From the NCBI RefSeq assembly GCF_029868745.1, contig NZ_JARWOP010000238.1, positions 1-64,000 on the forward strand: DNA of 64,000 bases, given 5' to 3'. The notes under the pieces are model-generated. The model had not been told where the DNA came from. It made no database searches and saw nothing but the letters and a program-made list of their open reading frames with translations. Positions 1 through 64,000 of this stretch are shown here, piece after piece; position 1 is the first letter of the stretch; each line of letters begins with the position of its first letter. Source of the stretch: Nocardia wallacei (GTDB lineage: Bacteria > Actinomycetota > Actinomycetes > Mycobacteriales > Mycobacteriaceae). The translations under genes were made by a program, and so were the position numbers.

Positions 1-78
1 CGCCCGTGCCCGACCCGAAACACGTGCCGTCCCGAAAACGTGGGGTTTCCGCGGGGTAGGACAAAATAAGACAGGCCC

Positions 79-99
79 GGACCGATGCAACATCGGTCC
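79..99. repeat. Perfect 9-bp hairpin upstream of the first gene
   Basis: GGACCGATG and CATCGGTCC flank a CAA loop, a perfect stem. It lies 16 bases before the GTG start of the helix-turn-helix gene and has no T-run after it, so an operator or leader hairpin is more likely than a terminator. The 78 bases before it contain a loose direct repeat of CCCGAAAnACGTG and no supportable gene. Confidence 0.5.
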
Positions 100-114
100 T
101 GACCTGCGATCTCT

Positions 115-576
115 GTGGACCTTGGGGGACCTTACTACAACCCTAAAAGCGCAGGTAGAAGCCCTGAAACGCAGGCGGAAGCCCTGGAAAACCTGATCCA
201 GAAGCTACCCGACCCCACAACATCGGCCCCACCGCCTGTGGTGAGAATCAGACCCCGGCGGGCACGGCAACTCGACGCCGATGAAGTCGCGGAGCTGATC
301 ACCGGCTACCAGGCCGGAGCAACCGTGTATGAACTGGCTGCCCGATTCGGTATCGAACGGCGCACAGTCAGCAATATCCTCCACCGACACGAGGTACCGA
401 TGCGCCGCCGCGGGCTGTCCCCCGACCAGGTCGACACCGCCATCCATCTCTACAAGCTCGGCTGGTCACTCGCCCGGGTCGGCAACCATCTCGACGTCAA
501 CCACACCACCGTCCTGACGGCACTTCGTCGGCGCGGAATACCCACGCGGGATCCTCATGGGAGAGCGCGAGTGTAA
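115..576 (+). CDS. Helix-turn-helix protein, recombinase-tail-like
   Basis: The 153-residue protein carries two consecutive resolvase-type helix-turn-helix units. The first is around residues 55-98, with the pattern [19 protein letters not shown] in outline, and the second around 103-140 ([19 protein letters not shown]). The N-terminal 50 residues are proline-rich and not recognisable as a catalytic domain. Proteins like this resemble the DNA-binding tail of serine recombinases and are often left next to mobile elements. A GTG start is the only plausible one in frame, and the ribosome site is weak. It could be a stand-alone DNA-binding regulator or a recombinase remnant. No partner gene is adjacent. 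Confidence 0.6.
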
Positions 577-977
577 TCGGTGGCTACGCTATCGCCTCGT
601 AAGGAGAGGTGTTCCGAGACTGCGGCCCGGATGACCGGTCGGTGGCGGATCGTGGCGATGAGCCCCTGGGGTAGAGATGCCATCGGCCGATGGAGCCGGG
701 CTTTATCGAATGAGACGCGGACGGCCCGGCCAGCTCCGATTCATCGCCGTCCGCGGCTGGTTCGACGGCCGCCGGGCCCCGCCGGAGCACGGCGACCGCC
801 GACGAGAAACCAGAACAGGCGGCTGGCCGAACCACCACCAGGCCGACCCGCTACACCGGGCGCTGTCATCGAAACAGATGTAGCGCCGGACTGCCGTGGC
901 GGGAGAGACTTTCGGCGTGACCGGCACTGAGGGGCTGGTACTGCCCCACGACGCGCCGGAGCATCGCTTCATGAGGT
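577..977. other. About 400 bases with no supportable gene
   Basis: Short open frames occur in several phases, for example 677-883 on the plus strand. They are arginine- and proline-rich, lack a ribosome site and match no family I recognise. A short inverted repeat (CCATCGGCCGATGG) is at about 679-692. The stretch may carry the promoter of the 978 gene. Confidence 0.4.
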
Positions 978-2453
978 ATGTCCGTGCACCACATGGCGAG
1001 CATCGGCCGTTGTATCCACTCGTCCCGGCGACGCGGCCCGCTGCGAGTCGGCCTGGATCTGTCGACCCTGGGGGCCGAGCCGCCCGATATCGCCGACTTC
1101 GTATCGGTGCTGCGACGGCGCCCGGAAATCGAGCCCGCGTTCCTCGTATTCGGCGAGCAACACGACGATCTGACCGAACCGTGGAGGCAGCGCCTCGATT
1201 GCGCGATCGTGCATGTCGTGGACTATCACAGCTTCGGCGAACTGGAAAAGATCGCCGACGCGTCGCAGGTCTGGGTGACCACCTACACCGCAGGCGAGCA
1301 GACCTTCGGCGGCTGGTGCCCGTTCTTCGGCGTCTACGCCAACCTCGACGCCCTACAGTCGGCAGAATCCGACCTCACCGAGGAAGACCGCTACCGCGCC
1401 GCAGCGCTGGCGGCCGTGGCCCTCAAACTCGGGCTAGACGTTGTGGTGACCGAGGCGCCGACCGCGGGCCGACCCGAAGTCGCCGACAACGATATCGCCG
1501 CCATGATCACCCCTCCCGACCTGCTACCGATATTCGGTCACTATCTGCGCATGACGGGAAACCTGAGCCTGCGGTACAACCGAACGGGCGTCATCGTCTA
1601 CGACGATCTGCGCGCCGGATCGGTCAGCGGGGTCTACCACATCGGGATCGAGAGCCACATCCCGCATCTTCGCCACCTGATGGTGGCCGCCCTGATGGGC
1701 AGGCACACCGATGTCGTCTCCGACCTCGGCTCGATCTCGGCACGGGCCCAGCGCGCGCTGCGCGCGCTCGACGAGTTGCTGGCCGCACTGTCGACCCACA
1801 ACGGGCCGCACACACCTACCGCCGATACCACCGAGCGGGTCAGCGAGGCATTCGACCGCGAACTGCTCTACCTGACCGCAGTATTCGACACATTCGGCCG
1901 ACTGTTCAGACGGCTGCACGACGGCCGGGGACCGAAGAGGAACGAACCCAAGAGCCTGCACTCTCTGCCCCTAATCACCAGCCACATCGTCGAGAAATAC
2001 GCCGCCGGTGAGATCGTGGACCGGATCGTCGAATACAGAACCTACGCCTACATCACCTCGACACTGCGCAACTACATCCATGAGGCCGTACTGCCGACTG
2101 GGCCGGTACCGAGCCGTGGATACGGCAGCGCTACCACCATCGCCGTAAACCTCGACCTGCTCGACGACGTGAAACTCACCCAGCAACAGGTCGCCAAACT
2201 CGGCGTCTGGAAGGCCAGCACCACGGTCCTGTCGGCCGAACCGACGACCGTCGGCGACTTGGCCACCTTCGCGGTCACCTTGATGACCACGGCGCTCGCC
2301 TACGTCGACACAGTGATCGAATTGATCCTGTTCCACCACCCCACCGACCCCACCGCAGACGCCCACCCACTCCTCGGATGCGCGCCAAAAGACCTCCATA
2401 TACCCGAGCCACGCCCGGACGAATTGCTCATCCGCAGCTACTTCGGCTGGTAA
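978..2453 (+). CDS. Hypothetical protein, 491 aa, unknown function
   Basis: I do not recognise a family. The first 40 residues are basic. Residues about 20-190 read as alternating strands and helices (for example RVGLDLSTLG, EPAFLVFGEQ, LDVVVTEAPT), consistent with an alpha/beta fold that senses or binds a ligand. The rest is mostly helical. No signal peptide, membrane segment or catalytic motif stands out. An internal methionine six codons downstream is an alternative start. The next gene is an SbcD-like phosphoesterase in the same direction after roughly 120 bases, so the two may be co-transcribed, but that does not define a role. Confidence 0.65.
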   Translation: MSVHHMASIGRCIHSSRRRGPLRVGLDLSTLGAEPPDIADFVSVLRRRPEIEPAFLVFGEQHDDLTEPWRQRLDCAIVHVVDYHSFGELEKIADASQVWVTTYTAGEQTFGGWCPFFGVYANLDALQSAESDLTEEDRYRAAALAAVALKLGLDVVVTEAPTAGRPEVADNDIAAMITPPDLLPIFGHYLRMTGNLSLRYNRTGVIVYDDLRAGSVSGVYHIGIESHIPHLRHLMVAALMGRHTDVVSDLGSISARAQRALRALDELLAALSTHNGPHTPTADTTERVSEAFDRELLYLTAVFDTFGRLFRRLHDGRGPKRNEPKSLHSLPLITSHIVEKYAAGEIVDRIVEYRTYAYITSTLRNYIHEAVLPTGPVPSRGYGSATTIAVNLDLLDDVKLTQQQVAKLGVWKASTTVLSAEPTTVGDLATFAVTLMTTALAYVDTVIELILFHHPTDPTADAHPLLGCAPKDLHIPEPRPDELLIRSYFGW

Positions 2454-2579
2454 TCGGAGCAGCGAAACGGCCGGCGCCTGCCGCACGAAGGCCCACCGCT
2501 GGAACTCCTTGCGGGTACCCCTGGGCACTGTGACCCCGGTCCGCGAGAGTTGTCAGTGGCGCGGAATATCCTGTCGCGC

Positions 2580-4082
2580 ATGCGGATCCTGCACACGTCC
2601 GACTGGCATATCGGGTTCCGGATGCGTGGCATGCCCTTGCTGGCCGCTCAGCGGGTCATACTCGTCGGGGAGATCCCAGCACTCGTAGAGGAGTGGGAAG
2701 TCGATCTCGTGGTCGTCGCTGGCGATATATACGACAGAACCGATCCATCTGAGGCCGAGGTTGCTGTGTGTCAGGACGCGTTCGCCGCGATCCGAGCTGC
2801 TGGCGCGCAGCTGCTGATAATAGCAGGTAACCATGACTCACCGATCCGTCTGGGAGCCGGAGCAGTGTTCTCTGCCGCAGGCGGGTTGCACTTGGTGACC
2901 AGCGTGGCCGGCATCGGCAGGCCGGTGTTGTTCGACGACGAGCACGGGTCTGTCGCGGTGTACGGGGTTCCATGTCTGCAGTTCACTGGATCCGCGCTCG
3001 GTTGTGGTGCGGGCCGGTCGCACGCCGATCGCTGGCTTACCGCGATGACGCGAGTGCGTGCGGACCTGGCGGGCCGTCCGGAAGCGCGTTCGGTGGTGGT
3101 CGGTCATGTTCCAGTGGCCGACCCCACCGAACGCGGTCCGGAACGGTTGCGGGTCGGTAGCCGTCACACGGTCCCGGTCGAGGTGTTCGCCGGAATCGAC
3201 TATGTCGCGCTCGGTGACCTACACTGGCCGCACGCGGTCTCCCGCGCGGTCCGCTACTCGGGCTCGCCTCTGCCCTATGTCTACGACTTCGGCCCGCGGC
3301 CCATCGATTTCGACCCGCCGAAATCGGTCTGCATGATCGACCTCGGCGCAGACGGGCTGACCTCGACCACCGAAGTCCCTCTACTCATGCCGTCTGGACT
3401 GGTCCGGGTCGAAGGCACCCTCACCGAGCTCACGGCCGCCACGCGGTCGCTGGACTACGTGCACGCAACGCTGACAGACGCCTTTCGGCCATCCGGGGCA
3501 TGGAAGCAGCTACGCAGGCGGTTCCCGTTCCTGGTTCGCGCGGAATGGGTCGATCCCGTCACCGCGAGCGTGACTCCACTTCATCCTGATGAAGCCGAAC
3601 CACACGCGTCCCTCGCCACAAGCATGCCTGTGACCGGCGAGCTTTGGCGCGGGTTCTACGGCGAAATGGACCAGCCGTGCCTACGCTGCGGCGCGCACCC
3701 TGGACGCCCCTGCTTCCAGATTCGCAGCGCCATCGGCGCCTCGACCATCAACACCTTCCATCGCGAACGCGGACTCGACGCCGCCGAACTGGCTCGGCTC
3801 GGCTATCAACCCTACGAGGTCGACGACCACGGCACCCACCGCCAGCTGTGGCGCACCGAAAGCCAGTGGCCAGTACACCGGGACGGCTGCCACACCCTAC
3901 CGCCGACGCCGGCCGAACGGCCCGGCCTTGCCGAAGGTCGCCCGAACCGTCTTGGGATCTGCGCCGCACCGGGGTGCGCGGCGCCACTGAAACAGCGCCG
4001 CGGTGGCAGACCAGCACTGTACTGCTCCGGCAAATGCCGTGTTCGCGCCCACCGCGCACGCACACCGGTTCCCGCAACGTGA
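2580..4082 (+). CDS. SbcD-like metallophosphoesterase with two C-terminal zinc-finger motifs
   Basis: From the chosen ATG the protein (500 aa) begins MRILHTSDWHIG, the SbcD/Mre11 opening. It keeps the metal ligands of the calcineurin-like fold: D-W-H, GD in VVVAGDIYD, GNHD, the GH of VVGHVPV and GDLHW. That predicts a two-metal DNA nuclease or phosphodiesterase. Unusual for SbcD, the last 150 residues hold a CLRCGAHPGRPC...HRER zinc finger and a CGNR-like CAAPGC...YCSGKCRVRAHR finger, both types found in actinomycete and phage DNA-binding proteins. There is no SbcC/Rad50 ATPase gene next to it. A TTG start ten codons upstream is possible but would displace the domain start. Confidence 0.8.
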   Translation: MRILHTSDWHIGFRMRGMPLLAAQRVILVGEIPALVEEWEVDLVVVAGDIYDRTDPSEAEVAVCQDAFAAIRAAGAQLLIIAGNHDSPIRLGAGAVFSAAGGLHLVTSVAGIGRPVLFDDEHGSVAVYGVPCLQFTGSALGCGAGRSHADRWLTAMTRVRADLAGRPEARSVVVGHVPVADPTERGPERLRVGSRHTVPVEVFAGIDYVALGDLHWPHAVSRAVRYSGSPLPYVYDFGPRPIDFDPPKSVCMIDLGADGLTSTTEVPLLMPSGLVRVEGTLTELTAATRSLDYVHATLTDAFRPSGAWKQLRRRFPFLVRAEWVDPVTASVTPLHPDEAEPHASLATSMPVTGELWRGFYGEMDQPCLRCGAHPGRPCFQIRSAIGASTINTFHRERGLDAAELARLGYQPYEVDDHGTHRQLWRTESQWPVHRDGCHTLPPTPAERPGLAEGRPNRLGICAAPGCAAPLKQRRGGRPALYCSGKCRVRAHRARTPVPAT

Positions 4083-4134
4083 CCAGCACGCGGCTTGAAT
4101 TCGCCAGCGCAAGCAAGTGTGATGGAGTCCATCG

Positions 4135-4749
4135 GTGATGAAAGAACAGCAGTCGACGTCCCTGGCCGCCCTGGTCTGCGAGCAGCTCGACCAGGCGGCG
4201 GCACCGATCCGGAGCACTGGTGCGATGGTGATTTGCGGATTCCCCGCATCAGGCAAGTCCTCGGCCGCGCGGTGGCTCGCCGCGGGGATGGGCGCGGTCG
4301 TGTTGGACAAGGACACACTCGCACCGGCGTTGGAGGAGTCGGTAATGACGCGGCTGACCGGCGATCCGTTCGATCGCGATTCCGACACCTACCGCGAGGT
4401 CGTTGCGCCGGGCATCTACGACAGCCTCATCCGTACCGGCCTGACCGTGGCCACCCACCACCCGGTGGTGCTGGACGCACCGTTCCTGTCGACCATGCGT
4501 GCGGCAGGCGCCGCAGGACTTCCGTTGGGAGTTTTCATGCGACAGCACACCGAAGCTGAGGCGGACCTGCCGGTCGTGACCGTGTGGATAGACTCGCCCA
4601 CCGAACAGGTTCGACAGCGGATGATCGCACGGGGTTCTGCCCGCGACGCACCCAAGTTGGCGGACTGGACTGGGTATCGGTCCGGTGTTCTCGATTCCGG
4701 AGTTCGGGAACTGGCCCGCACAGTGTGCGATCTCGTGATCGAAAACTGA
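4135..4749 (+). CDS. P-loop kinase-like ATPase
   Basis: The 204-residue protein has a clean Walker A motif, GFPASGKSS, near residues 35-43. It is followed by VVLDKDTLAP, VVLDAPFL as a plausible Walker B strand, and VTVWIDSPTEQVRQRMIARG, the lid typical of small zeta-toxin/gluconate-kinase-like P-loop kinases. It most likely phosphorylates a small molecule or nucleic-acid end; the substrate cannot be read from sequence. GGAG lies 7 bases before the GTG start, and an ATG one codon later is equally possible. The gene follows the SbcD-like gene by 52 bases on the same strand, suggesting co-transcription. Confidence 0.75.
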   Translation: MMKEQQSTSLAALVCEQLDQAAAPIRSTGAMVICGFPASGKSSAARWLAAGMGAVVLDKDTLAPALEESVMTRLTGDPFDRDSDTYREVVAPGIYDSLIRTGLTVATHHPVVLDAPFLSTMRAAGAAGLPLGVFMRQHTEAEADLPVVTVWIDSPTEQVRQRMIARGSARDAPKLADWTGYRSGVLDSGVRELARTVCDLVIEN

Positions 4750-4761
4750 ACCGGATTCTGA

Positions 4762-5673
4762 TCAGTACGCCGGGTTGTCACGGTGGAGTAGCGGAAGTAT
4801 CGATCTCATGACCGTGTGGATCTCTCGCGCATGTTCGGGTGATGCTGAGGTCAGCGGTGGCCGGACTAGGGTCGGGAACCCGGGCAGCCGGGTCGACACC
4901 GCGGCTTTGGCGAAGGCGACATCGCTGATGGGTAGTCGTTTACGGGCGTCGGTGTAGCGGTCGAATTCGTGTTGCCGGGCCTGGGCACGCTCGATGTCAC
5001 CGGCCGCCACCGCCGCTGCGACCGCTACCGGCAGCTCCGCGACCGGCCCTCCGGCGCCGGTGACCACCCCGGCCGCCCCGATCTCCGCGATCCGGGCCCC
5101 GATCCGGTCGTCACCGAGATACACCCGGAAGTCGGGGCCGATCTGCTGATACTCGTAGGTCAATGAGCGGTCCTTCCCGGAGTCTTTGATCCCGGTCAGC
5201 TGCGGAAACTCTCCGGCCAGCTGCGCGGCGAGCCGCGGTGGGATTGGTGCCTGGGTGTGGCGTGGGAAGTTGTACAGCAGTGTCGGGCGCAGGCAGTGCG
5301 GCAACACTGCGCGGAAGTAGGCCCCGATCCCGGTTTCGGCAGCCTCGGCGAAGAAGAACGGGTTCATCACCGCCAGCGCATCGGCGAAGTCGCTGGCGTG
5401 GCGCGCCAATTCCACGGCATCACCGACCGCGCATGCACCCACGTGCACGACCAGGACACCGCTCCACCTGCTTCGGCAGTGCTCGGCGACCTGGATCCGC
5501 TCGCGCACCGTCAGACTGGCGAATTCCCCGGTGGTTCCGTTGACCAGGACCGTCTCGACACCCGCAGCCCCAATCAGATCCAGATAGTCGCTCAACGCCG
5601 AAAGATCCAGGTGACCGCCACGTTGGTACGGCGTTACCGTAGCGACAATCGGACAGGAGAAGGATTCGGTCAC
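4762..5673 (-). CDS. Dihydrodipicolinate synthase/N-acetylneuraminate lyase family aldolase
   Basis: The 303-residue TIM barrel keeps the DapA-family signature: GTTGE (pyruvate-carboxylate loop), the catalytic tyrosine in LLYNFP and the Schiff-base lysine in GIKDSGKD. It should condense pyruvate, or an analogue, with an aldehyde, or run the reverse cleavage. A true DapA is possible, but isolation from lysine genes and its position beside accessory genes favour a sugar-acid or specialised aldolase. The GTG start chosen has GGAGG nine bases upstream; a longer frame would begin at 5706. The gene is convergent with the kinase at 4749, only 12 bases apart, and lies 86 bases downstream of the methyltransferase on the same strand. 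Confidence 0.85.
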   Translation of the reverse strand: MTESFSCPIVATVTPYQRGGHLDLSALSDYLDLIGAAGVETVLVNGTTGEFASLTVRERIQVAEHCRSRWSGVLVVHVGACAVGDAVELARHASDFADALAVMNPFFFAEAAETGIGAYFRAVLPHCLRPTLLYNFPRHTQAPIPPRLAAQLAGEFPQLTGIKDSGKDRSLTYEYQQIGPDFRVYLGDDRIGARIAEIGAAGVVTGAGGPVAELPVAVAAAVAAGDIERAQARQHEFDRYTDARKRLPISDVAFAKAAVSTRLPGFPTLVRPPLTSASPEHAREIHTVMRSILPLLHRDNPAY

Positions 5674-5759
5674 GGCCCCCAGCCTCCCACGCTCTCCGCA
5701 GCGCATCGTGCGGACGAGAGGCTCGGCGAACGCCTCGGGACGTACGCCGTGCGGAGCAT

Positions 5760-6533
5760 CTACTGTGCGCGGGGTGCGATGAGGTGGAAGAACCGTGCGG
5801 TATGGGTGTACGGAGCGCGGTGGGACAAGGTGAGTTCCAGCCGCTCGAGCTTGCTGTAGAAATCCGGGTCGGACTTGCGGGAGTCGTCGACGATGAGGTC
5901 GCAGACACAGCGGATGCCGTACCTCCCGATAACGCTCAGCTCCGCCGTGCGCAGGTCCGCCGCGACCCGGTCGGCATAGCAGGCGTGAGTTCTGGTGTCG
6001 TACGCGCCGCTGTACCGGGTGGGGCTATCCAGCAGCCACAGTGCTTCGTCCAGATCCAGGCCACGCACCGCACTCAGCAGTGGGTCGGTGTCAGCGTTGG
6101 GTGCTATCAGCGACAGCACCCCAGCCGGCCGAAGCTGGTCCGCCAGCATGGTTGCGGTGCGTTCCCTCTCCGGAAGGTACTGAAGCACGTTATGCAGTAG
6201 CACGACATCGAAGCCGTCGGTGCCCAGCGTGGCGCCGAGGGAGTCGATATCGGCCGGGTATGTGGTGATGTGGTCGCGGACGCCACGCTCGGAGGCGATC
6301 GTGTTCGCTTCGGCGAGGGACTGGGGTGAGGGGTCGGCGATGGTGACGTGGTGTCCGCGTCGAGCGAGTTCAACCGCTTCCACACCATTGCCACCACCGA
6401 CATCGAGGATCTCCAGTCCTCGCTCGGCGGGCAGGTGCCGGACAAGGTTCGCCATCGCCACCGTGTACCGCAGCCTGCCCCATGGGCTGGCCTGCCATTG
6501 CTGGAACTCGCCCAACTTGTCGTCGAACATCAT
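5760..6533 (-). CDS. SAM-dependent class I methyltransferase (CmoM-like)
   Basis: The 257-residue protein carries the class I SAM-binding motifs: LEILDVGGGNGVEAVEL (motif I, about residues 41-57), VTIADPSPQSL (motif II) and FDVVLLHNVLQYL (motif IV). The opening, FQQWQASPWGRLRYTVAMANL, resembles SmtA/CmoM-type methyltransferases that act on carboxyl or nucleotide substrates. The real acceptor is unknown. AAGGAG sits eight bases before the double ATG, supporting this start. It is divergent from the HIT gene across 112 bases, which must contain both promoters, and is followed by the DapA-family gene, so the two may form a small operon. Confidence 0.8.
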   Translation of the reverse strand: MMFDDKLGEFQQWQASPWGRLRYTVAMANLVRHLPAERGLEILDVGGGNGVEAVELARRGHHVTIADPSPQSLAEANTIASERGVRDHITTYPADIDSLGATLGTDGFDVVLLHNVLQYLPERERTATMLADQLRPAGVLSLIAPNADTDPLLSAVRGLDLDEALWLLDSPTRYSGAYDTRTHACYADRVAADLRTAELSVIGRYGIRCVCDLIVDDSRKSDPDFYSKLERLELTLSHRAPYTHTARFFHLIAPRAQ

Positions 6534-6645
6534 TGATTCAGCTCCTTCTGCTCACCGCGACCACCCCGATCAGGCGGCACCGCGCCGCGTAATTATCGTG
6601 CCGTTCCGGCGCCTTCGTGAGCAGGATCGGCGCAGAATCGTTGTC

Positions 6646-7149
6646 ATGGAACGCATCTCGTTCGACATCGACGACTATGAACGGCGGGTTCGCTCGAAAC
6701 CGTGCTTCATCTGCGCCATCGTCGCGGGACAGCACGACTCGAAGCTTGAGCAGATCGTTGCTGAGGACGATGAGAACATCGCGTTCCTGTCCCGGTATCC
6801 GACCCTGCCCGGCTACGTGCTCGTTTCGCCGAAACATCACCATGAGCATGTGGTTGACGACCTGGACGAAGACGAATATCTGCGACTGATGAGAATGGTT
6901 CGCCGCGTTGGGAGAGCACTGCAAACGGTGGTCCCCACCGAACGGCTATATATCGCCAGTCTCGGCAGCCAACAGGGCAACGCTCACCTCCACTGGCACG
7001 TTGCCGCCCTACCACCTGGAGTGCCCTACCGCGAACAGCAATTCCATGCCCTGATGGCGGAAAACGGAATACTGTCCTGGTCTCTGGAGCAGGCAGTCGA
7101 ACTCGCCGGCCTCATCCGCGCCGCCTTGGCTGCCGACGGCACGAACTGA
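6646..7149 (+). CDS. HIT-family nucleotide hydrolase/transferase
   Basis: The 167-residue protein begins with a CFIC pair typical of HIT zinc-binding forms. It has LPGYVLVSPKHH in the middle and ends the core with the histidine triad HLHWHV, the nucleophilic His being the middle one of the H-x-H-x-H set. Members hydrolyse nucleoside phosphoramidates, adenylated molecules or dinucleoside polyphosphates. The start is the ATG before ERISFDIDDYE; a longer upstream frame exists but overlaps the divergent methyltransferase and has no family similarity. The gene stands alone in its direction. Confidence 0.88.
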   Translation: MERISFDIDDYERRVRSKPCFICAIVAGQHDSKLEQIVAEDDENIAFLSRYPTLPGYVLVSPKHHHEHVVDDLDEDEYLRLMRMVRRVGRALQTVVPTERLYIASLGSQQGNAHLHWHVAALPPGVPYREQQFHALMAENGILSWSLEQAVELAGLIRAALAADGTN

Positions 7150-7280
7150 ACCACCATGCGTCGAAGAATTCATATCCGCAGGTAGCTGAGTAACCGCCAA
7201 GTGTAGGACCAATCCCTAAATTGTTTTCCGATGGACTCGCGAAAAATATTGCTGTGGAAATCTTTTCGCTGAATTACCTA

Positions 7281-7307
7281 TTGATGGTCTCCGGGCGCAC
7301 ATATAGC
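7281..7307 (+). promoter_or_regulatory. Possible promoter for the 7387 gene
   Basis: TTGATG and TATAGC are separated by 15 bases. The spacing is short for a sigma-70 promoter, so this is weak. The region from 7150 to 7330 is visibly AT-richer than its surroundings. Confidence 0.3.
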
Positions 7308-7330
7308 GTCGTATCCGCCAGAATTGAGAC

Positions 7331-7363
7331 GCCCCGGCTGGTGGGCCAACACCAGACCGGGGC
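7331..7363 (+). promoter_or_regulatory. 13-bp GC-rich leader hairpin before the 7387 gene
   Basis: GCCCCGGCTGGTG pairs with CACCAGACCGGGGC around a GGCCAA loop with one bulged A. The hairpin ends just before the ribosome site (GAGAAAGGG) of the next gene, so it could control translation or act as an attenuator. It is seen directly; its function is inference. Confidence 0.5.
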
Positions 7364-7386
7364 AGGTACGGAGAAAGGGCTCCGCA

Positions 7387-7746
7387 ATGCAAAGTGTAAT
7401 CATCTCGGTCGGGTCCGAGGTCGAAGTCGAGGCACCATACGACCGCCGTTTCCACGACGCGGCGGACGAACTCGGTGGCACACCCACCTCGGATGGTGAA
7501 GCGTGGCGCTTCTCCCGCAACGACGAAGAACGTGTCCGCCAACTATGCAGCACAATCTTCGGAGAAGACCAGGGCACGACCCCGGCGACGGACCAGCCGC
7601 TCGACCGCTCCGAAGTCGGCACCAGCGAGGCTTCGGAACTGCCTGTTGTGAGCACCCATCAACGGCGGGCGGACCTGCTCGACCGTCTCGACATGCTGCT
7701 CGACGAGGTCGCTGAGGTACATACCGCCCTGCAAGCGCTGAAGTAG
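7387..7746 (+). CDS. Small hypothetical protein with LGG...WRF motif
   Basis: The 119-residue protein has an N-terminal half (VEAPYDRRFHDAADELGGTP...AWRFSRNDEERVRQLC..IFG) that resembles a small domain I associate with plasmid and conjugative-element proteins, where a basic or acidic patch precedes LGG-W-F and a DE-RV helix. The middle is low complexity and the C-terminal 35 residues form an amphipathic, coiled-coil-like helix (RRADLLDRLDMLLDEVAEVHTALQAL). The start is the ATG behind GAGAAAGGG. The function is unknown; a DNA- or partner-binding accessory protein is the best guess. Confidence 0.65.
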   Translation: MQSVIISVGSEVEVEAPYDRRFHDAADELGGTPTSDGEAWRFSRNDEERVRQLCSTIFGEDQGTTPATDQPLDRSEVGTSEASELPVVSTHQRRADLLDRLDMLLDEVAEVHTALQALK

Positions 7747-7770
7747 GGGCTGGCCTGCCACACAGAAATC

Positions 7771-7825
7771 AGAGGGCTTCGACCGGTGGCCGATCAATCC
7801 ACCGGCCATCGGTCGTCGGCTCTCT
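7771..7825. terminator. Stem-loop between convergent genes
   Basis: AGAGGGCTTCGACCGGTGG pairs with CCACCGG...CGGTCG...GCTCTCT, giving an extended, slightly bulged stem around a nine-base loop. It lies between the 7746 stop and the end of the minus-strand heptose operon at 7903, where a bidirectional terminator is expected. There is no strong T-tract, as is usual in actinomycetes. Confidence 0.6.
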
Positions 7826-7902
7826 TCTGATGCTTCGTGTTCTTGCTGCTGCTCGGTTGAACGCTCCGGTTTGCATTTGGCAGCAGGTCTACGGTGGCTC
7901 GT

Positions 7903-8604
7903 TCAGGCGGACAGCTCTTCCAGCCGATATCGGGTCCATTCGATGGCGGCACCGCCGCATCGTTCGAATGCCGCGCAGTTGTCGGCGCGGTCGTCGATCA
8001 GAAGCGCCTCGCCGAAGGAGAGCCCTGCGGTGGTCAGCCAGGAGCCGAAGAAGGCTTCAGGGTCTTCGGATTTCAGTACGCCGGTGTCGCTCGAGCTGAT
8101 GATGTCGTCGAATACGGCGGCAGCCTCTTTCAGCGTCTCCGTGCCTGATGGTTGTTCGTTATGACTGGACGTGACGGCGTGAAAGGTGCTGGTGAACGCG
8201 TCGATATTGTCGGTCGCCAGGACAACGGTCGAGTGGTACCGGGCGTCACGCAGTGCTCGGAGAAGCGACTGGTTTACGGGCATGTGGGCGATGTCGTGTG
8301 CGAGTTGCGTCAGGAGCTGGTCAACATCGAGGCCCGAGTGCGTGGCAGCGAGGTTGGTGAGGATGTCGCGGGAGCTGCGCTTTCCGCACATCCATTCGCG
8401 GCCCTCCCGATTGCCTGTCGTGAACAGCCGGTCCAGTTCTCGATTCAGAACAGCGTAAAGGGAGTGATCCGGATCGTCGGTAATGCTGTGCCAGAACGGT
8501 TTCCGGCACAGCACTCCGTGCCAATCGCAGAAGACGACGCGAGGAGGGTCCGCACTTCGCATAACGTCTGCGATGGTCTTGATCGCCGGGTGGGCGAGGG
8601 TCAC
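7903..8604 (-). CDS. HAD-superfamily hydrolase with DxH nucleophile motif
   Basis: Read from the GTG that overlaps the upstream stop (GTGA), the protein is 233 residues. Motif I is VVFCDWHGVLC, so the usual second aspartate of DxD is a histidine. A motif II-like VVLATDN, a lysine before the C-terminal third and motif IV LLIDDRADNC follow, giving a full HAD core with a helical cap. Phosphatase activity on a phosphorylated intermediate is expected. As the last gene of the heptose operon it is the only candidate for the heptose bisphosphate phosphatase step (GmhB role), although it lacks the GmhB DRDGT and zinc-loop signature, so another phosphorylated intermediate is possible. Confidence 0.75.
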   Translation of the reverse strand: MTLAHPAIKTIADVMRSADPPRVVFCDWHGVLCRKPFWHSITDDPDHSLYAVLNRELDRLFTTGNREGREWMCGKRSSRDILTNLAATHSGLDVDQLLTQLAHDIAHMPVNQSLLRALRDARYHSTVVLATDNIDAFTSTFHAVTSSHNEQPSGTETLKEAAAVFDDIISSSDTGVLKSEDPEAFFGSWLTTAGLSFGEALLIDDRADNCAAFERCGGAAIEWTRYRLEELSA

Positions 8605-9971
8605 TGGGCGTATTCCCGAGCCGCGGTCGCGCGGTCGAGCCTGTCGAGGGTGAGCAGGCCATCGAGGACTCGGTGGGCGGTGATGGCTTGGTCGGTGATG
8701 TGTCGAACGGTTTCGTCGCCTTGTTCGGAGAGGTGCACTCCGTCGGCCCACACGCTGGGTGCTTCGGCGGCTGGGGCCGTGGGGGTGGCGGGTGACCATC
8801 CGAAGCAGGTGGCGACATAGGTGATGTCGTCCCAGATGTCGACGAAGACCGCGTCGTGGTCGGCGGCGGCGCGGCGGGCGCGCTGGTTGTATTCGGTCAG
8901 ATCGCCGTTGGCGGCGGCGACGTCGATGGTGGGGTCCCAGCCGATCGGGGGTTCACCGATCACGACGATCCGGCGGGCGCAGGCGCTGAGGAGCCCGAGG
9001 GCGGTGCGGATGTTGGTGTCGTATTCGCCGATGCCGACTGCTTCGCTCATCCGGCCTTGGTGGTGTCGCCAGACGTCGTTGAGGCCGACTCCGAGGACGG
9101 CGAGGTCCCATCGGCCGCCGGCGTCGACTGCGGCTCGGAGGTTGGTCAGGACGTCGCGGCTGGTTGCTCCTCCTTCGCCGTGGTTGTCGGTGGTGAAGGT
9201 GATCCATGGGTAGCGGGTGGACCATCCGGTGGTCAGGACATGGACGTAGCCGCGTTTGCGCCATTCGGTGACCGTGATCTGTTCGCCGATCTCGGGGAGA
9301 TCGGCTTGGACTGCGAGGCGGGGGTTGTGGGCTTCGTAGTGTTCCATCAGGGATGTTCCGAACCAGCCGATCCGCAGTTGGGGTCGGGGGTGTTCGGGGT
9401 CGAGGGGTCCGGGGTGGCGGGCGGTGACGCGGGCGGGCGCGCCGACGGCGGTGGTGTTCGGCGGCACGGATGCGGTGACGACGGCGTTGGCGCCGATGCG
9501 GGCGTTTTGGCCGATGGTGACGCCGGCGGTGATCGAGACTTTGTTCGCGACGATCGCGCCGGGCTCGATGGTGACTGGAGCGGTGTCGAATCCGCTGGCC
9601 CACGGGGTGATGGGCTCACCCGGGGTGAGGGTGTCGGGGGTGCGGGCGCGGTGGTTGTGGTCGTGGATGTCGACCATGTTGGAGATTCCTGCGCCGCGTC
9701 CGATGTGGATGCGGGTCATGGCGGACAGGACGACGTTCTCGCCGAGGGCGGTGTCGTCGCCGATGGTGATGTGTCCGCCGGTGTTGGCTTGCAGGGTCGT
9801 GCCGCGGCGAATGCTGACACGGTCACCGATGGTGATGGTGGCGTCGGTGTCGACGACGAAGTCGACGTCGTCGGCGATGTCGCAGTCGGCGCCGATGTGT
9901 ACCGCGTCGCCGTAGCGGGCGCGGACTCGGTCTGTGAGGGCAATCGAGTCGGTGTCGGTCACGCTGGTCAT
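8601..9971 (-). CDS. Hexapeptide acyltransferase fused to SGNH/GDSL hydrolase
   Basis: The 456-residue chain has two enzymes. Residues about 20-185 are left-handed beta-helix hexapeptide repeats (ITIGDRVSI, ITIGDDTALG, VTIGQNARIGANAVV) ending in VGAPARV, as in LbetaH O-acetyltransferases with the histidine pair HDHNH as active site. Residues about 200-430 form an SGNH hydrolase: block I IGWFGTSLM, the G in GATSR, block III GVGLNDVW and block V WADGVHLSEQG with the catalytic D-x-x-H. Together it could add and remove, or transfer, acyl groups on a sugar. Both ends overlap neighbours by four bases (ATGA, GTGA), tying it tightly into the heptose operon. Confidence 0.85.
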   Translation of the reverse strand: MTSVTDTDSIALTDRVRARYGDAVHIGADCDIADDVDFVVDTDATITIGDRVSIRRGTTLQANTGGHITIGDDTALGENVVLSAMTRIHIGRGAGISNMVDIHDHNHRARTPDTLTPGEPITPWASGFDTAPVTIEPGAIVANKVSITAGVTIGQNARIGANAVVTASVPPNTTAVGAPARVTARHPGPLDPEHPRPQLRIGWFGTSLMEHYEAHNPRLAVQADLPEIGEQITVTEWRKRGYVHVLTTGWSTRYPWITFTTDNHGEGGATSRDVLTNLRAAVDAGGRWDLAVLGVGLNDVWRHHQGRMSEAVGIGEYDTNIRTALGLLSACARRIVVIGEPPIGWDPTIDVAAANGDLTEYNQRARRAAADHDAVFVDIWDDITYVATCFGWSPATPTAPAAEAPSVWADGVHLSEQGDETVRHITDQAITAHRVLDGLLTLDRLDRATAAREYAQ

Positions 9972-11692
9972 GATCCTTTTCTCGGTGGTCGGTGCTGTTG
10001 ATGGGTGGGTGCCGATGGTGGTGTGGTGACGAGGTAGTCGCCGATCACGAGGGCGTCCAGGCCGAGTCGGGCGCCGCTGGCGAGTGCGTCGGCTGGGGTG
10101 TCGACGATCGGTTCGCCGGGGCCGTTGTAGCTGGTGTTCAATACGACGCCGATCCCGGTCTCGGCTTCGAGGGCGTGCAGGAGTCGGGCGTATTCCGGTT
10201 GGTGTGCGGGGTCGACGTGTTGTGGGCGCAGTGTGCCGTCGGCGTGGACGACGCCGGGGATCTGTTGGCGTGCTCGGGGTGTGGCCTCGTGGGCGACGAT
10301 CATGAATTCTGCCGGGCCGTCGGGTGTGGTGGTCCAGCCGGTCGGGTCGAGCATGCTCGGTGCGAGGGGCCGCCAGAGTTCGCGGTGTTTGATGTCGCGG
10401 TTGATGCGGTCGCGCAGTCTGGTGGTGCGGGGGTCGGCGAGGATGCTGCGGGCACCGAGTGCCCGTGGACCGGCTTCGGCGCGGCCCTGGTGCCAGCCGA
10501 TGACCTTGCCCTCGGCTATCAGGCGGGCGGCGGTCGCGGCGATATCGGGTGGGGTGGTGAAGTTCGCGCCGGCATCGTGCAGGGCGGTCTCGATGGCGTG
10601 GTTGTCGTAGGCCGGACCCAAGAAGGCGTGTGCTTGGCGAGGACCGGGCACTGTGTGGTCACCGCGGCGGTGCGCGACTTCCAGGGCTGCGCCGAGAGCG
10701 CATCCGGCATCACCGGCGGCCGGTTGCACGAACAAGGTGTCGGTGTCGGGGGTGCGGGCGAGGATGCCGTTGGTGGTGCAGTTGAGCCCAACACCGCCGG
10801 CCAGACACAGCGCGGTCGCGCCGGTTTCCTCCAGAGCGGTGGAGACGACGCTGATCAGGCAGCGTTGCAGCAGGAATTGGGCCGATGCTGCGAGGTCGGC
10901 GGCGAGGCTTTGGTGGGCGTCGTCCGATCTTGGTGCTTGGCGCGGGATTCCGGCGTCGGTGAATACCTTGCGGTAGGCGTGGCGCAGGGCTCGGTAGTAG
11001 GTGAGGGCGGTGTAGCCGGCGGTGTGGTCGGCCTCGGGTGCGAGGCCGTAGGGGGTGAGGTCGAGGTGGTAGCCGTCGCGGGTGGGGTGCAGGAAGTTCA
11101 GGTCGATGGTCGGTTTTCCGTAGGCGGCCAGGCCCATCAGTTTGCCTGCGTGGGTCCAGTCGCCGAGCCCGGCGTGTTCGGTGGCGAATTGGTAGAACCA
11201 GCCCAGTGATTGTGTGAACGGGAAGGTTCGCAGGCATCGCAGACCGGCTCGGGTTCCGTGATGGATGCTGGTGGAGACACCGTCGCCGGAGCCGTCGACC
11301 ACGATGACCGCGGCGTCGGCGACACCTGCGGGGTAGAAGGCGCTGGCGGCATGGGCGAGGTGGTGGCCGACGATGGTCAGTCGACGTGGTCTTTCCGGGC
11401 CGGTGCCGAGCGGTCCGAGGAGTTCAGCGATTAGGTCTGGGTCGGTGATCTCATCGGCGGGGTTCGGCCAGTACGGGTTCCAGGCCACCGCGATCTCGTC
11501 GATATCACCGCACCGGATTCCGGCCTGGGCCAGGCACCATGCGGCCGAGGAGGCGGCCGAGCGGGAATCGCGGTGATGCTTGATTCGGGAGAACCGTTCC
11601 TCTTCGGCGAACGCGACGGGTTGGCCGTCGGCGACGAGGCAGGCGGAGGCGTCGTGATGGTAGGGGCCGCCGAGCCCGAGCACGTATCCCAC
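9968..11692 (-). CDS. O-carbamoyltransferase (NodU/CmcH family)
   Basis: The 574-residue protein starts VGYVLGLGGPYHHDAS at a GTG four bases after the glycosyltransferase stop. The Kae1-like N-domain carries the metal-binding pair in GHHLAHAASAF and VDGSGDGVS. The C-terminal domain has GRAEAGPRALGARSI and VLNTSYNGPGEP, both diagnostic of O-carbamoyltransferases that make carbamoyl-adenylate from carbamoyl phosphate and ATP and move the carbamoyl onto a hydroxyl. Family members decorate nodulation factors, cephamycin, nebramycin and novobiocin-type sugars. In this operon a heptose hydroxyl is the natural acceptor. Length is normal for the family and no motif is lost. Confidence 0.9.
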   Translation of the reverse strand: MGYVLGLGGPYHHDASACLVADGQPVAFAEEERFSRIKHHRDSRSAASSAAWCLAQAGIRCGDIDEIAVAWNPYWPNPADEITDPDLIAELLGPLGTGPERPRRLTIVGHHLAHAASAFYPAGVADAAVIVVDGSGDGVSTSIHHGTRAGLRCLRTFPFTQSLGWFYQFATEHAGLGDWTHAGKLMGLAAYGKPTIDLNFLHPTRDGYHLDLTPYGLAPEADHTAGYTALTYYRALRHAYRKVFTDAGIPRQAPRSDDAHQSLAADLAASAQFLLQRCLISVVSTALEETGATALCLAGGVGLNCTTNGILARTPDTDTLFVQPAAGDAGCALGAALEVAHRRGDHTVPGPRQAHAFLGPAYDNHAIETALHDAGANFTTPPDIAATAARLIAEGKVIGWHQGRAEAGPRALGARSILADPRTTRLRDRINRDIKHRELWRPLAPSMLDPTGWTTTPDGPAEFMIVAHEATPRARQQIPGVVHADGTLRPQHVDPAHQPEYARLLHALEAETGIGVVLNTSYNGPGEPIVDTPADALASGARLGLDALVIGDYLVTTPPSAPTHQQHRPPRKGS

Positions 11693-11696
11693 GCGG

Positions 11697-12848
11697 TCAG
11701 CCCTCCCGCACGGCGGCTGTGGACAGTGAGTTGCGGACCGCGCCATGGACGTCGGCGACCGTGATGGTGTCCATGCAGCCGCCGATCCCGCCGCAGGTGA
11801 CCCGGTGTGCGCACGGGGAGCACGGCAGAGTCGACCGCAGCGCGGTGACATTGTCGGCGTGTTTGGGGATGACTTCGGCGCCGTTGCTCGGGCCCAGGAG
11901 CAGCACCACCGGCAGGTCGTAGGCGAGGGCGAGGTGGAATCCGAGGCTGTCGCCGGTCACCATCGCGTCGCAGAAGTCCGGGACCGCGGCGAATTCCTGC
12001 AGGGTCATGGCGTCGTGACGCACTCGGCCCACTCCGGTGTCCAGTTCTCGTAACAGCTGGTGGCAGGTGCGGGCGTCGGCGGGGCCGCCGGTGATGACCA
12101 GCCGGTGCCCGTCGCCGAGCAGTCGCCGCCCGAGGTCGGCCCAGTGACCGGTGGGCCACAGCTTGGTCGTCTTGGAGCCGCCGACGTTAAGGCAGACCCA
12201 GCCGCCGCTGGTACCTAGCCGCGCGGCGACGCGGGCTTTGGCCGCGTCCGGCACCGACAGCTGGTAGGGCTCGCCGGTGTAGATGTAGCCGGCGACCTCG
12301 AAGTACAGCTCGGTCCACGTCTTACTGTTTCCGCTGGTGCGGAAGTCGTTCCAGGTGTTCATGGCGAAGAAGTGCCGGGCCGCTGTGCCGATCGGATAGA
12401 GGCTGTTGTTCTCGCCGCCGTAGGCGAGGCCGGCGTGGTGCTCGGCGCTGATCCGGGGCACGAGCCCGGCCACGGCGGGGTGGCGTTCGAAGCTGTAGAC
12501 GGCGTCGTAGTGTTCGGCGAGCACTGTGTGGGCGGTCTCGGTCTCCCAGGTCAGGACGCGGTCGACGTGCGGGATCATCTCCACGATGGGGGCGGATTCG
12601 GCGCCGACGAGCCAGGTGATGTGTGCGCCGGGGTGTTCGGCTTTGATGCGGGCCGGTAGTGGGGAGGCGATGAGCATGTCGCCCATCCGTTTGAGCATCA
12701 CGATCAGGATGCGGTGGGTCACCGGGTCATACAGTGTGCACCCTGGGCAAGGACGCCAGTGCTTGCACGGCAGGCCGCCGATGAAATGACGACAGTCGGG
12801 TCGCCAGAAGAAGTCGCTGGTGGTCAGTGGCAGATCAGTGGCGTTCAT
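11697..12848 (-). CDS. Glycosyltransferase family 9 (heptosyltransferase-like)
   Basis: The 383-residue protein follows the GT9/ADP-heptosyltransferase layout. The N-terminal Rossmann half has LIVMLKRMGDMLIASPL (the RxGDxL acceptor signature with K-R-M-G-D) and the C-terminal nucleotide half has VCLNVGGSKTTKLWP, VITGGPAD, the VTGDSLGFHLALAY loop and LLLGPSN. A cysteine-rich segment sits before the core (C-x9-C-x5-C-P-G-C) and another near the end (CSPCAHRVTCGG), suggesting a bound metal. The family normally loads heptose on lipopolysaccharide, which actinomycetes lack. Beside heptose-activation genes it likely transfers the heptose to a natural product or envelope glycan. The ATG overlaps the upstream stop (ATGA). 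Confidence 0.88.
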   Translation of the reverse strand: MNATDLPLTTSDFFWRPDCRHFIGGLPCKHWRPCPGCTLYDPVTHRILIVMLKRMGDMLIASPLPARIKAEHPGAHITWLVGAESAPIVEMIPHVDRVLTWETETAHTVLAEHYDAVYSFERHPAVAGLVPRISAEHHAGLAYGGENNSLYPIGTAARHFFAMNTWNDFRTSGNSKTWTELYFEVAGYIYTGEPYQLSVPDAAKARVAARLGTSGGWVCLNVGGSKTTKLWPTGHWADLGRRLLGDGHRLVITGGPADARTCHQLLRELDTGVGRVRHDAMTLQEFAAVPDFCDAMVTGDSLGFHLALAYDLPVVLLLGPSNGAEVIPKHADNVTALRSTLPCSPCAHRVTCGGIGGCMDTITVADVHGAVRNSLSTAAVREG

Positions 12849-14119
12849 GAAGTCCTCTCTTCCTGCCGCCACGCTCGGCGCAGCACCTCCTGCGCCGTAT
12901 GGTCGGCCGCAGCGGCGTCGCCGATGCCGTAGCGGATGCGCAGGTCTGCGACGTTGCGGGCGACCTGTTCAGGGTGATCGCGGTGGATGAGTACGCGCGC
13001 CATGAGCGCGGCGAGTTCGTCGAAACCCGCGGCGTCGAGACCGGCGAAGGTCAGTTCCTGTGCTCCCAGCCGCAGGCCGGGCTCGGGCAGGTAGGGCAAC
13101 GGGATGGCGTTGACGACGATCCTGGCCTCATACAGCAGCCGTGAGGCAGTATCAGCCGGGCACGTGGGAGCGATGTCGATCCACACCTGGTGTGATCGGG
13201 TGTATCCGTGGTCGGCCGCGCACACGGTGAACCCCTCTGCAGCGAGGGCGTAAGCCAGGCGGCGGGCGTGGGTGACGGTCGCGGTCGCGTAGTGGGTGGC
13301 ATGGGCGGTCATCCATGCCGTCGAGATCGCCAGCGCGGCGACGTCGGCGGGGTGATGGTGCGATATCCATCCGGCGGCGTGGGTGTCGATCTGGTGGGCG
13401 AGGTTCGGATCGTTGGTGGCCACGATGCCCTTGCCGACCGGACCGGGCCAGGTCTTGTGGACGCTGCCACCGAGGCTGTCGGCGCCTTCGGTTAGGGGGT
13501 TCTGGAACGCGCCGCCCGCGATCAGGCCGAGGGTGTGCGAGCCGTCGTAATGGATCACCGCGTCCTCGCCGACCGCGGCCCGGATGCCGGCGATGTCATG
13601 GGGGAACAACGCCATGAACGAGTCGAGGTACACCAGCACGGGCCCGCTGGTCCGGCGGGCCTGGGAGGCCAGCAGCTCGAGGTCGACGCCCATAGTGGCT
13701 GGGTCGACGGGCAGGGGCTGCCAGTTCAACCCGAACCTGTGTGCGACGAACTGTGTCGAGCCGTGACCGCCATCGGCTTCGGCGAGGCTGAGCACGGTGT
13801 GTGCCGGCCCGGCCAGCGCCGAGAGCGCCACCGTCATCGCCGACAATCCCGAGACGGGTTTGGTGTTCACATGCTGGGCGCCGAGGAGTTCTCCGATGGC
13901 GTGGGCCGCTACCGATTCCAGCTCGGCGAGTTCGTCGCGTCCAGGCCACGCCCAGTGCGTGTCCTCGGCGCTGCCGAAGCAGTAGCGGACGGCGGCAGCG
14001 CTCACATACGGCAGCCGGGCGTCGGCGGGCATCTGGTTCTCGCTGGCGATCAGATGAAGCCGGGCTGCTGTCGCGGTTTCGAACCGGGCGAGCCGGTCGA
14101 CGATGTCGTCGATGTTCAC
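12845..14119 (-). CDS. SHMT-like fold-type I PLP enzyme
   Basis: The 424-residue protein resembles serine hydroxymethyltransferase: LIASENQMP near residue 25, SGLSAMTVAL in the cofactor domain, IHYDGSHTLGLI carrying the PLP-ring aspartate and histidine, and GGSVHKTWPGPVGKG with the Schiff-base lysine (the SHMT form is HKTLRGP). Sequence around the folate site is not obviously conserved, so an aldolase, or a hydroxymethyl transfer to a non-glycine substrate, is as likely as housekeeping SHMT. GGGAGGTGG precedes the GTG start, which overlaps the P450 stop (GTGA). The position in the operon points to making or modifying an amino-acid-like building block. Confidence 0.82.
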   Translation of the reverse strand: MNIDDIVDRLARFETATAARLHLIASENQMPADARLPYVSAAAVRYCFGSAEDTHWAWPGRDELAELESVAAHAIGELLGAQHVNTKPVSGLSAMTVALSALAGPAHTVLSLAEADGGHGSTQFVAHRFGLNWQPLPVDPATMGVDLELLASQARRTSGPVLVYLDSFMALFPHDIAGIRAAVGEDAVIHYDGSHTLGLIAGGAFQNPLTEGADSLGGSVHKTWPGPVGKGIVATNDPNLAHQIDTHAAGWISHHHPADVAALAISTAWMTAHATHYATATVTHARRLAYALAAEGFTVCAADHGYTRSHQVWIDIAPTCPADTASRLLYEARIVVNAIPLPYLPEPGLRLGAQELTFAGLDAAGFDELAALMARVLIHRDHPEQVARNVADLRIRYGIGDAAAADHTAQEVLRRAWRQEERTS

Positions 14120-15396
14120 CGGCCAGCCACCTCCCTTGTGCGTATGCGGGCTTCGACCGGCCCCGCTGGCGCCCGGACCGGCTGGAATCGGCCGACCTCT
14201 GGTCGTCGGGCCGGCAGGTCGATCCAGTGTTCGGCCAGCACAGCCGCCGCCAGCAACAGTGTCGTGGCCTCGGCGAACCCGCGACCTGCACAGGCGTGCG
14301 GGCCGCGTCCGAACGCGAGCAGCCCCGCGGCGCGGCGCCTGCCCTCGGCACTGCGAAAGCGTTGCGGGCAAAACGCTTCCGGGTCCGGATATTCCTGCGG
14401 TAGAAGGTGGGTGACGGGAGCGCTGTAGGCGACGTGCCAGCCTGCTGGGACCAGATAGCCGCCGAGCGTCACCGGCGTAGTGGCCCGCCGGGTCGCGATC
14501 GTGTTGGGTGTATGGACTCGGGTGCACTCGGTCAGCACGTGCCGCAACTGCGGGGTAGCGCCGTGCTGGAGCACCTGCAACGGGTTCTCGACCAGACTGC
14601 GGGCTTCAGCGGTGAGCGCGGTGGCGAGCTGGTCGTCGAGCGCGCACTCGACCAGCAACCAGGTAACCAGGCTGGCGGTGGTTTCTCGCGCGGCGATCAG
14701 CAGGGCCAGCAGATGATCAGCCAAGCTTCCGCCCGGGGCGTGACCGGCGGCGACCAGCTTCGAGGTCACCGACTCGGCCCTGCCCTCTATGCGCACTGCG
14801 GGCGATTCGAGCAGGGCGCGCAGTTCCTCGGCGGCGGCGAGTGCGGCGGCGTATGCCGGGTCGCTGCCGGTCGTGCGGGTCGGTGGGAGTTCGGTTCCGG
14901 CGACGAATCGGTCGAACAGGTCCGGCACCCGCTGTGCGATGGGGTCGTCGACGGCCAGGCCGATGATCGCGGCCAGGCACACTGCCATCGTGTAGTCGCG
15001 CGCCGCCTGATAGAGCTCGATGGTCGGCAGGGTGGCCCATTGGGCGACATGGCGGTGCGCAATAGCGCCGATTGTCGGCAGGTAGGCGGTGACCGCACCG
15101 TGGCGCAACCCGGTCGACAGGAAACTGCGCGCCCGCAGGTGTTCGGCACCGTGGAGGGTGAACACCGCTCTGCGGAACAGCGCCTGCACCGCCGCAGTGT
15201 TGTACACCCTCAGCGTGCCTGCGCGTTCCTGGTCGAACATCTCCCGCACCGAGTCCGGCCCGATGCAGAACACCGTCGGCGGCCCCGTCGTTGAGCCGAC
15301 ACCAAAGACGGGGCCATGCCGAGCGTGCGCAGCAGCCAGAATCTGCGGCAGGTGCGACCCTGGTGGTGGTTCGGCGATGGTAGGTGGCGGTTTCAC
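14116..15396 (-). CDS. Cytochrome P450
   Basis: The 426-residue protein has the heme loop FGRGPHACAGRGFA with the axial cysteine, an I-helix AARETTAS in place of the usual AGxET, and the ExxR of the K-helix in ECTRVH. It is soluble and lacks a membrane anchor, as in bacterial class I P450s, so it needs ferredoxin and reductase from elsewhere because no redox partner is in this operon. It probably hydroxylates or otherwise oxidises the pathway product. The GTG start overlaps the radical SAM stop by four bases. Confidence 0.92.
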   Translation of the reverse strand: MKPPPTIAEPPPGSHLPQILAAAHARHGPVFGVGSTTGPPTVFCIGPDSVREMFDQERAGTLRVYNTAAVQALFRRAVFTLHGAEHLRARSFLSTGLRHGAVTAYLPTIGAIAHRHVAQWATLPTIELYQAARDYTMAVCLAAIIGLAVDDPIAQRVPDLFDRFVAGTELPPTRTTGSDPAYAAALAAAEELRALLESPAVRIEGRAESVTSKLVAAGHAPGGSLADHLLALLIAARETTASLVTWLLVECALDDQLATALTAEARSLVENPLQVLQHGATPQLRHVLTECTRVHTPNTIATRRATTPVTLGGYLVPAGWHVAYSAPVTHLLPQEYPDPEAFCPQRFRSAEGRRRAAGLLAFGRGPHACAGRGFAEATTLLLAAAVLAEHWIDLPARRPEVGRFQPVRAPAGPVEARIRTREVAGR

Positions 15397-16502
15397 GGGG
15401 TGGCCTCGCCGACGTCGAGGGATGCCGCGGTGCGGGCAAGGATCGCGTCATGGTCGAGGTCGACCGCTCGTATGTCAGGCCGGCAGTCGCAGGTGACGGG
15501 CAAATCGGCGAGGTCACCGGTGACGCTGTAGGACACCAGCCCGTCGACGATGCCGTTCGCGCAGCGCTCGCAGGAGTCCGGGTACACCGAGTCGAAGTCT
15601 GTGCCGCGCATGTTGATACAGGCCACCCGCACCGCCGCTTTGGCGTGCGCGCCGCGCACGGCGTCGACGACGGTCCACAGGTTCGGCGCCTGGTAGTGCC
15701 CGCGTTGGTAGAGCCACCACGCCACGGTGTTCGGTGCCAGCCTCGTCGGGCACACGGTGACTCCGCCGATGCCGAGCGAGGCCACGTACTCGGTGGAGGA
15801 GATCACGTCGGTGATGGCCTCGCCGTCGGTGAGGAACGGGGGCTTGATCATCAGGTACACCTTGGGAATTACGTGGTGTGCCTGCATCAACGCCACCGCG
15901 TCTTCGAACGACTCACGGGTGATTCGGGTGTTGACCAGGGTTTCGCGGACCAGCCGGTCGGCCGATTGCAACCCGATTCCCACCTCGAGCTCGACATCGC
16001 CGAGGGCCTCGACGAAAGGTGCCAGGGTCTCGGGCGTGAGGAATTGGGGCAGGCTTTCGACGACCAGGCGGCGCACACCAGTGACCGCGACGCGGCGGGC
16101 GATATCGAGCTGGACCTCGGCCGGTACCTCGCGGCGGGCGAAGAACGACCCGTCGTTGTAGAGGGCGAGCATGTCGTAGTCCGGCTCGTCATCGGTGCGT
16201 GCCAGCAGCGTGGCGACCTGCTCGCGCAAGCCCCGGGGGTTCGCGCCGTGCAGGCCGAAGTTGTTGTAGTTGGTGAACGGACACATGGTGCAGGTCGGCA
16301 CCGAACAGCCGCCCGACATCAGGATCGCCTTCTTGCGGCCGTAGGTGGTGCCGTCGGCATCGCGGACGGTGTCGTAGCTGATGTACCGCGGCTCTTGGAG
16401 GTGCTCGACCGCGGTCACCTCGCGCAGCGACCGCGACAAGGCCGTGAGCCGGTGGCGTAGCGCCTTCTCGCCAGCGAGCACGCCGGTTGTGCTGGTAGAC
16501 AT
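15393..16502 (-). CDS. Radical SAM enzyme, Elp3/TIGR01210-like
   Basis: The 369-residue protein carries the iron-sulfur motif in MSGGCSVPTCTMCPF, a C-x4-C-x2-C spacing, not the common C-x3-C-x2-C. Downstream are LALYNDGSFF, the GIGLQSADRLVRE strand and IKPPFLTDGEA, similar to Elp3-like and archaeosine-type (TIGR01210) radical SAM enzymes but without an acetyltransferase domain. Cysteines near the C-terminus (CERCANG and CDCRPD) could bind a second cluster or zinc. The substrate is unknown; tailoring of the heptose conjugate or a base is suggested by context. GGAGG eight bases upstream marks the ATG. Confidence 0.82.
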   Translation of the reverse strand: MSTSTTGVLAGEKALRHRLTALSRSLREVTAVEHLQEPRYISYDTVRDADGTTYGRKKAILMSGGCSVPTCTMCPFTNYNNFGLHGANPRGLREQVATLLARTDDEPDYDMLALYNDGSFFARREVPAEVQLDIARRVAVTGVRRLVVESLPQFLTPETLAPFVEALGDVELEVGIGLQSADRLVRETLVNTRITRESFEDAVALMQAHHVIPKVYLMIKPPFLTDGEAITDVISSTEYVASLGIGGVTVCPTRLAPNTVAWWLYQRGHYQAPNLWTVVDAVRGAHAKAAVRVACINMRGTDFDSVYPDSCERCANGIVDGLVSYSVTGDLADLPVTCDCRPDIRAVDLDHDAILARTAASLDVGEATP

Positions 16503-16516
16503 TGCGTTTCCTCCGA

Positions 16517-17494
16517 TCACAGGGACTTCACAAGCTCGCCGACGCCGAAGGTTTCGGCGCGGGCGTGGTCGAACAGGTCGCGGGCGTACCGGTGGATCAC
16601 CTCGGTGTCCACCGGCTCCAGGCCAGGCAACGCGGCGCGCAGTCGCCGCATATCGGCGCACGTCCAGTACTGGTAGCAGTCACGGATCGGGTTCGGCACC
16701 CCCACCAGCGGCACCGGTGCGCCCGCCCACTCCGTACACCAGCCCAGCAAGGTCTCGAACCGGATCGCGGTCCCGGAACCGAGGTTGTAGACGCCTGCGA
16801 CCTGCGGGGTATCGAGCAGCCGCACCAGCGTCGACACCAGCACCTGCACCGGCAGGTAGTCCCGCGCGGCGGTCAAGGTGTCGTCGAACAACCGGACCGG
16901 CCGCCGCGCCGCCACGGCCGTGACGATCTGCCACAGAATCGAGGCCATCGAGCTTTTGGATTCCTCGCCGGGACCGAAGACGTTCGTGTAGCGCAACCCC
17001 ACGCAATCCAGGCCGAACACCGCCGCGCGGCGCAGCATCGACTGATCCAGGACGAGTTTGGATTTCGCGTAACAATTCAGGGGGCCCGAGCAGCGCCCAC
17101 GATCCTCGGTGTCGGATTCGCGGGACGACGCCCCGTGCGGCACCACGCCGTACACGCTGCCCGAGGAGGCATACACCAGTCGTGTCCCGGAGTCGGTGCA
17201 TGCGCGAGCCAGCCGCAGCGGCACCGTGGCGTTGGCCCACCGCAACCGCTCGTCATCTGCGGCGAGGGTGTCGCTGACCGCTGCCTGGTGCACGACCACC
17301 GCGAACTCCCCTCCAGCGATCCGAGCCAGCACAGCTGGGTCGGCAGCGTCCACGGTGATCGATTCCCACGGCCACGCCGTAGCCGCGGGATTCTGGTCGA
17401 CTCCGGTCACCGTCCACCCGGCCGCATGCAGACCGGTGGCAACATGCCCGCCGATGAACCCGGCCGTCCCGGTGACCAGCACGGAGCGGGTCAT
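16517..17494 (-). CDS. NAD-dependent nucleotide-sugar epimerase (HldD-like)
   Basis: The 325-residue short-chain dehydrogenase has VTGTAGFIGGH (GxxGxxG), the ASSGSVYG strand with catalytic serine, and NCYAKSK containing the YxxxK dyad. The best functional reading is ADP-glycero-manno-heptose 6-epimerase or a related NDP-heptose epimerase/dehydratase, because its start (ATGA) overlaps the heptose kinase-nucleotidyltransferase gene. General GalE/UDP-glucuronate epimerases share the same motifs, so the exact carbon acted on is inference. It ends 14 bases before the radical SAM start. Confidence 0.87.
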   Translation of the reverse strand: MTRSVLVTGTAGFIGGHVATGLHAAGWTVTGVDQNPAATAWPWESITVDAADPAVLARIAGGEFAVVVHQAAVSDTLAADDERLRWANATVPLRLARACTDSGTRLVYASSGSVYGVVPHGASSRESDTEDRGRCSGPLNCYAKSKLVLDQSMLRRAAVFGLDCVGLRYTNVFGPGEESKSSMASILWQIVTAVAARRPVRLFDDTLTAARDYLPVQVLVSTLVRLLDTPQVAGVYNLGSGTAIRFETLLGWCTEWAGAPVPLVGVPNPIRDCYQYWTCADMRRLRAALPGLEPVDTEVIHRYARDLFDHARAETFGVGELVKSL

Positions 17495-19515
17495 GGCTGC
17501 ATCACCCGCCCGGCGACAGCGCGTTCGATCAGCTCGCTCGTCGACACCCCTTCCAGGTACGGGCCGACGACAACTTGGCCGCCATGACGTTGCACCACGG
17601 CCGTTTCGGGTAGTTCGGTCGCTCCGTAGTCGCCGCCTTTGACCCACACATGCGGACGCAACCTTTCCAACAGCGCAGCCGGGGTGTCCTCGTCGAACAC
17701 CAGCACCGCGTCGACGAAGGAGAATGCTGTCAGCATCGCCGCCCGCTGCGCTTGCGGTACCAGCGGCCGGTTCGGTCCCTTCAAATTGGCCACCGACGCG
17801 TCGCTGTTGAGCAGCACGATCAAGCAGTCGCCCATGGCGCGAGCGGCCTCCAGCAGCTGTCGGTGCCCGTCGTGCAGCACATCGAAACAGCCGCCGGTGG
17901 CCACCACCCGGCCACCGGCTGCGTGCACCCGATCGGCCACAGCGAACCCGTCACCCGCGCCATCCGGTCGCGGGTGGTTGCCCGCCGTAGCGCGTTGCCC
18001 GGCGACGTAGTCGGCCGCCGCTGTGACGGCGCGTTGCACAGCTGTCGACATTGTGCGATTACCGATCAGTTCACCGAGCAGCCTCACGGCGAACCGATCA
18101 CCCGCCCCGCAGGTATCGCCTTGCTCCCGGCGTGGGGCCGGGAATACGTGCGCGGGATCGGTGTCGGCGCCGACCAGGACAGCGCCATCGGCGCCTCGGG
18201 TGACCACCGCGTACTGGCATCGCCATCGTGATCGAAGGCTGCGCGCCCGGCGGACATCGCTGTCGAGGTCGCCGGCCGCTCCGTCCTCGGCGGTGAGCAG
18301 ATCGGCTTCCTCCGCATTCGGGACGATGACGCTCACCCCGTCGGTCGGTGCCGGGCCGTGACGATGGGGATCCCACACCACCGGCACACGCCGCGCCACG
18401 GTGGCCAGCAGTACTCGCAGTCGTGGTTGGGCGGCTACCCCGCGCCCGTAGTCGGCGACGAGTACGCCTTGTGCCTCGACAAGGGCGTGCGCGACCTCTG
18501 GGGGCGGATCGCCCACCGGCACCGCCGGATCGGAGTCGTCGACCATGACCAGGGTCTGTCCGCGTGCCCGCATCCGGATCTTCACCGGGGTCGGCGCCTC
18601 GATGCCCAGATCGATCACCGACACCCCCGCCTCGGTGAGGTCGCTGAGAATCCGCAGGCCGGGCTCGTCGGCGCCGATCGCGGTCACCAGCGTGACCTCG
18701 CAGCCATCGTGGGCGGCAAGGATCGCGGCCAAGCCTGCCCCGCCTGGTCGCCACTGCCGTGACACCGCGCTGAGCACCGGCACTGGCGCTTCCGGCGATA
18801 CCCGCGTGACCTCACCGCACCAGTCACAGTCGGCCAGCACGTCACCGACAATCACCAGGCGCCGAGCGTGCTCAACCGTCGGCGGCGGGACGGACTCGGC
18901 GGTCTCTGCTTCGGTCGGCTGCGACGTCGACGGGGCGGATGCCAAAGCCGCATCGACCGCCGCACACAGTTCGTGCGCGATCAGAAGGTGGCATTCTTGA
19001 ATGGTTGAGGTCGCCGACGAATCGACTGACACCACCTCGTCGCATACTCGCGCCAATACGCTGTCAGCGGGACCGGTCAAGGCGAAGGTGAGCATCCCTA
19101 GCTCGTTCGCCTCTGTGGCGGCAGCGATCACGTTCGTGCTGCACCCGGAAGTGGAAATCGCGATCAACACATCGCCCTCCCGACCGTGTGCACGGACCTG
19201 CCGGGCATACAACTGGTCGAAGCCGTAGTCGTTGCCGATCGCAGTCACCACCGCGGAGTCAGTGGTGAGCGCGAGCGCAGCGAGTGGGTTGCGCTCCGTC
19301 TCGAACCGGCCCACCAACTCAGCAACCAGGTGCTGCGCCTGCGCGGCGCTTCCACCATTTCCGACGGCTAGCACTCGCCCGCCGCGCCGTAGTCGGCTGG
19401 CTACCATCTGGCCCCACGACCGGACCTTGTCCAGATCGGTGCGTTCCAGGGCTTCGGACAACTTCGCGACGCGATCCGCGCCGGATTCGTTCATCTGTCT
19501 CCCCGCCTCGATCAT
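17491..19515 (-). CDS. Trifunctional heptose-phosphate isomerase/kinase/nucleotidyltransferase (GmhA-HldE fusion)
   Basis: One 674-residue chain joins three steps. Residues about 15-195 are a GmhA-type SIS domain (AVGNGGSAAQAQHLVAEL, AISTSGCS) converting sedoheptulose 7-phosphate to glycero-manno-heptose 7-phosphate. Residues about 217-515 are a PfkB/HldE kinase (VIVGDVLADCDW, RPGGAG, and the catalytic GAGD in TCGAGDRFA) adding the C1 phosphate. Residues about 528-674 are an HldE nucleotidyltransferase (GGCFDVLHDGH with HxGH, VWVKGGDY). Bacteria usually encode GmhA separately from HldE, so the fusion is notable. AGGAGA precedes the ATG. This gene opens the tightly overlapping part of the operon, and it fixes the pathway as NDP-heptose formation. 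Confidence 0.92.
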   Translation of the reverse strand: MIEAGRQMNESGADRVAKLSEALERTDLDKVRSWGQMVASRLRRGGRVLAVGNGGSAAQAQHLVAELVGRFETERNPLAALALTTDSAVVTAIGNDYGFDQLYARQVRAHGREGDVLIAISTSGCSTNVIAAATEANELGMLTFALTGPADSVLARVCDEVVSVDSSATSTIQECHLLIAHELCAAVDAALASAPSTSQPTEAETAESVPPPTVEHARRLVIVGDVLADCDWCGEVTRVSPEAPVPVLSAVSRQWRPGGAGLAAILAAHDGCEVTLVTAIGADEPGLRILSDLTEAGVSVIDLGIEAPTPVKIRMRARGQTLVMVDDSDPAVPVGDPPPEVAHALVEAQGVLVADYGRGVAAQPRLRVLLATVARRVPVVWDPHRHGPAPTDGVSVIVPNAEEADLLTAEDGAAGDLDSDVRRARSLRSRWRCQYAVVTRGADGAVLVGADTDPAHVFPAPRREQGDTCGAGDRFAVRLLGELIGNRTMSTAVQRAVTAAADYVAGQRATAGNHPRPDGAGDGFAVADRVHAAGGRVVATGGCFDVLHDGHRQLLEAARAMGDCLIVLLNSDASVANLKGPNRPLVPQAQRAAMLTAFSFVDAVLVFDEDTPAALLERLRPHVWVKGGDYGATELPETAVVQRHGGQVVVGPYLEGVSTSELIERAVAGRVMQP

Positions 19516-19586
19516 GGTTACGGATCTCCTTGTCCATCAGCACATTTGATGCTCATTTGGGTTGGCGTTCGCCGGGGCTCACCTCG

Positions 19587-20417
19587 TCATCGCAGTCGCC
19601 CGACGGCGGCGCGGCAACACAGGTCGTCGGCCTGCGGCGGCTCCCAGCCGAGGTTGCGGGCACGACGCTGGTCGACGTCGTGGGGTGACCACCAACGGTG
19701 TGGCGCAACCAGCCCAGGTTCGACGAGGTCATAGCCGGCCAGCAGTGCCGCGACCTCGTCGCGACTGCGAGAACGGAATTCGATGCCGAATCCGGTGTAG
19801 ATATCGGCCGCGCGGTCGACGGGGCCGGGATCAGCGTCACGTGTGATATGGCTGAGTGCCAGGAACGAGCCGCTCGGCAGCATGGTCGTGACCGCGTCCA
19901 CGACCATGCCCGGGTCGGGCAGGAATTCGGCGACGAACGACAGACACACCGCGATCGGCTCGCTCGGATCCATGGCAGCGGTGATCTCGGTGACGAGGGC
20001 GTCGGTGTCGCTCAGATCGGCGTGGACGAATTCAGTTTGTTCGTCGGCGAGAAATACTCGGCCGTGGGCGGCGACCACCGGGTCGTGATCGACGTAGACC
20101 ATGCGTGCGGTCGGCGCGCAGTTGCGGGCTACCTCGTGCAGGTTCGGCGAGCATGGGTAGCCGCTGCCGAGTTCGACGAACTGCCGTACCAGCTGTTCAC
20201 TTGCCAGGTACCGCACGGCCCGCAGCAGCCACAAACGTGTCGCGCGGGCCGCGACCAGAAAGGCGCGGGAGTGGGTGATCAGCTTGTGACCGGCCTCGAG
20301 GTCCACCAGATAGGCGTCTTTGCCCGCACCCAACAGGACGTCGTGAATGCGTCCGCTGTGTGCCTGAGACGGATCGAGCACGATCGCCTCATTGTCTGCG
20401 CGACGGGGACTAGTCAT
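19587..20417 (-). CDS. DUF574-family SAM-dependent methyltransferase
   Basis: The 276-residue protein shows the actinomycete DUF574 pattern: DPSQAHSGRIHDVLLGAGKD near the N-terminus, FVELGSGYPCSPNLHEVA (SAM site), MVYVDHDPVVAAHGR and LSHITRDADP near the C-terminus. Members are numerous in actinomycetes and most have no known acceptor; some act in natural-product clusters. GGAGAGGCG precedes the ATG, which overlaps the end of the 75-residue gene by eight bases. A 71-base gap separates it from the heptose enzyme gene, the longest break in the operon and a possible site of an internal promoter. Confidence 0.85.
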   Translation of the reverse strand: MTSPRRADNEAIVLDPSQAHSGRIHDVLLGAGKDAYLVDLEAGHKLITHSRAFLVAARATRLWLLRAVRYLASEQLVRQFVELGSGYPCSPNLHEVARNCAPTARMVYVDHDPVVAAHGRVFLADEQTEFVHADLSDTDALVTEITAAMDPSEPIAVCLSFVAEFLPDPGMVVDAVTTMLPSGSFLALSHITRDADPGPVDRAADIYTGFGIEFRSRSRDEVAALLAGYDLVEPGLVAPHRWWSPHDVDQRRARNLGWEPPQADDLCCRAAVGRLR

Positions 20418-20637
20418 CTGAGCTCGCCTCTCCGATTTCACTGGCCGCAGTCCCGAGCTGTTCATCGATTCGGTTGCGGACACCGCAGCTCGGTGAGCAG
20501 TACTGGTGCAGCGTCTGGGCATGCAGGGCCTGGCCGTAGGTCAGTGCGCCGGGGTCGGCGAAGCAGTCGCCGATATTGGATTGGGTGTGTGTCAAGGTGG
20601 CCGGGTTCAGGTGCCCTCGCACCAGGCTGTCGGCCAT
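20410..20637 (-). CDS. Small protein with cysteine-histidine motif, 75 aa
   Basis: This short frame is squeezed between the nucleoside hydrolase (TAATG overlap of stop and start) and the methyltransferase (eight-base overlap), which supports it as a real coupled gene. It contains HLNPATLTHTQ, one cysteine at about residue 25 and a LHQYCSPSCGVRNRID segment, which could bind a metal with nearby histidines. I recognise no family. It may be an accessory or carrier protein for the nucleoside hydrolase-methyltransferase pair, or less likely a peptide precursor. Confidence 0.6.
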   Translation of the reverse strand: MADSLVRGHLNPATLTHTQSNIGDCFADPGALTYGQALHAQTLHQYCSPSCGVRNRIDEQLGTAASEIGEASSDD

Positions 20638-21656
20638 TACCGGGTACCGATCGGCATGGCGTGCCCGGTGGCCACGGGTCGGGTGTTCCCCGGCTTATGC
20701 CCGATCAAGGCGGGGTCGTATCGCATCCCGACCTCGAGAGCATGCTGCACCACCGTGGTGACCCACGCCCGAAACGCCGCATAGTCCGCCGCCACCGACA
20801 TGGACAGGGCCACACCGTCGGGGTTGTCGTACATGCGCGCGTCCGGCGCCACCGTCACGTGATGGGTGGCGAACTCGACGAAGCCCATCCCGGCCGCAGC
20901 GGTCACGGTCAGCGGGTCGGCCGCCATCGACGCGGAACGTTCCCCGGCGAACCATCGGTCGTAGCCCGCAGCGACGAGTTTCGCCCACTTCGGCGCGTTG
21001 GCCGCCGCGAGCAGCTGATACACCTCGCTGTCCGCGTCGATCGCGGTCTCGGGGGTGAAGGTGACATCGGAGGTCACCAAGGCTACGTCCAGATCGGGCG
21101 CGGTCAGCACCGTCCGGGCGCTTGCGGGGTCCATGCGCAGGTTGTGCGAGGCACGATCGGGCCGTCTGTACAGATGGGCGAAGCCGCCGCCCATCTGCAT
21201 GATCGTCAGCCGCCGCGCCAACCCCGGTGCGTCGGCGTAGAGGTGGGCCAGGTTGCTCATCGGTCCCTGACCGATCCACGCCGCACGCCCGGTCTCGCCC
21301 AGCACCGCGCGCACGGCGTCGATTACCGACCCGGTCACCGGCGCCGAGACTGGCGGGAATCCGGCGGGCACCAGACCGTCGCACACCCATCGCGCTTGCG
21401 CGCCCTCGATTTCCGCGCCGGCGACCACCACGACCCCGGTTCGCCCGCACAAGTTCAGCAGGAACCGCGCCAGCCTTGCGCGTTGACCGCCGCCGAATTC
21501 GTCACTGGTCACCACCAGCCGCAGCGGCAGCGCCGCCGCAGCGAGGATGAGCGCCAGCAAATCGTCCGGGTCGTGCCCGACATCAGTGCAGATAATGGCG
21601 GGCATGCGGTCCATCGGCCGCATGCCAGGCCGCATCGGTGCTCGTATCGAGTCCAT
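20637..21656 (-). CDS. Inosine-uridine nucleoside hydrolase family protein
   Basis: The 339-residue protein has the IUNH calcium-binding start in IICTDVGHDPDD, a variant of the DxDxGxDD signature. It continues with LVVTSDEFGGG, GQGPMSNLAHL and MQMGGGF, where other members carry the active-site asparagine and metal contacts, and SHNLRMDP with the late aspartate. The family cleaves N-glycosidic bonds of ribonucleosides, so here it may liberate a base or a ribosyl unit, or act on a nucleoside-like intermediate. The first 14 residues are extra; internal methionines at residues 15 and 18 would reduce the overlap with the upstream small gene and may be the true start. Confidence 0.85.
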   Translation of the reverse strand: MDSIRAPMRPGMRPMDRMPAIICTDVGHDPDDLLALILAAAALPLRLVVTSDEFGGGQRARLARFLLNLCGRTGVVVVAGAEIEGAQARWVCDGLVPAGFPPVSAPVTGSVIDAVRAVLGETGRAAWIGQGPMSNLAHLYADAPGLARRLTIMQMGGGFAHLYRRPDRASHNLRMDPASARTVLTAPDLDVALVTSDVTFTPETAIDADSEVYQLLAAANAPKWAKLVAAGYDRWFAGERSASMAADPLTVTAAAGMGFVEFATHHVTVAPDARMYDNPDGVALSMSVAADYAAFRAWVTTVVQHALEVGMRYDPALIGHKPGNTRPVATGHAMPIGTR

Positions 21657-21864
21657 CAGTGTGGTCGTCCCTTCTGCTGGGTAGGAAAAGCCGCTGGTAC
21701 GGAAGTTGTTTCATCTCGTCGGTCGCCAGATCGTCGACCGTCACACGCGCCAGTCCCTGTCGTGTTGCTTCGGCGGCGAATGCCTCTGCGGCACACCGCT
21801 CTGCTCGGTAGTGCTGTACCGGCACTCCCGGGATGTCGAAGTCAACGACCAGGCGGCGCTCCAT
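21583..21864 (-). CDS. Small hypothetical protein, 93 aa
   Basis: The protein begins MERRLVVDFDIPGVP and contains AERCAAEAFAAEATRQGLARVTVDDLA, an alpha-beta arrangement seen in small substrate-binding or subunit proteins, then LPYQRLFLPSRR. Its last 24 residues overlap the annotated nucleoside hydrolase start and look less structured, so the functional part may be the first 65 residues. It starts six bases after the upstream 67-residue gene ends and therefore belongs to the same operon. Its function is unknown. Confidence 0.55.
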   Translation of the reverse strand: MERRLVVDFDIPGVPVQHYRAERCAAEAFAAEATRQGLARVTVDDLATDEMKQLPYQRLFLPSRRDDHTDGLDTSTDAAWHAADGPHARHYLH

Positions 21865-21870
21865 GGCGGA

Positions 21871-22074
21871 TCAATCGGCCGCAGGGTCGCCGGTCCATAG
21901 CGGTAATTGCTCAGCGACCCGTCGCATCGTCGCCTCGTCGCACGAGAACGACCGCGCTAGCGGGCCGCCGGACTCGTCTCGGGCGACGATGACCGTTGCC
22001 AGCGCCTCGCCCAGCCGCTCGAAATGCGTGGGCAACGTCGCTCCTGGATTACGCTGCGGCAGATCGTCGGTCAT
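21871..22074 (-). CDS. Small hypothetical protein, 67 aa, first gene of the heptose operon
   Basis: The protein (MTDDLPQRNPGATLP...) has a helical stretch followed by strand-like VIVARDESGGPLARSFSCDEATMRRVAEQLPLW. No family is recognised. A longer frame extends upstream, but the region before the ATG is arginine- and proline-rich and overlaps the likely promoter region shared with the divergent aminotransferase. It is the first minus-strand gene of a block that runs without strand change to 7903. Confidence 0.55.
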   Translation of the reverse strand: MTDDLPQRNPGATLPTHFERLGEALATVIVARDESGGPLARSFSCDEATMRRVAEQLPLWTGDPAAD

Positions 22075-22205
22075 CACTGAACCCCTTGCGCATGTATCGA
22101 GCGGCCTGGCCGGGCACCGAACCCGGCCCTGCCCTCGGTGGTTTCCATGAACCTCAGAATCGGTGTGCGGGCGCTTGGCCGGAACTGTCGCTTCACGGCG
22201 TTGCA

Positions 22206-22225
22206 CTGACGTTTCGCTGACGTTG
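22206..22225. promoter_or_regulatory. Direct repeat in divergent intergenic region
   Basis: CTGACGTTT and CTGACGTTG are 11 bases apart start to start, one helical turn. They sit between the heptose operon (start 22074) and the aminotransferase (start 22275), so they are candidate binding sites for a shared regulator. Confidence 0.4.
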
Positions 22226-22274
22226 AGCACCCAGCGCTGCTTCCAGGCAGGCCGGTCGATGACAGACTGGCCCC

Positions 22275-23054
22275 ATGGAACTCAACGGGTCGCCAATCAC
22301 CGAGTCCGATCTCGCTGCATTGGGTTTGGTCGGGTACGGGCACTTCACGTCCATGCGGGTCGAGAACCACGCTGTTCGCGGACTCAGCCAGCACATGGAC
22401 CGACTCATCCGCGACTGCCGCACCGTGTTCGACACCGAGCTCGACCCCGACCGGGTACGCGAACTCATCCGTCACGCGCTGCCGGACACGGCGTCTCCGG
22501 TGGTTGTTCGCGTCACTGTGTTCGACCCGCACCTCGGGCTCGGCAAACCTGGAGCCGACGCCGACCCGCAGATCCTCGTCACCTCGCGGGAGGCTCCCGC
22601 CGTCCCGCAGGCCCCGCTGACTTTGCGGTCGGCCGTCTACACCCGCGACCTGCCCAAAACCAAGCATGTCGGGTTGTTCGGCAGTCTCTACCAGCGTCGC
22701 CTCGCGCAACGCGATGGCGCTGATGACGTCCTGTTCACCCTGGCCGATGGGACCATCACCGAGATCGCGACCTCCAATATCGGTGTGATCTCCGATGGCC
22801 AGCTGATCTGGCCGCAGGCCGAGGTACTTCCCGGCATCACGATGCGCCTGCTCAGCCAGACCCTCGATGAGGACGTCGTCGTCAAACCCATCACGCTGGC
22901 CGAACTGCCGCATGTCGACGGCGCGGTCGCGACCAACGCAGCGGTCGGCGTTCGCGCCATCGCCCGCATCGACAACGTCGACCTGCCCGTCGACCATGAG
23001 ATGATCGCCAGGCTCCGGACAGAGTACGAATCCATTCCCCCGCAACGCATCTGA
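22275..23054 (+). CDS. Class IV PLP aminotransferase / aminodeoxychorismate lyase-like protein
   Basis: The 259-residue protein has the class IV layout: SMRVENHAVRGLSQHMDRL near the N-terminus, the PLP lysine probably in LPKTKHVGLFG (about residue 135), the ADDVLFTLADGTITEIATSNIG block that grips the cofactor, and a short LPGITMRLL segment. Members are branched-chain or D-amino-acid aminotransferases or 4-amino-4-deoxychorismate lyases. The short length and the missing typical substrate loop make the lyase or a specialised aminotransferase more likely than BCAT. It is divergent from the heptose operon and could supply amino groups, but that link is only positional. Confidence 0.8.
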   Translation: MELNGSPITESDLAALGLVGYGHFTSMRVENHAVRGLSQHMDRLIRDCRTVFDTELDPDRVRELIRHALPDTASPVVVRVTVFDPHLGLGKPGADADPQILVTSREAPAVPQAPLTLRSAVYTRDLPKTKHVGLFGSLYQRRLAQRDGADDVLFTLADGTITEIATSNIGVISDGQLIWPQAEVLPGITMRLLSQTLDEDVVVKPITLAELPHVDGAVATNAAVGVRAIARIDNVDLPVDHEMIARLRTEYESIPPQRI

Positions 23055-23120
23055 CCTGCTTTGCGCCACTATTGTGACTAGGCTCGGAACCCACCGCTCG
23101 GGGAAGGGAGCACACAGGCG

Positions 23121-24056
23121 ATGGGCATCGTGGTCCGCAGCTGGACCGGCGCCGAAGCGCGCGCACTGCGAGACGCACGGCGAATGAGTATCACCGAATT
23201 CGCCGCACACATCGGCGTCAATCCTCGGCTGATCTCCCGCTGGGAGGCCGGCGGCAAGAACATCCGCCCCCGCCCGGTCAACCAAGCAGCACTCGACACC
23301 ATCCTGGCGCGGCTGGGCAGCGACGAACTGACCCGGTTCGTCGAAGCGATATCCCCGGCCGTCCTCAGCGACGCCCGCGATACCGACGTACCTGAGCAAC
23401 GCACCGACACCCGCCATCCCGCTGACGGCAAGCTCATGACCTGGATTCCCGAAGGGATCTACCTCGCGGGGCCACAGGACCAACCCGTATGGGTGGCTGG
23501 GTACTGGATCGATGTCTTCCCGACCACCAACGCGGATTACGCGAGATTTGTGGCGGCCCAAGGGTATTCCGCACCCCACCACTGGGGCGGTCCGGCTCCG
23601 GCCCGTGAGATCGCCGATCACCCGGTGGTCTGGGTGAGCCGGGACGACGCCGCCACCTATGCCCGATGGGCCCAGAAGTCCCTGCCGACCAGCCAGCAGT
23701 GGGAGAAAGCTGCTCGAGGTACCCGCGGCAACGTCTGGCCCTGGGGAAACCAACCGACCCCAGCCAAATGCAATATTCGCGGTTCCGGCCCTGGCACGAC
23801 AACCCCTGTCGCGACCTACGCCAGCGGTGTCAGTCCATTCGGTGTATACGACCTCGTCGGCAACACCTGGGAATGGACCGCCACCGAAACCACCAGCGGC
23901 CGGTACGAACTCAAAGGCAGTGCCTTCACCAGCCCCTTCGACCGAGGCGAACCGTCGGCATTCAACGACGCCGCGCATTCGATGCTCGACGACGACACCG
24001 GATTCCGATGTGTCGCAACCGGCCTCGCGAACGAGGCGGACCAAGTCGACCGATAG
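23121..24056 (+). CDS. XRE helix-turn-helix domain fused to formylglycine-generating-enzyme-like sulfatase-modifying domain
   Basis: Residues about 8-70 are an XRE-type helix-turn-helix (ALRDARRMSITEFAAHIGVN..LISRWEAGG). Residues about 105-305 are a C-lectin-fold FGE-sulfatase domain: MTWIPEGIYLAG, VAGYWIDVFPTTNADYARFV, LPTSQQWEKAARG, VWPWGN, GVYDLVGNTWEWTAT and DDDTGFRCV. The two active-site cysteines of true formylglycine-generating enzymes are not visible at the end, where FRCV is the only Cys, so ligand binding or a different oxidation (as in EgtB-like relatives) is likelier. The fusion suggests a ligand-sensing transcription factor. It follows the aminotransferase by 66 bases on the same strand. 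Confidence 0.85.
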   Translation: MGIVVRSWTGAEARALRDARRMSITEFAAHIGVNPRLISRWEAGGKNIRPRPVNQAALDTILARLGSDELTRFVEAISPAVLSDARDTDVPEQRTDTRHPADGKLMTWIPEGIYLAGPQDQPVWVAGYWIDVFPTTNADYARFVAAQGYSAPHHWGGPAPAREIADHPVVWVSRDDAATYARWAQKSLPTSQQWEKAARGTRGNVWPWGNQPTPAKCNIRGSGPGTTTPVATYASGVSPFGVYDLVGNTWEWTATETTSGRYELKGSAFTSPFDRGEPSAFNDAAHSMLDDDTGFRCVATGLANEADQVDR

Positions 24057-24085
24057 CGGATACTCCGTGTGGCCCGCGAGAGATG

Positions 24086-24421
24086 TCATCGGATCTCCCG
24101 CAGGCGATCGGGGCGCGATATCAACCGCGTCCTGCCTTCACCCTGGGGCCAGCACACGCCCCGATCGACCGACCACACCTCAGCTGTGCGCCGGGCGGCG
24201 GGAATCCACGCGCCCAAGTGGGCTTCCGACGGAATCATCACCAAATCGACCGAGTCGGGCAGATTCGCGAGCAGCCGGACCAAGCCTTCGCTGGAGTCGC
24301 GAAACACGATCTCGTCCAGCTGGATGCGGTGCACGCGCGCCAGCGCCCTGATCCCCGCAGCCACCGTTTCGGCCGCCACCCCCGCGATATCGCGACGGAC
24401 GATCCCCAATGCCCGCCTCAT
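24086..24421 (-). CDS. Resolvase-like degenerate protein, 111 aa
   Basis: The 111-residue protein (MRRALGIVRRDIAGV...) contains GIRALARVHRIQLDEIVF, then VRLLANLPDSVDLVMIPSEAHLGAWI, a pattern matching the second half of serine-resolvase N-terminal domains but without the catalytic serine. The upstream gene contains the parallel VAVPSEAHL segment, so the two are related pieces of one family. Its ATG overlaps that gene's stop (ATGA). The role is unknown; actinomycetes hold many such catalytically dead resolvase-like proteins near regulatory genes. Confidence 0.65.
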   Translation of the reverse strand: MRRALGIVRRDIAGVAAETVAAGIRALARVHRIQLDEIVFRDSSEGLVRLLANLPDSVDLVMIPSEAHLGAWIPAARRTAEVWSVDRGVCWPQGEGRTRLISRPDRLREIR

Positions 24422-25236
24422 GATGCTCGCCCCGCCGCCAGCGGTGACTGACCAGGCTCGATCGGCAGCCGGATCCAAGAGATTCGGGCGCCCCCGCGTA
24501 GCGAGCGTCGGCCAGCCGCTGCCGGGCCAAGTACGTCGGGACCGATCGGTTCGAGAGAAAGCATCGGCGACCGAAGAACCTGCACCTCCAACGCCGGGCC
24601 CCGAAGCAACAGCCACACCGTCAGAACGATCGACTCGGTCAGATTCGGCAGCGTGGCTGTGAGATCGGCGAAGATCGGCGGATTGCCGCCGCTGTCTGCG
24701 GGTATGAAGTCGGACAGAGCAGATAGCACGAAGTGTTCGACGTCGTCGACCATGTGCCGCAGCCTGGCTCTCGACAGGGTATTGAGGATGTCCATGCGGG
24801 CCTCCTCCACTACAGTCACCGAACCGGTCCGCAGCAGGAGTCGAGCCAACGTGCGCTCACGCGGCAGGACGACGCTGCGGCGAAATCCGCTCAGCACAAC
24901 CGACCGGTTGCTCAGGTCCAAACACCACACACGCAAGCCGTCGACGGCATCGAGATCGTGGAGGAACTTCGTCCGCTGCTGACTACGGCCCGCAGTCAAA
25001 TGCGCTTCGGACGGAACGGCGACATCGCGGGCACCGGTCGATTCGATGGCCCGCATCAACTGCCACAACGCACCGGTCCCCGCGCCCGTCTCGCAGAAGA
25101 GGGCCGCGATATTGAACCCGTTCAGCCCAGCCAGATCCCGCAGTCGATGTTCGACATCGCTCTGGTGGTCACCGAGCAGTTCCTTGCGCAGGTACCCGTA
25201 CATCAACGACGGTTCTCGGTCCGCGTTCGACAACAC
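24418..25236 (-). CDS. Two-domain protein: degenerate resolvase-like plus possible HATPase-like fold
   Basis: Residues 12-100 open MYGYLRKELL and continue through AGLNGFNIAALFCETG and ARDVAVPSEAHL, resembling a resolvase catalytic domain with the serine lost. The remaining 150 residues (RRSVVLPRERTLARLLLRTG..., LTESIVLTVWLLLRGPALEVQVL) have the order of elements seen in actinomycete anti-sigma HATPase proteins, but the N-box asparagine and DxGxG motif are not recognisable, so this is only a fold-level suggestion. It follows the 102-residue gene by six bases. An alternative first codon is the M at residue 12, which gives the family-like start. Confidence 0.6.
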   Translation of the reverse strand: MLSNADREPSLMYGYLRKELLGDHQSDVEHRLRDLAGLNGFNIAALFCETGAGTGALWQLMRAIESTGARDVAVPSEAHLTAGRSQQRTKFLHDLDAVDGLRVWCLDLSNRSVVLSGFRRSVVLPRERTLARLLLRTGSVTVVEEARMDILNTLSRARLRHMVDDVEHFVLSALSDFIPADSGGNPPIFADLTATLPNLTESIVLTVWLLLRGPALEVQVLRSPMLSLEPIGPDVLGPAAAGRRSLRGGARISWIRLPIEPGQSPLAAGRAS

Positions 25237-25242
25237 CCGCGC

Positions 25243-25551
25243 TCACCTCCGCTCGCCCGGTAGCCAGATCCGCGCACGACGCGGTGGGAGATCAGGAATG
25301 GTGCAGGTGACACCCAGTACAACCGCGAGTTCATGGACGGTCAGCCCCAGCGCGTCAGCACCGAAGCGGATATCTCTCCAGCGGGGATCGCCGGGTGGAG
25401 GCGCAGCCTGTAGTGCCTCACCCGCATGAACAGCCGCATTCGCGGCCAGGGTGTCCACCGTCCTGCCCTGCATCCACGGCAACGTCCACGACTGTTGCCC
25501 GACATACCACGCGGACAGCCGGTCAGTATCGGCTCCAGTTACAAGTTGCAT
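25243..25551 (-). CDS. Small hypothetical protein, first gene of a three-gene operon
   Basis: The 102-residue protein (MQLVTGADTDRLSAWYVGQQSW...) has a helical N-terminal half and a C-terminal stretch, FGADALGLTVHELAVVLGVT, that resembles a short helix-turn-helix, then a basic tail. No family is recognised. It lies six bases before the two-domain gene and starts 177 bases from the divergent regulator, with the 18-bp palindrome between them. It may be part of the regulatory unit controlled by that regulator. Confidence 0.6.
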   Translation of the reverse strand: MQLVTGADTDRLSAWYVGQQSWTLPWMQGRTVDTLAANAAVHAGEALQAAPPPGDPRWRDIRFGADALGLTVHELAVVLGVTCTIPDLPPRRARIWLPGERR

Positions 25552-25637
25552 GGCTGATCACTCCTGAGATCACTCGAACACTCGCTGAGTGCGCGGTATT
25601 GATGTGTTACTCATGCCACGACATTGAGAGTAATGTA

Positions 25638-25655
25638 GCTGGTATATATACCAGC
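25638..25655. promoter_or_regulatory. 18-bp perfect palindrome, likely operator
   Basis: GCTGGTATATATACCAGC is a perfect palindrome with an alternating AT centre. It lies between the divergent genes at 25551 and 25729, in an AT-richer stretch, beside a weaker inverted repeat ACATT-N6-AATGT at 25621-25636. It is the strongest operator candidate in the window, plausibly bound by the Scr1-type regulator next to it. Confidence 0.7.
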
Positions 25656-25728
25656 CGCAAGGGATGGGGCGATCCACCCTGAGAGGCGGGATAGGGTGCT
25701 AACGCACGATCGATGAATGGAGGCCGCG

Positions 25729-26598
25729 ATGACGACGCCAGGATGGGACCGGTCAGATCCGAATGCCCTGCGGTTCCTCATCGGCCGGGAGTTACGCGAC
25801 GCTCGGGAACGAGCCCGCATGTCACAGCGCCAGGCCAGCGAACACCTCGGCTGCACCCAGACAAAGATCAACTACCTCGAATCGGGCCGTAATCAGCAAC
25901 AACCTGACGAGGTAACTCACCTACTCAAGCTCTATGGCGCCGACGACGTCCACATCACACGCCTCGCCGCGCTCGCGTCCCAGGCCGACCAGACAATCTG
26001 GTGGGCGCCGTTCGGCGACGCCTTCCCGAACTGGTTCCGCACCTTCGTCGGACTCGAAGGGCTCGCGACCTCGGTATTCACCTACGAACAGACACTGCTC
26101 CCAGGACAGCTCCAGACACCCGAGTACGCAATGGCGCTTCTTCAGGGGAACCTGAGAGTTCCGCCGATCGATGCACCTCAGGTTGTGGAGGCGCGGATGG
26201 CACGACAACGCCTCACCGCAGCAAACAACCCGCTGCGGTATCGCGCCGTCCTGGAGGAAGTCGTACTCGATCGCCTGGTCGGCGGTTCTACGGTGATGCG
26301 GCCGCAACTCGAGCGCCTACTCGAACTGCAGGAACTCGACAACGTCGAGCTGCACATCATGCCGCTCAGCGTCACCGTCCACGACGGACTCGACGGCGAC
26401 TTCATGCTGCTGAACTTCGACAATGCCCAATCGATCGGATATGTCGAATACCCGGCTGGCGCCCTGTACATGCAGGAACAGGACCAGGTGCAGTTGTATA
26501 AAATGGCAGCTGACCGGCTCTGTGAGGCAGCGCTGTCGGAGTCCGACTCCGCTGAAGTCATCAGAGCCCGAATCAGCACCCTGACAGACAAGGAGTGA
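25729..26598 (+). CDS. Scr1-type XRE regulator (DUF5753)
   Basis: The 289-residue protein has an XRE helix-turn-helix at about residues 18-70 (LRDARERARMSQRQASEHLG..TKINYLESG) and a DUF5753 ligand-sensing domain afterwards: IWWAPFGDAFPNWFRTFVGLEGLA, TYEQTLLPGQLQTPEYA, ARQRLT and VVLDRLVGG. This is the actinomycete family that pairs with DUF397 proteins in antibiotic and development switches. GGAGG five bases upstream supports the ATG at 25729 over the one at 25717. The partner DUF397 gene starts inside its stop codon (GTGA). Confidence 0.9.
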   Translation: MTTPGWDRSDPNALRFLIGRELRDARERARMSQRQASEHLGCTQTKINYLESGRNQQQPDEVTHLLKLYGADDVHITRLAALASQADQTIWWAPFGDAFPNWFRTFVGLEGLATSVFTYEQTLLPGQLQTPEYAMALLQGNLRVPPIDAPQVVEARMARQRLTAANNPLRYRAVLEEVVLDRLVGGSTVMRPQLERLLELQELDNVELHIMPLSVTVHDGLDGDFMLLNFDNAQSIGYVEYPAGALYMQEQDQVQLYKMAADRLCEAALSESDSAEVIRARISTLTDKE

Positions 26599-27011
26599 CG
26601 GTGAACACCGGCACCCGCCTCGAATGGCGGACATCCAGCTACAGCAGCAACGGCGAGAACTGCGTCGAGGTCGCCCCCTCCGCCGGCTGGCGGACATCCA
26701 GCCACAGCGGGGCCGGTGAGAACTGCGTGGACGTCGCCCCCCGCGATAGTCGCGTCTACCTGCGGCACAGCAAGCACCCCTCGCACGGCACGATCACCTT
26801 CGATCTCCACGCATGGACCGCGTTTATCGACGAATCGCGCAGCGGCTCGCGCAGCGCCAACGGCATCGTCAATGTCCGCAAGGACGGAGCGGACACCCTC
26901 GTCCAGACTGCGGATGGCGCGATCAGGCTCCGCTTCGACGATGGCGAATGGACCGCCTTCGTTGCCGGAGCCCGCGACGGCGAATTCGATTTCCTGCCGA
27001 ACACGAATTGA
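26595..27011 (+). CDS. DUF397 protein with duplicated N-terminal motif
   Basis: The 138-residue protein holds the DUF397 signature twice: WRTSSYSSNGENCVEVAP at about residue 11 and WRTSSHSGAGENCVDVAP at about 32. The second is followed by the usual VYLRHSKHP and AWTAFI. A third, fainter copy (VQTADGAIRLRF..GEWTAFVAGA) closes the chain. These proteins modulate the linked Scr1-type regulator, often as a small partner whose ratio sets the switch. The GTG start overlaps the regulator's stop. The duplication looks like a tandem in-frame copy of about 21 residues. Confidence 0.88.
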   Translation: MTVNTGTRLEWRTSSYSSNGENCVEVAPSAGWRTSSHSGAGENCVDVAPRDSRVYLRHSKHPSHGTITFDLHAWTAFIDESRSGSRSANGIVNVRKDGADTLVQTADGAIRLRFDDGEWTAFVAGARDGEFDFLPNTN

Positions 27012-27127
27012 CGGCGGCGGCCCGCGCGGCGGCAGCGGTAACTCATGACGGAAGCTCTGACCGTCTGACAATGACGTCGCGATCCGCCATGGCTCCAGCC
27101 GCCTGCGCGGTGCCGGGTCGACGAGTG

Positions 27128-30100
27128 TCATCCATCCCGCTTCTGCAGCATTTGGTGGACTTCTCGCCAGTCGATTCCGGCTGGAGCTTTCGCCAGGATC
27201 GCGGCCAGTAGACCCAGCCGTGCGGTGCGGTCGGCGGGGTCGTCGGCCATGACCAGGACATCGTCGAAAAACGTGGTCAGTGGCTCGATCAGGGTGTGGC
27301 CGTGGGGGATCCATTCGGTCAACGGCTTGCCATCGGCAACAGGCACCGAACCCATCACGGTCAGGAGCTGCTGCTCGGCGGGGCCGATGAGCCTAGCGGG
27401 GTCGTAGGTGGTGGGCGCGGCGGGAGGCAGGATCCGCATGATCCGTTGCAGTCCTTCCACAAGGTCGGCGAATCGGTTGTCCTCGCTGGCTTCGCTGATC
27501 TGGTCGATCAACATGTCCGCGCGATGCGGGGCCTCGGCGGAGGGACGGACTGCGGCGATGAGTCCTGGACCGACTGCTTCGTCGCGGAGTCGCTGCTCGT
27601 AGCGGGTGGTGATCAGTTCCTCAGCAGTGGACAGGACCGCGGGGTCGATGGTGAGGCCCTGGCCGCGGAGTTGGTCGGCGGCGGTCCTGAGGCCGATTGG
27701 GATGGTGACGTCGGCGAGTTCGGGGTGGTCGCGCAGGATTGCCAGGATTCCGGCTGCCGCGCGGCGCAGGCCGTAGGGGTCGGCGTTGCCGGTGAGTTTG
27801 GCGCCGACGGCGAGCATCGCGACCAGGAGGTCGAAGCGGTCTGCCAATGCAAGGAGCGCGCCGGGTGTGGTGGTGGGGAGGTCGTCTCCGGACGAGCGGG
27901 GCAGCTCCATTTCCCACAGTGCCGTGGCCACTGGTTCGGATTCGCGGGACTTGGTCGCGTATTCGCGCGCCATAGTGCCGGCGAGGGAGGTCATTTCGAT
28001 CACCATTTGGGTGGCGAGGTCGAACTTCGCGAGGGCACCAGCGCGGGTCAAGGTGGCCGCGTCAGCAGCAGGGAGGCCACTGCGGGTGCCAAGTATGGAG
28101 GCCGCTGTGGCAATGCGGTCGGCGCGGTCAGCCATGGTGCCGACCTTCTCGTGGAACATGAGTGCCCCGAGCCGGGCCCGGAACTGGTCAGGGGCGATGG
28201 TCAGGTCGACATTCCAGAAGAACGCGGCATCCTCGAAGCGGGCGCGGAGCACGTTTTCGTTGCCGCCGCGGACGACGTCGGCGTCGCAGTCGCCGTTGGC
28301 CATCGTCACGAAGACCGGCAGCAGGTCACCCGCGCCGGAGCGGACCGGGAGGTAACGCTGATGCTTGCGCATCACAGTGATGAGGATTTGTTCTGGCAGG
28401 TCGAGGTATTTCGGGTCGAAATGGCCCAGGATACCGGTCGGGGATTCGACGAGGTTGGTGATCTCATCGATCAGGTCGGCGTCGCCGTCGACGTCGATCC
28501 GGCCGTTCGCGGCCTCAGCCAGAGCGGCGGCCGAGGACACGACGCGTGCGCGGCGCTCGACCGGGTCGACGACGATTCCCGCGGCCTCGAGTACTGGGAG
28601 ATAGTGGTCGGCGGCAGGGAGATCGAACGTCGGTGTAGCGGACTGGCGGTGGCCTCGGGTGCTGCGGCCCGCTACCAATGTGCCGGCGGTGATCGGGAGG
28701 ATCTGGTCGCCGAGTAGCGCGGTGAGCCATCGGATAGGGCGGGAGAAACTCAATTCCGGATCACGCCAGCGCATGTTCTTGTCCGCCCGCAACGACAGGG
28801 TGAGCCGGGACAGGACATCGGTGAGTACCACTGCCGCCGAACGGCCGGCGCGAGTGCTCTCGACCGCGACGTGCTCGGCACCGCCGACTTCGATCCGTTG
28901 CAGATCATCGGCCGAAACACCCTGCGCACGAAGGAAACCGGCGAGAGCCGGAGTGGATTTACCGTCGGCATCGTAGGCTGCGGCGACCTTCGGGCCCCGG
29001 CGCACGTTCACGCTGTCGGGTTCCCTATCGGCGATGCCCTCGACTCGCACGCCGATCCGGCGTGGGGTCGCCTGCACGGTGATCTCACCATGCGGCAGGG
29101 CAGTGGAATCAAGGAGTTCGATGAGTGTGGCGCGCACGCTGGAAATGCTCGCGGTCACGACATGCGGCGGTAGTTCCTCGGTGCCGATCTCGAACAGCAG
29201 CACCGATCCGGGTGCTGAAGTGATCGTGGCGGGATCGACGGGAGAAGTGGCCAGCGGCGGCGGGGCGTGTACTCCGCGCGGATACCCGGCCTCCGCACGT
29301 AAGTCGGTCCACAGGGCGGCGATCTCGCGGGATTGCTTGCGCATCACCGCGAACCACTTCGCGCGCTCGGCTGTACTCACCGCACCGCGCGAATCCAGAA
29401 TGTTGAATGCGTGGCTGGATTTCAGGACATGTACATGCGCAGGGACCGGCAGCCGGGTGGTGATCATCCGGTCGGCTTCGGCCGAGTACGCGGCGAGCAG
29501 GCCACGGGTGGTGTCGATGTCGGCGTCGTCGAGGTAGTAGCGCGACATCTCGTACTCAGACTGGCCGAACACTTCGCCGTAGCTGACGCCGGGCGCGTAG
29601 GCGATGTGCTCGAAGTGTGTGACGCCCTGGATCGCCATCAGGATCCGCTCGAGGCCGTAGGTGATCTCGACCGGGATCGGGTCGAGGTTCTGTCCCGCGA
29701 CCTGTTGGAAGTAGGTGAACTGGGTGATCTCCATACCGTCGAGCCAGACTTCCCAGCCCAGACCCCACGCCCCGATCGCCGGCTGAGCCCAGTTGTCCTC
29801 CACGAACCGCACATCGTGGGCATCGAGGTCGATACCGAGCGCGGCCAGCGAACCCAGGTACAACTCCTGCGGATCACCCGGTTCAGGTTTGAGTATCACC
29901 TGGAACTGGGTGTGGGTCTGCAAGCGGTTCGGGTTCTTACCGTATCGAGAGTCGTCGGGACGTACGGATGGTTCGACGTAGGCGACGTTCCAGATTTCCG
30001 GACCCAGCACACTCAGCAGCGTGGCGGGGTTCATCGTGCCGGCACCGACCTCGGTGTTGAACGGCTGACCCAGCAGGCAACCTCGCTGCGACCAGTACGC

Positions 30101-30175
30101 CTGCAGACGAAGGATCGCTTCCTGCATCGATACGGGGACGGAGGGGTTGTCGTTGTGGGCAGTTGCCGTGGTCAT
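27128..30175 (-). CDS. glyQS: Single-chain alpha-beta glycyl-tRNA synthetase (GlyQS type)
   Basis: At 1,015 residues this is a full fusion of the two subunits of bacterial tetrameric glycyl-tRNA synthetase. Residues about 17-300 are the alpha subunit (MQEAILRLQAYW, GAGTMNPATLL, EPSVRPDDSRYG, ITYGLERILMAI), the class II catalytic domain that activates glycine. Residues about 322-1015 are the beta subunit (LLFEIGTEELPPHVV, KHQRYLPV) with HD and anticodon-binding regions. Most actinomycetes that I know use the unrelated dimeric GlyRS, so this is probably a second copy. Its ATG overlaps the radical SAM stop (ATGA), coupling its translation to the peptide-modifying operon. Self-resistance or supply of glycyl-tRNA to the pathway are the two readings. 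Confidence 0.9.
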   Translation of the reverse strand: MTTATAHNDNPSVPVSMQEAILRLQAYWSQRGCLLGQPFNTEVGAGTMNPATLLSVLGPEIWNVAYVEPSVRPDDSRYGKNPNRLQTHTQFQVILKPEPGDPQELYLGSLAALGIDLDAHDVRFVEDNWAQPAIGAWGLGWEVWLDGMEITQFTYFQQVAGQNLDPIPVEITYGLERILMAIQGVTHFEHIAYAPGVSYGEVFGQSEYEMSRYYLDDADIDTTRGLLAAYSAEADRMITTRLPVPAHVHVLKSSHAFNILDSRGAVSTAERAKWFAVMRKQSREIAALWTDLRAEAGYPRGVHAPPPLATSPVDPATITSAPGSVLLFEIGTEELPPHVVTASISSVRATLIELLDSTALPHGEITVQATPRRIGVRVEGIADREPDSVNVRRGPKVAAAYDADGKSTPALAGFLRAQGVSADDLQRIEVGGAEHVAVESTRAGRSAAVVLTDVLSRLTLSLRADKNMRWRDPELSFSRPIRWLTALLGDQILPITAGTLVAGRSTRGHRQSATPTFDLPAADHYLPVLEAAGIVVDPVERRARVVSSAAALAEAANGRIDVDGDADLIDEITNLVESPTGILGHFDPKYLDLPEQILITVMRKHQRYLPVRSGAGDLLPVFVTMANGDCDADVVRGGNENVLRARFEDAAFFWNVDLTIAPDQFRARLGALMFHEKVGTMADRADRIATAASILGTRSGLPAADAATLTRAGALAKFDLATQMVIEMTSLAGTMAREYATKSRESEPVATALWEMELPRSSGDDLPTTTPGALLALADRFDLLVAMLAVGAKLTGNADPYGLRRAAAGILAILRDHPELADVTIPIGLRTAADQLRGQGLTIDPAVLSTAEELITTRYEQRLRDEAVGPGLIAAVRPSAEAPHRADMLIDQISEASEDNRFADLVEGLQRIMRILPPAAPTTYDPARLIGPAEQQLLTVMGSVPVADGKPLTEWIPHGHTLIEPLTTFFDDVLVMADDPADRTARLGLLAAILAKAPAGIDWREVHQMLQKRDG

Positions 30176-31566
30176 CCGGAAATCCTATCGGTGGCGAGAG
30201 CGGGCATTCCGAGCGCTACTCCGGTCGCTGGAGCGAAGAAGCTGGGCAGGTGGCAGCCGCCGCGGCAGGCGTCGGCGACTGCGCAACCGGTGCAGGTTGG
30301 CCTGGTGGCGACCGCTGCGTGCACGGCGTCGGTCAAGGCGGGCCATGCTCCGGCGAGGGGTTCGGTGTGCAGGGAACCGAAGTAGACGTTGGAGTGCGGA
30401 CAGTTCCGCAATCGGCCGTCGTAGGAGACGCTGCCCCACACCATTCCCGATTCGCAGTGCCCGGATATCTGCGACAGCCGCAATCCGAGGGTTGGGTCGT
30501 CGGACCGTAACGGGGTGTCGGTATCGGAGGTGCACACCTTCTGCGCGCAGGGCCACGCCACCGTCATCCCGGGGCATTCGGTGGCAAGGAGGTGGTCGAT
30601 GCGGGTGATCAGCGGCATGGTGACCGACACCGGAATGCCGTAGCGGTCGTCGTGGCGGCCGGTCGGGACGTAGCGCATGACGCCGAACTCGCGCACCCCG
30701 AGCGCATGCACATCGCGGATGACGTCCAGCGCACCGTCGATGTTGCTTTTGACCAGTGTCATCTCCGCGACCACGGTGATGCCGGCGTCGATCAGCAGTC
30801 GCATCGCGTCGATCGCGCGGTCATAGGCGCGGGGATGGCCGGTTAGTTCGTTGTGGGTGTCGCGGTCGCCGTGGATCGAGACGAGGACACAGCGCACGTT
30901 CGCTGCTGCCAGCCGCTTCGCCCGTTCGGCGGTGAGGAAGTGGCCGTTGGTGAACACCACCTGGTACAGGCCGCGGCGTCCACCGTGTTCGAAGATCTCC
31001 ATCGCATCGGGGTGCAGCAGTGTCTCACCGCCGCTGTAGCGGATGACGAAACAGCCCCGGTCTGCGCATTCGTCGAGGATCGAGCATGCCAGCTCGGTCG
31101 GAATATGCTTTTCCGGCAATGCTTTTACCGCGCGCCGGACCTCGGCGTCGCTCATGTCCGGGTCGATCTTCCACACGTTGTAGCAGAATCCGCACGCCCA
31201 GTTGCATACGGCGGTGAGCTCGATTTCCAGCCGCAGCGGGAAGTCCAGCTTCGTGTCGAACCGCTTGTCGACGCCCAGCAACGATCCGCGGCCGTCGTCC
31301 TGGACGGCTGCTGGCTGCGGGGAGGTCAGGGTGGCGACCAGGTCGGCGGCGTCGGCGGCGACGCGTGAGGGGGCGGCGTTGTAGCGCTTCGCGATATCGC
31401 CGATGACGGTGTCGTCATCGGCGCCGGAGAACATCAGGGACACCATCGATTCGGCGACCGCGTTGCGGAGTCGATGGAAGGTGCCGGTGTGTGGGTCGAA
31501 CAGCAGGCCGAGGTCGGCACGGTATCTCAGCTGCTGGGTCAGGGCCCGGGACAGGGTGGCGGGCAT
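30172..31566 (-). CDS. Radical SAM/SPASM peptide-modifying enzyme with N-terminal PqqD-like domain
   Basis: Of 464 residues, about 12-85 form a PqqD-like RiPP recognition element (HRLRNAVAESMVSLMFSG...TVIGDIAKRYNAAPSRVAAD). Residues about 110-330 are a radical SAM domain with C121, C125 and C128 in CNWACGFC, followed by RYSGGETLLHPD and VFTNG. The C-terminal part has SPASM-type cysteines (CESG...NCPHSN, CTGCAVADACRGGC) for auxiliary iron-sulfur clusters. Enzymes of this build cross-link or oxidise ribosomal peptides. GAGGAGC stands before the ATG. The gene follows the GST-like gene by 26 bases, behind the 30-codon precursor. Confidence 0.92.
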   Translation of the reverse strand: MPATLSRALTQQLRYRADLGLLFDPHTGTFHRLRNAVAESMVSLMFSGADDDTVIGDIAKRYNAAPSRVAADAADLVATLTSPQPAAVQDDGRGSLLGVDKRFDTKLDFPLRLEIELTAVCNWACGFCYNVWKIDPDMSDAEVRRAVKALPEKHIPTELACSILDECADRGCFVIRYSGGETLLHPDAMEIFEHGGRRGLYQVVFTNGHFLTAERAKRLAAANVRCVLVSIHGDRDTHNELTGHPRAYDRAIDAMRLLIDAGITVVAEMTLVKSNIDGALDVIRDVHALGVREFGVMRYVPTGRHDDRYGIPVSVTMPLITRIDHLLATECPGMTVAWPCAQKVCTSDTDTPLRSDDPTLGLRLSQISGHCESGMVWGSVSYDGRLRNCPHSNVYFGSLHTEPLAGAWPALTDAVHAAVATRPTCTGCAVADACRGGCHLPSFFAPATGVALGMPALATDRISG

Positions 31567-31592
31567 CGCGATGCTCCTCGAATCGGGGACGG

Positions 31593-32597
31593 TCAGACGG
31601 GTGAGAGCCGCGCGAACAACGTGGTGACGTCGTCAGCAACGCGCTCCGGCGGCACCTCATAGGTTTGGGCGAGCGTCTGCGTGATCTGCTCGAGGTCGAG
31701 ACCCCGGTAAGCCAGCCGCACTGCCTCCGCGGCGGTGGTGTTGACCAGTCGTTCGCAGCGGTCGCGTTGCCAGTCGTGCAGCAATTGCTTGCCCGGGTGA
31801 TAGCGGTAGTGGCGCAGGATCCACTGCGGCGACCCGGTCGGGGCTTCGTCGATGGCCCGGTAGATTGCGCGGGCCTGGTCGATGTGGTCAGCGACCGACG
31901 GTCGTTCCAGCAGTCGACGCGCGTAGTCGCGCACGGCGGGGTCGTCGATGCCGATATGCCAACCGCGGAGCTGCTGGAAGTAGGTCGACACCATCACATC
32001 CGCGAGCCCGAAGTCCCCGACGAGGAACGGACCACCCGAACGGCCCAACAATCCGGACACGACGTCACACAGCCACCGTGCCTGCCCCACCGCGCCGGGC
32101 CCAGGAATGCCGGGGGCGGTACGGAGCGAGCGAGCGTAGGACGCGCCCTCGCGCAGGTACGGCAGGTCGTGACTCGCCCAGGCGGAGATAGAGCGGACCA
32201 AGGCCCGCTGGCGTCGCGTGGTGCCCATGAGGCTGGGACCGGAGTCCGGTGCGATTTCATCGAGGTATTCGGCGATCGAGACCACATCTCCGGCAACGGC
32301 TCCGGTCTCGGTGTCGGCCAGAATCGGGACCCGAGGCAGCAGCGACATCGCGGAGTCCTCCAGAATGCCTTCGACATCGGCTTCCGCGAGTTCGTCGGCA
32401 TCACACGCGCAGCCGATACCGGCCTCGCGTTCGTCGGTCCCGTCGCCGGCGAACAGCACCCCGTCCGGACTTTCCCGGATCGGCCAATCCAGCTCCACGA
32501 TCCTTTCGGCCACTGGAAGGCCCTTCTCGGCCACCGCGACTCGACCGCGCATCGACCATCCCGAAAAGTGGAGATCACCCACGTACAAGGTCAGCAT
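31593..32597 (-). CDS. Glutathione-transferase-fold protein fused to C-terminal PqqD-like domain
   Basis: Residues about 1-245 of 334 have a GST layout: LTLYVGDLHFSGWSMRGRVAVAEKG, VPILADTETG...DVVSIAEYLDE (thioredoxin-like half with cis-Pro) and a helical C-half with VGDFGLADVMVSTYFQQL. Residues about 285-332 (NTTAAEAVRLAYRGLDLEQITQTLAQTY..VADDV) are a PqqD-like peptide-binding domain. The combination suggests a thiol-linked chemistry guided to a leader peptide. Actinomycetes use mycothiol, so the thiol donor is unknown. The chosen ATG has AAGGGG seven bases before it. A longer frame starts at 32663, two bases after the precursor stop. Confidence 0.85.
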   Translation of the reverse strand: MLTLYVGDLHFSGWSMRGRVAVAEKGLPVAERIVELDWPIRESPDGVLFAGDGTDEREAGIGCACDADELAEADVEGILEDSAMSLLPRVPILADTETGAVAGDVVSIAEYLDEIAPDSGPSLMGTTRRQRALVRSISAWASHDLPYLREGASYARSLRTAPGIPGPGAVGQARWLCDVVSGLLGRSGGPFLVGDFGLADVMVSTYFQQLRGWHIGIDDPAVRDYARRLLERPSVADHIDQARAIYRAIDEAPTGSPQWILRHYRYHPGKQLLHDWQRDRCERLVNTTAAEAVRLAYRGLDLEQITQTLAQTYEVPPERVADDVTTLFARLSPV

Positions 32598-32664
32598 TCG
32601 ACCACCCCTTGTTGTTGCCGCCGGTCCCTGGCCGACCACACCGCGGCCGACCAGGGTTGTCATC

Positions 32665-32757
32665 TCAGTCGCACTGGCGGCTGATCATCGTTTTCGTCTC
32701 CACCTTGGGGGCTTCGTACTCCCCACGCTCGGCCGTGGTGGTGGTTTGCTCCGACAT
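32665..32757 (-). CDS. Putative 30-residue RiPP precursor peptide
   Basis: This frame is below the usual gene-calling limit. It begins MSEQTTTTAERG behind a good ribosome site (GGAAGGG, seven bases before ATG). It contains GEYEAPKVETK, with YEAPKV at residues 14-19 resembling the YxxPxL-type leader motif that PqqD-like recognition domains bind, and ends with ISRQCD including one cysteine (C29). The layout is leader plus very short core, as in mycofactocin and PQQ precursors. It is the first gene of a same-strand run with two PqqD-domain enzymes. The modified residues are unknown, but C29, R27 and the terminal aspartate are candidates. Confidence 0.75.
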   Translation of the reverse strand: MSEQTTTTAERGEYEAPKVETKTMISRQCD

Positions 32758-32893
32758 GACTTTTCCCTTCCGTCGGTCTCCTGGACGGTGGCTGGAGTGC
32801 ACGAATCCTGCTACTTCCGAACAGGTTTTCGATCAGCCACGATTCGAGTGTCTGTCGACTGCGGTGTATGTGCTATCCCTGCTGCATCCCGAG

Positions 32894-32934
32894 TTTCTGG
32901 ACACCCTGGACTGGATTGGACATTTTCTGGACAC
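32894..32934. promoter_or_regulatory. Two TTTCTGGACAC repeats, 30 bp apart, in the RiPP/regulator divergent region
   Basis: Identical 11-mers start at 32894 and 32924, and partial CTGGACA copies follow up to the regulator start. They lie in the 241-base gap between the precursor gene (start 32757) and the regulator (start 32999). The spacing, close to three helical turns, fits a pair of binding sites for a dimeric regulator. Confidence 0.6.
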
Positions 32935-32998
32935 AGGTAGTACGGCCGCTCGGGAAACCCGATGTCGCATTCGCCTTCGCTGGACATAAGGTGGACAG

Positions 32999-34219
32999 AT
33001 GCTGGCGCCGCCCTCTATCGACCAGGTGAAGGACAGCTTGAGACGGGTGCGCCGCGGACTCGGATTGGCGCGGCCCACAGCACTGCTCACCATCATCGGC
33101 GAACCTGTGCAGGCATATCTGTGCCGCGACTCCGACGTCGAGCCTGGCTCTGCCGAACACATCGAACATCTCGCCGCAATCCTGCGTCAGGCGATCGGTC
33201 AGCTCACTGAGAGCGAGCGGGTCTACGCCGAAGTGGATTTCAACGTTCGACCTGACCACAGTTACCCGACGCTCACCGACAGGCAAGAGTCCCTGGCCCA
33301 GCACCTCAAGTGCGCGGTGAAGACCGTGCGCCGCCGTTCCGACCAAGCCCTCGACACCCTGGCTTATCTCCTGGTAACGATCTCGTCGGCTCCTGACGGG
33401 GCACAGACGCAGGCCATCGACCGCAGCCCGAGCCACCACGGCCGGGCCAGCAAACAGGATCCCTACGATGCTGTGCGCCGGTTCTGGGGCCTGCGTCCTG
33501 GCGGTGGCGTCGACATTGTCTGCTCCGAAATCCCCGTGGACGAACGTCCAGAGTATGCGTCACCACAGGATCGGAACTACCTGCGGTATGCCAAGTTCGC
33601 TGACTTGGACACATTGATCTTCGTCCGTACCCAACTGGCGCAACTCGCTCCCACCGCGGTTGTGCGCGACTTCGCGCCCTCGGAGTACTTCGATACCCAG
33701 GTCGAGGTTCTCGTGGTGATCGGCGGCCCACCGTGGAATGCCAAATACCGGGAGTTCCTCCCGCAGTTACCCTTCTACTTTGATGCGAATCCGCTCGGTG
33801 AGGACGACCCTCTCGTCGTACCCGAACTGGACAATCGCTGTATGGCTCCACGGTGGACACCCGGTGGCGAGCTGATCGAAGACCTCGCCGTGCTCACCCG
33901 GCTCACCGTGCAGGGAACCACCGCGCTACTGCTGGGCGGGTGCCTCACCCTCGGGGTCCTCGGCGCGGCCCGCGCACTACTCGATCCACGACGAGGACCC
34001 ACCAATGTCGAATACCTCTCCGACCACGTCGGTCAGGATGACTTCGTCGTGGTCACCGAAGCCCGTCGCGTCGGCGGCATCACCGACGTCGCCGACCTCA
34101 CCGTCATGGAGCCCCTGCTGCTCATGTCCCGCCCCCACGGCGCGAACTGGGGAGTCGTGATCGACAACACCAAACGCTTCACCTGCCATCACCGCTGCTC
34201 CCCCGGGCAAACGGCGTGA
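32999..34219 (+). CDS. Helix-turn-helix protein with sensor domain carrying GGPxxN
   Basis: The N-terminal 125 residues include a helix-turn-helix (LTDRQESLAQHLKCAVKTVRRRSDQ) of the type found in actinomycete regulators. The C-terminal 250 residues form an alpha/beta sensor-like region: VDIVCSEIP, YAKFADLDTLIFVRTQLAQL, VEVLVVIGGPPWNAKYREF, and a hydrophobic LLLGGCLTLGVLGAARAL near the end. I do not recognise the exact family; it looks like a one-component regulator that senses a nucleotide or small ligand. AAGGTGG stands before the ATG. It is divergent from the RiPP precursor and its last codon overlaps the GT25 gene (GTGA), so it probably regulates the whole locus. Confidence 0.7.
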   Translation: MLAPPSIDQVKDSLRRVRRGLGLARPTALLTIIGEPVQAYLCRDSDVEPGSAEHIEHLAAILRQAIGQLTESERVYAEVDFNVRPDHSYPTLTDRQESLAQHLKCAVKTVRRRSDQALDTLAYLLVTISSAPDGAQTQAIDRSPSHHGRASKQDPYDAVRRFWGLRPGGGVDIVCSEIPVDERPEYASPQDRNYLRYAKFADLDTLIFVRTQLAQLAPTAVVRDFAPSEYFDTQVEVLVVIGGPPWNAKYREFLPQLPFYFDANPLGEDDPLVVPELDNRCMAPRWTPGGELIEDLAVLTRLTVQGTTALLLGGCLTLGVLGAARALLDPRRGPTNVEYLSDHVGQDDFVVVTEARRVGGITDVADLTVMEPLLLMSRPHGANWGVVIDNTKRFTCHHRCSPGQTA

Positions 34220-34950
34220 CGAATCTGGACGACATCGCCACCTATGTCGTGAATCTGCCACGGCGGAAAGACCGCCGAGCATGGATCAGCGCCCGGCTAC
34301 CTTCGGCAATGACGGTCACCTACACCTCGGACCTCGACGTGGTCATCGACGGCCGGCAACTCGCCACCAGCGACCTCCAGGCGCTTGGAATCAAGCTGTT
34401 CGACTGGCAAATCGACTCCGACAACCCGTGGTGGAATCGACCGCTCAAATACGGCGAAATAGGCTGCACTCTCGCTCATCTCGCATGCTGGAACCACGCC
34501 GAGAAGCACAGCGCAGCCCCGTACACTCTGATCCTCGAAGACGACGCGACCCTCCCACCGGAATTCGCACCACGCCTTCTCCAGACCCTGAACCTGATCG
34601 ACGAAGTCGATATCGCATTCGACATGCTGTACCTCGGGCGCGACCTGCTCCGGCCGGACACCCCTACGCCGGTTCCCGGGATCGTCCACCCCGGCTACAG
34701 CCACTGCAGCTACGCCTATCTGCTCACTCGCAGTGGCCTGCGTACCGCACTGTCCACCGAACTCACCGAGGCCATCGTGCCGGTCGACGAGTTCCTTCCC
34801 GCCCTCTACACACCACATCCACGACCCGATGTGCGGGCACGGTTCGCACCGCGACTCACCGCGCTAGCGTTCGATCCGCCGCTGGTCACACAACGACCGA
34901 AGGACGACGCCGGCAGCGACACCGAGAATTCCGACTTCATTCGGTGGTGA
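34216..34950 (+). CDS. Glycosyltransferase family 25
   Basis: The 244-residue protein opens with IATYVVNLPRRKDRR, then has EIGCTLAHLACWNHA and YTLILEDDATLPPEF, with the EDD metal site, and YAYLLTRSGLR and VPVDEFLP: the GT25 pattern of LPS and collagen galactosyltransferases that use UDP-sugars. It overlaps the regulator gene, so it is co-expressed with it. A role in glycosylating the peptide product, or an envelope target, is possible but unproven. Confidence 0.82.
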   Translation: MTNLDDIATYVVNLPRRKDRRAWISARLPSAMTVTYTSDLDVVIDGRQLATSDLQALGIKLFDWQIDSDNPWWNRPLKYGEIGCTLAHLACWNHAEKHSAAPYTLILEDDATLPPEFAPRLLQTLNLIDEVDIAFDMLYLGRDLLRPDTPTPVPGIVHPGYSHCSYAYLLTRSGLRTALSTELTEAIVPVDEFLPALYTPHPRPDVRARFAPRLTALAFDPPLVTQRPKDDAGSDTENSDFIRW

Positions 34951-34963
34951 TGCGCGGCTTCGA

Positions 34964-35626
34964 TCACCGCATCGGTCGCGGTGCCGTCCAGTGTTCGATC
35001 AGCGCCGAAAGACGTTTACCGGGCCACTCGCCGATCGGCGTGTGAACATTGACGCCGGTGACGACGTGCTCACTCGGCACGTTCTTGGTCACGACCGCGC
35101 CGGCCGCGACGTAGCTGCGAGGCCCGATCCGGACGCCGCCGACCACTCGTGCACCAAACCCGACCACCGAATCCGCCTCGACCACGGGCGGTTCTTCATC
35201 CACTCCCCACCAACCCAGATGCGGACTCGTGTACTCGTGGACCAGCTCGCCCATCACGGTCGCGCGGTCACCGATCACCGTCGCATCGCAAACGAACCCA
35301 GCGACACACGCGTCCGCGCCGATCGTGACGCGATCACAGATGTAGGCGCCGTGGACGACCCGGGTCCGGTCGCCGATCACACACCCGTACCCGATCCGTG
35401 CCCGGTCTTCTACCACGCACTCCATGCCAAGAGCTGTGCCTTCCTGGATGATGACCTGGTTGAACAGCAGACTCCGATCTCCGATCACGACAGGAGTACC
35501 CGCCGACCATCGCCCACGTTGAGCTTCCCGCAGACGCGTTTCCTTCGGGCATCCCAGAACGCAGTGCTCGCCGATGATCACATCATCACCGAGCCGAATC
35601 GGCCCGTGCAGGTCCCTGGGAGTCAC
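34964..35626 (-). CDS. Hexapeptide-repeat (LbetaH) acyltransferase
   Basis: The 220-residue protein has isoleucine/valine hexapeptide repeats from start to end: IRLGDDVIIGEHCVLG, RIGYGCVIGDRTRVVHG, VTIGADACVAG, and VVGGVRIGPRSYVAAGAVVTKNVPSEHVVTG, the usual left-handed helix close. It resembles WbbJ/WxcM-type sugar O- or N-acyltransferases that use acyl-CoA. The GTG start overlaps the hydrolase stop by four bases (GTGA), so it is translated with the alpha/beta hydrolase. It converges with the GT25 gene at 34950, 13 bases apart. Confidence 0.85.
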   Translation of the reverse strand: MTPRDLHGPIRLGDDVIIGEHCVLGCPKETRLREAQRGRWSAGTPVVIGDRSLLFNQVIIQEGTALGMECVVEDRARIGYGCVIGDRTRVVHGAYICDRVTIGADACVAGFVCDATVIGDRATVMGELVHEYTSPHLGWWGVDEEPPVVEADSVVGFGARVVGGVRIGPRSYVAAGAVVTKNVPSEHVVTGVNVHTPIGEWPGKRLSALIEHWTAPRPMR

Positions 35627-36417
35627 GAGGCGGGCGCGACCTGGCCGACCAGCCAGTCAACCGTCTCCGAGATCGCCTGATCTTCGCGCTCCCGCGAGTC
35701 GAAGCCGTGATCCGAACCAGCGATGGTACGCAGCGCCGTATTCGGCCTCGACATCGCGGCCCGAGCGGAAATCTCGTAGGAGACCGCGGTGTCACGGTCT
35801 CCATGGACGATCAGCGACGGCACGGTGCTGTCGAGGAATCGTGCCAGTGGGTCGTAGTGGGCGAACTCGCTGAACAACACGCGGCCGAGTTCGAATTCCC
35901 CGTCGACCACCAGGACTCCGGTGTCGTGCAATAGTTTGCGCTGCGACGCGCCGAAGTTCTCTTCACCCCACGCCAAATCCGGCTCCAGGAACGTATGCCG
36001 CAGGTCGAGGACAGGATTCCACAGCACCAACCGATCAAGCCCATCAGCAAGCCACGGCAGCGACAGCACCGTGGACACGGCCCCGAAACTAGCCGCCACA
36101 ATCGAAAACCGGCCCGGAAACCGCCCCTGGAGGAACTGCACCGCAGCCTCCAGATCCAGGCACTCGCCAGCAATGGTCACTCCGCGTTGCGTCCCACCGC
36201 TGTTTCCATGCCCCCGGAACGAGAACCGCACGACATCAAATCCCACAGCGGTCAGTCGCTCGGCCAAGCGGACGAACATCCCACCGCCCTCGTCCATATC
36301 CACAGTGATCCCGTGCACCAGCAGCACGACCCCCTTGGCCGGAACGGATGCCATATGGACCGCTGCGTCGAGCCGCACACCGTCCACTGATCCCAATGTG
36401 ACGCTCTCAACCGGCAA
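35623..36417 (-). CDS. Alpha/beta-hydrolase (lysophospholipase/esterase-like)
   Basis: The 264-residue protein has the fold marks VVLLVHGITVDMDEGG (oxyanion loop), FSFRGHGNSGG, the nucleophile elbow in VAASFGAVSTV (A-S-F-G-A, a mild G-x-S-x-G variant), the acid in IVHGDRDTAV and the histidine in AGSDHGFDS. It should hydrolyse an ester or transfer an acyl group. The start is TTG with GAGGAAACC directly before it; no better codon is available. It follows the oxygenase gene by 12 bases and precedes the acyltransferase with overlap. Confidence 0.85.
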   Translation of the reverse strand: MPVESVTLGSVDGVRLDAAVHMASVPAKGVVLLVHGITVDMDEGGGMFVRLAERLTAVGFDVVRFSFRGHGNSGGTQRGVTIAGECLDLEAAVQFLQGRFPGRFSIVAASFGAVSTVLSLPWLADGLDRLVLWNPVLDLRHTFLEPDLAWGEENFGASQRKLLHDTGVLVVDGEFELGRVLFSEFAHYDPLARFLDSTVPSLIVHGDRDTAVSYEISARAAMSRPNTALRTIAGSDHGFDSREREDQAISETVDWLVGQVAPAS

Positions 36418-36429
36418 GGTTTCCTCCGC

Positions 36430-37179
36430 TCAATCCCCAGGCTCGGACCACAGTGCGTCCATCGTCTCGTGCGATACGGGCCGCGACAATTCATCCTCCG
36501 CCGCGAACGCCATGTTCACAATCGTGCGGCGGCCCCGCCGAATCGGGTGCACCCGATGCAGCGTCGTACTCGCCCGCATGAGATACACCTGTCCCGGACC
36601 GGCCTCCAGCCGGTGGATCGCGCGATCACGAAGTACCTGCTCGATGCCCGGCTGCTGCTTATCCCACACCGTGCCCGGGACACACTCGACGAATCCGCCG
36701 TCAACGGTGTCCGGGCATTCGGCCACCCACACCAGCGCGAAACTGTAATCGTCCCAATGCCATCCATGCGTGTCACCCACCCGGTCCAGCTGGGTAACCA
36801 CGAACTGTTCGGGCTCATACGGGCATGAATACACAGCTTGACCGGCCACGGCAGCCACAACCTCGGCGACCTCGGGTGATGCATACGTCTCCCGGATCAC
36901 AACTCCGCTCTCCGCGATCTGCGCCCGCCTCACGTTCCTCATCCGGCGAGGCGTGAAACCTGTCTCGGCGAAAGCCAAGTCCCGACGGACGCCCAACTGC
37001 TCCGCCAACCAGATGGCCTCAGCCGCAATCGCATACCGAACTGACGCGGGAAAGAGCCAGGACACCACCGCGGCACCGTGCCGCTCCAGGTCGTCATGCG
37101 CGGCGGCGATCCGCTGCGCATGTTCGACTTCGTACCTCGTGTTCACACCACCGGTCATAGCGGACCGCGCTGCGCTCAC
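36430..37179 (-). CDS. Fe(II)/2-oxoglutarate-dependent oxygenase
   Basis: The 249-residue double-stranded beta-helix protein shows the facial triad: H-W-D in DTHGWHWDDYSF and the distal histidine in LHRVHPIRRGRRTIVNMAF, where the arginine eight to ten residues later would hold 2-oxoglutarate. The substrate strand YEPEQFVVTQLD precedes the first. It resembles phytanoyl/peptide or amino-acid hydroxylases. The GTG at 37179 overlaps the upstream kinase stop (GTGA); an ATG seven codons in is a shorter alternative. It probably hydroxylates the pathway product or a precursor. Confidence 0.85.
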   Translation of the reverse strand: MSAARSAMTGGVNTRYEVEHAQRIAAAHDDLERHGAAVVSWLFPASVRYAIAAEAIWLAEQLGVRRDLAFAETGFTPRRMRNVRRAQIAESGVVIRETYASPEVAEVVAAVAGQAVYSCPYEPEQFVVTQLDRVGDTHGWHWDDYSFALVWVAECPDTVDGGFVECVPGTVWDKQQPGIEQVLRDRAIHRLEAGPGQVYLMRASTTLHRVHPIRRGRRTIVNMAFAAEDELSRPVSHETMDALWSEPGD

Positions 37180-38114
37180 TTCCACCCGACCCGCCGCTGC
37201 AACCACGCAACCGTTGCGCGACCTGACTCGGCGCGGTGCCGACGCAGAGCCACCGACTGCGACCCTCCAGGCCGACGGCTCTCTCGGATCCAGTACCCCG
37301 CCAGCGCGCACACCAGCGCAGAGATCGCATCAGGATCGACGCCCCGGGTGAGGGCGTGCGAGCCCAGGATCGGTTCGGGATCGACCCCATGCAGGGCGAA
37401 GGCGGTCGCCAGGAACACCAGATCCACCCACGCCGCACCCACGGATGGCCAGGACCAGTCCACGATCATCACCGTGCCATCGGGGCGCACCAGCATGTTG
37501 TCGGCGCGAAGATCGGTATGCAGCAACGTCTGCCCGACCGTGGCACGCTCCCACCCGGATTCGAGAACAGCGAGCCGATCCACGTTCCGGGCCGACCACT
37601 CGTCCAAGTTACCGGCCAGCTCGCCGCCGGCCAGCTTCCGCCAACCTGATAAGTCCGATCCGAGATCATCGGCCAGGGTCGGTACGTCCGGTAGTGGGTT
37701 CGGTGTCAGCATCCGTGCCATGTCCTCGACCACGGCGAGCACCGCCGCCAATTCCGTAGGCTGGTCGAAACGGGGATGGCGACCGGTGACGTCGTCGAAT
37801 ACCAGGACTCGCCACCCGTCGATTTCCAGCATGAACCTCACCGCTGGTGCCGGGATCTCTGCTGGGAGCTGAGTCGCGGTGTCGCCTTCGATCCGGTACC
37901 GGTGGGCGAAACGGTCTCTGATGGGGATTGCTTTGGCAAACACCGTGCGACCGTCCACCATCGCTAGCCGGGATGCCATTCCGCGGCTGAATCCGCCCGG
38001 TTGGGTCGATCCCGAACGCACTCCCGCGCCCAAGCGACTCTCGATCTCGCCTCGCACCGAGATGGGCAGCTCGCTCCACGCGATCCGGGACACCGGGATT
38101 TCGATCTCGGTCAT
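37176..38114 (-). CDS. Aminoglycoside-phosphotransferase-like kinase
   Basis: The 312-residue protein kinase-like fold has a nucleotide lobe (FAKAIPIRDRFAHRYRIEGD), Brenner's motif LLHTDLRADNML with the catalytic aspartate, and MIVDWSWPSVG as the metal-binding aspartate. APH-family members phosphorylate antibiotics or small metabolites. Here it could be a self-resistance enzyme or a biosynthetic kinase. It heads the minus-strand set of oxygenase, hydrolase and acyltransferase, all coupled by overlaps or short gaps. Confidence 0.85.
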   Translation of the reverse strand: MTEIEIPVSRIAWSELPISVRGEIESRLGAGVRSGSTQPGGFSRGMASRLAMVDGRTVFAKAIPIRDRFAHRYRIEGDTATQLPAEIPAPAVRFMLEIDGWRVLVFDDVTGRHPRFDQPTELAAVLAVVEDMARMLTPNPLPDVPTLADDLGSDLSGWRKLAGGELAGNLDEWSARNVDRLAVLESGWERATVGQTLLHTDLRADNMLVRPDGTVMIVDWSWPSVGAAWVDLVFLATAFALHGVDPEPILGSHALTRGVDPDAISALVCALAGYWIRESRRPGGSQSVALRRHRAESGRATVAWLQRRVGWK

Positions 38115-38302
38115 CGGACAATAGTGCCGCGCGAACAGCGGCCTTCACCAGCTAATTTCCCGCTCGGCAGCCCGTCCGGGATGATCGTCGTCCCGGGCGA
38201 TAGCGGGTCATAGTAGCCCTGACCGAGTAGGAGGCCGTCATGGTCGTAAGCGACGGTACCGAATCTGGAGGTGCCCACCGAGGTCAGCCAACAGGCGGCC
38301 GA

Positions 38303-38857
38303 TCAGGACAGATCAGAACCCAACATCGAATACATGATCATGTCCCGACGCTCCTCGCCGACCAGCTGCCAACTGCGGAGCAGGCCCTCACACTGGAAAC
38401 CCACACGCTCAGCCGTCCGCTGGGATGCGGCATTCCAGGGCTCGACATATAGGTGAAGGCGGCGGATCTCCAGGTCAGTAAGGGCCCAGGCAGTGACCGC
38501 TCGAAGCGCTTCCGCAGCGACCCGCTGACCACGAGCGGACTTGACCACCCAGTAGCCCAGCATCGCACGCCCCTCGTCCAGGTCCCGCAACCACAGACCG
38601 ACCGACCCGAGCGGCCGACCGTCCTCAACCCGCACGATGACGAACGGATACCCACTGCCGGTCGATACACGCTCCCACTGCCGACGCACGAAGGCTTCGC
38701 CTGCTTCTCGCGAGTACACCGCCGGAACGGTCGTGATCAACGGGATGTGATCGTCGCTCGACGCCTCTCGAACCAGAGGCAGGTCGCTGATCTCCCAGGA
38801 GCGGAGCACAAATCTGTCGTTTGCAGTCAAACGCGGGATATCCAACGGGGCAACCAT
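38303..38857 (-). CDS. GNAT N-acetyltransferase (RimJ/RimL-like)
   Basis: The 184-residue protein has GNAT order: an N-terminal RLTANDRFVLRSWEISDLP, GSVGLWLRDLDEGRAMLGYWVVKSARGQRVAAEAL (motif A, with the acetyl-CoA loop as ARGQRVA), and WNAASQRTAERVGFQCEGLLRSW (motif B). It may acetylate a ribosomal protein N-terminus, an antibiotic or a pathway intermediate. It sits 188 bases upstream of the kinase gene on the same strand. The stretch 38858-39139 upstream holds a 39-codon frame (38875-38994) without a ribosome site and nothing I can support. Confidence 0.82.
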   Translation of the reverse strand: MVAPLDIPRLTANDRFVLRSWEISDLPLVREASSDDHIPLITTVPAVYSREAGEAFVRRQWERVSTGSGYPFVIVRVEDGRPLGSVGLWLRDLDEGRAMLGYWVVKSARGQRVAAEALRAVTAWALTDLEIRRLHLYVEPWNAASQRTAERVGFQCEGLLRSWQLVGEERRDMIMYSMLGSDLS

Positions 38858-39139
38858 GCTCGCATCCTGCCGAGATGCCCACGCAGGCGCACGCCCATTT
38901 CACACCCGAGATCTGCGGGTTCGGCCAACGGAATGGCTTCACCGCCAAGGTGCGGGACGGCGGTGGGACCACGATCGAGCAATGGCGCCTCTAGTCGATC
39001 CAGTACCGTCGCATCGTGCTGCCGTCGGCCCAAAGCTCGACCCCCTCCAAGACCCCGCCGCAAGCCTCGATGACGTATTGACTGAACTAACTTCGTAATC
39101 CTTGCAGGTCAGCTTAGGTTTCTGCTAGCTTTCCTCGCC

Positions 39140-40408
39140 ATGTGCGAAGAGGGCGGCGAGCGATATCTGTCGAGACTCGTTGTGCCGGACGTCGGTCGGC
39201 TCCAAAGGACCGGTGACGTGTGGGAGCCATACCAGCTTCTCGACGCGAACGGCGCGGTCATCGAACCCGCGGCGAGGTACTTCGCCGAGCTACAGGCCAC
39301 CGACAAGCAGCCGTCGACGATCCGGTCATATGGCAGCGATCTGCTTCGCTGGTGGCGGTTCCTCGCCGCGATCGGCATGTCGTGGGACAAAGTAACGCCA
39401 ATGGAGGGGCGCGACTTCGGACGATGGAGGTTGTTGGCGGACAAGCCGATGAGAGTTCATTGGCGGCACCGGACCGACGGCCAGTTGCCCGGTTTGCCCC
39501 GCGGCCGCCCCAGCCAGGTCGTCAATGCCGTCACTGGCAGGCCGAGCCCGGGACCGAAGTACTCGCCAGCGTCGCGGGCGCACGCCGAGACCGTCTGGCG
39601 GGCGTTCTACGACTTCCAGCTGGAACTCGGCAAAGGCCCATTGATCAACCCATTCCCGCTGGACCGCTCACGACGCTCAAGGCGGGCTCACGCGCACCAC
39701 AACCCGATGGATCCGCATCGGAAGGAGCGGGTCGGCCGCTATCGGCCGAAGGTTCCCAAGCGGATCCCGAAGAAGATCCCCGACGAGCAATTCAACACGG
39801 TGTTCGCGGCACTGAAGTCGAACCGGGACCGCGCCCTGCTGGCGCTCTGGGTGTCCACCGGCGCCCGCGCCGAAGAACTACTGTCCGCCTGCCAGGGCGA
39901 TGAGGATCCCGGCCAGCAACTGATCACGGTTACACGAAAGGGTTCTCGCAAAGCTCAGCAGTTGCCGGCTTCGCCTGATGCGTTCGTCTGGCTGCGGCTC
40001 TACCAGGAATAACTCTGGCGCAAGGGCGCTTCCCGCGGTCACCGCCATCCACTCTGGTTCACGCTACGCCGACCTTGGCGGCCGCTGTCCTATCACGCGG
40101 CCCGAGCAATGTTCACCCGCGCCCAGGAAGCGCTCGGCTCCAACTATCCGCTCCACGCCCTTCGGCACACCGCGGCCTACCGCATGGCCGATGACCCGGA
40201 CATGGACATCACCGACGTCCAGTGGATCCTTGACCACGCCGATCTGACGACCACGCAGCTCTACACCACCCCTACCCACGGTGAGGTGATCACGGCTGCG
40301 CTCGCCCACCACGCGCGCCAGAACGAGCGCGCGGCAGCCCCACCGGAGCCGCCAGCGTCGGGTTACGACCCACGTTCTCTCGACGTCATATTCGGCAGGA
40401 CGCAGTGA
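39140..40408 (+). pseudogene. Tyrosine recombinase with one in-frame nonsense codon
   Basis: Translated through, this is a 422-residue integrase. The N-terminal SAM-like core (QATDKQPSTIRSYGSDLLRWWRFL) and the catalytic half (GARAEELLSA with the first arginine, HALRHTAAYRM carrying HxxR, LDHADLTTTQLYTTP with the second H and the nucleophile tyrosine) are all in the same frame. The only break is TAA at 40010-40012 after YQE, where relatives have a glutamate or similar followed by WRRG. A single G-to-T change of GAA explains it. Its stop overlaps the next recombinase start (GTGA), the arrangement of multi-integrase modules. Confidence 0.82.
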
Positions 40409-42631
40409 AATCATCGACAACCACAGCGACGGCTGAGGTCGGTTCGACCAGCCGAAAGCAGGAACTGACGCGCGAAGCGCGTGGAGTGCTCGCCGAGACC
40501 ATCCTGGATCAATTTCCCGCTCGACCAGTGCTTTCCGCTTCGCGTCAGGCCCTGACCGTCGAGAAAACCATTGAACGGCTCGAGGGGTTACGGCTTCCTC
40601 CGGTGTCGGACGATATGCGCTTTCGTCGCAGACTGTGTGTCAAGAGGCTGCTCGGCAGGCTGGAGATCTTCCCTGGCGAGACCTGGCAGCAGCGATGGCA
40701 GGCCAGCGGTGCCGAAACCGCTGAGCCGCACTGGACTGCGGCCGCCGCGGAATGGCACCGGGCACACGGCCGGGTAGGCGACAAGTCCCAGCTGCTGACC
40801 GCGCTGATGCTGCTGTCCATTGCAAGGATCATCTGTCCCAGCCCGACATTCCTGCTTACTATCAACCGAACCGGAACCTGGACGACTAGGATCGCCGAGT
40901 ATCGCGATCCGTCGGGTTTCGGGCTACTCAAGACGGCGATGACGCCCGAAATCCGGTCGAGCACCTGCCTCCCCGTCATCCGATGGCAGCTCTGTGTCCT
41001 GCTGCTGACCAAGGGCGGCGGCGTTCGCGACATCACCGTCGGAGACTGTGTCGAGTTACGCAAGCAGGAGATAGCCATCGGTTTGCCCGGAAAGGGGCGC
41101 TATCTGTTCTACACCCTGCTCGAGGCTGCGGGATTCCTTCCGCAGGGTGCGCCGGTGACCCTGCGCGCAATCATGAACTATGGCGGACGATCCAGCATCG
41201 AGCGACTCGTGGATCGGTATCACGTCGCTGATCCCGAGGTCCGCAACCTGCTGGTCAGCTACCTGGCGGAACGGCAAGTCGCCCTGGACTACACCACACT
41301 CGACTCGTTGTCGCGGGTGCTGGTTATGAATTTCTGGACGGATCTGGAAGCACACCATCCAGGCATCGACTCGCTCGACCTCGACCCGAAAGTGGCGCAT
41401 GCGTGGAAAGAACGCCTCCGCGTCAAGATCCAGAATAAGCGCCTGCCGGACGGGACCACCGTCGAGGTCACCGTCCCACGGGTGAACTACCTCCAACTCC
41501 TGACCACAGTCCGGGCGTTCTACCTGGACATCGCGCAATGGGCTACCGAGGATTCTGCGCGATGGCCGCGATGGGCCGTTCCGTGCCCCATCCGCGCGTC
41601 GGAAACCGCGCACTCGACCAGGAAGGTCAATTCGCGCCGAAAGGCGCGCATGGACCAGCGGACCCGCGAACGCCTGCCCTTGCTGCCAGTTCTGGTGCGG
41701 ACCGCCGAACGCCGCACCGAGGAGGCCCGCCTCCGACTGGACGCAGCGTTGAATTCTGAACCCGGCAAGCCGTTCACCGTCTTCGGCGAGACCTTCACCA
41801 GAGTCTCCGCACGCAGAAACGAAAATCAGCGGCTCAGTATGGTTACGGGCGTCTTCGACTCGACCGGCCGCCGCCGCCACCTTCGTGCCGAGGACCATCG
41901 TGCCTTCTGGGGTTGGGCAGCAGTCGAGTTTCTTCGGCACACCGGCGTCAGGGTCGAGGAGATGCTCGAAACGAGCCATCACAGCATCATCCAGTATCGA
42001 CACCCCCAAGCAGGGCAGATCATCCCGCTGCTGCACGTCGCGCCGTCCAAGACCGACGAGGAACGCCTCCTCGTCGTCAGTCCGGAGCTGGCCGATGTCA
42101 TATCCGCGATCATCGCCCGAGTTCGGCAGAAGGACGGAGCCATTCCATTGGTCCCCTTCTATGACCTCTCCGAACGATGCTGGGCCACGCCGGCTCCGCT
42201 GCTGTTCCAGTGGAACAACGGCAGCCATACGCGAGCCATAGCGGCGTCGACGATCCGCAAATGCATCAGGGAAATACTCGAGTCGACGGACATAAAAGAC
42301 GCCGGCGGCCAACCGCTCTACTTCGTGCCCCACGACCTGCGCAGAATATTTGCCACGGACGCAATTCTGAACGGGATGCCCCCGCACATTGCGCATGCTG
42401 CTGGGTCACAACGACATATCCACCACCATGGGTTACAAGGCCGTCTACCCACAAGAAGCAATCAACGGCCACCGCGCGTTCATCACGCGGCGCCGAGGAA
42501 CGCGGCCGAGCGAGGAATACCGCACCCCTACCGATGCCGAGTGGGAGGAATTCCTGGGCCATTTCGAGCGCCGCAAGGTTGCGCTCGGCGAATGCGGGCG
42601 CGCATACGGAACTACCTGCCAGCATGAGCAC
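40405..42631 (+). pseudogene. Second, larger tyrosine recombinase with a 2-base deletion and lost C-terminus
   Basis: The frame runs 663 codons as a site-specific integrase of the multi-recombinase module type, with the catalytic FLRHTGVRVEEML (Arg) and VPHDLRRIFATDAILNGMPPHIA. At 42394, GCGC-ATG shows two missing bases: the +1 frame then reads MLLGHNDISTTMGYKAVYP with the second His and Tyr nucleophile, continuing to about 42630. There CGRAYGTTCQHEH, the start of the usual cysteine-rich tail, meets unrelated sequence. Both lesions make it inactive. The third recombinase gene typical of such modules is missing. Confidence 0.78.
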
Positions 42632-42649
42632 TACCTGTCGCTCGTCGAT

Positions 42650-42847
42650 GGCCGCTGCGGCGGAGGTGGCGGCGGCGAGTGCGTTGTCCAGGCCGGCCCG
42701 GTTCTTGCGGGTGGTCCCGGAGAACCCTTTGTCGATGAAGATCCGCTCGCGCGGCGCTCCGAGCGCCAGTAGTTGTTCGGTTTGGATCTCGACGTCTTGT
42801 TCGTCGGTGGAGCAGCGGCAGTATCCGATGCGGAACGGCTCACCCAT
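42650..42847 (-). pseudogene. Truncated serine recombinase (Tn3-type resolvase, tnpR) fragment
   Basis: The minus-strand frame starting MGEPFRIGYCRCSTDEQD carries the catalytic serine in YCRCSTDEQ and then ERIFIDKGFSGTTRKNRAGLDNALAA, a normal Tn3-family resolvase N-terminus. Similarity stops at about 42650-42680 where the sequence becomes alanine-rich and then enters the end of the broken integrase. So about 60 of some 190 residues remain. A longer open frame continues to 42266 but is antisense to the integrase. It marks the left break of the Tn3-like element. Confidence 0.75.
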
Positions 42848-42890
42848 GCCGAAAGTGTTCCAGATGGCGGGGGTTGACCGGCACAGTTTG

Positions 42891-42973
42891 CGGAACACCT
42901 CTACGGAACACCGGTGTGCTGGGCCGATGTTCGTTCTGCGTGGTGTTCCGGTGGACGATCGGGTTACGGAACA
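42891..42973. repeat. Resolvase-binding (res)-like repeats
   Basis: CGGAACACC occurs at 42891 and 42904, its inverse GGTGTTCCG at 42942, and CGGAACA at 42967. Repeated and inverted half-sites directly upstream of a resolvase start are typical of a Tn3 res site. Confidence 0.55.
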
Positions 42974-42985
42974 GGTCAGGGGGTG

Positions 42986-43513
42986 TTATCGGTGTGTGGG
43001 GGTTTGTTGTGGGGTGAGGAAGTGGTTGACGTCGACGATGAGGAACAGTGCGGTGGCGGTGGTGACCACGTGGGCGTGGTCGTTTTCGATGGTGGCTTTC
43101 AGGTGGAGTTTGCGGCCGTCGCGGGAGTGGATGTGGGCGCGGAGGGTGTAGGGGGTGTCGAGCAGGATCGGGGCGAGGTAGTCGATGGCGAGGTGGCGGG
43201 TGACGGCGGGTTCCCCGACGGTGTAGAGCAGGAGTCCGAACAGTTCGTCGAGGACGGTGGCGACCGCGCCGCCGTGGGCGATCGCTGGGGCGCCGACGTG
43301 GCGGGAGTCGAAGCGGTGGTGGGCGTAGACGCCGTGTGTGTCGCGTCGGGCGCGTAGCTGGTGGCCGTGGGGGTTGGCCGGTCCGCAGCCGAGGCAGTGG
43401 TCGTGGTGGGGCGGCAGGTCGGCGGAGTCGGGTGCGTGTACGGGGAAGGCGGGGATCCAGTCCGGGACCTGGCGGGGCTCGGGTGTGTGGGTGCTGGGTG
43501 TGTTCTCGGTCAT
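42986..43513 (-). CDS. PaaI-family hotdog thioesterase
   Basis: The 175-residue protein has a zinc-like or loop segment HDHCLGCGPANPHGHQL, then the hotdog core: AHGGAVATVLDELFG (catalytic region with the aspartate/glutamate of PaaI enzymes), LAIDYLAPILLDTPYTLRAHI and TTATALFLIVD. It hydrolyses acyl-CoA or aromatic CoA thioesters; the exact acyl group is unknown. It is the last gene of the passenger operon behind the universal stress protein (21-base gap). Confidence 0.8.
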   Translation of the reverse strand: MTENTPSTHTPEPRQVPDWIPAFPVHAPDSADLPPHHDHCLGCGPANPHGHQLRARRDTHGVYAHHRFDSRHVGAPAIAHGGAVATVLDELFGLLLYTVGEPAVTRHLAIDYLAPILLDTPYTLRAHIHSRDGRKLHLKATIENDHAHVVTTATALFLIVDVNHFLTPQQTPTHR

Positions 43514-43534
43514 GGGTGCTTTCTGTGAGTGTGT

Positions 43535-43978
43535 TTAGGCGGTGATGAGGATGTCGCAGTGGGTTTTGCGGGCGAGCTCGATCGGTGGGGTGGACAGCAG
43601 CTGGGCCAGCAGTGGTGACCGGTGGGGGTTGGCGGTGACGATGAGGTCGGCGGCGGTGGCCGCGGCCAGGTGCAGCAGCGCGGGTAGGGCGGGTTCGTCC
43701 AGGATGTGGGTGTCGACGTCGGTGGCGCCGTGGGCGAGGGCGTGCTGGTGGGCGATGCGCAGGACGGTGTCGGCGGGGGTGCTGCCGTGCAGCGGGGAGG
43801 TCTCGGGTCCGGGCCGGTCGAGGTGGGCCTTGGGTGTGTGTTCGTCGATGCGGTGGCGAGCGCAGACGATCAGTAGCCGGGCGTGGGTGGCGTGGGCGAG
43901 TTCTGCGGCGTGCTCGACCACACGGTAGGAGCGGTCGGATCCGTCGGTGTCGACGATGATCGTGTGGTAGGCCGTCAT
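43535..43978 (-). CDS. Universal stress protein, single UspA domain, without clear ATP site
   Basis: The 147-residue protein opens YHTIIVDTDGSDRSYRVVEHAAELA as UspA proteins do and ends in the C-terminal strand HCDILITA. The nucleotide-binding GxxGx9GS motif is not present: the loop reads ANPHRSPLLAQLLSTPP. So ATP binding is doubtful. Its ATG overlaps the transporter stop (ATGA). It probably responds to the same stress as the efflux pump. Confidence 0.8.
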   Translation of the reverse strand: MTAYHTIIVDTDGSDRSYRVVEHAAELAHATHARLLIVCARHRIDEHTPKAHLDRPGPETSPLHGSTPADTVLRIAHQHALAHGATDVDTHILDEPALPALLHLAAATAADLIVTANPHRSPLLAQLLSTPPIELARKTHCDILITA

Positions 43979-45564
43979 GACGGGCGTCTTTCACGAGGAG
44001 AGGCGTGTGAGGAGGGGGGAGAGGTTCTCATGTGCGGGCGTGGCGTGCGGCCGGGGGCCAGGACGGCCAGCACGATCGCTGTGGCGGTGGTGAGGGCGGC
44101 CAGTGCGAGCGCGGCCTGGCCGCTGCCGTGCACGAACGCGGCCTGGGCGAACTCGGCCAGCGGCGCGGCCACCGGTCCGGCCTGGTCGGCGACTTGCAGG
44201 GCGGCGGCCAGGGAATCGGCGACCGGGCCGCGGGCGGGCTCGGGTAGCCGGGCCAAGGCGGGCTGGATGCGGTGGGTGTAGCCGGCCGCGAGGACGCTGC
44301 CGGCCACGGCGATCCCGATCGCGGCGCCGATCTCGCGGGCGGCGTCGTTGACCGCGGCGGCGACCCCGTGTTTGGCCTCAGGGGTGTCGGCGACGATGGC
44401 ATAGGTCGCCGGGGCGGTGCACAATCCCAGGCCCGCGCTCATGATCAGCAGCGGCCACAGCAGGTCGGGATAGTTTGCGGCCAGGGTCAACCGGCTCACC
44501 AGCACCAGCCCGGCGGCGATGGTGAGCAGGCCGGTCACGGTCATCACCCGTAACCCGACCAGGCTCGACAGCCACGGCGCGATCACCGAGATCGCGACCA
44601 GCGGCACCACCATCGGCGCCAGTGCCAGCGCCGAGGCCAGCGGCCCATAACCGAAGATCAGCTGCAGGTACTGCACCAGCAGCAGGAACACCCCGAAGGT
44701 GACCAGGAACTGGATGGTCACCGACAGCGACCCGGCACCGAAACCGCGGCGGGTGAACAACCGCACATCCAGCAGCGGCGCCGCGCTGCGCAGTTCGACG
44801 ACCACGAACGCCACCGCCGCGGCCACACCGATCCCGGCCGCGGCGGCGACGAGCGGGTCGGCCCAGCCGCGTGCGGGGACCTCGATCGCGGCGAACACGA
44901 TCGCGGCGACCGCGACCGCCACCGCGCCCGCGCCGACCCAGTCCACCGGCGGATGCTCACGCTGGCGGGATTCGGCGATGGTGCACGCCAGCACCGCCAG
45001 CACCGTCCCGGCCACGGTCAACCCGACGAACACCGAGGGCCACGACCATCGTTCGAGCAGCACCCCGGCACCGAGGATCCCCAGCACCGCCCCGGATCCG
45101 GCGACCCCGGCCCATATCCCGACCGCCCGGCCGCGATGAACAGGGGCGAACCCCGCGGTCAGGATCGACAGCGTCGAGGGCATCACCAGCGCCGCGCCCG
45201 CCCCGGCCAGGGCGCGCGTCGCGATCAGCCACACCGGCTCGTCCAGCAGCAGCGGCAGCGCCGAGGCGGCGGCGAACACCACCAATCCCGCCACCAGCAC
45301 CACACGTCGCCCGTAACGGTCACCGACGGCGCCGGCGGGCAGCACCAGACACGCCAGCACCAGTGTGTAGCCGTCGACGATCCAGGTCAGCTGAGCTTGG
45401 GTGGCCCCGGTCGCGACCGCGATCTGCGGCAACGCCGAATACAACGCCGCCATCGCCGCGACCACCAGCGCCACCGCCAGGCACGACACCGTCAGCATCC
45501 ACCACTCGGCCCGGGTCCACCGGGCGATCTCGACAGTGTCCGTCCCAGGCGTGTCCACCGGCAC
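43975..45564 (-). CDS. DHA2-family MFS multidrug efflux transporter
   Basis: The 529-residue protein has about 14 hydrophobic helices, the antiporter motif A-type loop GAVGDRYGRRVV, and the QLTWIVDGYTLVLACLVLPAG segment typical of the EmrB/QacA group. It exports amphipathic drugs or toxic compounds in exchange for protons. GTG is the first possible start; a second GTG two codons later has GGAGG five bases upstream. The gene is divergent from the TetR gene, with the operator between them, and coupled to the USP gene downstream. Confidence 0.88.
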   Translation of the reverse strand: MPVDTPGTDTVEIARWTRAEWWMLTVSCLAVALVVAAMAALYSALPQIAVATGATQAQLTWIVDGYTLVLACLVLPAGAVGDRYGRRVVLVAGLVVFAAASALPLLLDEPVWLIATRALAGAGAALVMPSTLSILTAGFAPVHRGRAVGIWAGVAGSGAVLGILGAGVLLERWSWPSVFVGLTVAGTVLAVLACTIAESRQREHPPVDWVGAGAVAVAVAAIVFAAIEVPARGWADPLVAAAAGIGVAAAVAFVVVELRSAAPLLDVRLFTRRGFGAGSLSVTIQFLVTFGVFLLLVQYLQLIFGYGPLASALALAPMVVPLVAISVIAPWLSSLVGLRVMTVTGLLTIAAGLVLVSRLTLAANYPDLLWPLLIMSAGLGLCTAPATYAIVADTPEAKHGVAAAVNDAAREIGAAIGIAVAGSVLAAGYTHRIQPALARLPEPARGPVADSLAAALQVADQAGPVAAPLAEFAQAAFVHGSGQAALALAALTTATAIVLAVLAPGRTPRPHMRTSPPSSHASPRERRPS

Positions 45565-45575
45565 CTCCCGACTTT

Positions 45576-45592
45576 AGAGACCGATAGTCTCT
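45576..45592. promoter_or_regulatory. Inverted repeat AGAGAC-N5-GTCTCT, TetR operator
   Basis: A perfect 6-bp inverted repeat, with spacer CGATA, lies in the 121-base gap between the efflux gene (start 45564) and the TetR gene (start 45686). It sits only 11 bases from the transporter start codon, where a bound repressor would block transcription or translation start. A half-site-like GAGAC recurs at 45598. Confidence 0.65.
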
Positions 45593-45685
45593 GTGCGAGA
45601 CCATTCGTATCATAGGGGTCGGGGTGTGGGATAGAGTCCACTCACACCCACAGCCGCACGGCACGAACCGGAGGAACACGCGTCC

Positions 45686-46333
45686 ATGACCGACCCGCAC
45701 CCCGCGGACGACGAGCAGGCCGATCCGCGGCTGGCACGCTCACGCAACCGGTTGCTCGACGCGGCCACCCATCTGCTGTCCACCGGCGGTGTCGAGGCGG
45801 TCACCGTCGAAGCGGTCACCCGCGTATCGAAAGTCGCGCGCGCCACCCTCTACCGGCACTTCGGCAGCACCACCCATCTGCTCGCGGCGACCTTCGAACG
45901 GCTGCTCCCCCACGTCGACGCCCCCACCGGCACCACCCCGGTACGCGAGCAGCTCCTCACGCTGCTCACCACCCAAGCCGACCTCATCGAACAGGCCCCG
46001 GTACAGATGACCACCCTGGCCTGGCTGGCCATGGGATCCATCGACGACAACCACACCGACCCGGCCGCGCTCACCTCACTACGCGCCCGCGTCATCGAGC
46101 AATACCGCCGACCGTTCGACCAGATCCTCACCAGCCCCGACGCCCGCGCCACACTCGGCGAACTCGACACCACCTTCGCCATCATCGAACTCCTCGGCCC
46201 GATCGTGTTCGCCCGCCTCACCGGACTACGCACCATCGACCACGACGACTGCGCCCGGCTCGTCGACAACTTCCTCACCGCTCACTCAACAGCCACCGCA
46301 TCAACCAGCCCGACCGGCACCGGCAGGCCGTAA
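45686..46333 (+). CDS. TetR-family transcriptional repressor
   Basis: The 215-residue protein has an N-terminal TetR helix-turn-helix: SRNRLLDAATHLLSTGGVEAVTVEAVTRVSKVARATLYRHFGS. The C-terminal 140 residues are the variable ligand-binding helices (a long hydrophobic AWLAMGSIDDNH.. and FAIIELLGPIVFARL). Divergent orientation from the transporter with an inverted repeat between them is the classic drug-efflux repressor layout. The inducer is unknown. Confidence 0.88.
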   Translation: MTDPHPADDEQADPRLARSRNRLLDAATHLLSTGGVEAVTVEAVTRVSKVARATLYRHFGSTTHLLAATFERLLPHVDAPTGTTPVREQLLTLLTTQADLIEQAPVQMTTLAWLAMGSIDDNHTDPAALTSLRARVIEQYRRPFDQILTSPDARATLGELDTTFAIIELLGPIVFARLTGLRTIDHDDCARLVDNFLTAHSTATASTSPTGTGRP

Positions 46334-46352
46334 CCACAGATCGGCCGCGCAG

Positions 46353-49300
46353 TCAGAACAAGGTGTCACGCACCCGCAGCGGCCGGTACCCGGTCGGGCC
46401 CAGCTGGGCCAGCTCGGCGTCGATGTCGACCTCGATCGCGCCGAAGAAATTGATGTTGGCACTGTGGGCCGGGCTGATGTGGGCCAGGACCTCGTCATCG
46501 ATACGCTGCCCGGCCCGACGCATCTGATCGACAGCGAGCCCGTAATACTCCGTGGTCCAAGCGATCACAGCGTTGGTCGCCAAGGTCAGGCACCAGGCTT
46601 GCTCGGTCTGGTCCTCGAGATGGCGTGCCCGAATCATCCCCTTATGGGCATAGAGCAGGTCGCGCCGCAGCGCGTGCAGCGACTCGCCCTTGTTGAGCTG
46701 CCGCGAGATCTTGCGCCGATAGTCCGGATCGGAGAGGTACCTCGCGGCGTAGATGGTGCGCCGCAGCGCCCCGTACTCCTTGAGCGCCGCGGCCAGAGTG
46801 TTCTGCCGCCCCGACGCCGAGAGCTTGCCGACCAGCAGCGACGCGGTGGCGTGCCCGAACTTCAACGATCCGGCCAACCTGAGCAGATCGTCCCAGTGCT
46901 CGGCGATCAAACCCGAGATTCGCTTTGCGGGTCATCAGCGGGCCCGCGTGCGGGAACCGGGCCTCGGCCTGCGCGCGCGGGCCCGGCCGGTACAGGGTGA
47001 TCCGGCCCAGATCCCGGATCCGCGGCGAGAGCTGCATCCCGAGCAGGTCGAACAACCCGAAGTTGACCAGGGTGACCCCGTGGGTGTCGGTGGCGTGCTC
47101 GGTGATCGGCAGATCCGCTGCATTGCCCAGGATCTCATCGAGCACGTAATGGGCTTCACGTTTGGTCGCCACGATCACCTTGGTGCCGTAGGTGGCATGC
47201 TGATCGGTGACATGGGTGTAGGTCGACAGGCCCTCGCTGGCGAAATACCGGCTCAACGGCCTGGCCGTGGTTGATTTCCCACGCGTCGGGAACCGCTGCC
47301 CATCGCTCGACGACAGCGTTCCGGCACCGAACACCGCGGTCAGCGGCAGCCGCTGATGGTAGCCGATCAACACGAGGTTGGCCGCGCGCAGGGTCTCCTC
47401 GCGCACATACCACTCATCGGTCCAGGCCAGGATGTCGTAGGTGATCCCGCACGCCTGCGCCATCCGGGTCAACCCCAGGTTCGTCGAGTGCGCCAGCAGT
47501 ACCGCGATCAGATTGCGTTTGAGCTCCGGCGTCCGGGTGGCCTGGCCGCCGGCGTGGGTGAAGCAGTCCAGGTAGCCGGTGCGCTTGTCCAACTCGATCA
47601 ACAAGGAAACGATCGGCGCGAACGGCAGCATCTCGGTCAGCTCGGCCTTGAGCGCGATCGCCTCGGCGGGAACATCTTCCGCGCTCAGCGGCGAGATCAC
47701 CAGATCCCCGCCCTCGTCCACCCTGACCGGGCCGTCCCCGCCGGCCAGCACCGCCTCCAGCTCACCGACCGCATCGTGCAGTTCGGCGACCACGGCCGCC
47801 AGCGCGACGCCCGGATCGGCGGATCGCCCGACCAGGCGGCAGAACTCGCCGCGTTGCGGTTCCCACTGCCCAGTGGTGATCAGGTAGGCGGCCGGGTCGG
47901 CGTAGCGGCGCGAGCCGGGCACGAACACATCCCCGCTGCGCAGCCCGTCGCGCAGTCCGAGCAGTACGCACAATTCCCAGTAGTGCCGGTACGCGGTGGC
48001 GCTACCGGTCTTTCGGGCCTCGTCGAGGTAGCCGCGCCATTTCGTCGGCACGAACCCGGTCGGGGCGTCGTCGAAGACCTTGCGCCGCCCGGTCGCGTTC
48101 AGCTCGCGCAGCATGTTCACCGCGATCAGCAGCTCGGTAGCGGCGGTGCCGCCGGCGAAGCGCACCGCTTCAAGCACTGCGGGGGTGAACTGGCGCAGGT
48201 AGTTGTAGGAGGAATCCAGCGCTGCCAGATGCCCGTGATCACGCGGCAACCTGGGTTTGGCCTGGGCGATCGCCGCGCGCAGGCGCTCCCACCCGATCTT
48301 CTCGCCGCGGATCAGCGCGCCGATCTCCTCATCAGCCACCGTCGGGTCGGTGACGATTTCCAAGAGATCGTCCAGCAGCGCCTGGCGGTCCTCGCCGGTC
48401 TTGCCGCGCTCGGCCAGCTGCTGCTGCATCTTCCGTTCGGCGGCACCGAACTTCGCCGAGATCGCCTGATCGAACAACACCACGACCTCATCGAGCACAT
48501 CGGTGCCCGACTGGGCCAGCACCGTGAGCAGGATCGGATACCGGCGCTGCGGATCCCGACGCTCCAGGGCTTGCGGACTCAGACGCCGGCCCATCGTGGC
48601 CAAGAACCGGCGCCGCTCGGCGGGCAGCACCGACAGATCCAGCCGATCAGCACCCAAACCCCGCAGAAACCCCAGCTTGTCGACCTCGGCGCGGACCGCA
48701 GCCGCCGACGCCTCCACCGGCCCGGTCGACAGCCACCGCAACCGCGAGATCCCCAGCGACGCGTCCGTGACCAGCAAGCCGTCCAACTCCGCACACCGCG
48801 CCGCAGTGAACTCGTGAGCGAGCCGGTCATAGGTTTCGGTCTGGGCCTGGTGCCGGGCGTGGGCGACCCGCTCCACCACGGTGACAGGGCCCGGCCGGAT
48901 CACCTTCGCCGAGATCAGATACTCACACGCCAGCCGGAACAACAGAGTCGGGGAATCGTGCTCCATCGCCCGCGCGAGCAGGAACTCGTCGAGCTCCTTG
49001 AACTCCAGCGCACCGGCCGCACGCCATCCCAGGTACCGCGCGGCCAGGCGCACATGCTCGGTGCGGGTCTTGGCTCGCCTGCCATAGGCACCGATCACCA
49101 CCGGGTCGACCCGCAGCTGCTCGGCGAGGCGGGCCACCGCCCCCGGTGGGGCCGTGACCAGCCGATCCGGCACGAATCCCAGCCACGGCAGCGTACACAA
49201 CGCGATCGCCAAGCCCAGCCGTTCGGCCGGTCCCCTGCCGCGGCCCGGATCCACGAACGCCAGATCCGCCGACGTGAGCGTGAAGTATCGAAACAGCTCC

Positions 49301-49368
49301 TCGCGGCTGATCTCCGGGAATCCCCGCAGACGTTCCAACTCCTCGTCCGCGAACATCCGCGTCGCCAC
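46353..49368 (-). pseudogene. tnpA: Tn3-family transposase (TnpA) with a single-base insertion
   Basis: The frame from the GTG before ATRMFADEELERLRGFPEISREEL runs as a typical Tn3 transposase (about 1,000 residues). It covers the DUF4158 N-terminus and the catalytic DDE region, in which LSRYFASEG, YVTHV-like strands, VATKREAHYVLDEIL and DTHGVT...FGLFDLLGMQLSPRIRDLG are visible. Near 46924-46926 an AAA in place of AA shifts frame. The remaining 185 residues (RKRISGLIAEHWDD... to RVRDTLF) continue in the other frame to 46353. Removing one A restores a full-length protein, so this is a recent single mutation or a base-calling error. Confidence 0.82.
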
Positions 49369-49478
49369 GAACCCCAGCCTCCACCAGCGCCGACCAACAC
49401 CAACACCGGCAGCCAAGCACCAACCAGCCGACAGCGCATGCCGAACCCGAAACCCGATGCCTACCAGGCGGCTACGCC

Positions 49479-49516
49479 ATATCCGCCTGATTTTCGGCGG
49501 ATGCTACGGCTACCCC
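49479..49516. repeat. Tn3-type terminal inverted repeat, right end
   Basis: On the minus strand this reads GGGGTAGCCGTAGCATCCGCC and continues for 38 bases with an internal ATCCGCC...GGCGGAT pair. The GGGG start and position beside tnpA fit Tn3 termini. I found no second copy within the window. Confidence 0.6.
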
Positions 49517-49591
49517 TTTAGGGGATCGATAGGTGGTAGCGCCGCCGACTCCGGTGGCCAGGGTGTCCGCATCGTGCTCCTAGGCCGCGTT

Positions 49592-50500
49592 TCATAAGCC
49601 TTGGCCGGATAACCACAGGTTGATTGCGGCGACGCGGACCGTGGCCAGGTAACGGACAGCGAGTTTGTCGTAGCGGGTGGCGACAGCGCGGTGCTGTTTG
49701 AGGCGGCTGATCGTGCATTCCACGGCGTGCCGGAGTTTGTAGAGACCAGGGTCGAACGCCGGCGGCCGGCCACCGGCGTTGCCCTTGGCCACACGATGCG
49801 CTGCCTGGTCCGCCTTGATCGGGATGGTTGCCTTGATCCCGCGTTTCCGCAGGTAAGCACGGTTGGCCGCCGAAGAATAGGCTTTGTCGGCCAGGACCCG
49901 ATCCGGCCGCGACCGGGTACCACCGACCGAGAGCCGCGGCACCCGTATATCGCCGAGCACCGTCGTGAACTGTGGGCAATCAGCCCACTGACCAGGCGTG
50001 ACCACCAGCGCCAGCGGCCGCTGCCCCTGGTCGGCGGCCAGGTGCAGCTTCGTGGTGAACCCGCCCCGCGACCGTCCCAGCCCGTGGTCAGCGGGTTCGT
50101 CGTCGAAACCACCCGCCGCCTCGACCTGGCCGGCGAAGTCGCGGCGCGCACCCGCCGCATGCTGGTGCGCGCGGGCGATCGTGGAGTCCACGCTCACCGT
50201 CCACTCGATCTCACCGCCCGCATCGGCGTGGGCTTGCAGTGCGGTCAGCACCGATTCCCACGTGCCGTCACGCTGCCAGCGGCGGAACAACCCATACACC
50301 GTCTGCCACGGCCCATACACGCTCGGAATATCACGCCACGGACTGCCGGTCCGGATCCGCCACCGGATCCCGTCGATCAACTGTCGTTTCGACCACCGCG
50401 GTGGCCGGCCCGGCTTCATACCAGCAGGTAGTAGCGGTTCCAGTTTCGCCCACTGAGCATCGGTCAGATCCGCACGGCACGTTGCCGTTACGCTGTTCAC
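49592..50500 (-). CDS. IS5-family DDE transposase
   Basis: The 302-residue protein starts [14 protein letters not shown] as IS5 transposases do, has [13 protein letters not shown] and then the DDE core: the first Asp in [14 protein letters not shown], the second in [11 protein letters not shown], and the Glu in [18 protein letters not shown] (Y-2-R-x3-E-x6-K variant). It is intact. The GTG start has GGAG in front, inside a long hairpin. The stop codon overlaps the left terminal repeat. Confidence 0.92.
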
Positions 50501-50559
50501 GAGGTCTCCGGTTGGTTTCCGGTTGTGCTTGGTCGTTCAACCAACTACCGGAGACCTCG
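50500..50559. promoter_or_regulatory. Long inverted repeat that can mask the transposase ribosome site
   Basis: The 16 bases at 50500-50515 and the 19 at 50541-50559 pair over 12 bp perfectly (CGAGGTCTCCGG), plus 4 bp after a three-base bulge, around a loop of about 25 bases. In the transposase transcript the ribosome site and GTG lie in the 3' arm, so read-through transcripts that contain both arms would be poorly translated, whereas promoters inside the loop would escape this. Confidence 0.6.
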
Positions 50560-50628
50560 CCATATCACCAACTTCTCAACCCGGACAACGGGTTCCGTCC
50601 CCACACCATCGGGCTTATGAAACGCGGC

Positions 50629-51744
50629 CTAGTCAGTGGTCCATCGAGATAAGGGCCACTGCGGCGAATGGGGCGCGTCGGTCCATCGGGTCGGCAGGAG
50701 AACGGCGCGAGCGAACTCCGGAGCGGAGGTGATGCTACTTGACCAGTCCTGCTTCTCTGGGTAGTTGGGGATCTGAATCTGCGATGCGATCGAGGTTCCG
50801 CTTTTTTCGAAAACCAGCCGATTGCAGTTGTAGCAGAATTCGCGATTTAGAAACTTTGCCTCAGTCGAAGATAGTTCGAACGGGGGCTTGATCTTCACAT
50901 TCTTCCGGCTCAGAATTAGGAGTCGATTAGGACTGATCGGAAATACAATTACTTCAGAATTTCTTATCGAGACCGGAAACTGGCGAGTGTTTCGCTTCGT
51001 TGGAATTCCGAGTACGGGTTCATCGCAGGTCAATAGATCGCCTGTGGAGCTTGCCAGCCAGTAGTCTCGATCGTTTTCAATCAGCGGGGCGAGAACGTTC
51101 TTCCAGGCGCCGATGGCTGCATCGATTGCCTTGGGCTTGGTTTCGCTGCTGACGGCCCGCTTGGCGAGTATCTGATTCACGATAGCCTGGTGTCTCGCTT
51201 CTGAGTACTCAATGCCGTACTCGCGACATAAGATCGGAAGCAGGCCGGTAATGTTCAGAATATGGCTGGCTCCGTAACGGTTCACTGCTGCGTCGATGCC
51301 CACGTCGGTCTGTCGCCCACGCTGGGTGCGCTGGCTTTGTAGGCTGATGTATACGGCTAGGTTGGAGATTAGGTTTTTATCCTTGATCCTCCCATCGGGC
51401 TGACCGTCGAGCGCGCGAAGCCAGTTCGCGGCCCGGCCCTCTATGCGTCCCATGTGGGTCTCGAACCACATGTCTGGATTTGCGTCGGCATCGATGTCGG
51501 GTGCCGATATTTGATAGAAGTTATCCTCGACGGCTGTCGATTCTATGGGTACGCAATTTGATTCTTTGGTGTCAACGTTTGTGACCTGAATTTCCCCGCT
51601 ACCGTCGGTAGTCCACCGCTTGAGATACATTCTTGGCACGTAGTGGTGTCGGAATGTGGTTTGGGCGTTTTTACGAGTCTCTTCCTTGGATTTTTCGATC
51701 TCGACGTCGGTTAGCCAACGATTGACGGTAGTCACAGTCTGCAT
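50629..51744 (-). CDS. DUF4238-family protein, AT-richer than surroundings
   Basis: The 371-residue protein shows the DUF4238 opening (TTFRHHYVPRMYLKRWT), then VEDNFYQISAPD, WFETHMGRIEGRAANWL and the later DEPVLGIPTK and FPISPNRLLILS blocks. Function of the family is unknown; members sit in defence and mobile regions. Codons are visibly AT-richer (many AAT, ATT, TTG) than neighbouring genes, a sign of transfer. The stop TAG is formed at the IS5 target TA. Reading across an excised element would give the same TAG, so the protein is probably full length. Confidence 0.85.
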   Translation of the reverse strand: MQTVTTVNRWLTDVEIEKSKEETRKNAQTTFRHHYVPRMYLKRWTTDGSGEIQVTNVDTKESNCVPIESTAVEDNFYQISAPDIDADANPDMWFETHMGRIEGRAANWLRALDGQPDGRIKDKNLISNLAVYISLQSQRTQRGRQTDVGIDAAVNRYGASHILNITGLLPILCREYGIEYSEARHQAIVNQILAKRAVSSETKPKAIDAAIGAWKNVLAPLIENDRDYWLASSTGDLLTCDEPVLGIPTKRNTRQFPVSIRNSEVIVFPISPNRLLILSRKNVKIKPPFELSSTEAKFLNREFCYNCNRLVFEKSGTSIASQIQIPNYPEKQDWSSSITSAPEFARAVLLPTRWTDAPHSPQWPLSRWTTD

Positions 51745-51799
51745 TGTAGGTCGCGCAGCCGCGAGCGACTCAATTCGGCAGTGCGACGAACTCTGGCAG

Positions 51800-52234
51800 T
51801 CAATGAAGCCCAGACAGTTCAGAGAAGATCCGTCGCGATCCGAGATTCGAATCGTCGCAGGTGAGCAGTATCCGGTCGATACCGATCGACCGGGCAACGA
51901 CGATACTGCGGCGGAGAATGGCGCCACCGTACCCACGCCGCCTGTACTGGGGCAGCACGGCATACCCGATGTGCCCGCCTCGTCGACGTAGGCCCTCGTT
52001 GAGGGTGTGTCTGATCGAGGTTCGACCGACTACTTGGCCGTCAACAGTTGCGAGCAGATATGTGGAGGCCACGATGCCATCCGGCAGATTGGCACCCTGC
52101 CGCTGTTCCTCCCGGGCGCGGAGATAGTCCGCCCAGCTCATATCGGGTTCAAGACCCAATGCAAACGGAAAGCTATCGCCCTCGGCCAATTCGAGATGCG
52201 CGGCGCGGACAACTTTTTCGTCCGTTTCCTGCAA
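51800..52234 (-). pseudogene. GNAT acetyltransferase fragment, C-terminally cut
   Basis: The frame shows LELAEGDSFPFALGLEPDMSWADYL, VDGQVVGRTSIRH, HIGYAVLPQYRRRGYGGAILRRS (acetyl-CoA loop) and LLTCDDSNLGSRRIF, a GNAT core. It stops at SELSGLH, just where the last strand (usually VIEACGG...) should follow. Its N-terminus lacks the first helix and starts inside another GNAT gene fragment, so the piece is truncated at both ends. It is unlikely to be functional. Confidence 0.7.
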
Positions 52235-52445
52235 CGCGCACGGCGGCGGATCCGAGCACTGTGTCGTGCTCCTCAGCGACGAACATCGCCCGAGTCCGGG
52301 TCCAGCGCTTCCACTGGTCGACGCTCCAAGCCAGTGCCTGCTCGTAGGTGGTGGAGAAGGTGCCTGCGGGGCTACCAGCGAGTGCGTCGAGGCGCACTGT
52401 TCGGGCTGTCTGCCAGCCGTCGGCGGTCAGGCGGCGCACGATCAT
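52173..52445 (-). pseudogene. N-terminal fragment of a different GNAT acetyltransferase
   Basis: Residues 1-73 (MIVRRLTADGWQTARTVRLDALAGSPAGTFSTTYEQAL...MFVAEEHDTVLGSAAV) match the opening of a GNAT enzyme. After that the frame turns into basic, unrelated sequence that belongs, in another frame, to the GNAT piece at 51800-52234. So two GNAT genes were joined out of frame at about 52230. Confidence 0.65.
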
Positions 52446-52514
52446 GTACAGAACGATCAGGACTCACTGCGCCAGCAGGCAATCCAATATTGCCTGCCGC
52501 GCCTCATTTGACCG

Positions 52515-53024
52515 TCAGCGGAGTCGGTCGGTGGCGAGGATGTCGGTGTGAATCCGCTCGATAATGGAGTCGCGGCTCCAGCTGGAGTCGATGCGGACCT
52601 CCTCAACGTAGGACAGGGGTTGCCAACCGTGATACCACTCGGCCATCTGGTCAGGAGGAATCGTTGCGGCCTGCGGCCGGCCGGCATGGCGAGCGAGAGT
52701 TTCGTCGAAGGTGAGGTCGAAGCCGTAGTGGAGTGCACAGCCGGCGGTGTCGGCGAGACGGTGCAGCATCGCCCCGTAGCGATCGGCGTCGAGGATGCCT
52801 TCCACGATCGTCACCATCCCACGGGCCAGGCACAGTGTCGCGATATGTTCGATCAGCTCGATATTCCACCCGCCGGGCTCGTCGCGCTCACGGACAATCT
52901 GCCGTCGCACTACATCCTGACCGATGACCGCGCAGTGGCCGTGCTCGAAGCGACGTTGGAGGCCGGCGGCGACGGTCGATTTGCCCGACGCGGAATTACC
53001 GCGGATGACGACCAGCGTAGTCAT
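52515..53024 (-). CDS. P-loop small-molecule kinase-like protein
   Basis: The 169-residue protein begins TTLVVIRGNSASGKSTVA (Walker A), continues with IGQDVVRRQIVRERD, TIVEGILDADRYG and a C-terminal VEEVRIDSS: a chloramphenicol-phosphotransferase/gluconate-kinase-like fold. Its ATG lies in the stop codon of the Nudix gene if that gene's frameshift is corrected (ATGA), showing the two were translationally coupled. The substrate is unknown. Confidence 0.78.
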   Translation of the reverse strand: MTTLVVIRGNSASGKSTVAAGLQRRFEHGHCAVIGQDVVRRQIVRERDEPGGWNIELIEHIATLCLARGMVTIVEGILDADRYGAMLHRLADTAGCALHYGFDLTFDETLARHAGRPQAATIPPDQMAEWYHGWQPLSYVEEVRIDSSWSRDSIIERIHTDILATDRLR

Positions 53025-53595
53025 CGAGCGGCAGCGGGTTGGAGGACGGTGTCGAGCTTGCGGATGAAGCGTGGGAGGTGGGGATCGGTGCTCGGCAGGC
53101 CGTGGGGTCGAGGTCCCACCAGCGGCCCCCGTCGAACTCGGCGGGATCGAGGTCGTAGTGCTGGGCCCGGTCACCCCGAGCGACATGCCACAGAGAGATA
53201 TCAACATGGCCAGCGGTGGGGCCGACGGTGGGAGTCACTGTCAGGAACAGGGGCTTATCCCCAACGACATCGAATCTCGGGTCGAACCCGAGTTCCTCGC
53301 GTGCTTCCCGCCGCGCCGTAGTGCATGGGTCTTCGCCGGGAGCCAGGTGCCCGCCCATCGGGAGTTCGAGACCGGATTTGCGGTGTCTACCGAGGTAGAT
53401 GCCGCGCTCGGTGGGGTCGACCAAGACCACGTACGCGACCAAGTGCTGCGGTGGAGTCGCTGGTGGAACTCGGCGGAAGATGTCATTGGTTTGGGCGAGC
53501 CAGGCCAGTGTCTGCTCGATGTGTTGCTGTTCAACCTCGTCGATAGGCGTGATCGCGGCAACAAGATCAGCGATGGCTGCGGTGGCGGGCTCCAT
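53021..53595 (-). pseudogene. Nudix hydrolase with a one-base deletion near the C-terminus
   Basis: Residues 1-165 are a Nudix hydrolase. An N-terminal helical domain is followed by the Nudix box GGHLAPGEDPCTTARREAREELGF with G-x5-E-x7-REAxEExG fully kept, then FLTVTPTVGPTAGHVDISLWHVARGD. After GGRWWDLDP the frame goes off. If one C is restored in the run at 53104-53107 (CCCC to CCCCC), the reading becomes HGLPSTDPHLPRFIRKLD, the usual Nudix tail, ending TGA inside the kinase ATG. As given, translation ends at 52996 with a low-complexity tail. Recent mutation or base-call error. Confidence 0.75.
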
Positions 53596-53729
53596 GTCGC
53601 GCGAGCATAATCACGCCCTGCGACACCTCGGAATGCCCTGCCCTTTCGGTGCTCCCCGCCTCCGGTTCACCAACCCGGGCCTGCCGGTACACCAGCCTGG
53701 ACAGATGGCCGGTTGACGCGGCAGGGTGG

Positions 53730-54254
53730 TCATGCGCCGGGTGCGCCGGGCGCTCGCCGTTCCCTCCGGCGGGCTTCCTTTCTGGGGCGTTCGAACCCTG
53801 CCGTAGCGCTGATGTCGACGAGGCCGACGGTGTCCGGCACGGCGATTCGTGTCGTGCCGTACCAGCGCCCCCAGAGTGCGATGTTGCCGGTGTCGGCCTC
53901 GGCGAGCAGCTTCTCCACCGACCATCGCTTGTTCGAGCGGTCGATCTCGATGGCGATGCACGGCAAATGGTCGTCGCGCCAGCAGAAAACGTCCAAATGG
54001 CCGTGGTACATCCGCCGTCCGGTACGCCTGGCGATCAATGCCTCTCGCTCGAGGTCGACCGTCCAACCGTTGGCGTGCCCCCACCGGACCGTGTGTTGGG
54101 TGATCAACGCTGTCGCTTCCCGCGCGGACAGGCCGGTGACCCGGACTTCGGAGAGCCATCTTGTCAATGACGAGGCCAGCTCAGCGGTTTCTACAACGTT
54201 CCCCACTGGCTTGATCCTAGAACGCGGCGGCGATGTCCATTCCGGCACGGCCAC
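53730..54254 (-). CDS. Hypothetical protein with possible PD-(D/E)XK-like core
   Basis: The 174-residue protein holds RMYHGHLDVFCWRDDHLPCIAIEIDRSNKRW, an arrangement (Asp, then a strand with E-x-D in place of E-x-K) reminiscent of PD-(D/E)XK nuclease or restriction-like folds, followed by a basic helix VEKLLAEADTG. The last 20 residues are arginine-rich. The start could be the GTG at residue 17 (GNVVETAEL). Context beside mobile DNA fits a nuclease, but the catalytic lysine is not clear, so the assignment is tentative. The gap 53596-53729 upstream shows nothing I can support. Confidence 0.45.
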   Translation of the reverse strand: MAVPEWTSPPRSRIKPVGNVVETAELASSLTRWLSEVRVTGLSAREATALITQHTVRWGHANGWTVDLEREALIARRTGRRMYHGHLDVFCWRDDHLPCIAIEIDRSNKRWSVEKLLAEADTGNIALWGRWYGTTRIAVPDTVGLVDISATAGFERPRKEARRRERRAPGAPGA

Positions 54255-54282
54255 GGCCTCGCGAGACCTGCTTCCGGAGGCA

Positions 54283-54316
54283 GGGAGAACCGGGTTCCGG
54301 CGAACCCGGTTCTCCC
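54283..54316. terminator. Perfect 15-bp hairpin downstream of the DNA methyltransferase gene
   Basis: GGGAGAACCGGGTTC pairs perfectly with GAACCCGGTTCTCCC around CGGC. It lies 20 bases after the methyltransferase stop on the minus strand and before the 54254 gene. No T-tract follows, as usual in high-GC terminators. A recombination site cannot be excluded. Confidence 0.65.
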
Positions 54317-54335
54317 GCGTGGCTATTCTCGTAGT

Positions 54336-55289
54336 TCATGCCGCCCATTTGCGGTCGACCCAGGCAGCCGTCGACACCAAACTCCGGTTTGGATGAGTTT
54401 GCTTGAGCTGCAACGAATCTGGCACGTCCCTGCGCTCGAGCACAATGACGTCCTCGTGTGCGATCAGGTGAACGGGAAGCCCTCCGCGGCGGTTCTTGAC
54501 GATGAAGTCGCGCTGGAAGAAGCTGCTTCGGGCGATGATGTCGTCGTCGGCGAGGCGGCCGAGGAGTGCGACGCAGCGTTCGACGGGGGTGAGTCCGGCA
54601 AGGGTGCCGCAGGTGGTGATGTGGGTGGGTAGGTCGATGAGTTCGGCGTGCTGTCGCCAGGGGCGAGCGGTGATGACGACGTGTCCGCCGGGTTTGAGGT
54701 AGTCGGCGACGCCGGTGAGGATTCTGGTGAATCCGGTCAGGAGCCGGCCGATGCCGACGTTGGCGAGGTTGCCGCGGTCGAGGACGGCTCCGTAGCGGTG
54801 GTCGTACTTGCGGACGCCTTCGCCGGGCTTGACTCGGACGTGACCGTGGGTGGAGTCGCCGTATGGGGGTGAGGTGATGACGAGGTCGACCTGGCCGCGC
54901 AGGTCGGCAGGAAGCAGAGTTGGAAGTTTTCGGGCGTCGCCTTGGTAGACGGCAGCGTCGAGGTCGATGCCGGCACCGTAGGCGAGGTCGATGTTGGTGC
55001 GGGCGAGGTCGGCCCATCGGGTTTCGTATTCGACGCCGATGGCGCGGCGGCCTCGGTGCAGGGCCTCGACGAGGGTGGTGCCGATGCCGCACATCGGGTC
55101 CAGGACCAGGTCCCCGGGGTGGGTGTATGCCTCGATGGCGTGGGCGGCGATGGCGGGCAGCATTTTCGCGGGGTGTTTGACGCTGTCGGGGTGGTAGCGG
55201 CCGGTGCGTTGAGTAGCGGGCGCGGCCTGCGCGGTCGGCCATACCGATACCGCGGCGATGTTGTTCTCCGTTTTGTGGGTTGCGGTCAT
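54336..55289 (-). CDS. DNA methyltransferase (N4-cytosine/N6-adenine type)
   Basis: The 317-residue protein begins with RYHPDSVKHPAKMLPAIAAHAIEAYTHPGDLVLDPMCGIGTTLVEAL, in which the C-terminal SAM-binding motif comes before the catalytic motif, and then LVITSPPYGDSTHGH (TSPPY). The order is that of beta-class DNA amino-methyltransferases. No restriction enzyme gene is adjacent. As part of a conjugative element it probably protects element DNA from host restriction. Confidence 0.88.
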   Translation of the reverse strand: MTATHKTENNIAAVSVWPTAQAAPATQRTGRYHPDSVKHPAKMLPAIAAHAIEAYTHPGDLVLDPMCGIGTTLVEALHRGRRAIGVEYETRWADLARTNIDLAYGAGIDLDAAVYQGDARKLPTLLPADLRGQVDLVITSPPYGDSTHGHVRVKPGEGVRKYDHRYGAVLDRGNLANVGIGRLLTGFTRILTGVADYLKPGGHVVITARPWRQHAELIDLPTHITTCGTLAGLTPVERCVALLGRLADDDIIARSSFFQRDFIVKNRRGGLPVHLIAHEDVIVLERRDVPDSLQLKQTHPNRSLVSTAAWVDRKWAA

Positions 55290-55393
55290 CGAAAGGTGCC
55301 TCGATTCGAGATTCGGTGGTCAGGAGCTACATGCCGCCATCGTGTGCCCAGCGTCGTACGGCGGGGCCCAGTACGGCAGGGCCACTGCGGCGA

Positions 55394-56062
55394 TCAGGGG
55401 CGCAAAAGAACGGTGATATCGGTATGCACGATGCTGTGCGTGCGGGCGTGCCCGGTGTTGTCGAGTCCGGGTGCCGCGACGGTGTCGCCCGCGATCGGGA
55501 CGGCGACGATGTGCTGAAGGAACAGCAGGTCGGCGGCCTGACCGGCGGCTACTGTCCAGCCGGTCGGATCGAGCAGGACACCGTCGCGGGTGTGCGTGCA
55601 GCGGGTGAACACGACAAGCACGCCGCCGGGGTTCAACCGGGTTGCGGCGAGCGCGACGATCTCGTCGACTGCCGAAGGTGATGTGGCCTCGGGAGCGAGC
55701 AGGCTGGCCAGGACGAGGGCAACAGCTCCTTCGTGCGGTGGCCGATGTTGGTGAGCATCGGGGCGTTCGATCAGGCTGTCGCGGCCGAGGCTGTCGATCA
55801 CGGCGAGCACGTCGGCAGTGTCCGGCGTCGGGAAGGGTGTGTCGGGGGCGGTTGAGGCCGGGGGCGCCAGCAGCACTTGGTCTCCGGGGCGGGAGAACTC
55901 GGTGACGGCGCGGGAGACGATCGGCGTCGGCCATTGGTCGGTGGGGTCGATCGGGTCGGTTCCGGAGGCCCAGATGGTTGAGGGAACCTCGGCCGCCGGA
56001 GCGCGGCGCGAGCCGGACGAGCCGGTGTGGCGACGGCGGCGGACTGGGGTGTGTTCGGTCAT
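55394..56062 (-). CDS. Methyltransferase-like partner of the DNA methyltransferase
   Basis: The 222-residue protein resembles a stripped methylase: FSRPGDQVLLAPPAS reads as a weakened motif I region, AVALVLASLLAP and LNPGGVLVVFTRC as the strands around a motif IV and carboxy block. The TSPPY signature is missing and DPMCG is replaced. It may bind the partner or the DNA, or be an inactive paralogue. AAGGACC precedes the chosen ATG; a longer frame starts at 56104. It lies 104 bases upstream of the methyltransferase on the same strand. Confidence 0.6.
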   Translation of the reverse strand: MTEHTPVRRRRHTGSSGSRRAPAAEVPSTIWASGTDPIDPTDQWPTPIVSRAVTEFSRPGDQVLLAPPASTAPDTPFPTPDTADVLAVIDSLGRDSLIERPDAHQHRPPHEGAVALVLASLLAPEATSPSAVDEIVALAATRLNPGGVLVVFTRCTHTRDGVLLDPTGWTVAAGQAADLLFLQHIVAVPIAGDTVAAPGLDNTGHARTHSIVHTDITVLLRP

Positions 56063-56481
56063 CGGCGCGGTCCTTGTCGATTCCAGTGCATGGGATGTGT
56101 GCACTGGTCAACTCCTCACGAATTCGCCGTTTTTGGACATCGAACCGTCCCGAAAACTATGCAAATCGACTGATCGATCTTCGATATCCACAGTTGTAGA
56201 GCGCCACATCTGACGCCAATTTTTCGACGGTCCACCCGAAAGCTTCTCGCGCGGTGTACAGCGCCACCGGAACGCCACCAAACGTACACAACCCCTGGTA
56301 GATAGCAGTTTCCCGGCACCGCGCTCAAGCTCCCGTACCGGTTCCGTGTGGTCGAATCCGGCTGATCGGTGATCGGCCGGAGGTCATCTCGAGGTCGTTT
56401 GGAGGTTATTCGGAGGCTTTTTGGTGGCGGCCGTTCTGTGTCCTTGCCGAGTCGGATTTATCAACGCTTCGAGCAAGGGGA
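56063..56481. other. Divergent intergenic region of about 420 bases
   Basis: No supportable gene is seen; a 70-codon minus-strand frame (56116-56328) has no ribosome site. The region is AT-richer near 56130-56200 and 56400-56430 and contains several GAGGT/CGGAGG-like repeats before the 56482 start. It must carry promoters for the methyltransferase pair and for the transfer genes; an origin of transfer here is possible but I see no clear nick-site signature. Confidence 0.4.
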
Positions 56482-57861
56482 ATGGCAATGAATGCGAATT
56501 ACAGTATTTCTGCGGAGAGGCCGGATCATGCGGAAGCTTCGCCGCTGGCGGTCGTGCGGTCGGCGCTCGACCGGATAGCCGATCACCCGCTACCTGTCGT
56601 GAGGAATCAGGTATCGGGACTCGGCAGGCAGGTCGATACCTGGGGCCAGTTGCGGCAGGTGCTGTCGGACCCGGCGCTGCCGATCGAGACCGTGGATGCG
56701 GTCTGGGTGTGGCTGATCGGCCGGTCTCGAACCCACGGTTCGGATGCAGCCTTGGCGTGTGCCGGGATGGCGGCACCGATGTTGGCGGGGATGGCCAGCG
56801 TGTTCGGACCTCGCCGGCGCGAGGACCGCGCTGACATCGAGGCCGATCTGTTGGCCGAGTTCTTCGCCGAATTGCCGCGCATAGATGTCGAGCGCCCGTT
56901 TCTGTGGTTCCGACTGCGGTGGGCGCTGTTCCGTGGTGGCCGGGCTTGGGTGCGGCGGGAGGCCGCTGCCCCCGTGCCCGGTGCGGATGTCGGCACTGGA
57001 GCCGACATCGACACCAGAGCGGACGAACCGGTGCAGGTGATGTGGGCCCCGGCGGGGCATCCCGAACAGATTCTCGCCGAGGCGGTCGCGGAGAACGTGA
57101 TTACCGCCGAGGTCGCCGAGTTGATCGCCGCCACCCGGCTGGAGGGGCGGTCGGTGACCTCTCTGGCAAGCGATTCGACGGGGTTGTCGCACTGGGCGTT
57201 GCGCAAGACCCGCCAGCGAGGCGAACACGATCTCCTCGACTGGCTGGTCGCGCGCACGGCAGCCACCGATCCGGCACGCACCAGCACCGTCGAGCACCGC
57301 GCCCTGCAACTCCTGTCCTGTTCGGCCGACGACCAGGGCTCAGAAGTGGCCGCGCAGCGACAGCGACTCACCGAGCGGGACCTGGAAGTGCTGCGGCTGC
57401 TCGATGCTGAGCAGGGTCTGAGTGCCGACCAGGTCGCCGACCTGTTGTTCCCCAGCGTCGACACCGCACGGAAAAGGCTGACGGCGCTGACCCGTCGCGG
57501 GGTGCTCACCCGTTGCCGTCGTACCCGCCCCGGTGTGGGGCGTCGTGGTGTGCCGCCGTGGCAGTACGCCCTCAGCCCGCTCGGCTCGGCGATCCTCGCT
57601 GTCGGCCTGCACAACACCACACGGCACGGCGAGATCACTGGCGAGCACGCACCGCGGCGGTCGGGTTCAACAGGTACTCCCGCGGCGGAGACCGCCTTCA
57701 CCACCTCGCAGCCGACTACCCGCGCTGGCCGATCTGGCGATTTTCCGGACACTCCCAGGTCCAAATGTGGCTCGCAAACGCGGAGTAGCCAGTGCGGGCG
57801 GACATCGGCTGCCCCCGCACAACCGGCAACCCAGGTGGAGGTGAATCGCCGATGCGCATGA
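56482..57861 (+). CDS. Sigma-like/winged-helix regulator of the conjugative element
   Basis: The 459-residue protein has a helical N-terminal half with RREDRADIEADLLAEFFAELP and a region near residues 215-255 (ITAEVAELIAATRLEGRSVTSLA...SHWALRKTRQRGE) resembling sigma region 4-type DNA binding. Residues about 290-375 hold a winged-helix of the replication-relaxation type (LTERDLEVLRLLDAEQGLSADQVADLLF...ARKRLTALTRRGVL). The tail is low complexity. Likely it controls transfer or replication of the element. AAGGGGA fits best with an ATG at 56488, two codons inside. It overlaps the pilin gene by ten bases. Confidence 0.65.
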   Translation: MAMNANYSISAERPDHAEASPLAVVRSALDRIADHPLPVVRNQVSGLGRQVDTWGQLRQVLSDPALPIETVDAVWVWLIGRSRTHGSDAALACAGMAAPMLAGMASVFGPRRREDRADIEADLLAEFFAELPRIDVERPFLWFRLRWALFRGGRAWVRREAAAPVPGADVGTGADIDTRADEPVQVMWAPAGHPEQILAEAVAENVITAEVAELIAATRLEGRSVTSLASDSTGLSHWALRKTRQRGEHDLLDWLVARTAATDPARTSTVEHRALQLLSCSADDQGSEVAAQRQRLTERDLEVLRLLDAEQGLSADQVADLLFPSVDTARKRLTALTRRGVLTRCRRTRPGVGRRGVPPWQYALSPLGSAILAVGLHNTTRHGEITGEHAPRRSGSTGTPAAETAFTTSQPTTRAGRSGDFPDTPRSKCGSQTRSSQCGRTSAAPAQPATQVEVNRRCA

Positions 57862-58259
57862 TCGGTTTCCCTGAAGTTCGTTCTGCGACCTCGTCACACC
57901 GGACGGCCCAGCCCGGCACCATCCGGCGGGCCCTTGCCCCGATCGCGGTATTCGCGGCGGTGGCGCTGACCGCCATAGCGACCGCGGGTACCGCTGCGGC
58001 AGAACCCGTTTCGGTACTCGCCATCGCTGAGTCGTTCGACCAGGTACTCGACAATATCCGGAACTGGCTGGTCGGCATCCTTGCCGGGCTGGCGACGGTG
58101 TTCCTGACCATCGGCGGCGCCCGCTATGTGCTGGCCTCCGGCGACCCCAGCGAGGTCGAGAAGTCCAAGACCGCGCTGCGCGCTGCATGCCTGGGTTACG
58201 GCCTGGCGATGCTCGCGCCGGTGATCGTCGCCGTTCTCAAGTCGATCGTGGGTGCCTGA
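57852..58259 (+). CDS. VirB2/TrbC-like pilin or small membrane protein
   Basis: The 135-residue protein has a basic start and a hydrophobic signal-like segment (ALAPIAVFAAVALTAIATAG) ending in an AxA site (TAAAEP), then a second pair of hydrophobic stretches (LVGILAGLATVFLTIGGARYVL, AACLGYGLAMLAPVIVAVL). Two transmembrane helices with a short charged loop containing SGDPSEVEK are typical of type IV secretion pilins and their actinobacterial relatives. GGAGG-like RBS (GGTGGAGGTG) stands before the ATG. It is followed two bases later by the VirB6-like gene. Confidence 0.8.
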   Translation: MRMIGFPEVRSATSSHRTAQPGTIRRALAPIAVFAAVALTAIATAGTAAAEPVSVLAIAESFDQVLDNIRNWLVGILAGLATVFLTIGGARYVLASGDPSEVEKSKTALRAACLGYGLAMLAPVIVAVLKSIVGA

Positions 58260-58261
58260 CC

Positions 58262-60187
58262 ATGACCGCGGCCTTCCCAATCGGCACCTCACCACCGAAC
58301 CCCCGAACAGGCTGGCCGTTGCGGGTGGTGGCGGCCGTGGTCGCGATGCTGGTGGTCGGGGTTGGCATCGGTGCGACTGCCGCCGCCGAGCCCACCGCCC
58401 CACCGCCACCGCCGCCGGTGGCGACGACACCCCAGCAACCGGCACCGACCGCGCCGACGCCCACGCCTCCGCCCACATCGCAAGGTCCGAGCACACCCGC
58501 GACTCCGTCGCCTACTCCGCGCGGCTCCTGGCCGGGCGACTCCAGTCAAGTACCGGTTGAGCCGTCGGATACAGGTGATTCCGACTGCGGAATTCGCAAT
58601 ATCTCCGGTTGTGTCGCGAATGCTATCGACGGTTTCTTTGCCCGCCTGGTGGATTCGGCGCTCAATCCGCTGCTCGAGCTACTGTCGCAAACACTGTTGA
58701 CCACCCCGGAGCCCGGTGACTTGCCGCGGGTCGGTGAGTTGTGGGACTCGTCGTGGCATCTGATGCTGGCCATGTACGGGCTGCTGGTGGTGGCCGCTGG
58801 CATCCTGCTGATGGTCCGCGAAACATTGCAGACCCGCTGGTCACTGCAAGAACTGCTGCCACGGATCGTGGTCGGGTTCATTGCCGGTGCCATGAGCATG
58901 CTGCTGGCGACCCAGGCGATCGTGTTCGCGAACGCGCTGGCCGAGGCATTCGCCGGTAGCGGGGTCGAGTCCGACTCTGCCACCACCGCGCTGAAGGAAC
59001 TGACCGGGTCGGTCACCGGGAACGGAATCTTCCTGGTTCTGCTGCGAACTGCGCTTGTCGTGATGCTGGTGGTACTGCTCATCACCTACGTCGTGCGCGT
59101 CGCGATCACCATCATCCTGATCGTAGCGGCACCACTGGCTTTGATGTGTCATGCGCTGCCTGGTCTGGACTCGATCGCTCGCTGGTGGTGGCGCTCCTTC
59201 GCCGCGTGTCTGGCGATTCAGGTGGTCCAGTCGCTGGTGTTGGTCACCACCCTGCGGGTTTTCCTCACCCCGGGAGGATGGGGATTCTTCGGGCCCAACA
59301 TGGACGGCGTCGTGAGCCTGATCATCGGGCTCGCCCTGATGGGCGTGTTGATCAAGATCCCGTTCTGGCTGATGTCGACCATGCGAATCGGCCACGGCCG
59401 CAGCATGGTCGGATCCCTGGTCCGCGGATACGTCGCCTACAAGACCTTCGGCCTACTCAAGAGCGGCGAGAAGGCTGCCGCCACGGCGATTCGACGCCCC
59501 ACCCCACAGGGCAACGCAGCCACTGCCAACAGGGTGGGCAACGGCCGCCGAGGTGCCGCCGCTGCAGTGGGCAGCGCCGACCCGTATGCGCGGACACGGT
59601 CGACGCGGGACGGCCAGCTGATGTTGCCCCTCGAAGGAGTCCACCGGGTCCGGCGAACGCAGGGTCCTGCAACACCACCGTCGCAGTCGGCCACCACCAC
59701 ATCGGCTCCGGCCTCACCCGGCACCGCCCCTGGGCCGACGACCCGCCCGAGATCGCGAGGCCGCCAGCTCGCGTTCGATTTCACCCCGCCAGACCCCTAC
59801 AGCGGGATTCGCGCCAATCACCGCGGCCAGTACCCGCTGCCGATCCCTGTTGCCCGGGTCCGACGGACACCCGCCCCTGCCGGGCCTCCCGCAGCGCCGG
59901 CACCGGCGTCGGCGTCGCCGCCGCCGCGTCCTCGGCAGGGCACGCAGTTGGCGTTCGAGTTCGATCCGCCCGATCCGTATGAGGGCAACCGGCCGCTGCG
60001 CAGCGGCCAGTACCGGCTGCCGTTCCCGGTGACCCGGGTCCGGCCCGCCGAGCGAGCGAGCACGCCGCCACCGGTTCCGCCGCCACGTCCCTCGACACCG
60101 GCAGGTCGTCAGCTGCATCTGCCGCTGCCCGATCTCCCTGTCCGCCGGCGCGCACGCCGCACTCCCCGAGGAGGAAACCCCAGATGA
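58262..60187 (+). CDS. VirB6/TrbL-like transfer membrane protein with repeated C-terminal tail
   Basis: Of 641 residues, the first 45 are a signal-like region. Residues about 46-115 are proline/threonine-rich; about 130-400 hold several transmembrane helices (MLAMYGLLVVAAGILLM, AMSMLLATQAIVFANAL, LVVMLVVLLITYVV) in VirB6/TrbL order. The tail from about residue 430 contains three related units with (A/P)DPY, then GQ..LP, then RVRR, interleaved with QLAFDF/QLAFEF/QLHLPL boxes: a repeated cytoplasmic segment. The role is the inner-membrane channel of conjugation, the tail perhaps binding the coupling ATPase. The downstream start overlaps its stop (ATGA). Confidence 0.8.
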   Translation: MTAAFPIGTSPPNPRTGWPLRVVAAVVAMLVVGVGIGATAAAEPTAPPPPPPVATTPQQPAPTAPTPTPPPTSQGPSTPATPSPTPRGSWPGDSSQVPVEPSDTGDSDCGIRNISGCVANAIDGFFARLVDSALNPLLELLSQTLLTTPEPGDLPRVGELWDSSWHLMLAMYGLLVVAAGILLMVRETLQTRWSLQELLPRIVVGFIAGAMSMLLATQAIVFANALAEAFAGSGVESDSATTALKELTGSVTGNGIFLVLLRTALVVMLVVLLITYVVRVAITIILIVAAPLALMCHALPGLDSIARWWWRSFAACLAIQVVQSLVLVTTLRVFLTPGGWGFFGPNMDGVVSLIIGLALMGVLIKIPFWLMSTMRIGHGRSMVGSLVRGYVAYKTFGLLKSGEKAAATAIRRPTPQGNAATANRVGNGRRGAAAAVGSADPYARTRSTRDGQLMLPLEGVHRVRRTQGPATPPSQSATTTSAPASPGTAPGPTTRPRSRGRQLAFDFTPPDPYSGIRANHRGQYPLPIPVARVRRTPAPAGPPAAPAPASASPPPRPRQGTQLAFEFDPPDPYEGNRPLRSGQYRLPFPVTRVRPAERASTPPPVPPPRPSTPAGRQLHLPLPDLPVRRRARRTPRGGNPR

Positions 60188-63100
60188 GCACGCCCGTTCG
60201 TATTCCTGCCGATGTCGACCGGCAAGACCGGTTGATCGGCCCATTCACCGCCCGCCAGCTCGCAGTCCTCGCGGTCACCGCGCTACTGCTGTATCTCGCG
60301 TGGACCGCAACTCGTGAAGTGATCGCCCCCGCAGCGTTCTTGGCCGGAGCCGTCCCGCTGGGCACCGCGGTCGCGGTGCTGATCTTGACCACCCGCGACG
60401 GCCTGTCGGGCGACCGGTTGCTGCTGGCCGCCGTACGGCAACGTCTGCGGCCTTCTCGCCTGGTAGCCGCGCCCGAAGGGATCGCTACGGCACCACGGTG
60501 GCTCACCCGCGCTGCGGGTCGAGGGAAGAAGCCGCTGGTGCCGCAGCCTTTGTCGGCCAAAGCATTACAGCTACCCGAGGCGGTCACCAGCGCCAACGGG
60601 GTCGGGGTGGTCGATCTGGGCCCGGACGGGCTGGCTGTGGTCGCAGCGGCCGGGACGGTCAACCTCGCCCTGCGCACTCCCGAGGAGCAGGATGCCCTGG
60701 TCTCACAGCTCGGGGGCTGGCTGCACACGCTGCGCCAACCGGTGCAGATCCTGTTGCGGTCGACGCGCCTGGATCTGACCGGCCAGCTGCAGAGTCTGTG
60801 GCGTTCGGTCGGTGAGATGTCACCGGAGCTGGCCGCTGCCGCGCACGGTCACGCCGACCACCTGGCCGGACTCGCGGCCGGGGAGGACCTGATGCACCGG
60901 CAAGTACTGCTGGTCTGGCGTGAACCCCTCGACCTCCCGGCGACGAGCGACAGGCTGGGTGGACCGACGCCGGCGGCGATGCTGGGCTGGCTGGTCGCGG
61001 GGCGTCGGCGTGCTCGACGGGAATTGTCGGCCGCGGCACGGCGCGCCGCGGAGGCCCGGCTACTGCGGCGGGTGCATGAGGCCGCCGACCTCCTCGCCCC
61101 GATGGGTGTCACCGTGACACCGCTCGATGACGCGCAGGCCACCGCCGTGGTAACCGGCGCCTGCAACCCCGGCAGTCTCGTTCCCTCCTCCGCAGACATC
61201 GCCGGCCCCCACACCGTCATCACCACCGACGGCCCGGACACCGAGACCTCCACCGATATCGAACTGGCCGACGATATCGACGCACACCCGCATCGGCGAG
61301 GATCCCTGCGTCGCCGACGTCGCCAGATCGCCGGTGCCGCAGCTGGATTCGGGCCGGATTCGCTGGCGATCGGGACACGGCACCTCGAAGTAGGGACAGG
61401 ATGGGTGGCGACGCTCGCCGTCACCGGGTATCCGCGTGAGGTCACCGCCGGCTGGCTGGCTCCGCTGCTGTCGCACCCCGGCCGCCTCGACGTTGCCCTG
61501 CATATCGATCCGGTCGACCCGGTCACCGCCGCCTCCCGGCTGCGGCGCCAGCTCGCCCGGCTGGAGTCGACCCGATTTCACGATGCCAGCTACGGCCGCC
61601 GCACCGATCCCCTGGTGGAGGTCGCGGCCGAGGATGCCGCAGAACTGTCCTCCCGGGTGGCACGCGCCGAAGCTCGACTGTTCCGAATCGGCCTGTATCT
61701 GACCGTGCACGCCCGCTCGGAAGCCGAGCTGGCCGACGAGGTCGCCGCCGTCCGCGCCCTGGCAGCCAGTCTGCTCGTCGACACCTGCCATCTGTCCTAC
61801 CGCACCACCCAGGGCTGGGTTTCCACGCTTCCGCTGGGTCTGGATCTGGTGAAGGTGCGCCGCACCTTCGACACCAATGCCCTTGCGGCGGCGTTCCCGT
61901 TCTCCAGTCCGCAACTGCCTGTTGGTGATCCGGCCCGCGCGGCATCGCCAGAAGGGGTGCTCTACGGGCGAGACGCCGCATCCGGGCTGGTGTTCGTCGA
62001 CCGGTTCGGTCCCGAGGCGCACAACCATAACGCCGTCGTGCTCGGCCGTTCCGGCGCCGGTAAGAGTTACCTGGTCAAGACCGATATTCTGCGGTCGCTG
62101 TATCGCGGGATCGAACAGGTGATCATCGACCCCGAAGACGAGTATCGCGCGTTGACCGAGGCGGTCGGCGGCACCTATATCCACCTCGGCGCCCCCGGGA
62201 TCCGGCTCAATCCCTTCGATTTGGAGGTCCATACCCGCCCCGACGGCCGCCGCACCGCACCGTCGGATGCACTGAATCGACGGAAACTATTCTGTCACAC
62301 CGTGATCCGGGTCCTGCTCGGTGACCAGACGGCTGCGCAGCGTGCCACGCTCGACACCGCTGTGACCGCCACCTACGCGAGTGCGGGGATCACCGAGGAC
62401 CCCGCGACGTGGACCAGGCCCGCCCCGACCCTGGGTGTCCTGTGTGAGCAGTTGGCCGCGCTCGGTTCGGCCGTGGCTGATGACCTTGCCGCGTCGTTGG
62501 CTCCGTTCGTCGGCGAGGGCGCGTTCGCGGGCCTGCTCGATGGGCCGACGACGGTCAGCCCGGATGCGGCGATGGTCGCCTACTCGTTGCGGGAGCTGCC
62601 CGATGAGTTGAAGACGATCGGGACGCTGCTCGTGTTGGATGCCACCTGGCGGCGAGTCGCCAACCCGGCGAATCGTCGGCCGCGGATGGTGACCGTGGAC
62701 GAGGCGTGGCTGATCATGCGCCAGACCGCCGGTGCGGAGTTCTTGTTCCGGGCCGCGAAGTCGTTCCGCAAGTACTGGGCCGGCCTCACGGTCGCCACCC
62801 AGGACTGTGCGGATGTGCTGGGCACCGAACTCGGTAAGGCGATCGTGTCCAATGCGGCCACCCAGATCCTGCTGCATCAAGCGCCGCAGGCGATCGACGA
62901 GGTCGCGACCGCGTTCAAGCTCTCGGACGGAGAACGACAGTTCTTGTTGTCGGCGGCCCGCGGGCAAGGGCTGATCGCTCTCGACGGCACTGACAGAGCC
63001 GTGTTCGCCTCGATGGCCTCCGTCGAGGAGCACGCGCTGGTCACCACCGATCCCAGCGAACTCGCCGACACCGCAGATGCCGAGGAGTCAGGTCTCGACA

Positions 63101-63216
63101 TCACCGAACCCGCCCCGTTCACTCCGATTGTCACCGACGACAACGCCGATGTCGACACCGGACTGGCGGATGAGGACGGCGACGGGGACGTCTACGTCGA
63201 TGTGCAGGCGGCATAG
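60184..63216 (+). CDS. PrgI-VirB4 fused conjugative transfer ATPase
   Basis: The 1,010-residue chain begins with a PrgI-like domain of about 100 residues with two membrane helices (LAVLAVTALLLYLAW, AAFLAGAVPLGTAVAVLIL). After a middle region it has a VirB4/TraC ATPase: Walker A LGRSGAGKSY near residue 622, IIDPEDEYRAL, Walker B MVTVDEAWLIM near residue 838, and TQDCADVL as the arginine-finger/sensor region. It powers pilus or channel assembly. The acidic C-terminal 60 residues are a tail. It lies between the VirB6-like and the next transfer gene, with ATGA overlap upstream. Confidence 0.9.
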   Translation: MSTPVRIPADVDRQDRLIGPFTARQLAVLAVTALLLYLAWTATREVIAPAAFLAGAVPLGTAVAVLILTTRDGLSGDRLLLAAVRQRLRPSRLVAAPEGIATAPRWLTRAAGRGKKPLVPQPLSAKALQLPEAVTSANGVGVVDLGPDGLAVVAAAGTVNLALRTPEEQDALVSQLGGWLHTLRQPVQILLRSTRLDLTGQLQSLWRSVGEMSPELAAAAHGHADHLAGLAAGEDLMHRQVLLVWREPLDLPATSDRLGGPTPAAMLGWLVAGRRRARRELSAAARRAAEARLLRRVHEAADLLAPMGVTVTPLDDAQATAVVTGACNPGSLVPSSADIAGPHTVITTDGPDTETSTDIELADDIDAHPHRRGSLRRRRRQIAGAAAGFGPDSLAIGTRHLEVGTGWVATLAVTGYPREVTAGWLAPLLSHPGRLDVALHIDPVDPVTAASRLRRQLARLESTRFHDASYGRRTDPLVEVAAEDAAELSSRVARAEARLFRIGLYLTVHARSEAELADEVAAVRALAASLLVDTCHLSYRTTQGWVSTLPLGLDLVKVRRTFDTNALAAAFPFSSPQLPVGDPARAASPEGVLYGRDAASGLVFVDRFGPEAHNHNAVVLGRSGAGKSYLVKTDILRSLYRGIEQVIIDPEDEYRALTEAVGGTYIHLGAPGIRLNPFDLEVHTRPDGRRTAPSDALNRRKLFCHTVIRVLLGDQTAAQRATLDTAVTATYASAGITEDPATWTRPAPTLGVLCEQLAALGSAVADDLAASLAPFVGEGAFAGLLDGPTTVSPDAAMVAYSLRELPDELKTIGTLLVLDATWRRVANPANRRPRMVTVDEAWLIMRQTAGAEFLFRAAKSFRKYWAGLTVATQDCADVLGTELGKAIVSNAATQILLHQAPQAIDEVATAFKLSDGERQFLLSAARGQGLIALDGTDRAVFASMASVEEHALVTTDPSELADTADAEESGLDITEPAPFTPIVTDDNADVDTGLADEDGDGDVYVDVQAA

Positions 63217-63219
63217 GCC

Positions 63220-64000
63220 ATGTCCCTCATGCTGTTTGCGGCGGACCACGGCATCGTGGGCGAGCTGCTGCTCGACCCCGCCGCAGCGATGCGCGAACTC
63301 GCCGACACCGCTTTACGGGTGGTGACCGGTCCGGCGGCGGTGATCGCTGTGGGGCTGATGGTGGGCGTGCTCGCCGCGGCGAGGGTTGCCGAGCGACTGC
63401 GCCGGCACCGGCTGGCCACCGACGCCCGCCAGGTCACCGTCCTCACGCCTCCCAAGGTCGATCCGAAGGGGGCGGAGGCACTGTGGGCGCATCTGACCGG
63501 GCAGCTGCGCCCGTCCTGGCGGCGGATGCTGTTCGGGCAACCGCATCTGGGGTTCGAGTACAGCATCACCCCCGAGCACGGGGTGGCGATTCGGCTCTGG
63601 GTACCCGGCCGGATTCCGCCAGGGTTGGTCGAGCGGGCGGTGGCCTCCGCGTGGCCGGGCGCGCACACCCGCACCGCCCATACGGTCTCCCCGCCGCTCA
63701 CACCTCCTGGGCTTGAGGATCGTCGGCTGCTGTCCGGAGGTGAGCTGCGGCTCGGGCGCCGGGAAGCACTGCCGATCCGCACCGACTACGGCGGCGCGGA
63801 CCTGGTTCGTGATCTCATCTCCGCCGCCGATGATCTGGGCCCCGGGCAGGCCGCCTGCGTGCAGGTACTGGCGCGACCGGTCACCGGCCGCCGCGTGCGG
63901 CGCGGCACCCGAACCGGGACCGGTGCGGCATGGCCTATCCCGCTGCTGCGGGAGGTGCTCGATCTGCTCACCCCGGGCCCGGTCCGCCGCGCTGGCCGCG
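63220..64000 (+). CDS. Type IV secretion/conjugation protein, N-terminal part, cut by window end
   Basis: An open frame without a stop runs from the ATG three bases after the ATPase stop to the end of the window. It starts with a membrane segment (PAAVIAVGLMVGVLAAARVAE), then VTVLTPPKVDPKGAEALWAHLTGQLRP and FEYSITPEHGVAIRLWVPGRIPPGLVERAVASAWPGA, a pattern seen at the front of large actinobacterial transfer ATPases (TraD/TcpA-like coupling proteins). The ATPase domain would be beyond the window. It belongs to the same operon. Confidence 0.75.
   Translation, partial: MSLMLFAADHGIVGELLLDPAAAMRELADTALRVVTGPAAVIAVGLMVGVLAAARVAERLRRHRLATDARQVTVLTPPKVDPKGAEALWAHLTGQLRPSWRRMLFGQPHLGFEYSITPEHGVAIRLWVPGRIPPGLVERAVASAWPGAHTRTAHTVSPPLTPPGLEDRRLLSGGELRLGRREALPIRTDYGGADLVRDLISAADDLGPGQAACVQVLARPVTGRRVRRGTRTGTGAAWPIPLLREVLDLLTPGPVRRAGR

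Follow-up and report, generated by a model that had tools for sequence, protein, structure and literature searches.

A candidate RiPP operon in Nocardia that travels with a spare glycyl-tRNA synthetase, proposed to confer self-resistance

PQQ and mycofactocin derive from peptides through PqqD domains and SPASM radical SAM enzymes, and in mycofactocin the modification is at the C-terminus. For the locus described here we likewise propose that a PqqD domain and a SPASM radical SAM enzyme work on a small precursor; to our knowledge, neither of those pathways has a GST fusion or a glycyl-tRNA synthetase (GlyRS). Another close comparison is microcin C, whose precursor ends in Asn. Microcin C is a RiPP reported to inhibit AspRS (PMC7136475), and inhibition of an aminoacyl-tRNA synthetase (aaRS) is the likeness that the product of the present locus may have to it. 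Unlike in microcin C, no adenylating enzyme (no Pfam match to a ThiF-like adenylyltransferase) turned up when the four core proteins and ten window neighbors were scanned; radical SAM and GST enzymes would do the modifying in this case. Extra aaRS genes lie inside biosynthetic clusters, as here, in the cases of ascamycin (AcmD, an extra AlaRS) and SB-203208 (SbzA, an extra IleRS), each reported as a more resistant or self-resistance protein (PMC12945691). Those two clusters make a nucleoside sulfamate and sulfonamides rather than ribosomal peptides; also unlike AcmD and SbzA, the synthetase here is a GlyRS, of two unrelated types, one per subfamily. GlyRS inhibitors in print include glycyl sulfamoyl adenosines (PMC7760260), as well as the plant alkaloid lycobetaine and scutellarein, from a screen of 5090 compounds (PMC11988775). 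Our searches of the open-license literature turned up neither a bacterial product that targets GlyRS nor a RiPP cluster that contains one, and no account of this four-gene locus.

The window, by which we mean the whole 64,000-nucleotide stretch of Nocardia wallacei DNA analyzed, had been given a sequence-only reading that described four same-strand genes in a stated order, an ATGA coupling of the last two and, at the head, a 30-codon open reading frame with a ribosome site. We found all of these on the minus strand, as follows.

32758-32782, minus strand: stretch just 5' of the precursor start, with the ribosome-site-like GGAAGGG (from sequence)
27128-32757, minus strand: four-gene core, in the order precursor, GST-PqqD fusion, radical SAM/SPASM enzyme, alpha-beta GlyRS
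32665-32757, minus strand: precursor gene, 30 aa, leader Y-E-A-P, C-terminal ISRQCD (from translation, homologues and codon-position counts)
32668-32676, minus strand: codons for Q-C-D at the C-terminus, probably the end of the core (Q-C is kept in the precursors found)
31593-32597, minus strand: GST-PqqD fusion (from Pfam, an alignment of 11 and a structure model)
30172-31566, minus strand: radical SAM enzyme, with a CNWACGFC motif, C-terminal cysteines of the SPASM kind and an N-terminal region that weakly resembles PqqD (from Pfam/NCBIfam and an alignment of 8)
30172-30175, minus strand: ATGA overlap of the radical SAM stop and the GlyRS start (from sequence)
27128-30175, minus strand: complete single-chain alpha-beta GlyRS, an extra copy, proposed self-resistance gene (from NCBIfam/Pfam and a tree)

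The window precursor (MSEQTTTTAERGEYEAPKVETKTMISRQCD) is one of a set of peptides 22 to 38 aa long that have Y-x-x-P in common and in which Q-C is followed by a last D, N or H; in the precursors of a sister family SF follows Q-C. The arrangement goes beyond what chance would give: of 14 close Nocardia loci, several of them near-copies, 13 have a matching short open reading frame next to these enzymes, as do 3 of 3 Bacillota loci. Both the short gene and the gene order, on whose conservation the earlier proposal depended, are kept in relatives. Most of the precursors were found with patterns requiring Y-x-x-P plus a C-terminal C-N/D or Q-C, and the shared ends are therefore partly a search condition; the precursors of L028, L064, L065 and L066 were read without a pattern. 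When the last 18 codons of 10 Nocardia precursors were compared in all pairs, differences at codon positions 1, 2 and 3 numbered 138, 31 and 235, with 165 synonymous versus 154 other codon changes. A purine-rich stretch fit for ribosome binding was present upstream of all 14 precursors for which we inspected 25 bases. The locus has the makings of a RiPP cluster, namely, a short precursor gene with a conserved motif and core that adjoins modifying enzymes, and its product in Nocardia is most likely a chemically modified peptide.

The radical SAM domain of one of these enzymes is clear (Pfam, 69 bits; cut-off, 29.5), and in 8 aligned sequences CNWxCGFC and nine further cysteines, eight of them C-terminal, are invariant, giving the CX3CX2C motif and additional C-terminal cluster cysteines of a SPASM maturase. 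The enzyme scores far under the curated cut-offs for the mycofactocin maturase (61.3 of 265 bits), PqqE (59.2 of 381.35 bits) and the StsB-type sactipeptide maturase (58 of 625 bits). The sequence-only reading had assigned PqqD-like domains to two of the genes. This held for the GST fusion, where the domain scores 27.1 bits against a Pfam cut-off of 23.4 and places an RRE in the cluster; in the radical SAM enzyme the match is 15.2 bits, under the same cut-off, yet its N-terminal region aligns with the PqqD part of the other protein: a search with just the two sequences gave 31.5% identity across 73 residues at E 1e-9.

In the fusion protein, whose start at 32597 was set by the conserved start within a frame open from 32663, a GST fold with an invariant F-S-x-W-S-M-R is followed by the C-terminal PqqD domain (alignment of 11, with L055 omitted). 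The structure model has a pLDDT of 77.6, and its PDB matches are GSTs, among them 4jbb (Z 22.3, rmsd 3.1, 201 residues aligned), in a fold search that covers residues 1-251 and not the PqqD part. Ser positions are kept in the alignment, the protein may use glutathione or another thiol, and a G-C-x-C sits in a poorly modeled loop. The protein scores 25.8 of the 70 bits that mark the lasso peptide PqqD chaperone NF033530. Fusions of this same kind, RRE-glutathione S-transferase, were flagged by RRE-Finder (2020) as potentially novel RiPP clusters (PMC7470986); we found there no link to GlyRS, and neither a precursor family nor a function. Among RiPP enzymes, such a GST-PqqD protein would represent a new kind. 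A Burkholderia plasmid encodes a GST with 25% identity.

The last gene of the core had been called a complete single-chain GlyRS, and it matches NF011499 at 1306 bits (cut-off, 1244). It is a second copy, since the host has an ordinary housekeeping alpha2 GlyRS elsewhere (G000:C14); this is the pattern of aaRS target duplication, an extra full-length synthetase in the cluster with the ordinary copy outside it. The housekeeping enzyme is of the alpha2 type in 148 of 150 Nocardia genomes, while the alpha-beta type occurs in 21 of the 150, 18 of which also have the radical SAM locus; the alpha-beta enzyme is thus not general in Nocardia, and none of the outcomes by which the earlier reading would have been refuted was observed. 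All 23 radical SAM loci in these genomes adjoin an extra GlyRS (17 intact alpha-beta, one damaged and five alpha2), and the locus is present in 22 of the 27 genomes with an extra GlyRS versus none of the 123 without one. These counts are not independent, because some loci whose precursors end in QC-N/D/H are near-identical: seven of 18 have the identical radical SAM score, and the three that were compared with the window are 99.86 to 99.96% identical to it in DNA.

In a tree with 12 cluster rows (L058 and L063, which are near-copies, the broken L059, loci known by a G handle only and G234 were omitted), the cluster alpha-beta GlyRS form one clade, inside which two intact orphans from genomes without the radical SAM locus are nested. 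These two genes seem to have outlived the other genes of the locus, and they could also be separate acquisitions. The orphan in G234 is damaged, so the GlyRS is not always kept. Around the alpha-beta GlyRS of other genera, we found no common cluster in 19 loci; only three gene families besides GlyRS recur in at least 4 of them, and none of the three extends beyond one set of five genomes. In Nocardia, G348 and G438 each have a pair of alpha2 GlyRS copies without the locus.

A divergent Nocardia sister family has precursors that end in PPQCSF, and its extra GlyRS is of the unrelated alpha2 type. We found five such QCSF clusters, in genomes that retain another copy. The four cluster copies tested (three of them distinct) form a clade of their own and share the change S79A, whereas Ser79 is kept in 15 housekeeping alpha2 copies, two Bacillota enzymes and five aligned solved chains. 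This comparison and tree omitted L083 (same genome as L082) and L092, L093, L073 and L074, whose genes duplicate rows already included; among the 15 Nocardia handles in the GlyRS copy survey, G310 and G447 look like one genome. Two other changes are not peculiar to the clusters, A190G being shared with the solved chain 8t5n and S. rostri, and N290S with both Bacillota enzymes. Since two unrelated types of GlyRS occupy the same place, GlyRS function itself is implicated.

The four-gene set recurs across Nocardia, and the precursor, the radical SAM enzyme and the GST-PqqD fusion, which thus recur in two phyla, are found also in Priestia and on a Geobacillus plasmid, together with an MFS gene. 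We found no extra GlyRS at the Bacillota loci, so immunity there would need MFS export, or else the product differs. The idea that their owners have an alpha-beta housekeeping GlyRS and hence need no spare was rejected, because in both Priestia (G443) and S. rostri (G444) the GlyRS complement is one alpha2 enzyme, with none of the alpha-beta type. At E 1e-60, the radical SAM family was found in 1 genome among 394 from the class, namely, that of the window, and in 1 genome among 348 from the order of Priestia, which is the Priestia genome already known. A scan of contigs, which requires exact short peptide patterns and can miss relatives, matched 20 loci, of which L067 and L068 (Planctomycetota/Phycisphaerae), at 27 to 28% identity, were dropped as unrelated. 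Searching plasmids with the Geobacillus radical SAM enzyme returned 163 records, namely, itself and 162 under 60% identity; among the matches listed, 19 of these 162, identity is at most 27%.

The genes that adjoin the core, and those farther out on the same element, are the following.

32999-34219, plus strand: divergent 406-aa protein without a Pfam match, a neighbor in 11 of 14 loci; its structure model (pLDDT 43.6) is too poor to use
34216-34950, plus strand: glycosyltransferase family 25-like protein, 10 of 14 loci
34964-35626, minus strand: hexapeptide-repeat acyltransferase-like protein, 10 of 14 loci
35623-36417, minus strand: alpha/beta hydrolase, 10 of 14 loci, possibly the releasing hydrolase
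36430-37311, minus strand: HalD/BesD-like halogenase, 8 of 14 loci
38303-38857: GNAT gene, only in the window and five near-copies
4762-21656: carbamoyltransferase, SHMT and nucleoside-hydrolase genes, on the same element as the peptide locus

That the locus travels with a spare GlyRS suggests that its peptide poisons GlyRS and that the spare protects the maker. Our main reading, to which we give a probability of about 0.6, is that this is a RiPP operon with built-in target resistance, whose product hits GlyRS and whose extra GlyRS confers self-resistance; the sequence-only interpretation of the locus is supported to this extent. The ribosome would make the 22- to 38-aa precursor, the leader of which, with its Y-x-x-P, would be bound by the PqqD domain (RRE) of the GST fusion and by the region of the radical SAM enzyme that resembles PqqD less closely. 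The SPASM enzyme, with the GST domain, would then modify the C-terminal Q-C-N/D end, and a hydrolase would free a short product that inhibits GlyRS. Nocardia would be kept alive by the extra GlyRS from the same operon, an unrelated alpha-beta enzyme in the QC-N/D/H clusters and a diverged alpha2 copy in the QCSF clusters. Of this reading, the gene content, its conservation and co-occurrence and the presence of a second GlyRS are observed, whereas leader binding, chemistry, release, target and resistance are inferred. More tentatively, and at somewhat less than even odds, this could be the first ribosomal peptide family known to us to target GlyRS, with a short C-terminal fragment as product (approximately Q-C-N/D, or PPQCSF) made by a radical SAM enzyme and a leader-tethered GST domain, and with self-resistance solved twice, by an unrelated import and by a diverged copy of the host's own enzyme.

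The sequence-only reading had offered two roles for the GlyRS, a resistant target copy or a source of glycyl-tRNA for extending the peptide. The former fits better, given the unrelated type in the sister clusters, the GlyRS that apparently outlive the other genes in two genomes and our finding neither an aminoacyl-tRNA-using transferase nor a tRNA-Gly gene in the core or the loci scanned. We consider it unlikely that the GlyRS is biosynthetic, supplying glycyl-tRNA or itself glycylating an intermediate, even with its tight coupling to the radical SAM gene and with aaRS-like enzymes such as AcmF and SbzA in such roles elsewhere (PMC12945691). That reading had itself seen no ligase gene, and in our scans, too, neither the four core proteins nor the other loci covered gave a match to a known family of ligases or transferases that use aminoacyl-tRNA (no Pfam match to a LanB-like ligase [PEARL] in the four core proteins and ten window neighbors) and found no tRNA-Gly in the window or 16 related loci. 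Gly-tRNA could in any case come from the housekeeping GlyRS, the Bacillota versions manage without the extra gene, and orphans of it occur apart from the other locus genes. The GNAT fold is common to some aminoacyl-tRNA-using enzymes, and the GNAT gene could be counted in favor of a biosynthetic role, though its restriction to the window and near-copies limits this.

It is rather improbable that the product is a cofactor or metallophore and the GlyRS a stress-tolerant spare used during production, for example, in metal shortage. The conserved Cys of the core and the GST could bind metal, and PQQ and mycofactocin are a precedent; set against this, the genes common to the compared loci include neither a partner dehydrogenase nor a metal gene, and the locus has the patchy, mobile distribution of antibiotic genes. 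Least of all do we expect that the GlyRS guards against another product of the island, such as one from the carbamoyltransferase, SHMT and nucleoside-hydrolase genes, and lies beside the peptide genes incidentally. Such genes are on the same element, but the long homology of L052 and L060 to the window stops just past the GlyRS, so they are not shared there, and in diverged loci the GlyRS stays beside the radical SAM gene, with the QCSF clusters showing the same link to another type of GlyRS.

Under target resistance, the cluster names its own target, and the claim is therefore directly testable. The Nocardia housekeeping alpha2 GlyRS is close to three solved chains that we take to be mycobacterial, and an inhibitor selective for it would therefore be of interest to drug discovery. 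The Bacillota version, with a 22- to 25-aa precursor, two enzymes and a single MFS transporter, is of a size that would allow reconstitution straight away.

The window carries four same-strand genes in one compact run, as the sequence-only reading had proposed, and family scans agree for each enzyme:

32665-32757, minus strand: precursor, 30 aa, first of the tight four-gene run
31593-32597, minus strand: GST-PqqD fusion (family scan)
30172-31566, minus strand: radical SAM/SPASM enzyme (family scan)
27128-30175, minus strand: GlyRS, 1015 aa, with alpha and beta parts fused (family scan)

The proposed coupling of the last two genes was borne out, with the GlyRS start overlapping the preceding stop as ATGA, and the GlyRS is a complete single-chain enzyme, matching its family over almost the whole length (1306 bits; cut-off, 1244) and having solved single-chain relatives (7xjy and 7lu4). 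Two PqqD domains had also been claimed; the one in the GST fusion was recovered by the family scan, while that of the radical SAM enzyme fell below the cut-off but aligned with the former in a pairwise comparison. A housekeeping GlyRS, sought elsewhere in the same genome, was found on another contig as one ordinary alpha2 GlyRS.

When 84,980 species genomes were scanned for patterns, 14 close and 2 distant Nocardia loci emerged, together with two in Bacillota (Priestia and S. rostri); two further matches were set aside as unrelated, and a plasmid search added a locus on Geobacillus thermodenitrificans pLW1071. The genes of the unit co-occur in the close Nocardia loci, with GlyRS in 14/14, GST-PqqD in 13/14, and the precursor in 13/14. 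In five of these loci (L049, L050, L051, L058, and L063), 21 kb of sequence matches the window at 99.75% identity or more. At the remaining locus, L059, the GlyRS is interrupted and neither GST-PqqD nor precursor was found. The N. anaemiae copy (L055) may be decaying, because its GST-PqqD gene (8979-9983) has an in-frame stop close to the end and the start codon of its precursor is unclear, without an evident ATG. The Priestia and Geobacillus loci have an MFS transporter gene alongside those for the precursor, GST-PqqD, and the radical SAM enzyme; GlyRS is absent from the locus stretch examined. The S. rostri locus, on a small contig (L066, 101-1915), is a decayed cluster: the precursor is intact and the MFS gene is present, and a truncated radical SAM gene runs straight into the last part of GST-PqqD (45% across 22 residues).

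Nocardia precursors resemble ...EYEAPKVETKTMISRQCD and Bacillota precursors ...EYKRPTVKSAKGPSLQCN. A Y-x-x-P motif and a C-terminal Q-C-D/N/H are conserved and the N terminus is variable, most precursors having been located by patterns requiring parts of these motifs and four read pattern-free. Differences at codon positions 1/2/3 number 138/31/235 among ten Nocardia precursors (165 synonymous and 154 other codon changes), 10/8/30 among four precursors of the divergent sister family described below, and 10/14/25 among three from Bacillota. A purine-rich run fit for ribosome binding precedes the precursor in all 14 upstream stretches inspected. On this codon-position pattern and these putative ribosome sites, we take the precursor to be a real gene family.

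The two distant Nocardia loci represent a sister family, QCSF, in which the radical SAM enzyme is 33 to 36% identical and the precursor ends in ...TTENLPPQCSF. Each of these loci also has a pair of radical SAM genes, a gene for a TrmO-like protein, and either one or two for PhyH dioxygenases; an alpha2-type GlyRS lies immediately upstream in both. In the one QCSF locus scanned (L065), a PqqD domain above the cut-off was detected in the second radical SAM enzyme and none in the first. The same gene set occurs in genomes G313 and G420, and G361 has a fifth QCSF precursor, accompanied by PhyH, GlyRS, and both radical SAM genes. All five QCSF-cluster genomes have an additional alpha2 GlyRS, and two alpha2 copies were present in 4 of 15 Nocardia entries (from 17 examined, two apparently being one genome), exactly the four with a QCSF cluster. 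Four cluster alpha2 GlyRS sequences tested, two of them identical, form their own clade (100/99). Compared with 15 housekeeping enzymes, the cluster copies have in common S79A, K183M, A190G, N290S, T298A, and R317H (housekeeping numbering); what we take to be the class II motifs are, by eye, intact. Ser79 is also conserved in the two Bacillota GlyRS and the five solved chains aligned. A190G, in contrast, is shared with 8t5n and the S. rostri enzyme, and both Bacillota GlyRS carry N290S.

Across 150 Nocardia genomes, alpha-beta GlyRS was found in 21, including a damaged copy in G234 and a fragment in G427. The radical SAM enzyme of the window type (QC-N/D/H) was found in 18, all among those 21. 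The two genes lie within 91 bp of each other, measured between matched parts, in 17 of the 18; in the other, G427, the pair is damaged and separated by 1257 bp. Alpha2 GlyRS was present in at least two copies in seven genomes and in one copy in 141, with none at threshold in two low-completeness genomes. All five QCSF loci fall in the seven multicopy genomes, each adjoining its extra copy. A locus was thus present in 22 of 27 genomes with an extra GlyRS of either kind but in 0 of 123 others (Fisher P of ~6e-22). This value should not be read at face value, as all rows are related by descent and seven loci have an identical radical SAM score, with almost no DNA differences among the three that were compared. 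Genome G348 has two alpha2 GlyRS genes (L129 and L130) that are 98.4% identical with different flanks, and no radical SAM locus was found there.

Two genomes, G382 and G423, have an alpha-beta GlyRS and no radical SAM match. In a tree, these orphans and 12 cluster alpha-beta GlyRS fall in a single clade (100/100) to the exclusion of 19 sequences from other genera, and the two orphans are nested within it at separate places. Because of this nesting, GlyRS seems to have been retained after loss of the biosynthetic genes, as an immunity gene would be. The orphan genes could also be separate acquisitions. A further orphan, in G234, is itself damaged. In an order-level set of 22 genomes with alpha-beta GlyRS matches (L029 to L048; G234 and 21 from other genera), an alpha2 GlyRS above the family cut-off is present as well in 17.

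The structure model of the GST part is good outside residues 36 to 88, with a mean pLDDT of 77.6, and its fold resembles bacterial GSTs (4jbb at Z 22.3). An alignment of 11 GST-PqqD sequences shows two invariant motifs, F-S-x-W-S-M-R close to the N terminus and G-C-x-C within the low-confidence region of the model. In the radical SAM enzyme, CNWxCGFC and nine other Cys, eight of them in the C-terminal part, are invariant across both subfamilies; its scores place it in none of the curated maturase families among the 25 matches listed. From the genes, their conservation and co-occurrence, the two kinds of extra GlyRS, and the lone GlyRS of two genomes, all seen directly, we infer the steps after translation. 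The PqqD domains probably bind the precursor leader, the radical SAM and GST enzymes would modify the Q-C end, with chemistry at the conserved Cys a reasonable expectation, and a short product would be released that inhibits GlyRS, the coexpressed extra GlyRS protecting the producer. The weakest point of this mechanism is the Bacillota version, which is without an extra GlyRS; both Bacillota genomes tested have a single alpha2 GlyRS, and export may replace the extra copy as protection.

Earlier papers offer several points of comparison: RRE-GST fusions were catalogued in 2020 as potentially novel (PMC7470986), extra aaRS copies such as AcmD and SbzA are reported as self-resistance factors (PMC12945691), microcin C is a RiPP aaRS inhibitor (PMC7136475), and GlyRS inhibitors have been published, two of them from a compound screen and one of these two a plant alkaloid (PMC11988775, PMC7760260). 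We found no paper linking GlyRS to a RiPP or radical SAM cluster in a search of open-licence papers; the locus therefore probably represents a new RiPP family that follows an established logic. The hypothesis that GlyRS is the target is unusual and directly testable.

The closest named match to the window is N. puris (99.99% over 21 kb). The 72-kb contig (115-64000 in the window, continuing to 71910) is 99.86 to 99.96% identical over 71.8 kb to genomes G436 and G445, and 49.5 kb of it is likewise matched in a third Nocardia genome, G414, whereas the housekeeping GlyRS region of the window's genome is only 80% identical to that of G445. The element encodes integrases, conjugation-like ATPases, a replication-relaxation protein, and a Tn3 transposase. 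Thus, the locus sits on a mobile element that spread recently. A divergent cassette (a 406-aa protein and GT25-like, acyltransferase-like, and hydrolase genes) adjoins the unit in 10 of 14 loci, one further locus, cut off by the contig end, shows its first gene, and 8 of 14 have a HalD-like halogenase. The cassette is dispensable for the unit, since neither it nor the halogenase lies within the stretches examined at L053, L055, and L059. In the window, the HalD/BesD-like halogenase (36430-37311; 179 bits against a BesD cut-off of 450) adjoins the hydrolase and a kinase-like gene. Positions 4762-21656 hold DHDPS-like, GDSL, carbamoyltransferase, SHMT-like, epimerase, SIS-PfkB-cytidylyltransferase, and nucleoside hydrolase genes, possibly a second biosynthetic cluster on the same element, whose make-up recalls nucleoside/sugar antibiotics. 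In Priestia, nicotianamine-synthase-like and staphylopine dehydrogenase-like genes (L062, 16782-18936), about 3 kb beyond the MFS gene, are probably an opine metallophore cluster.
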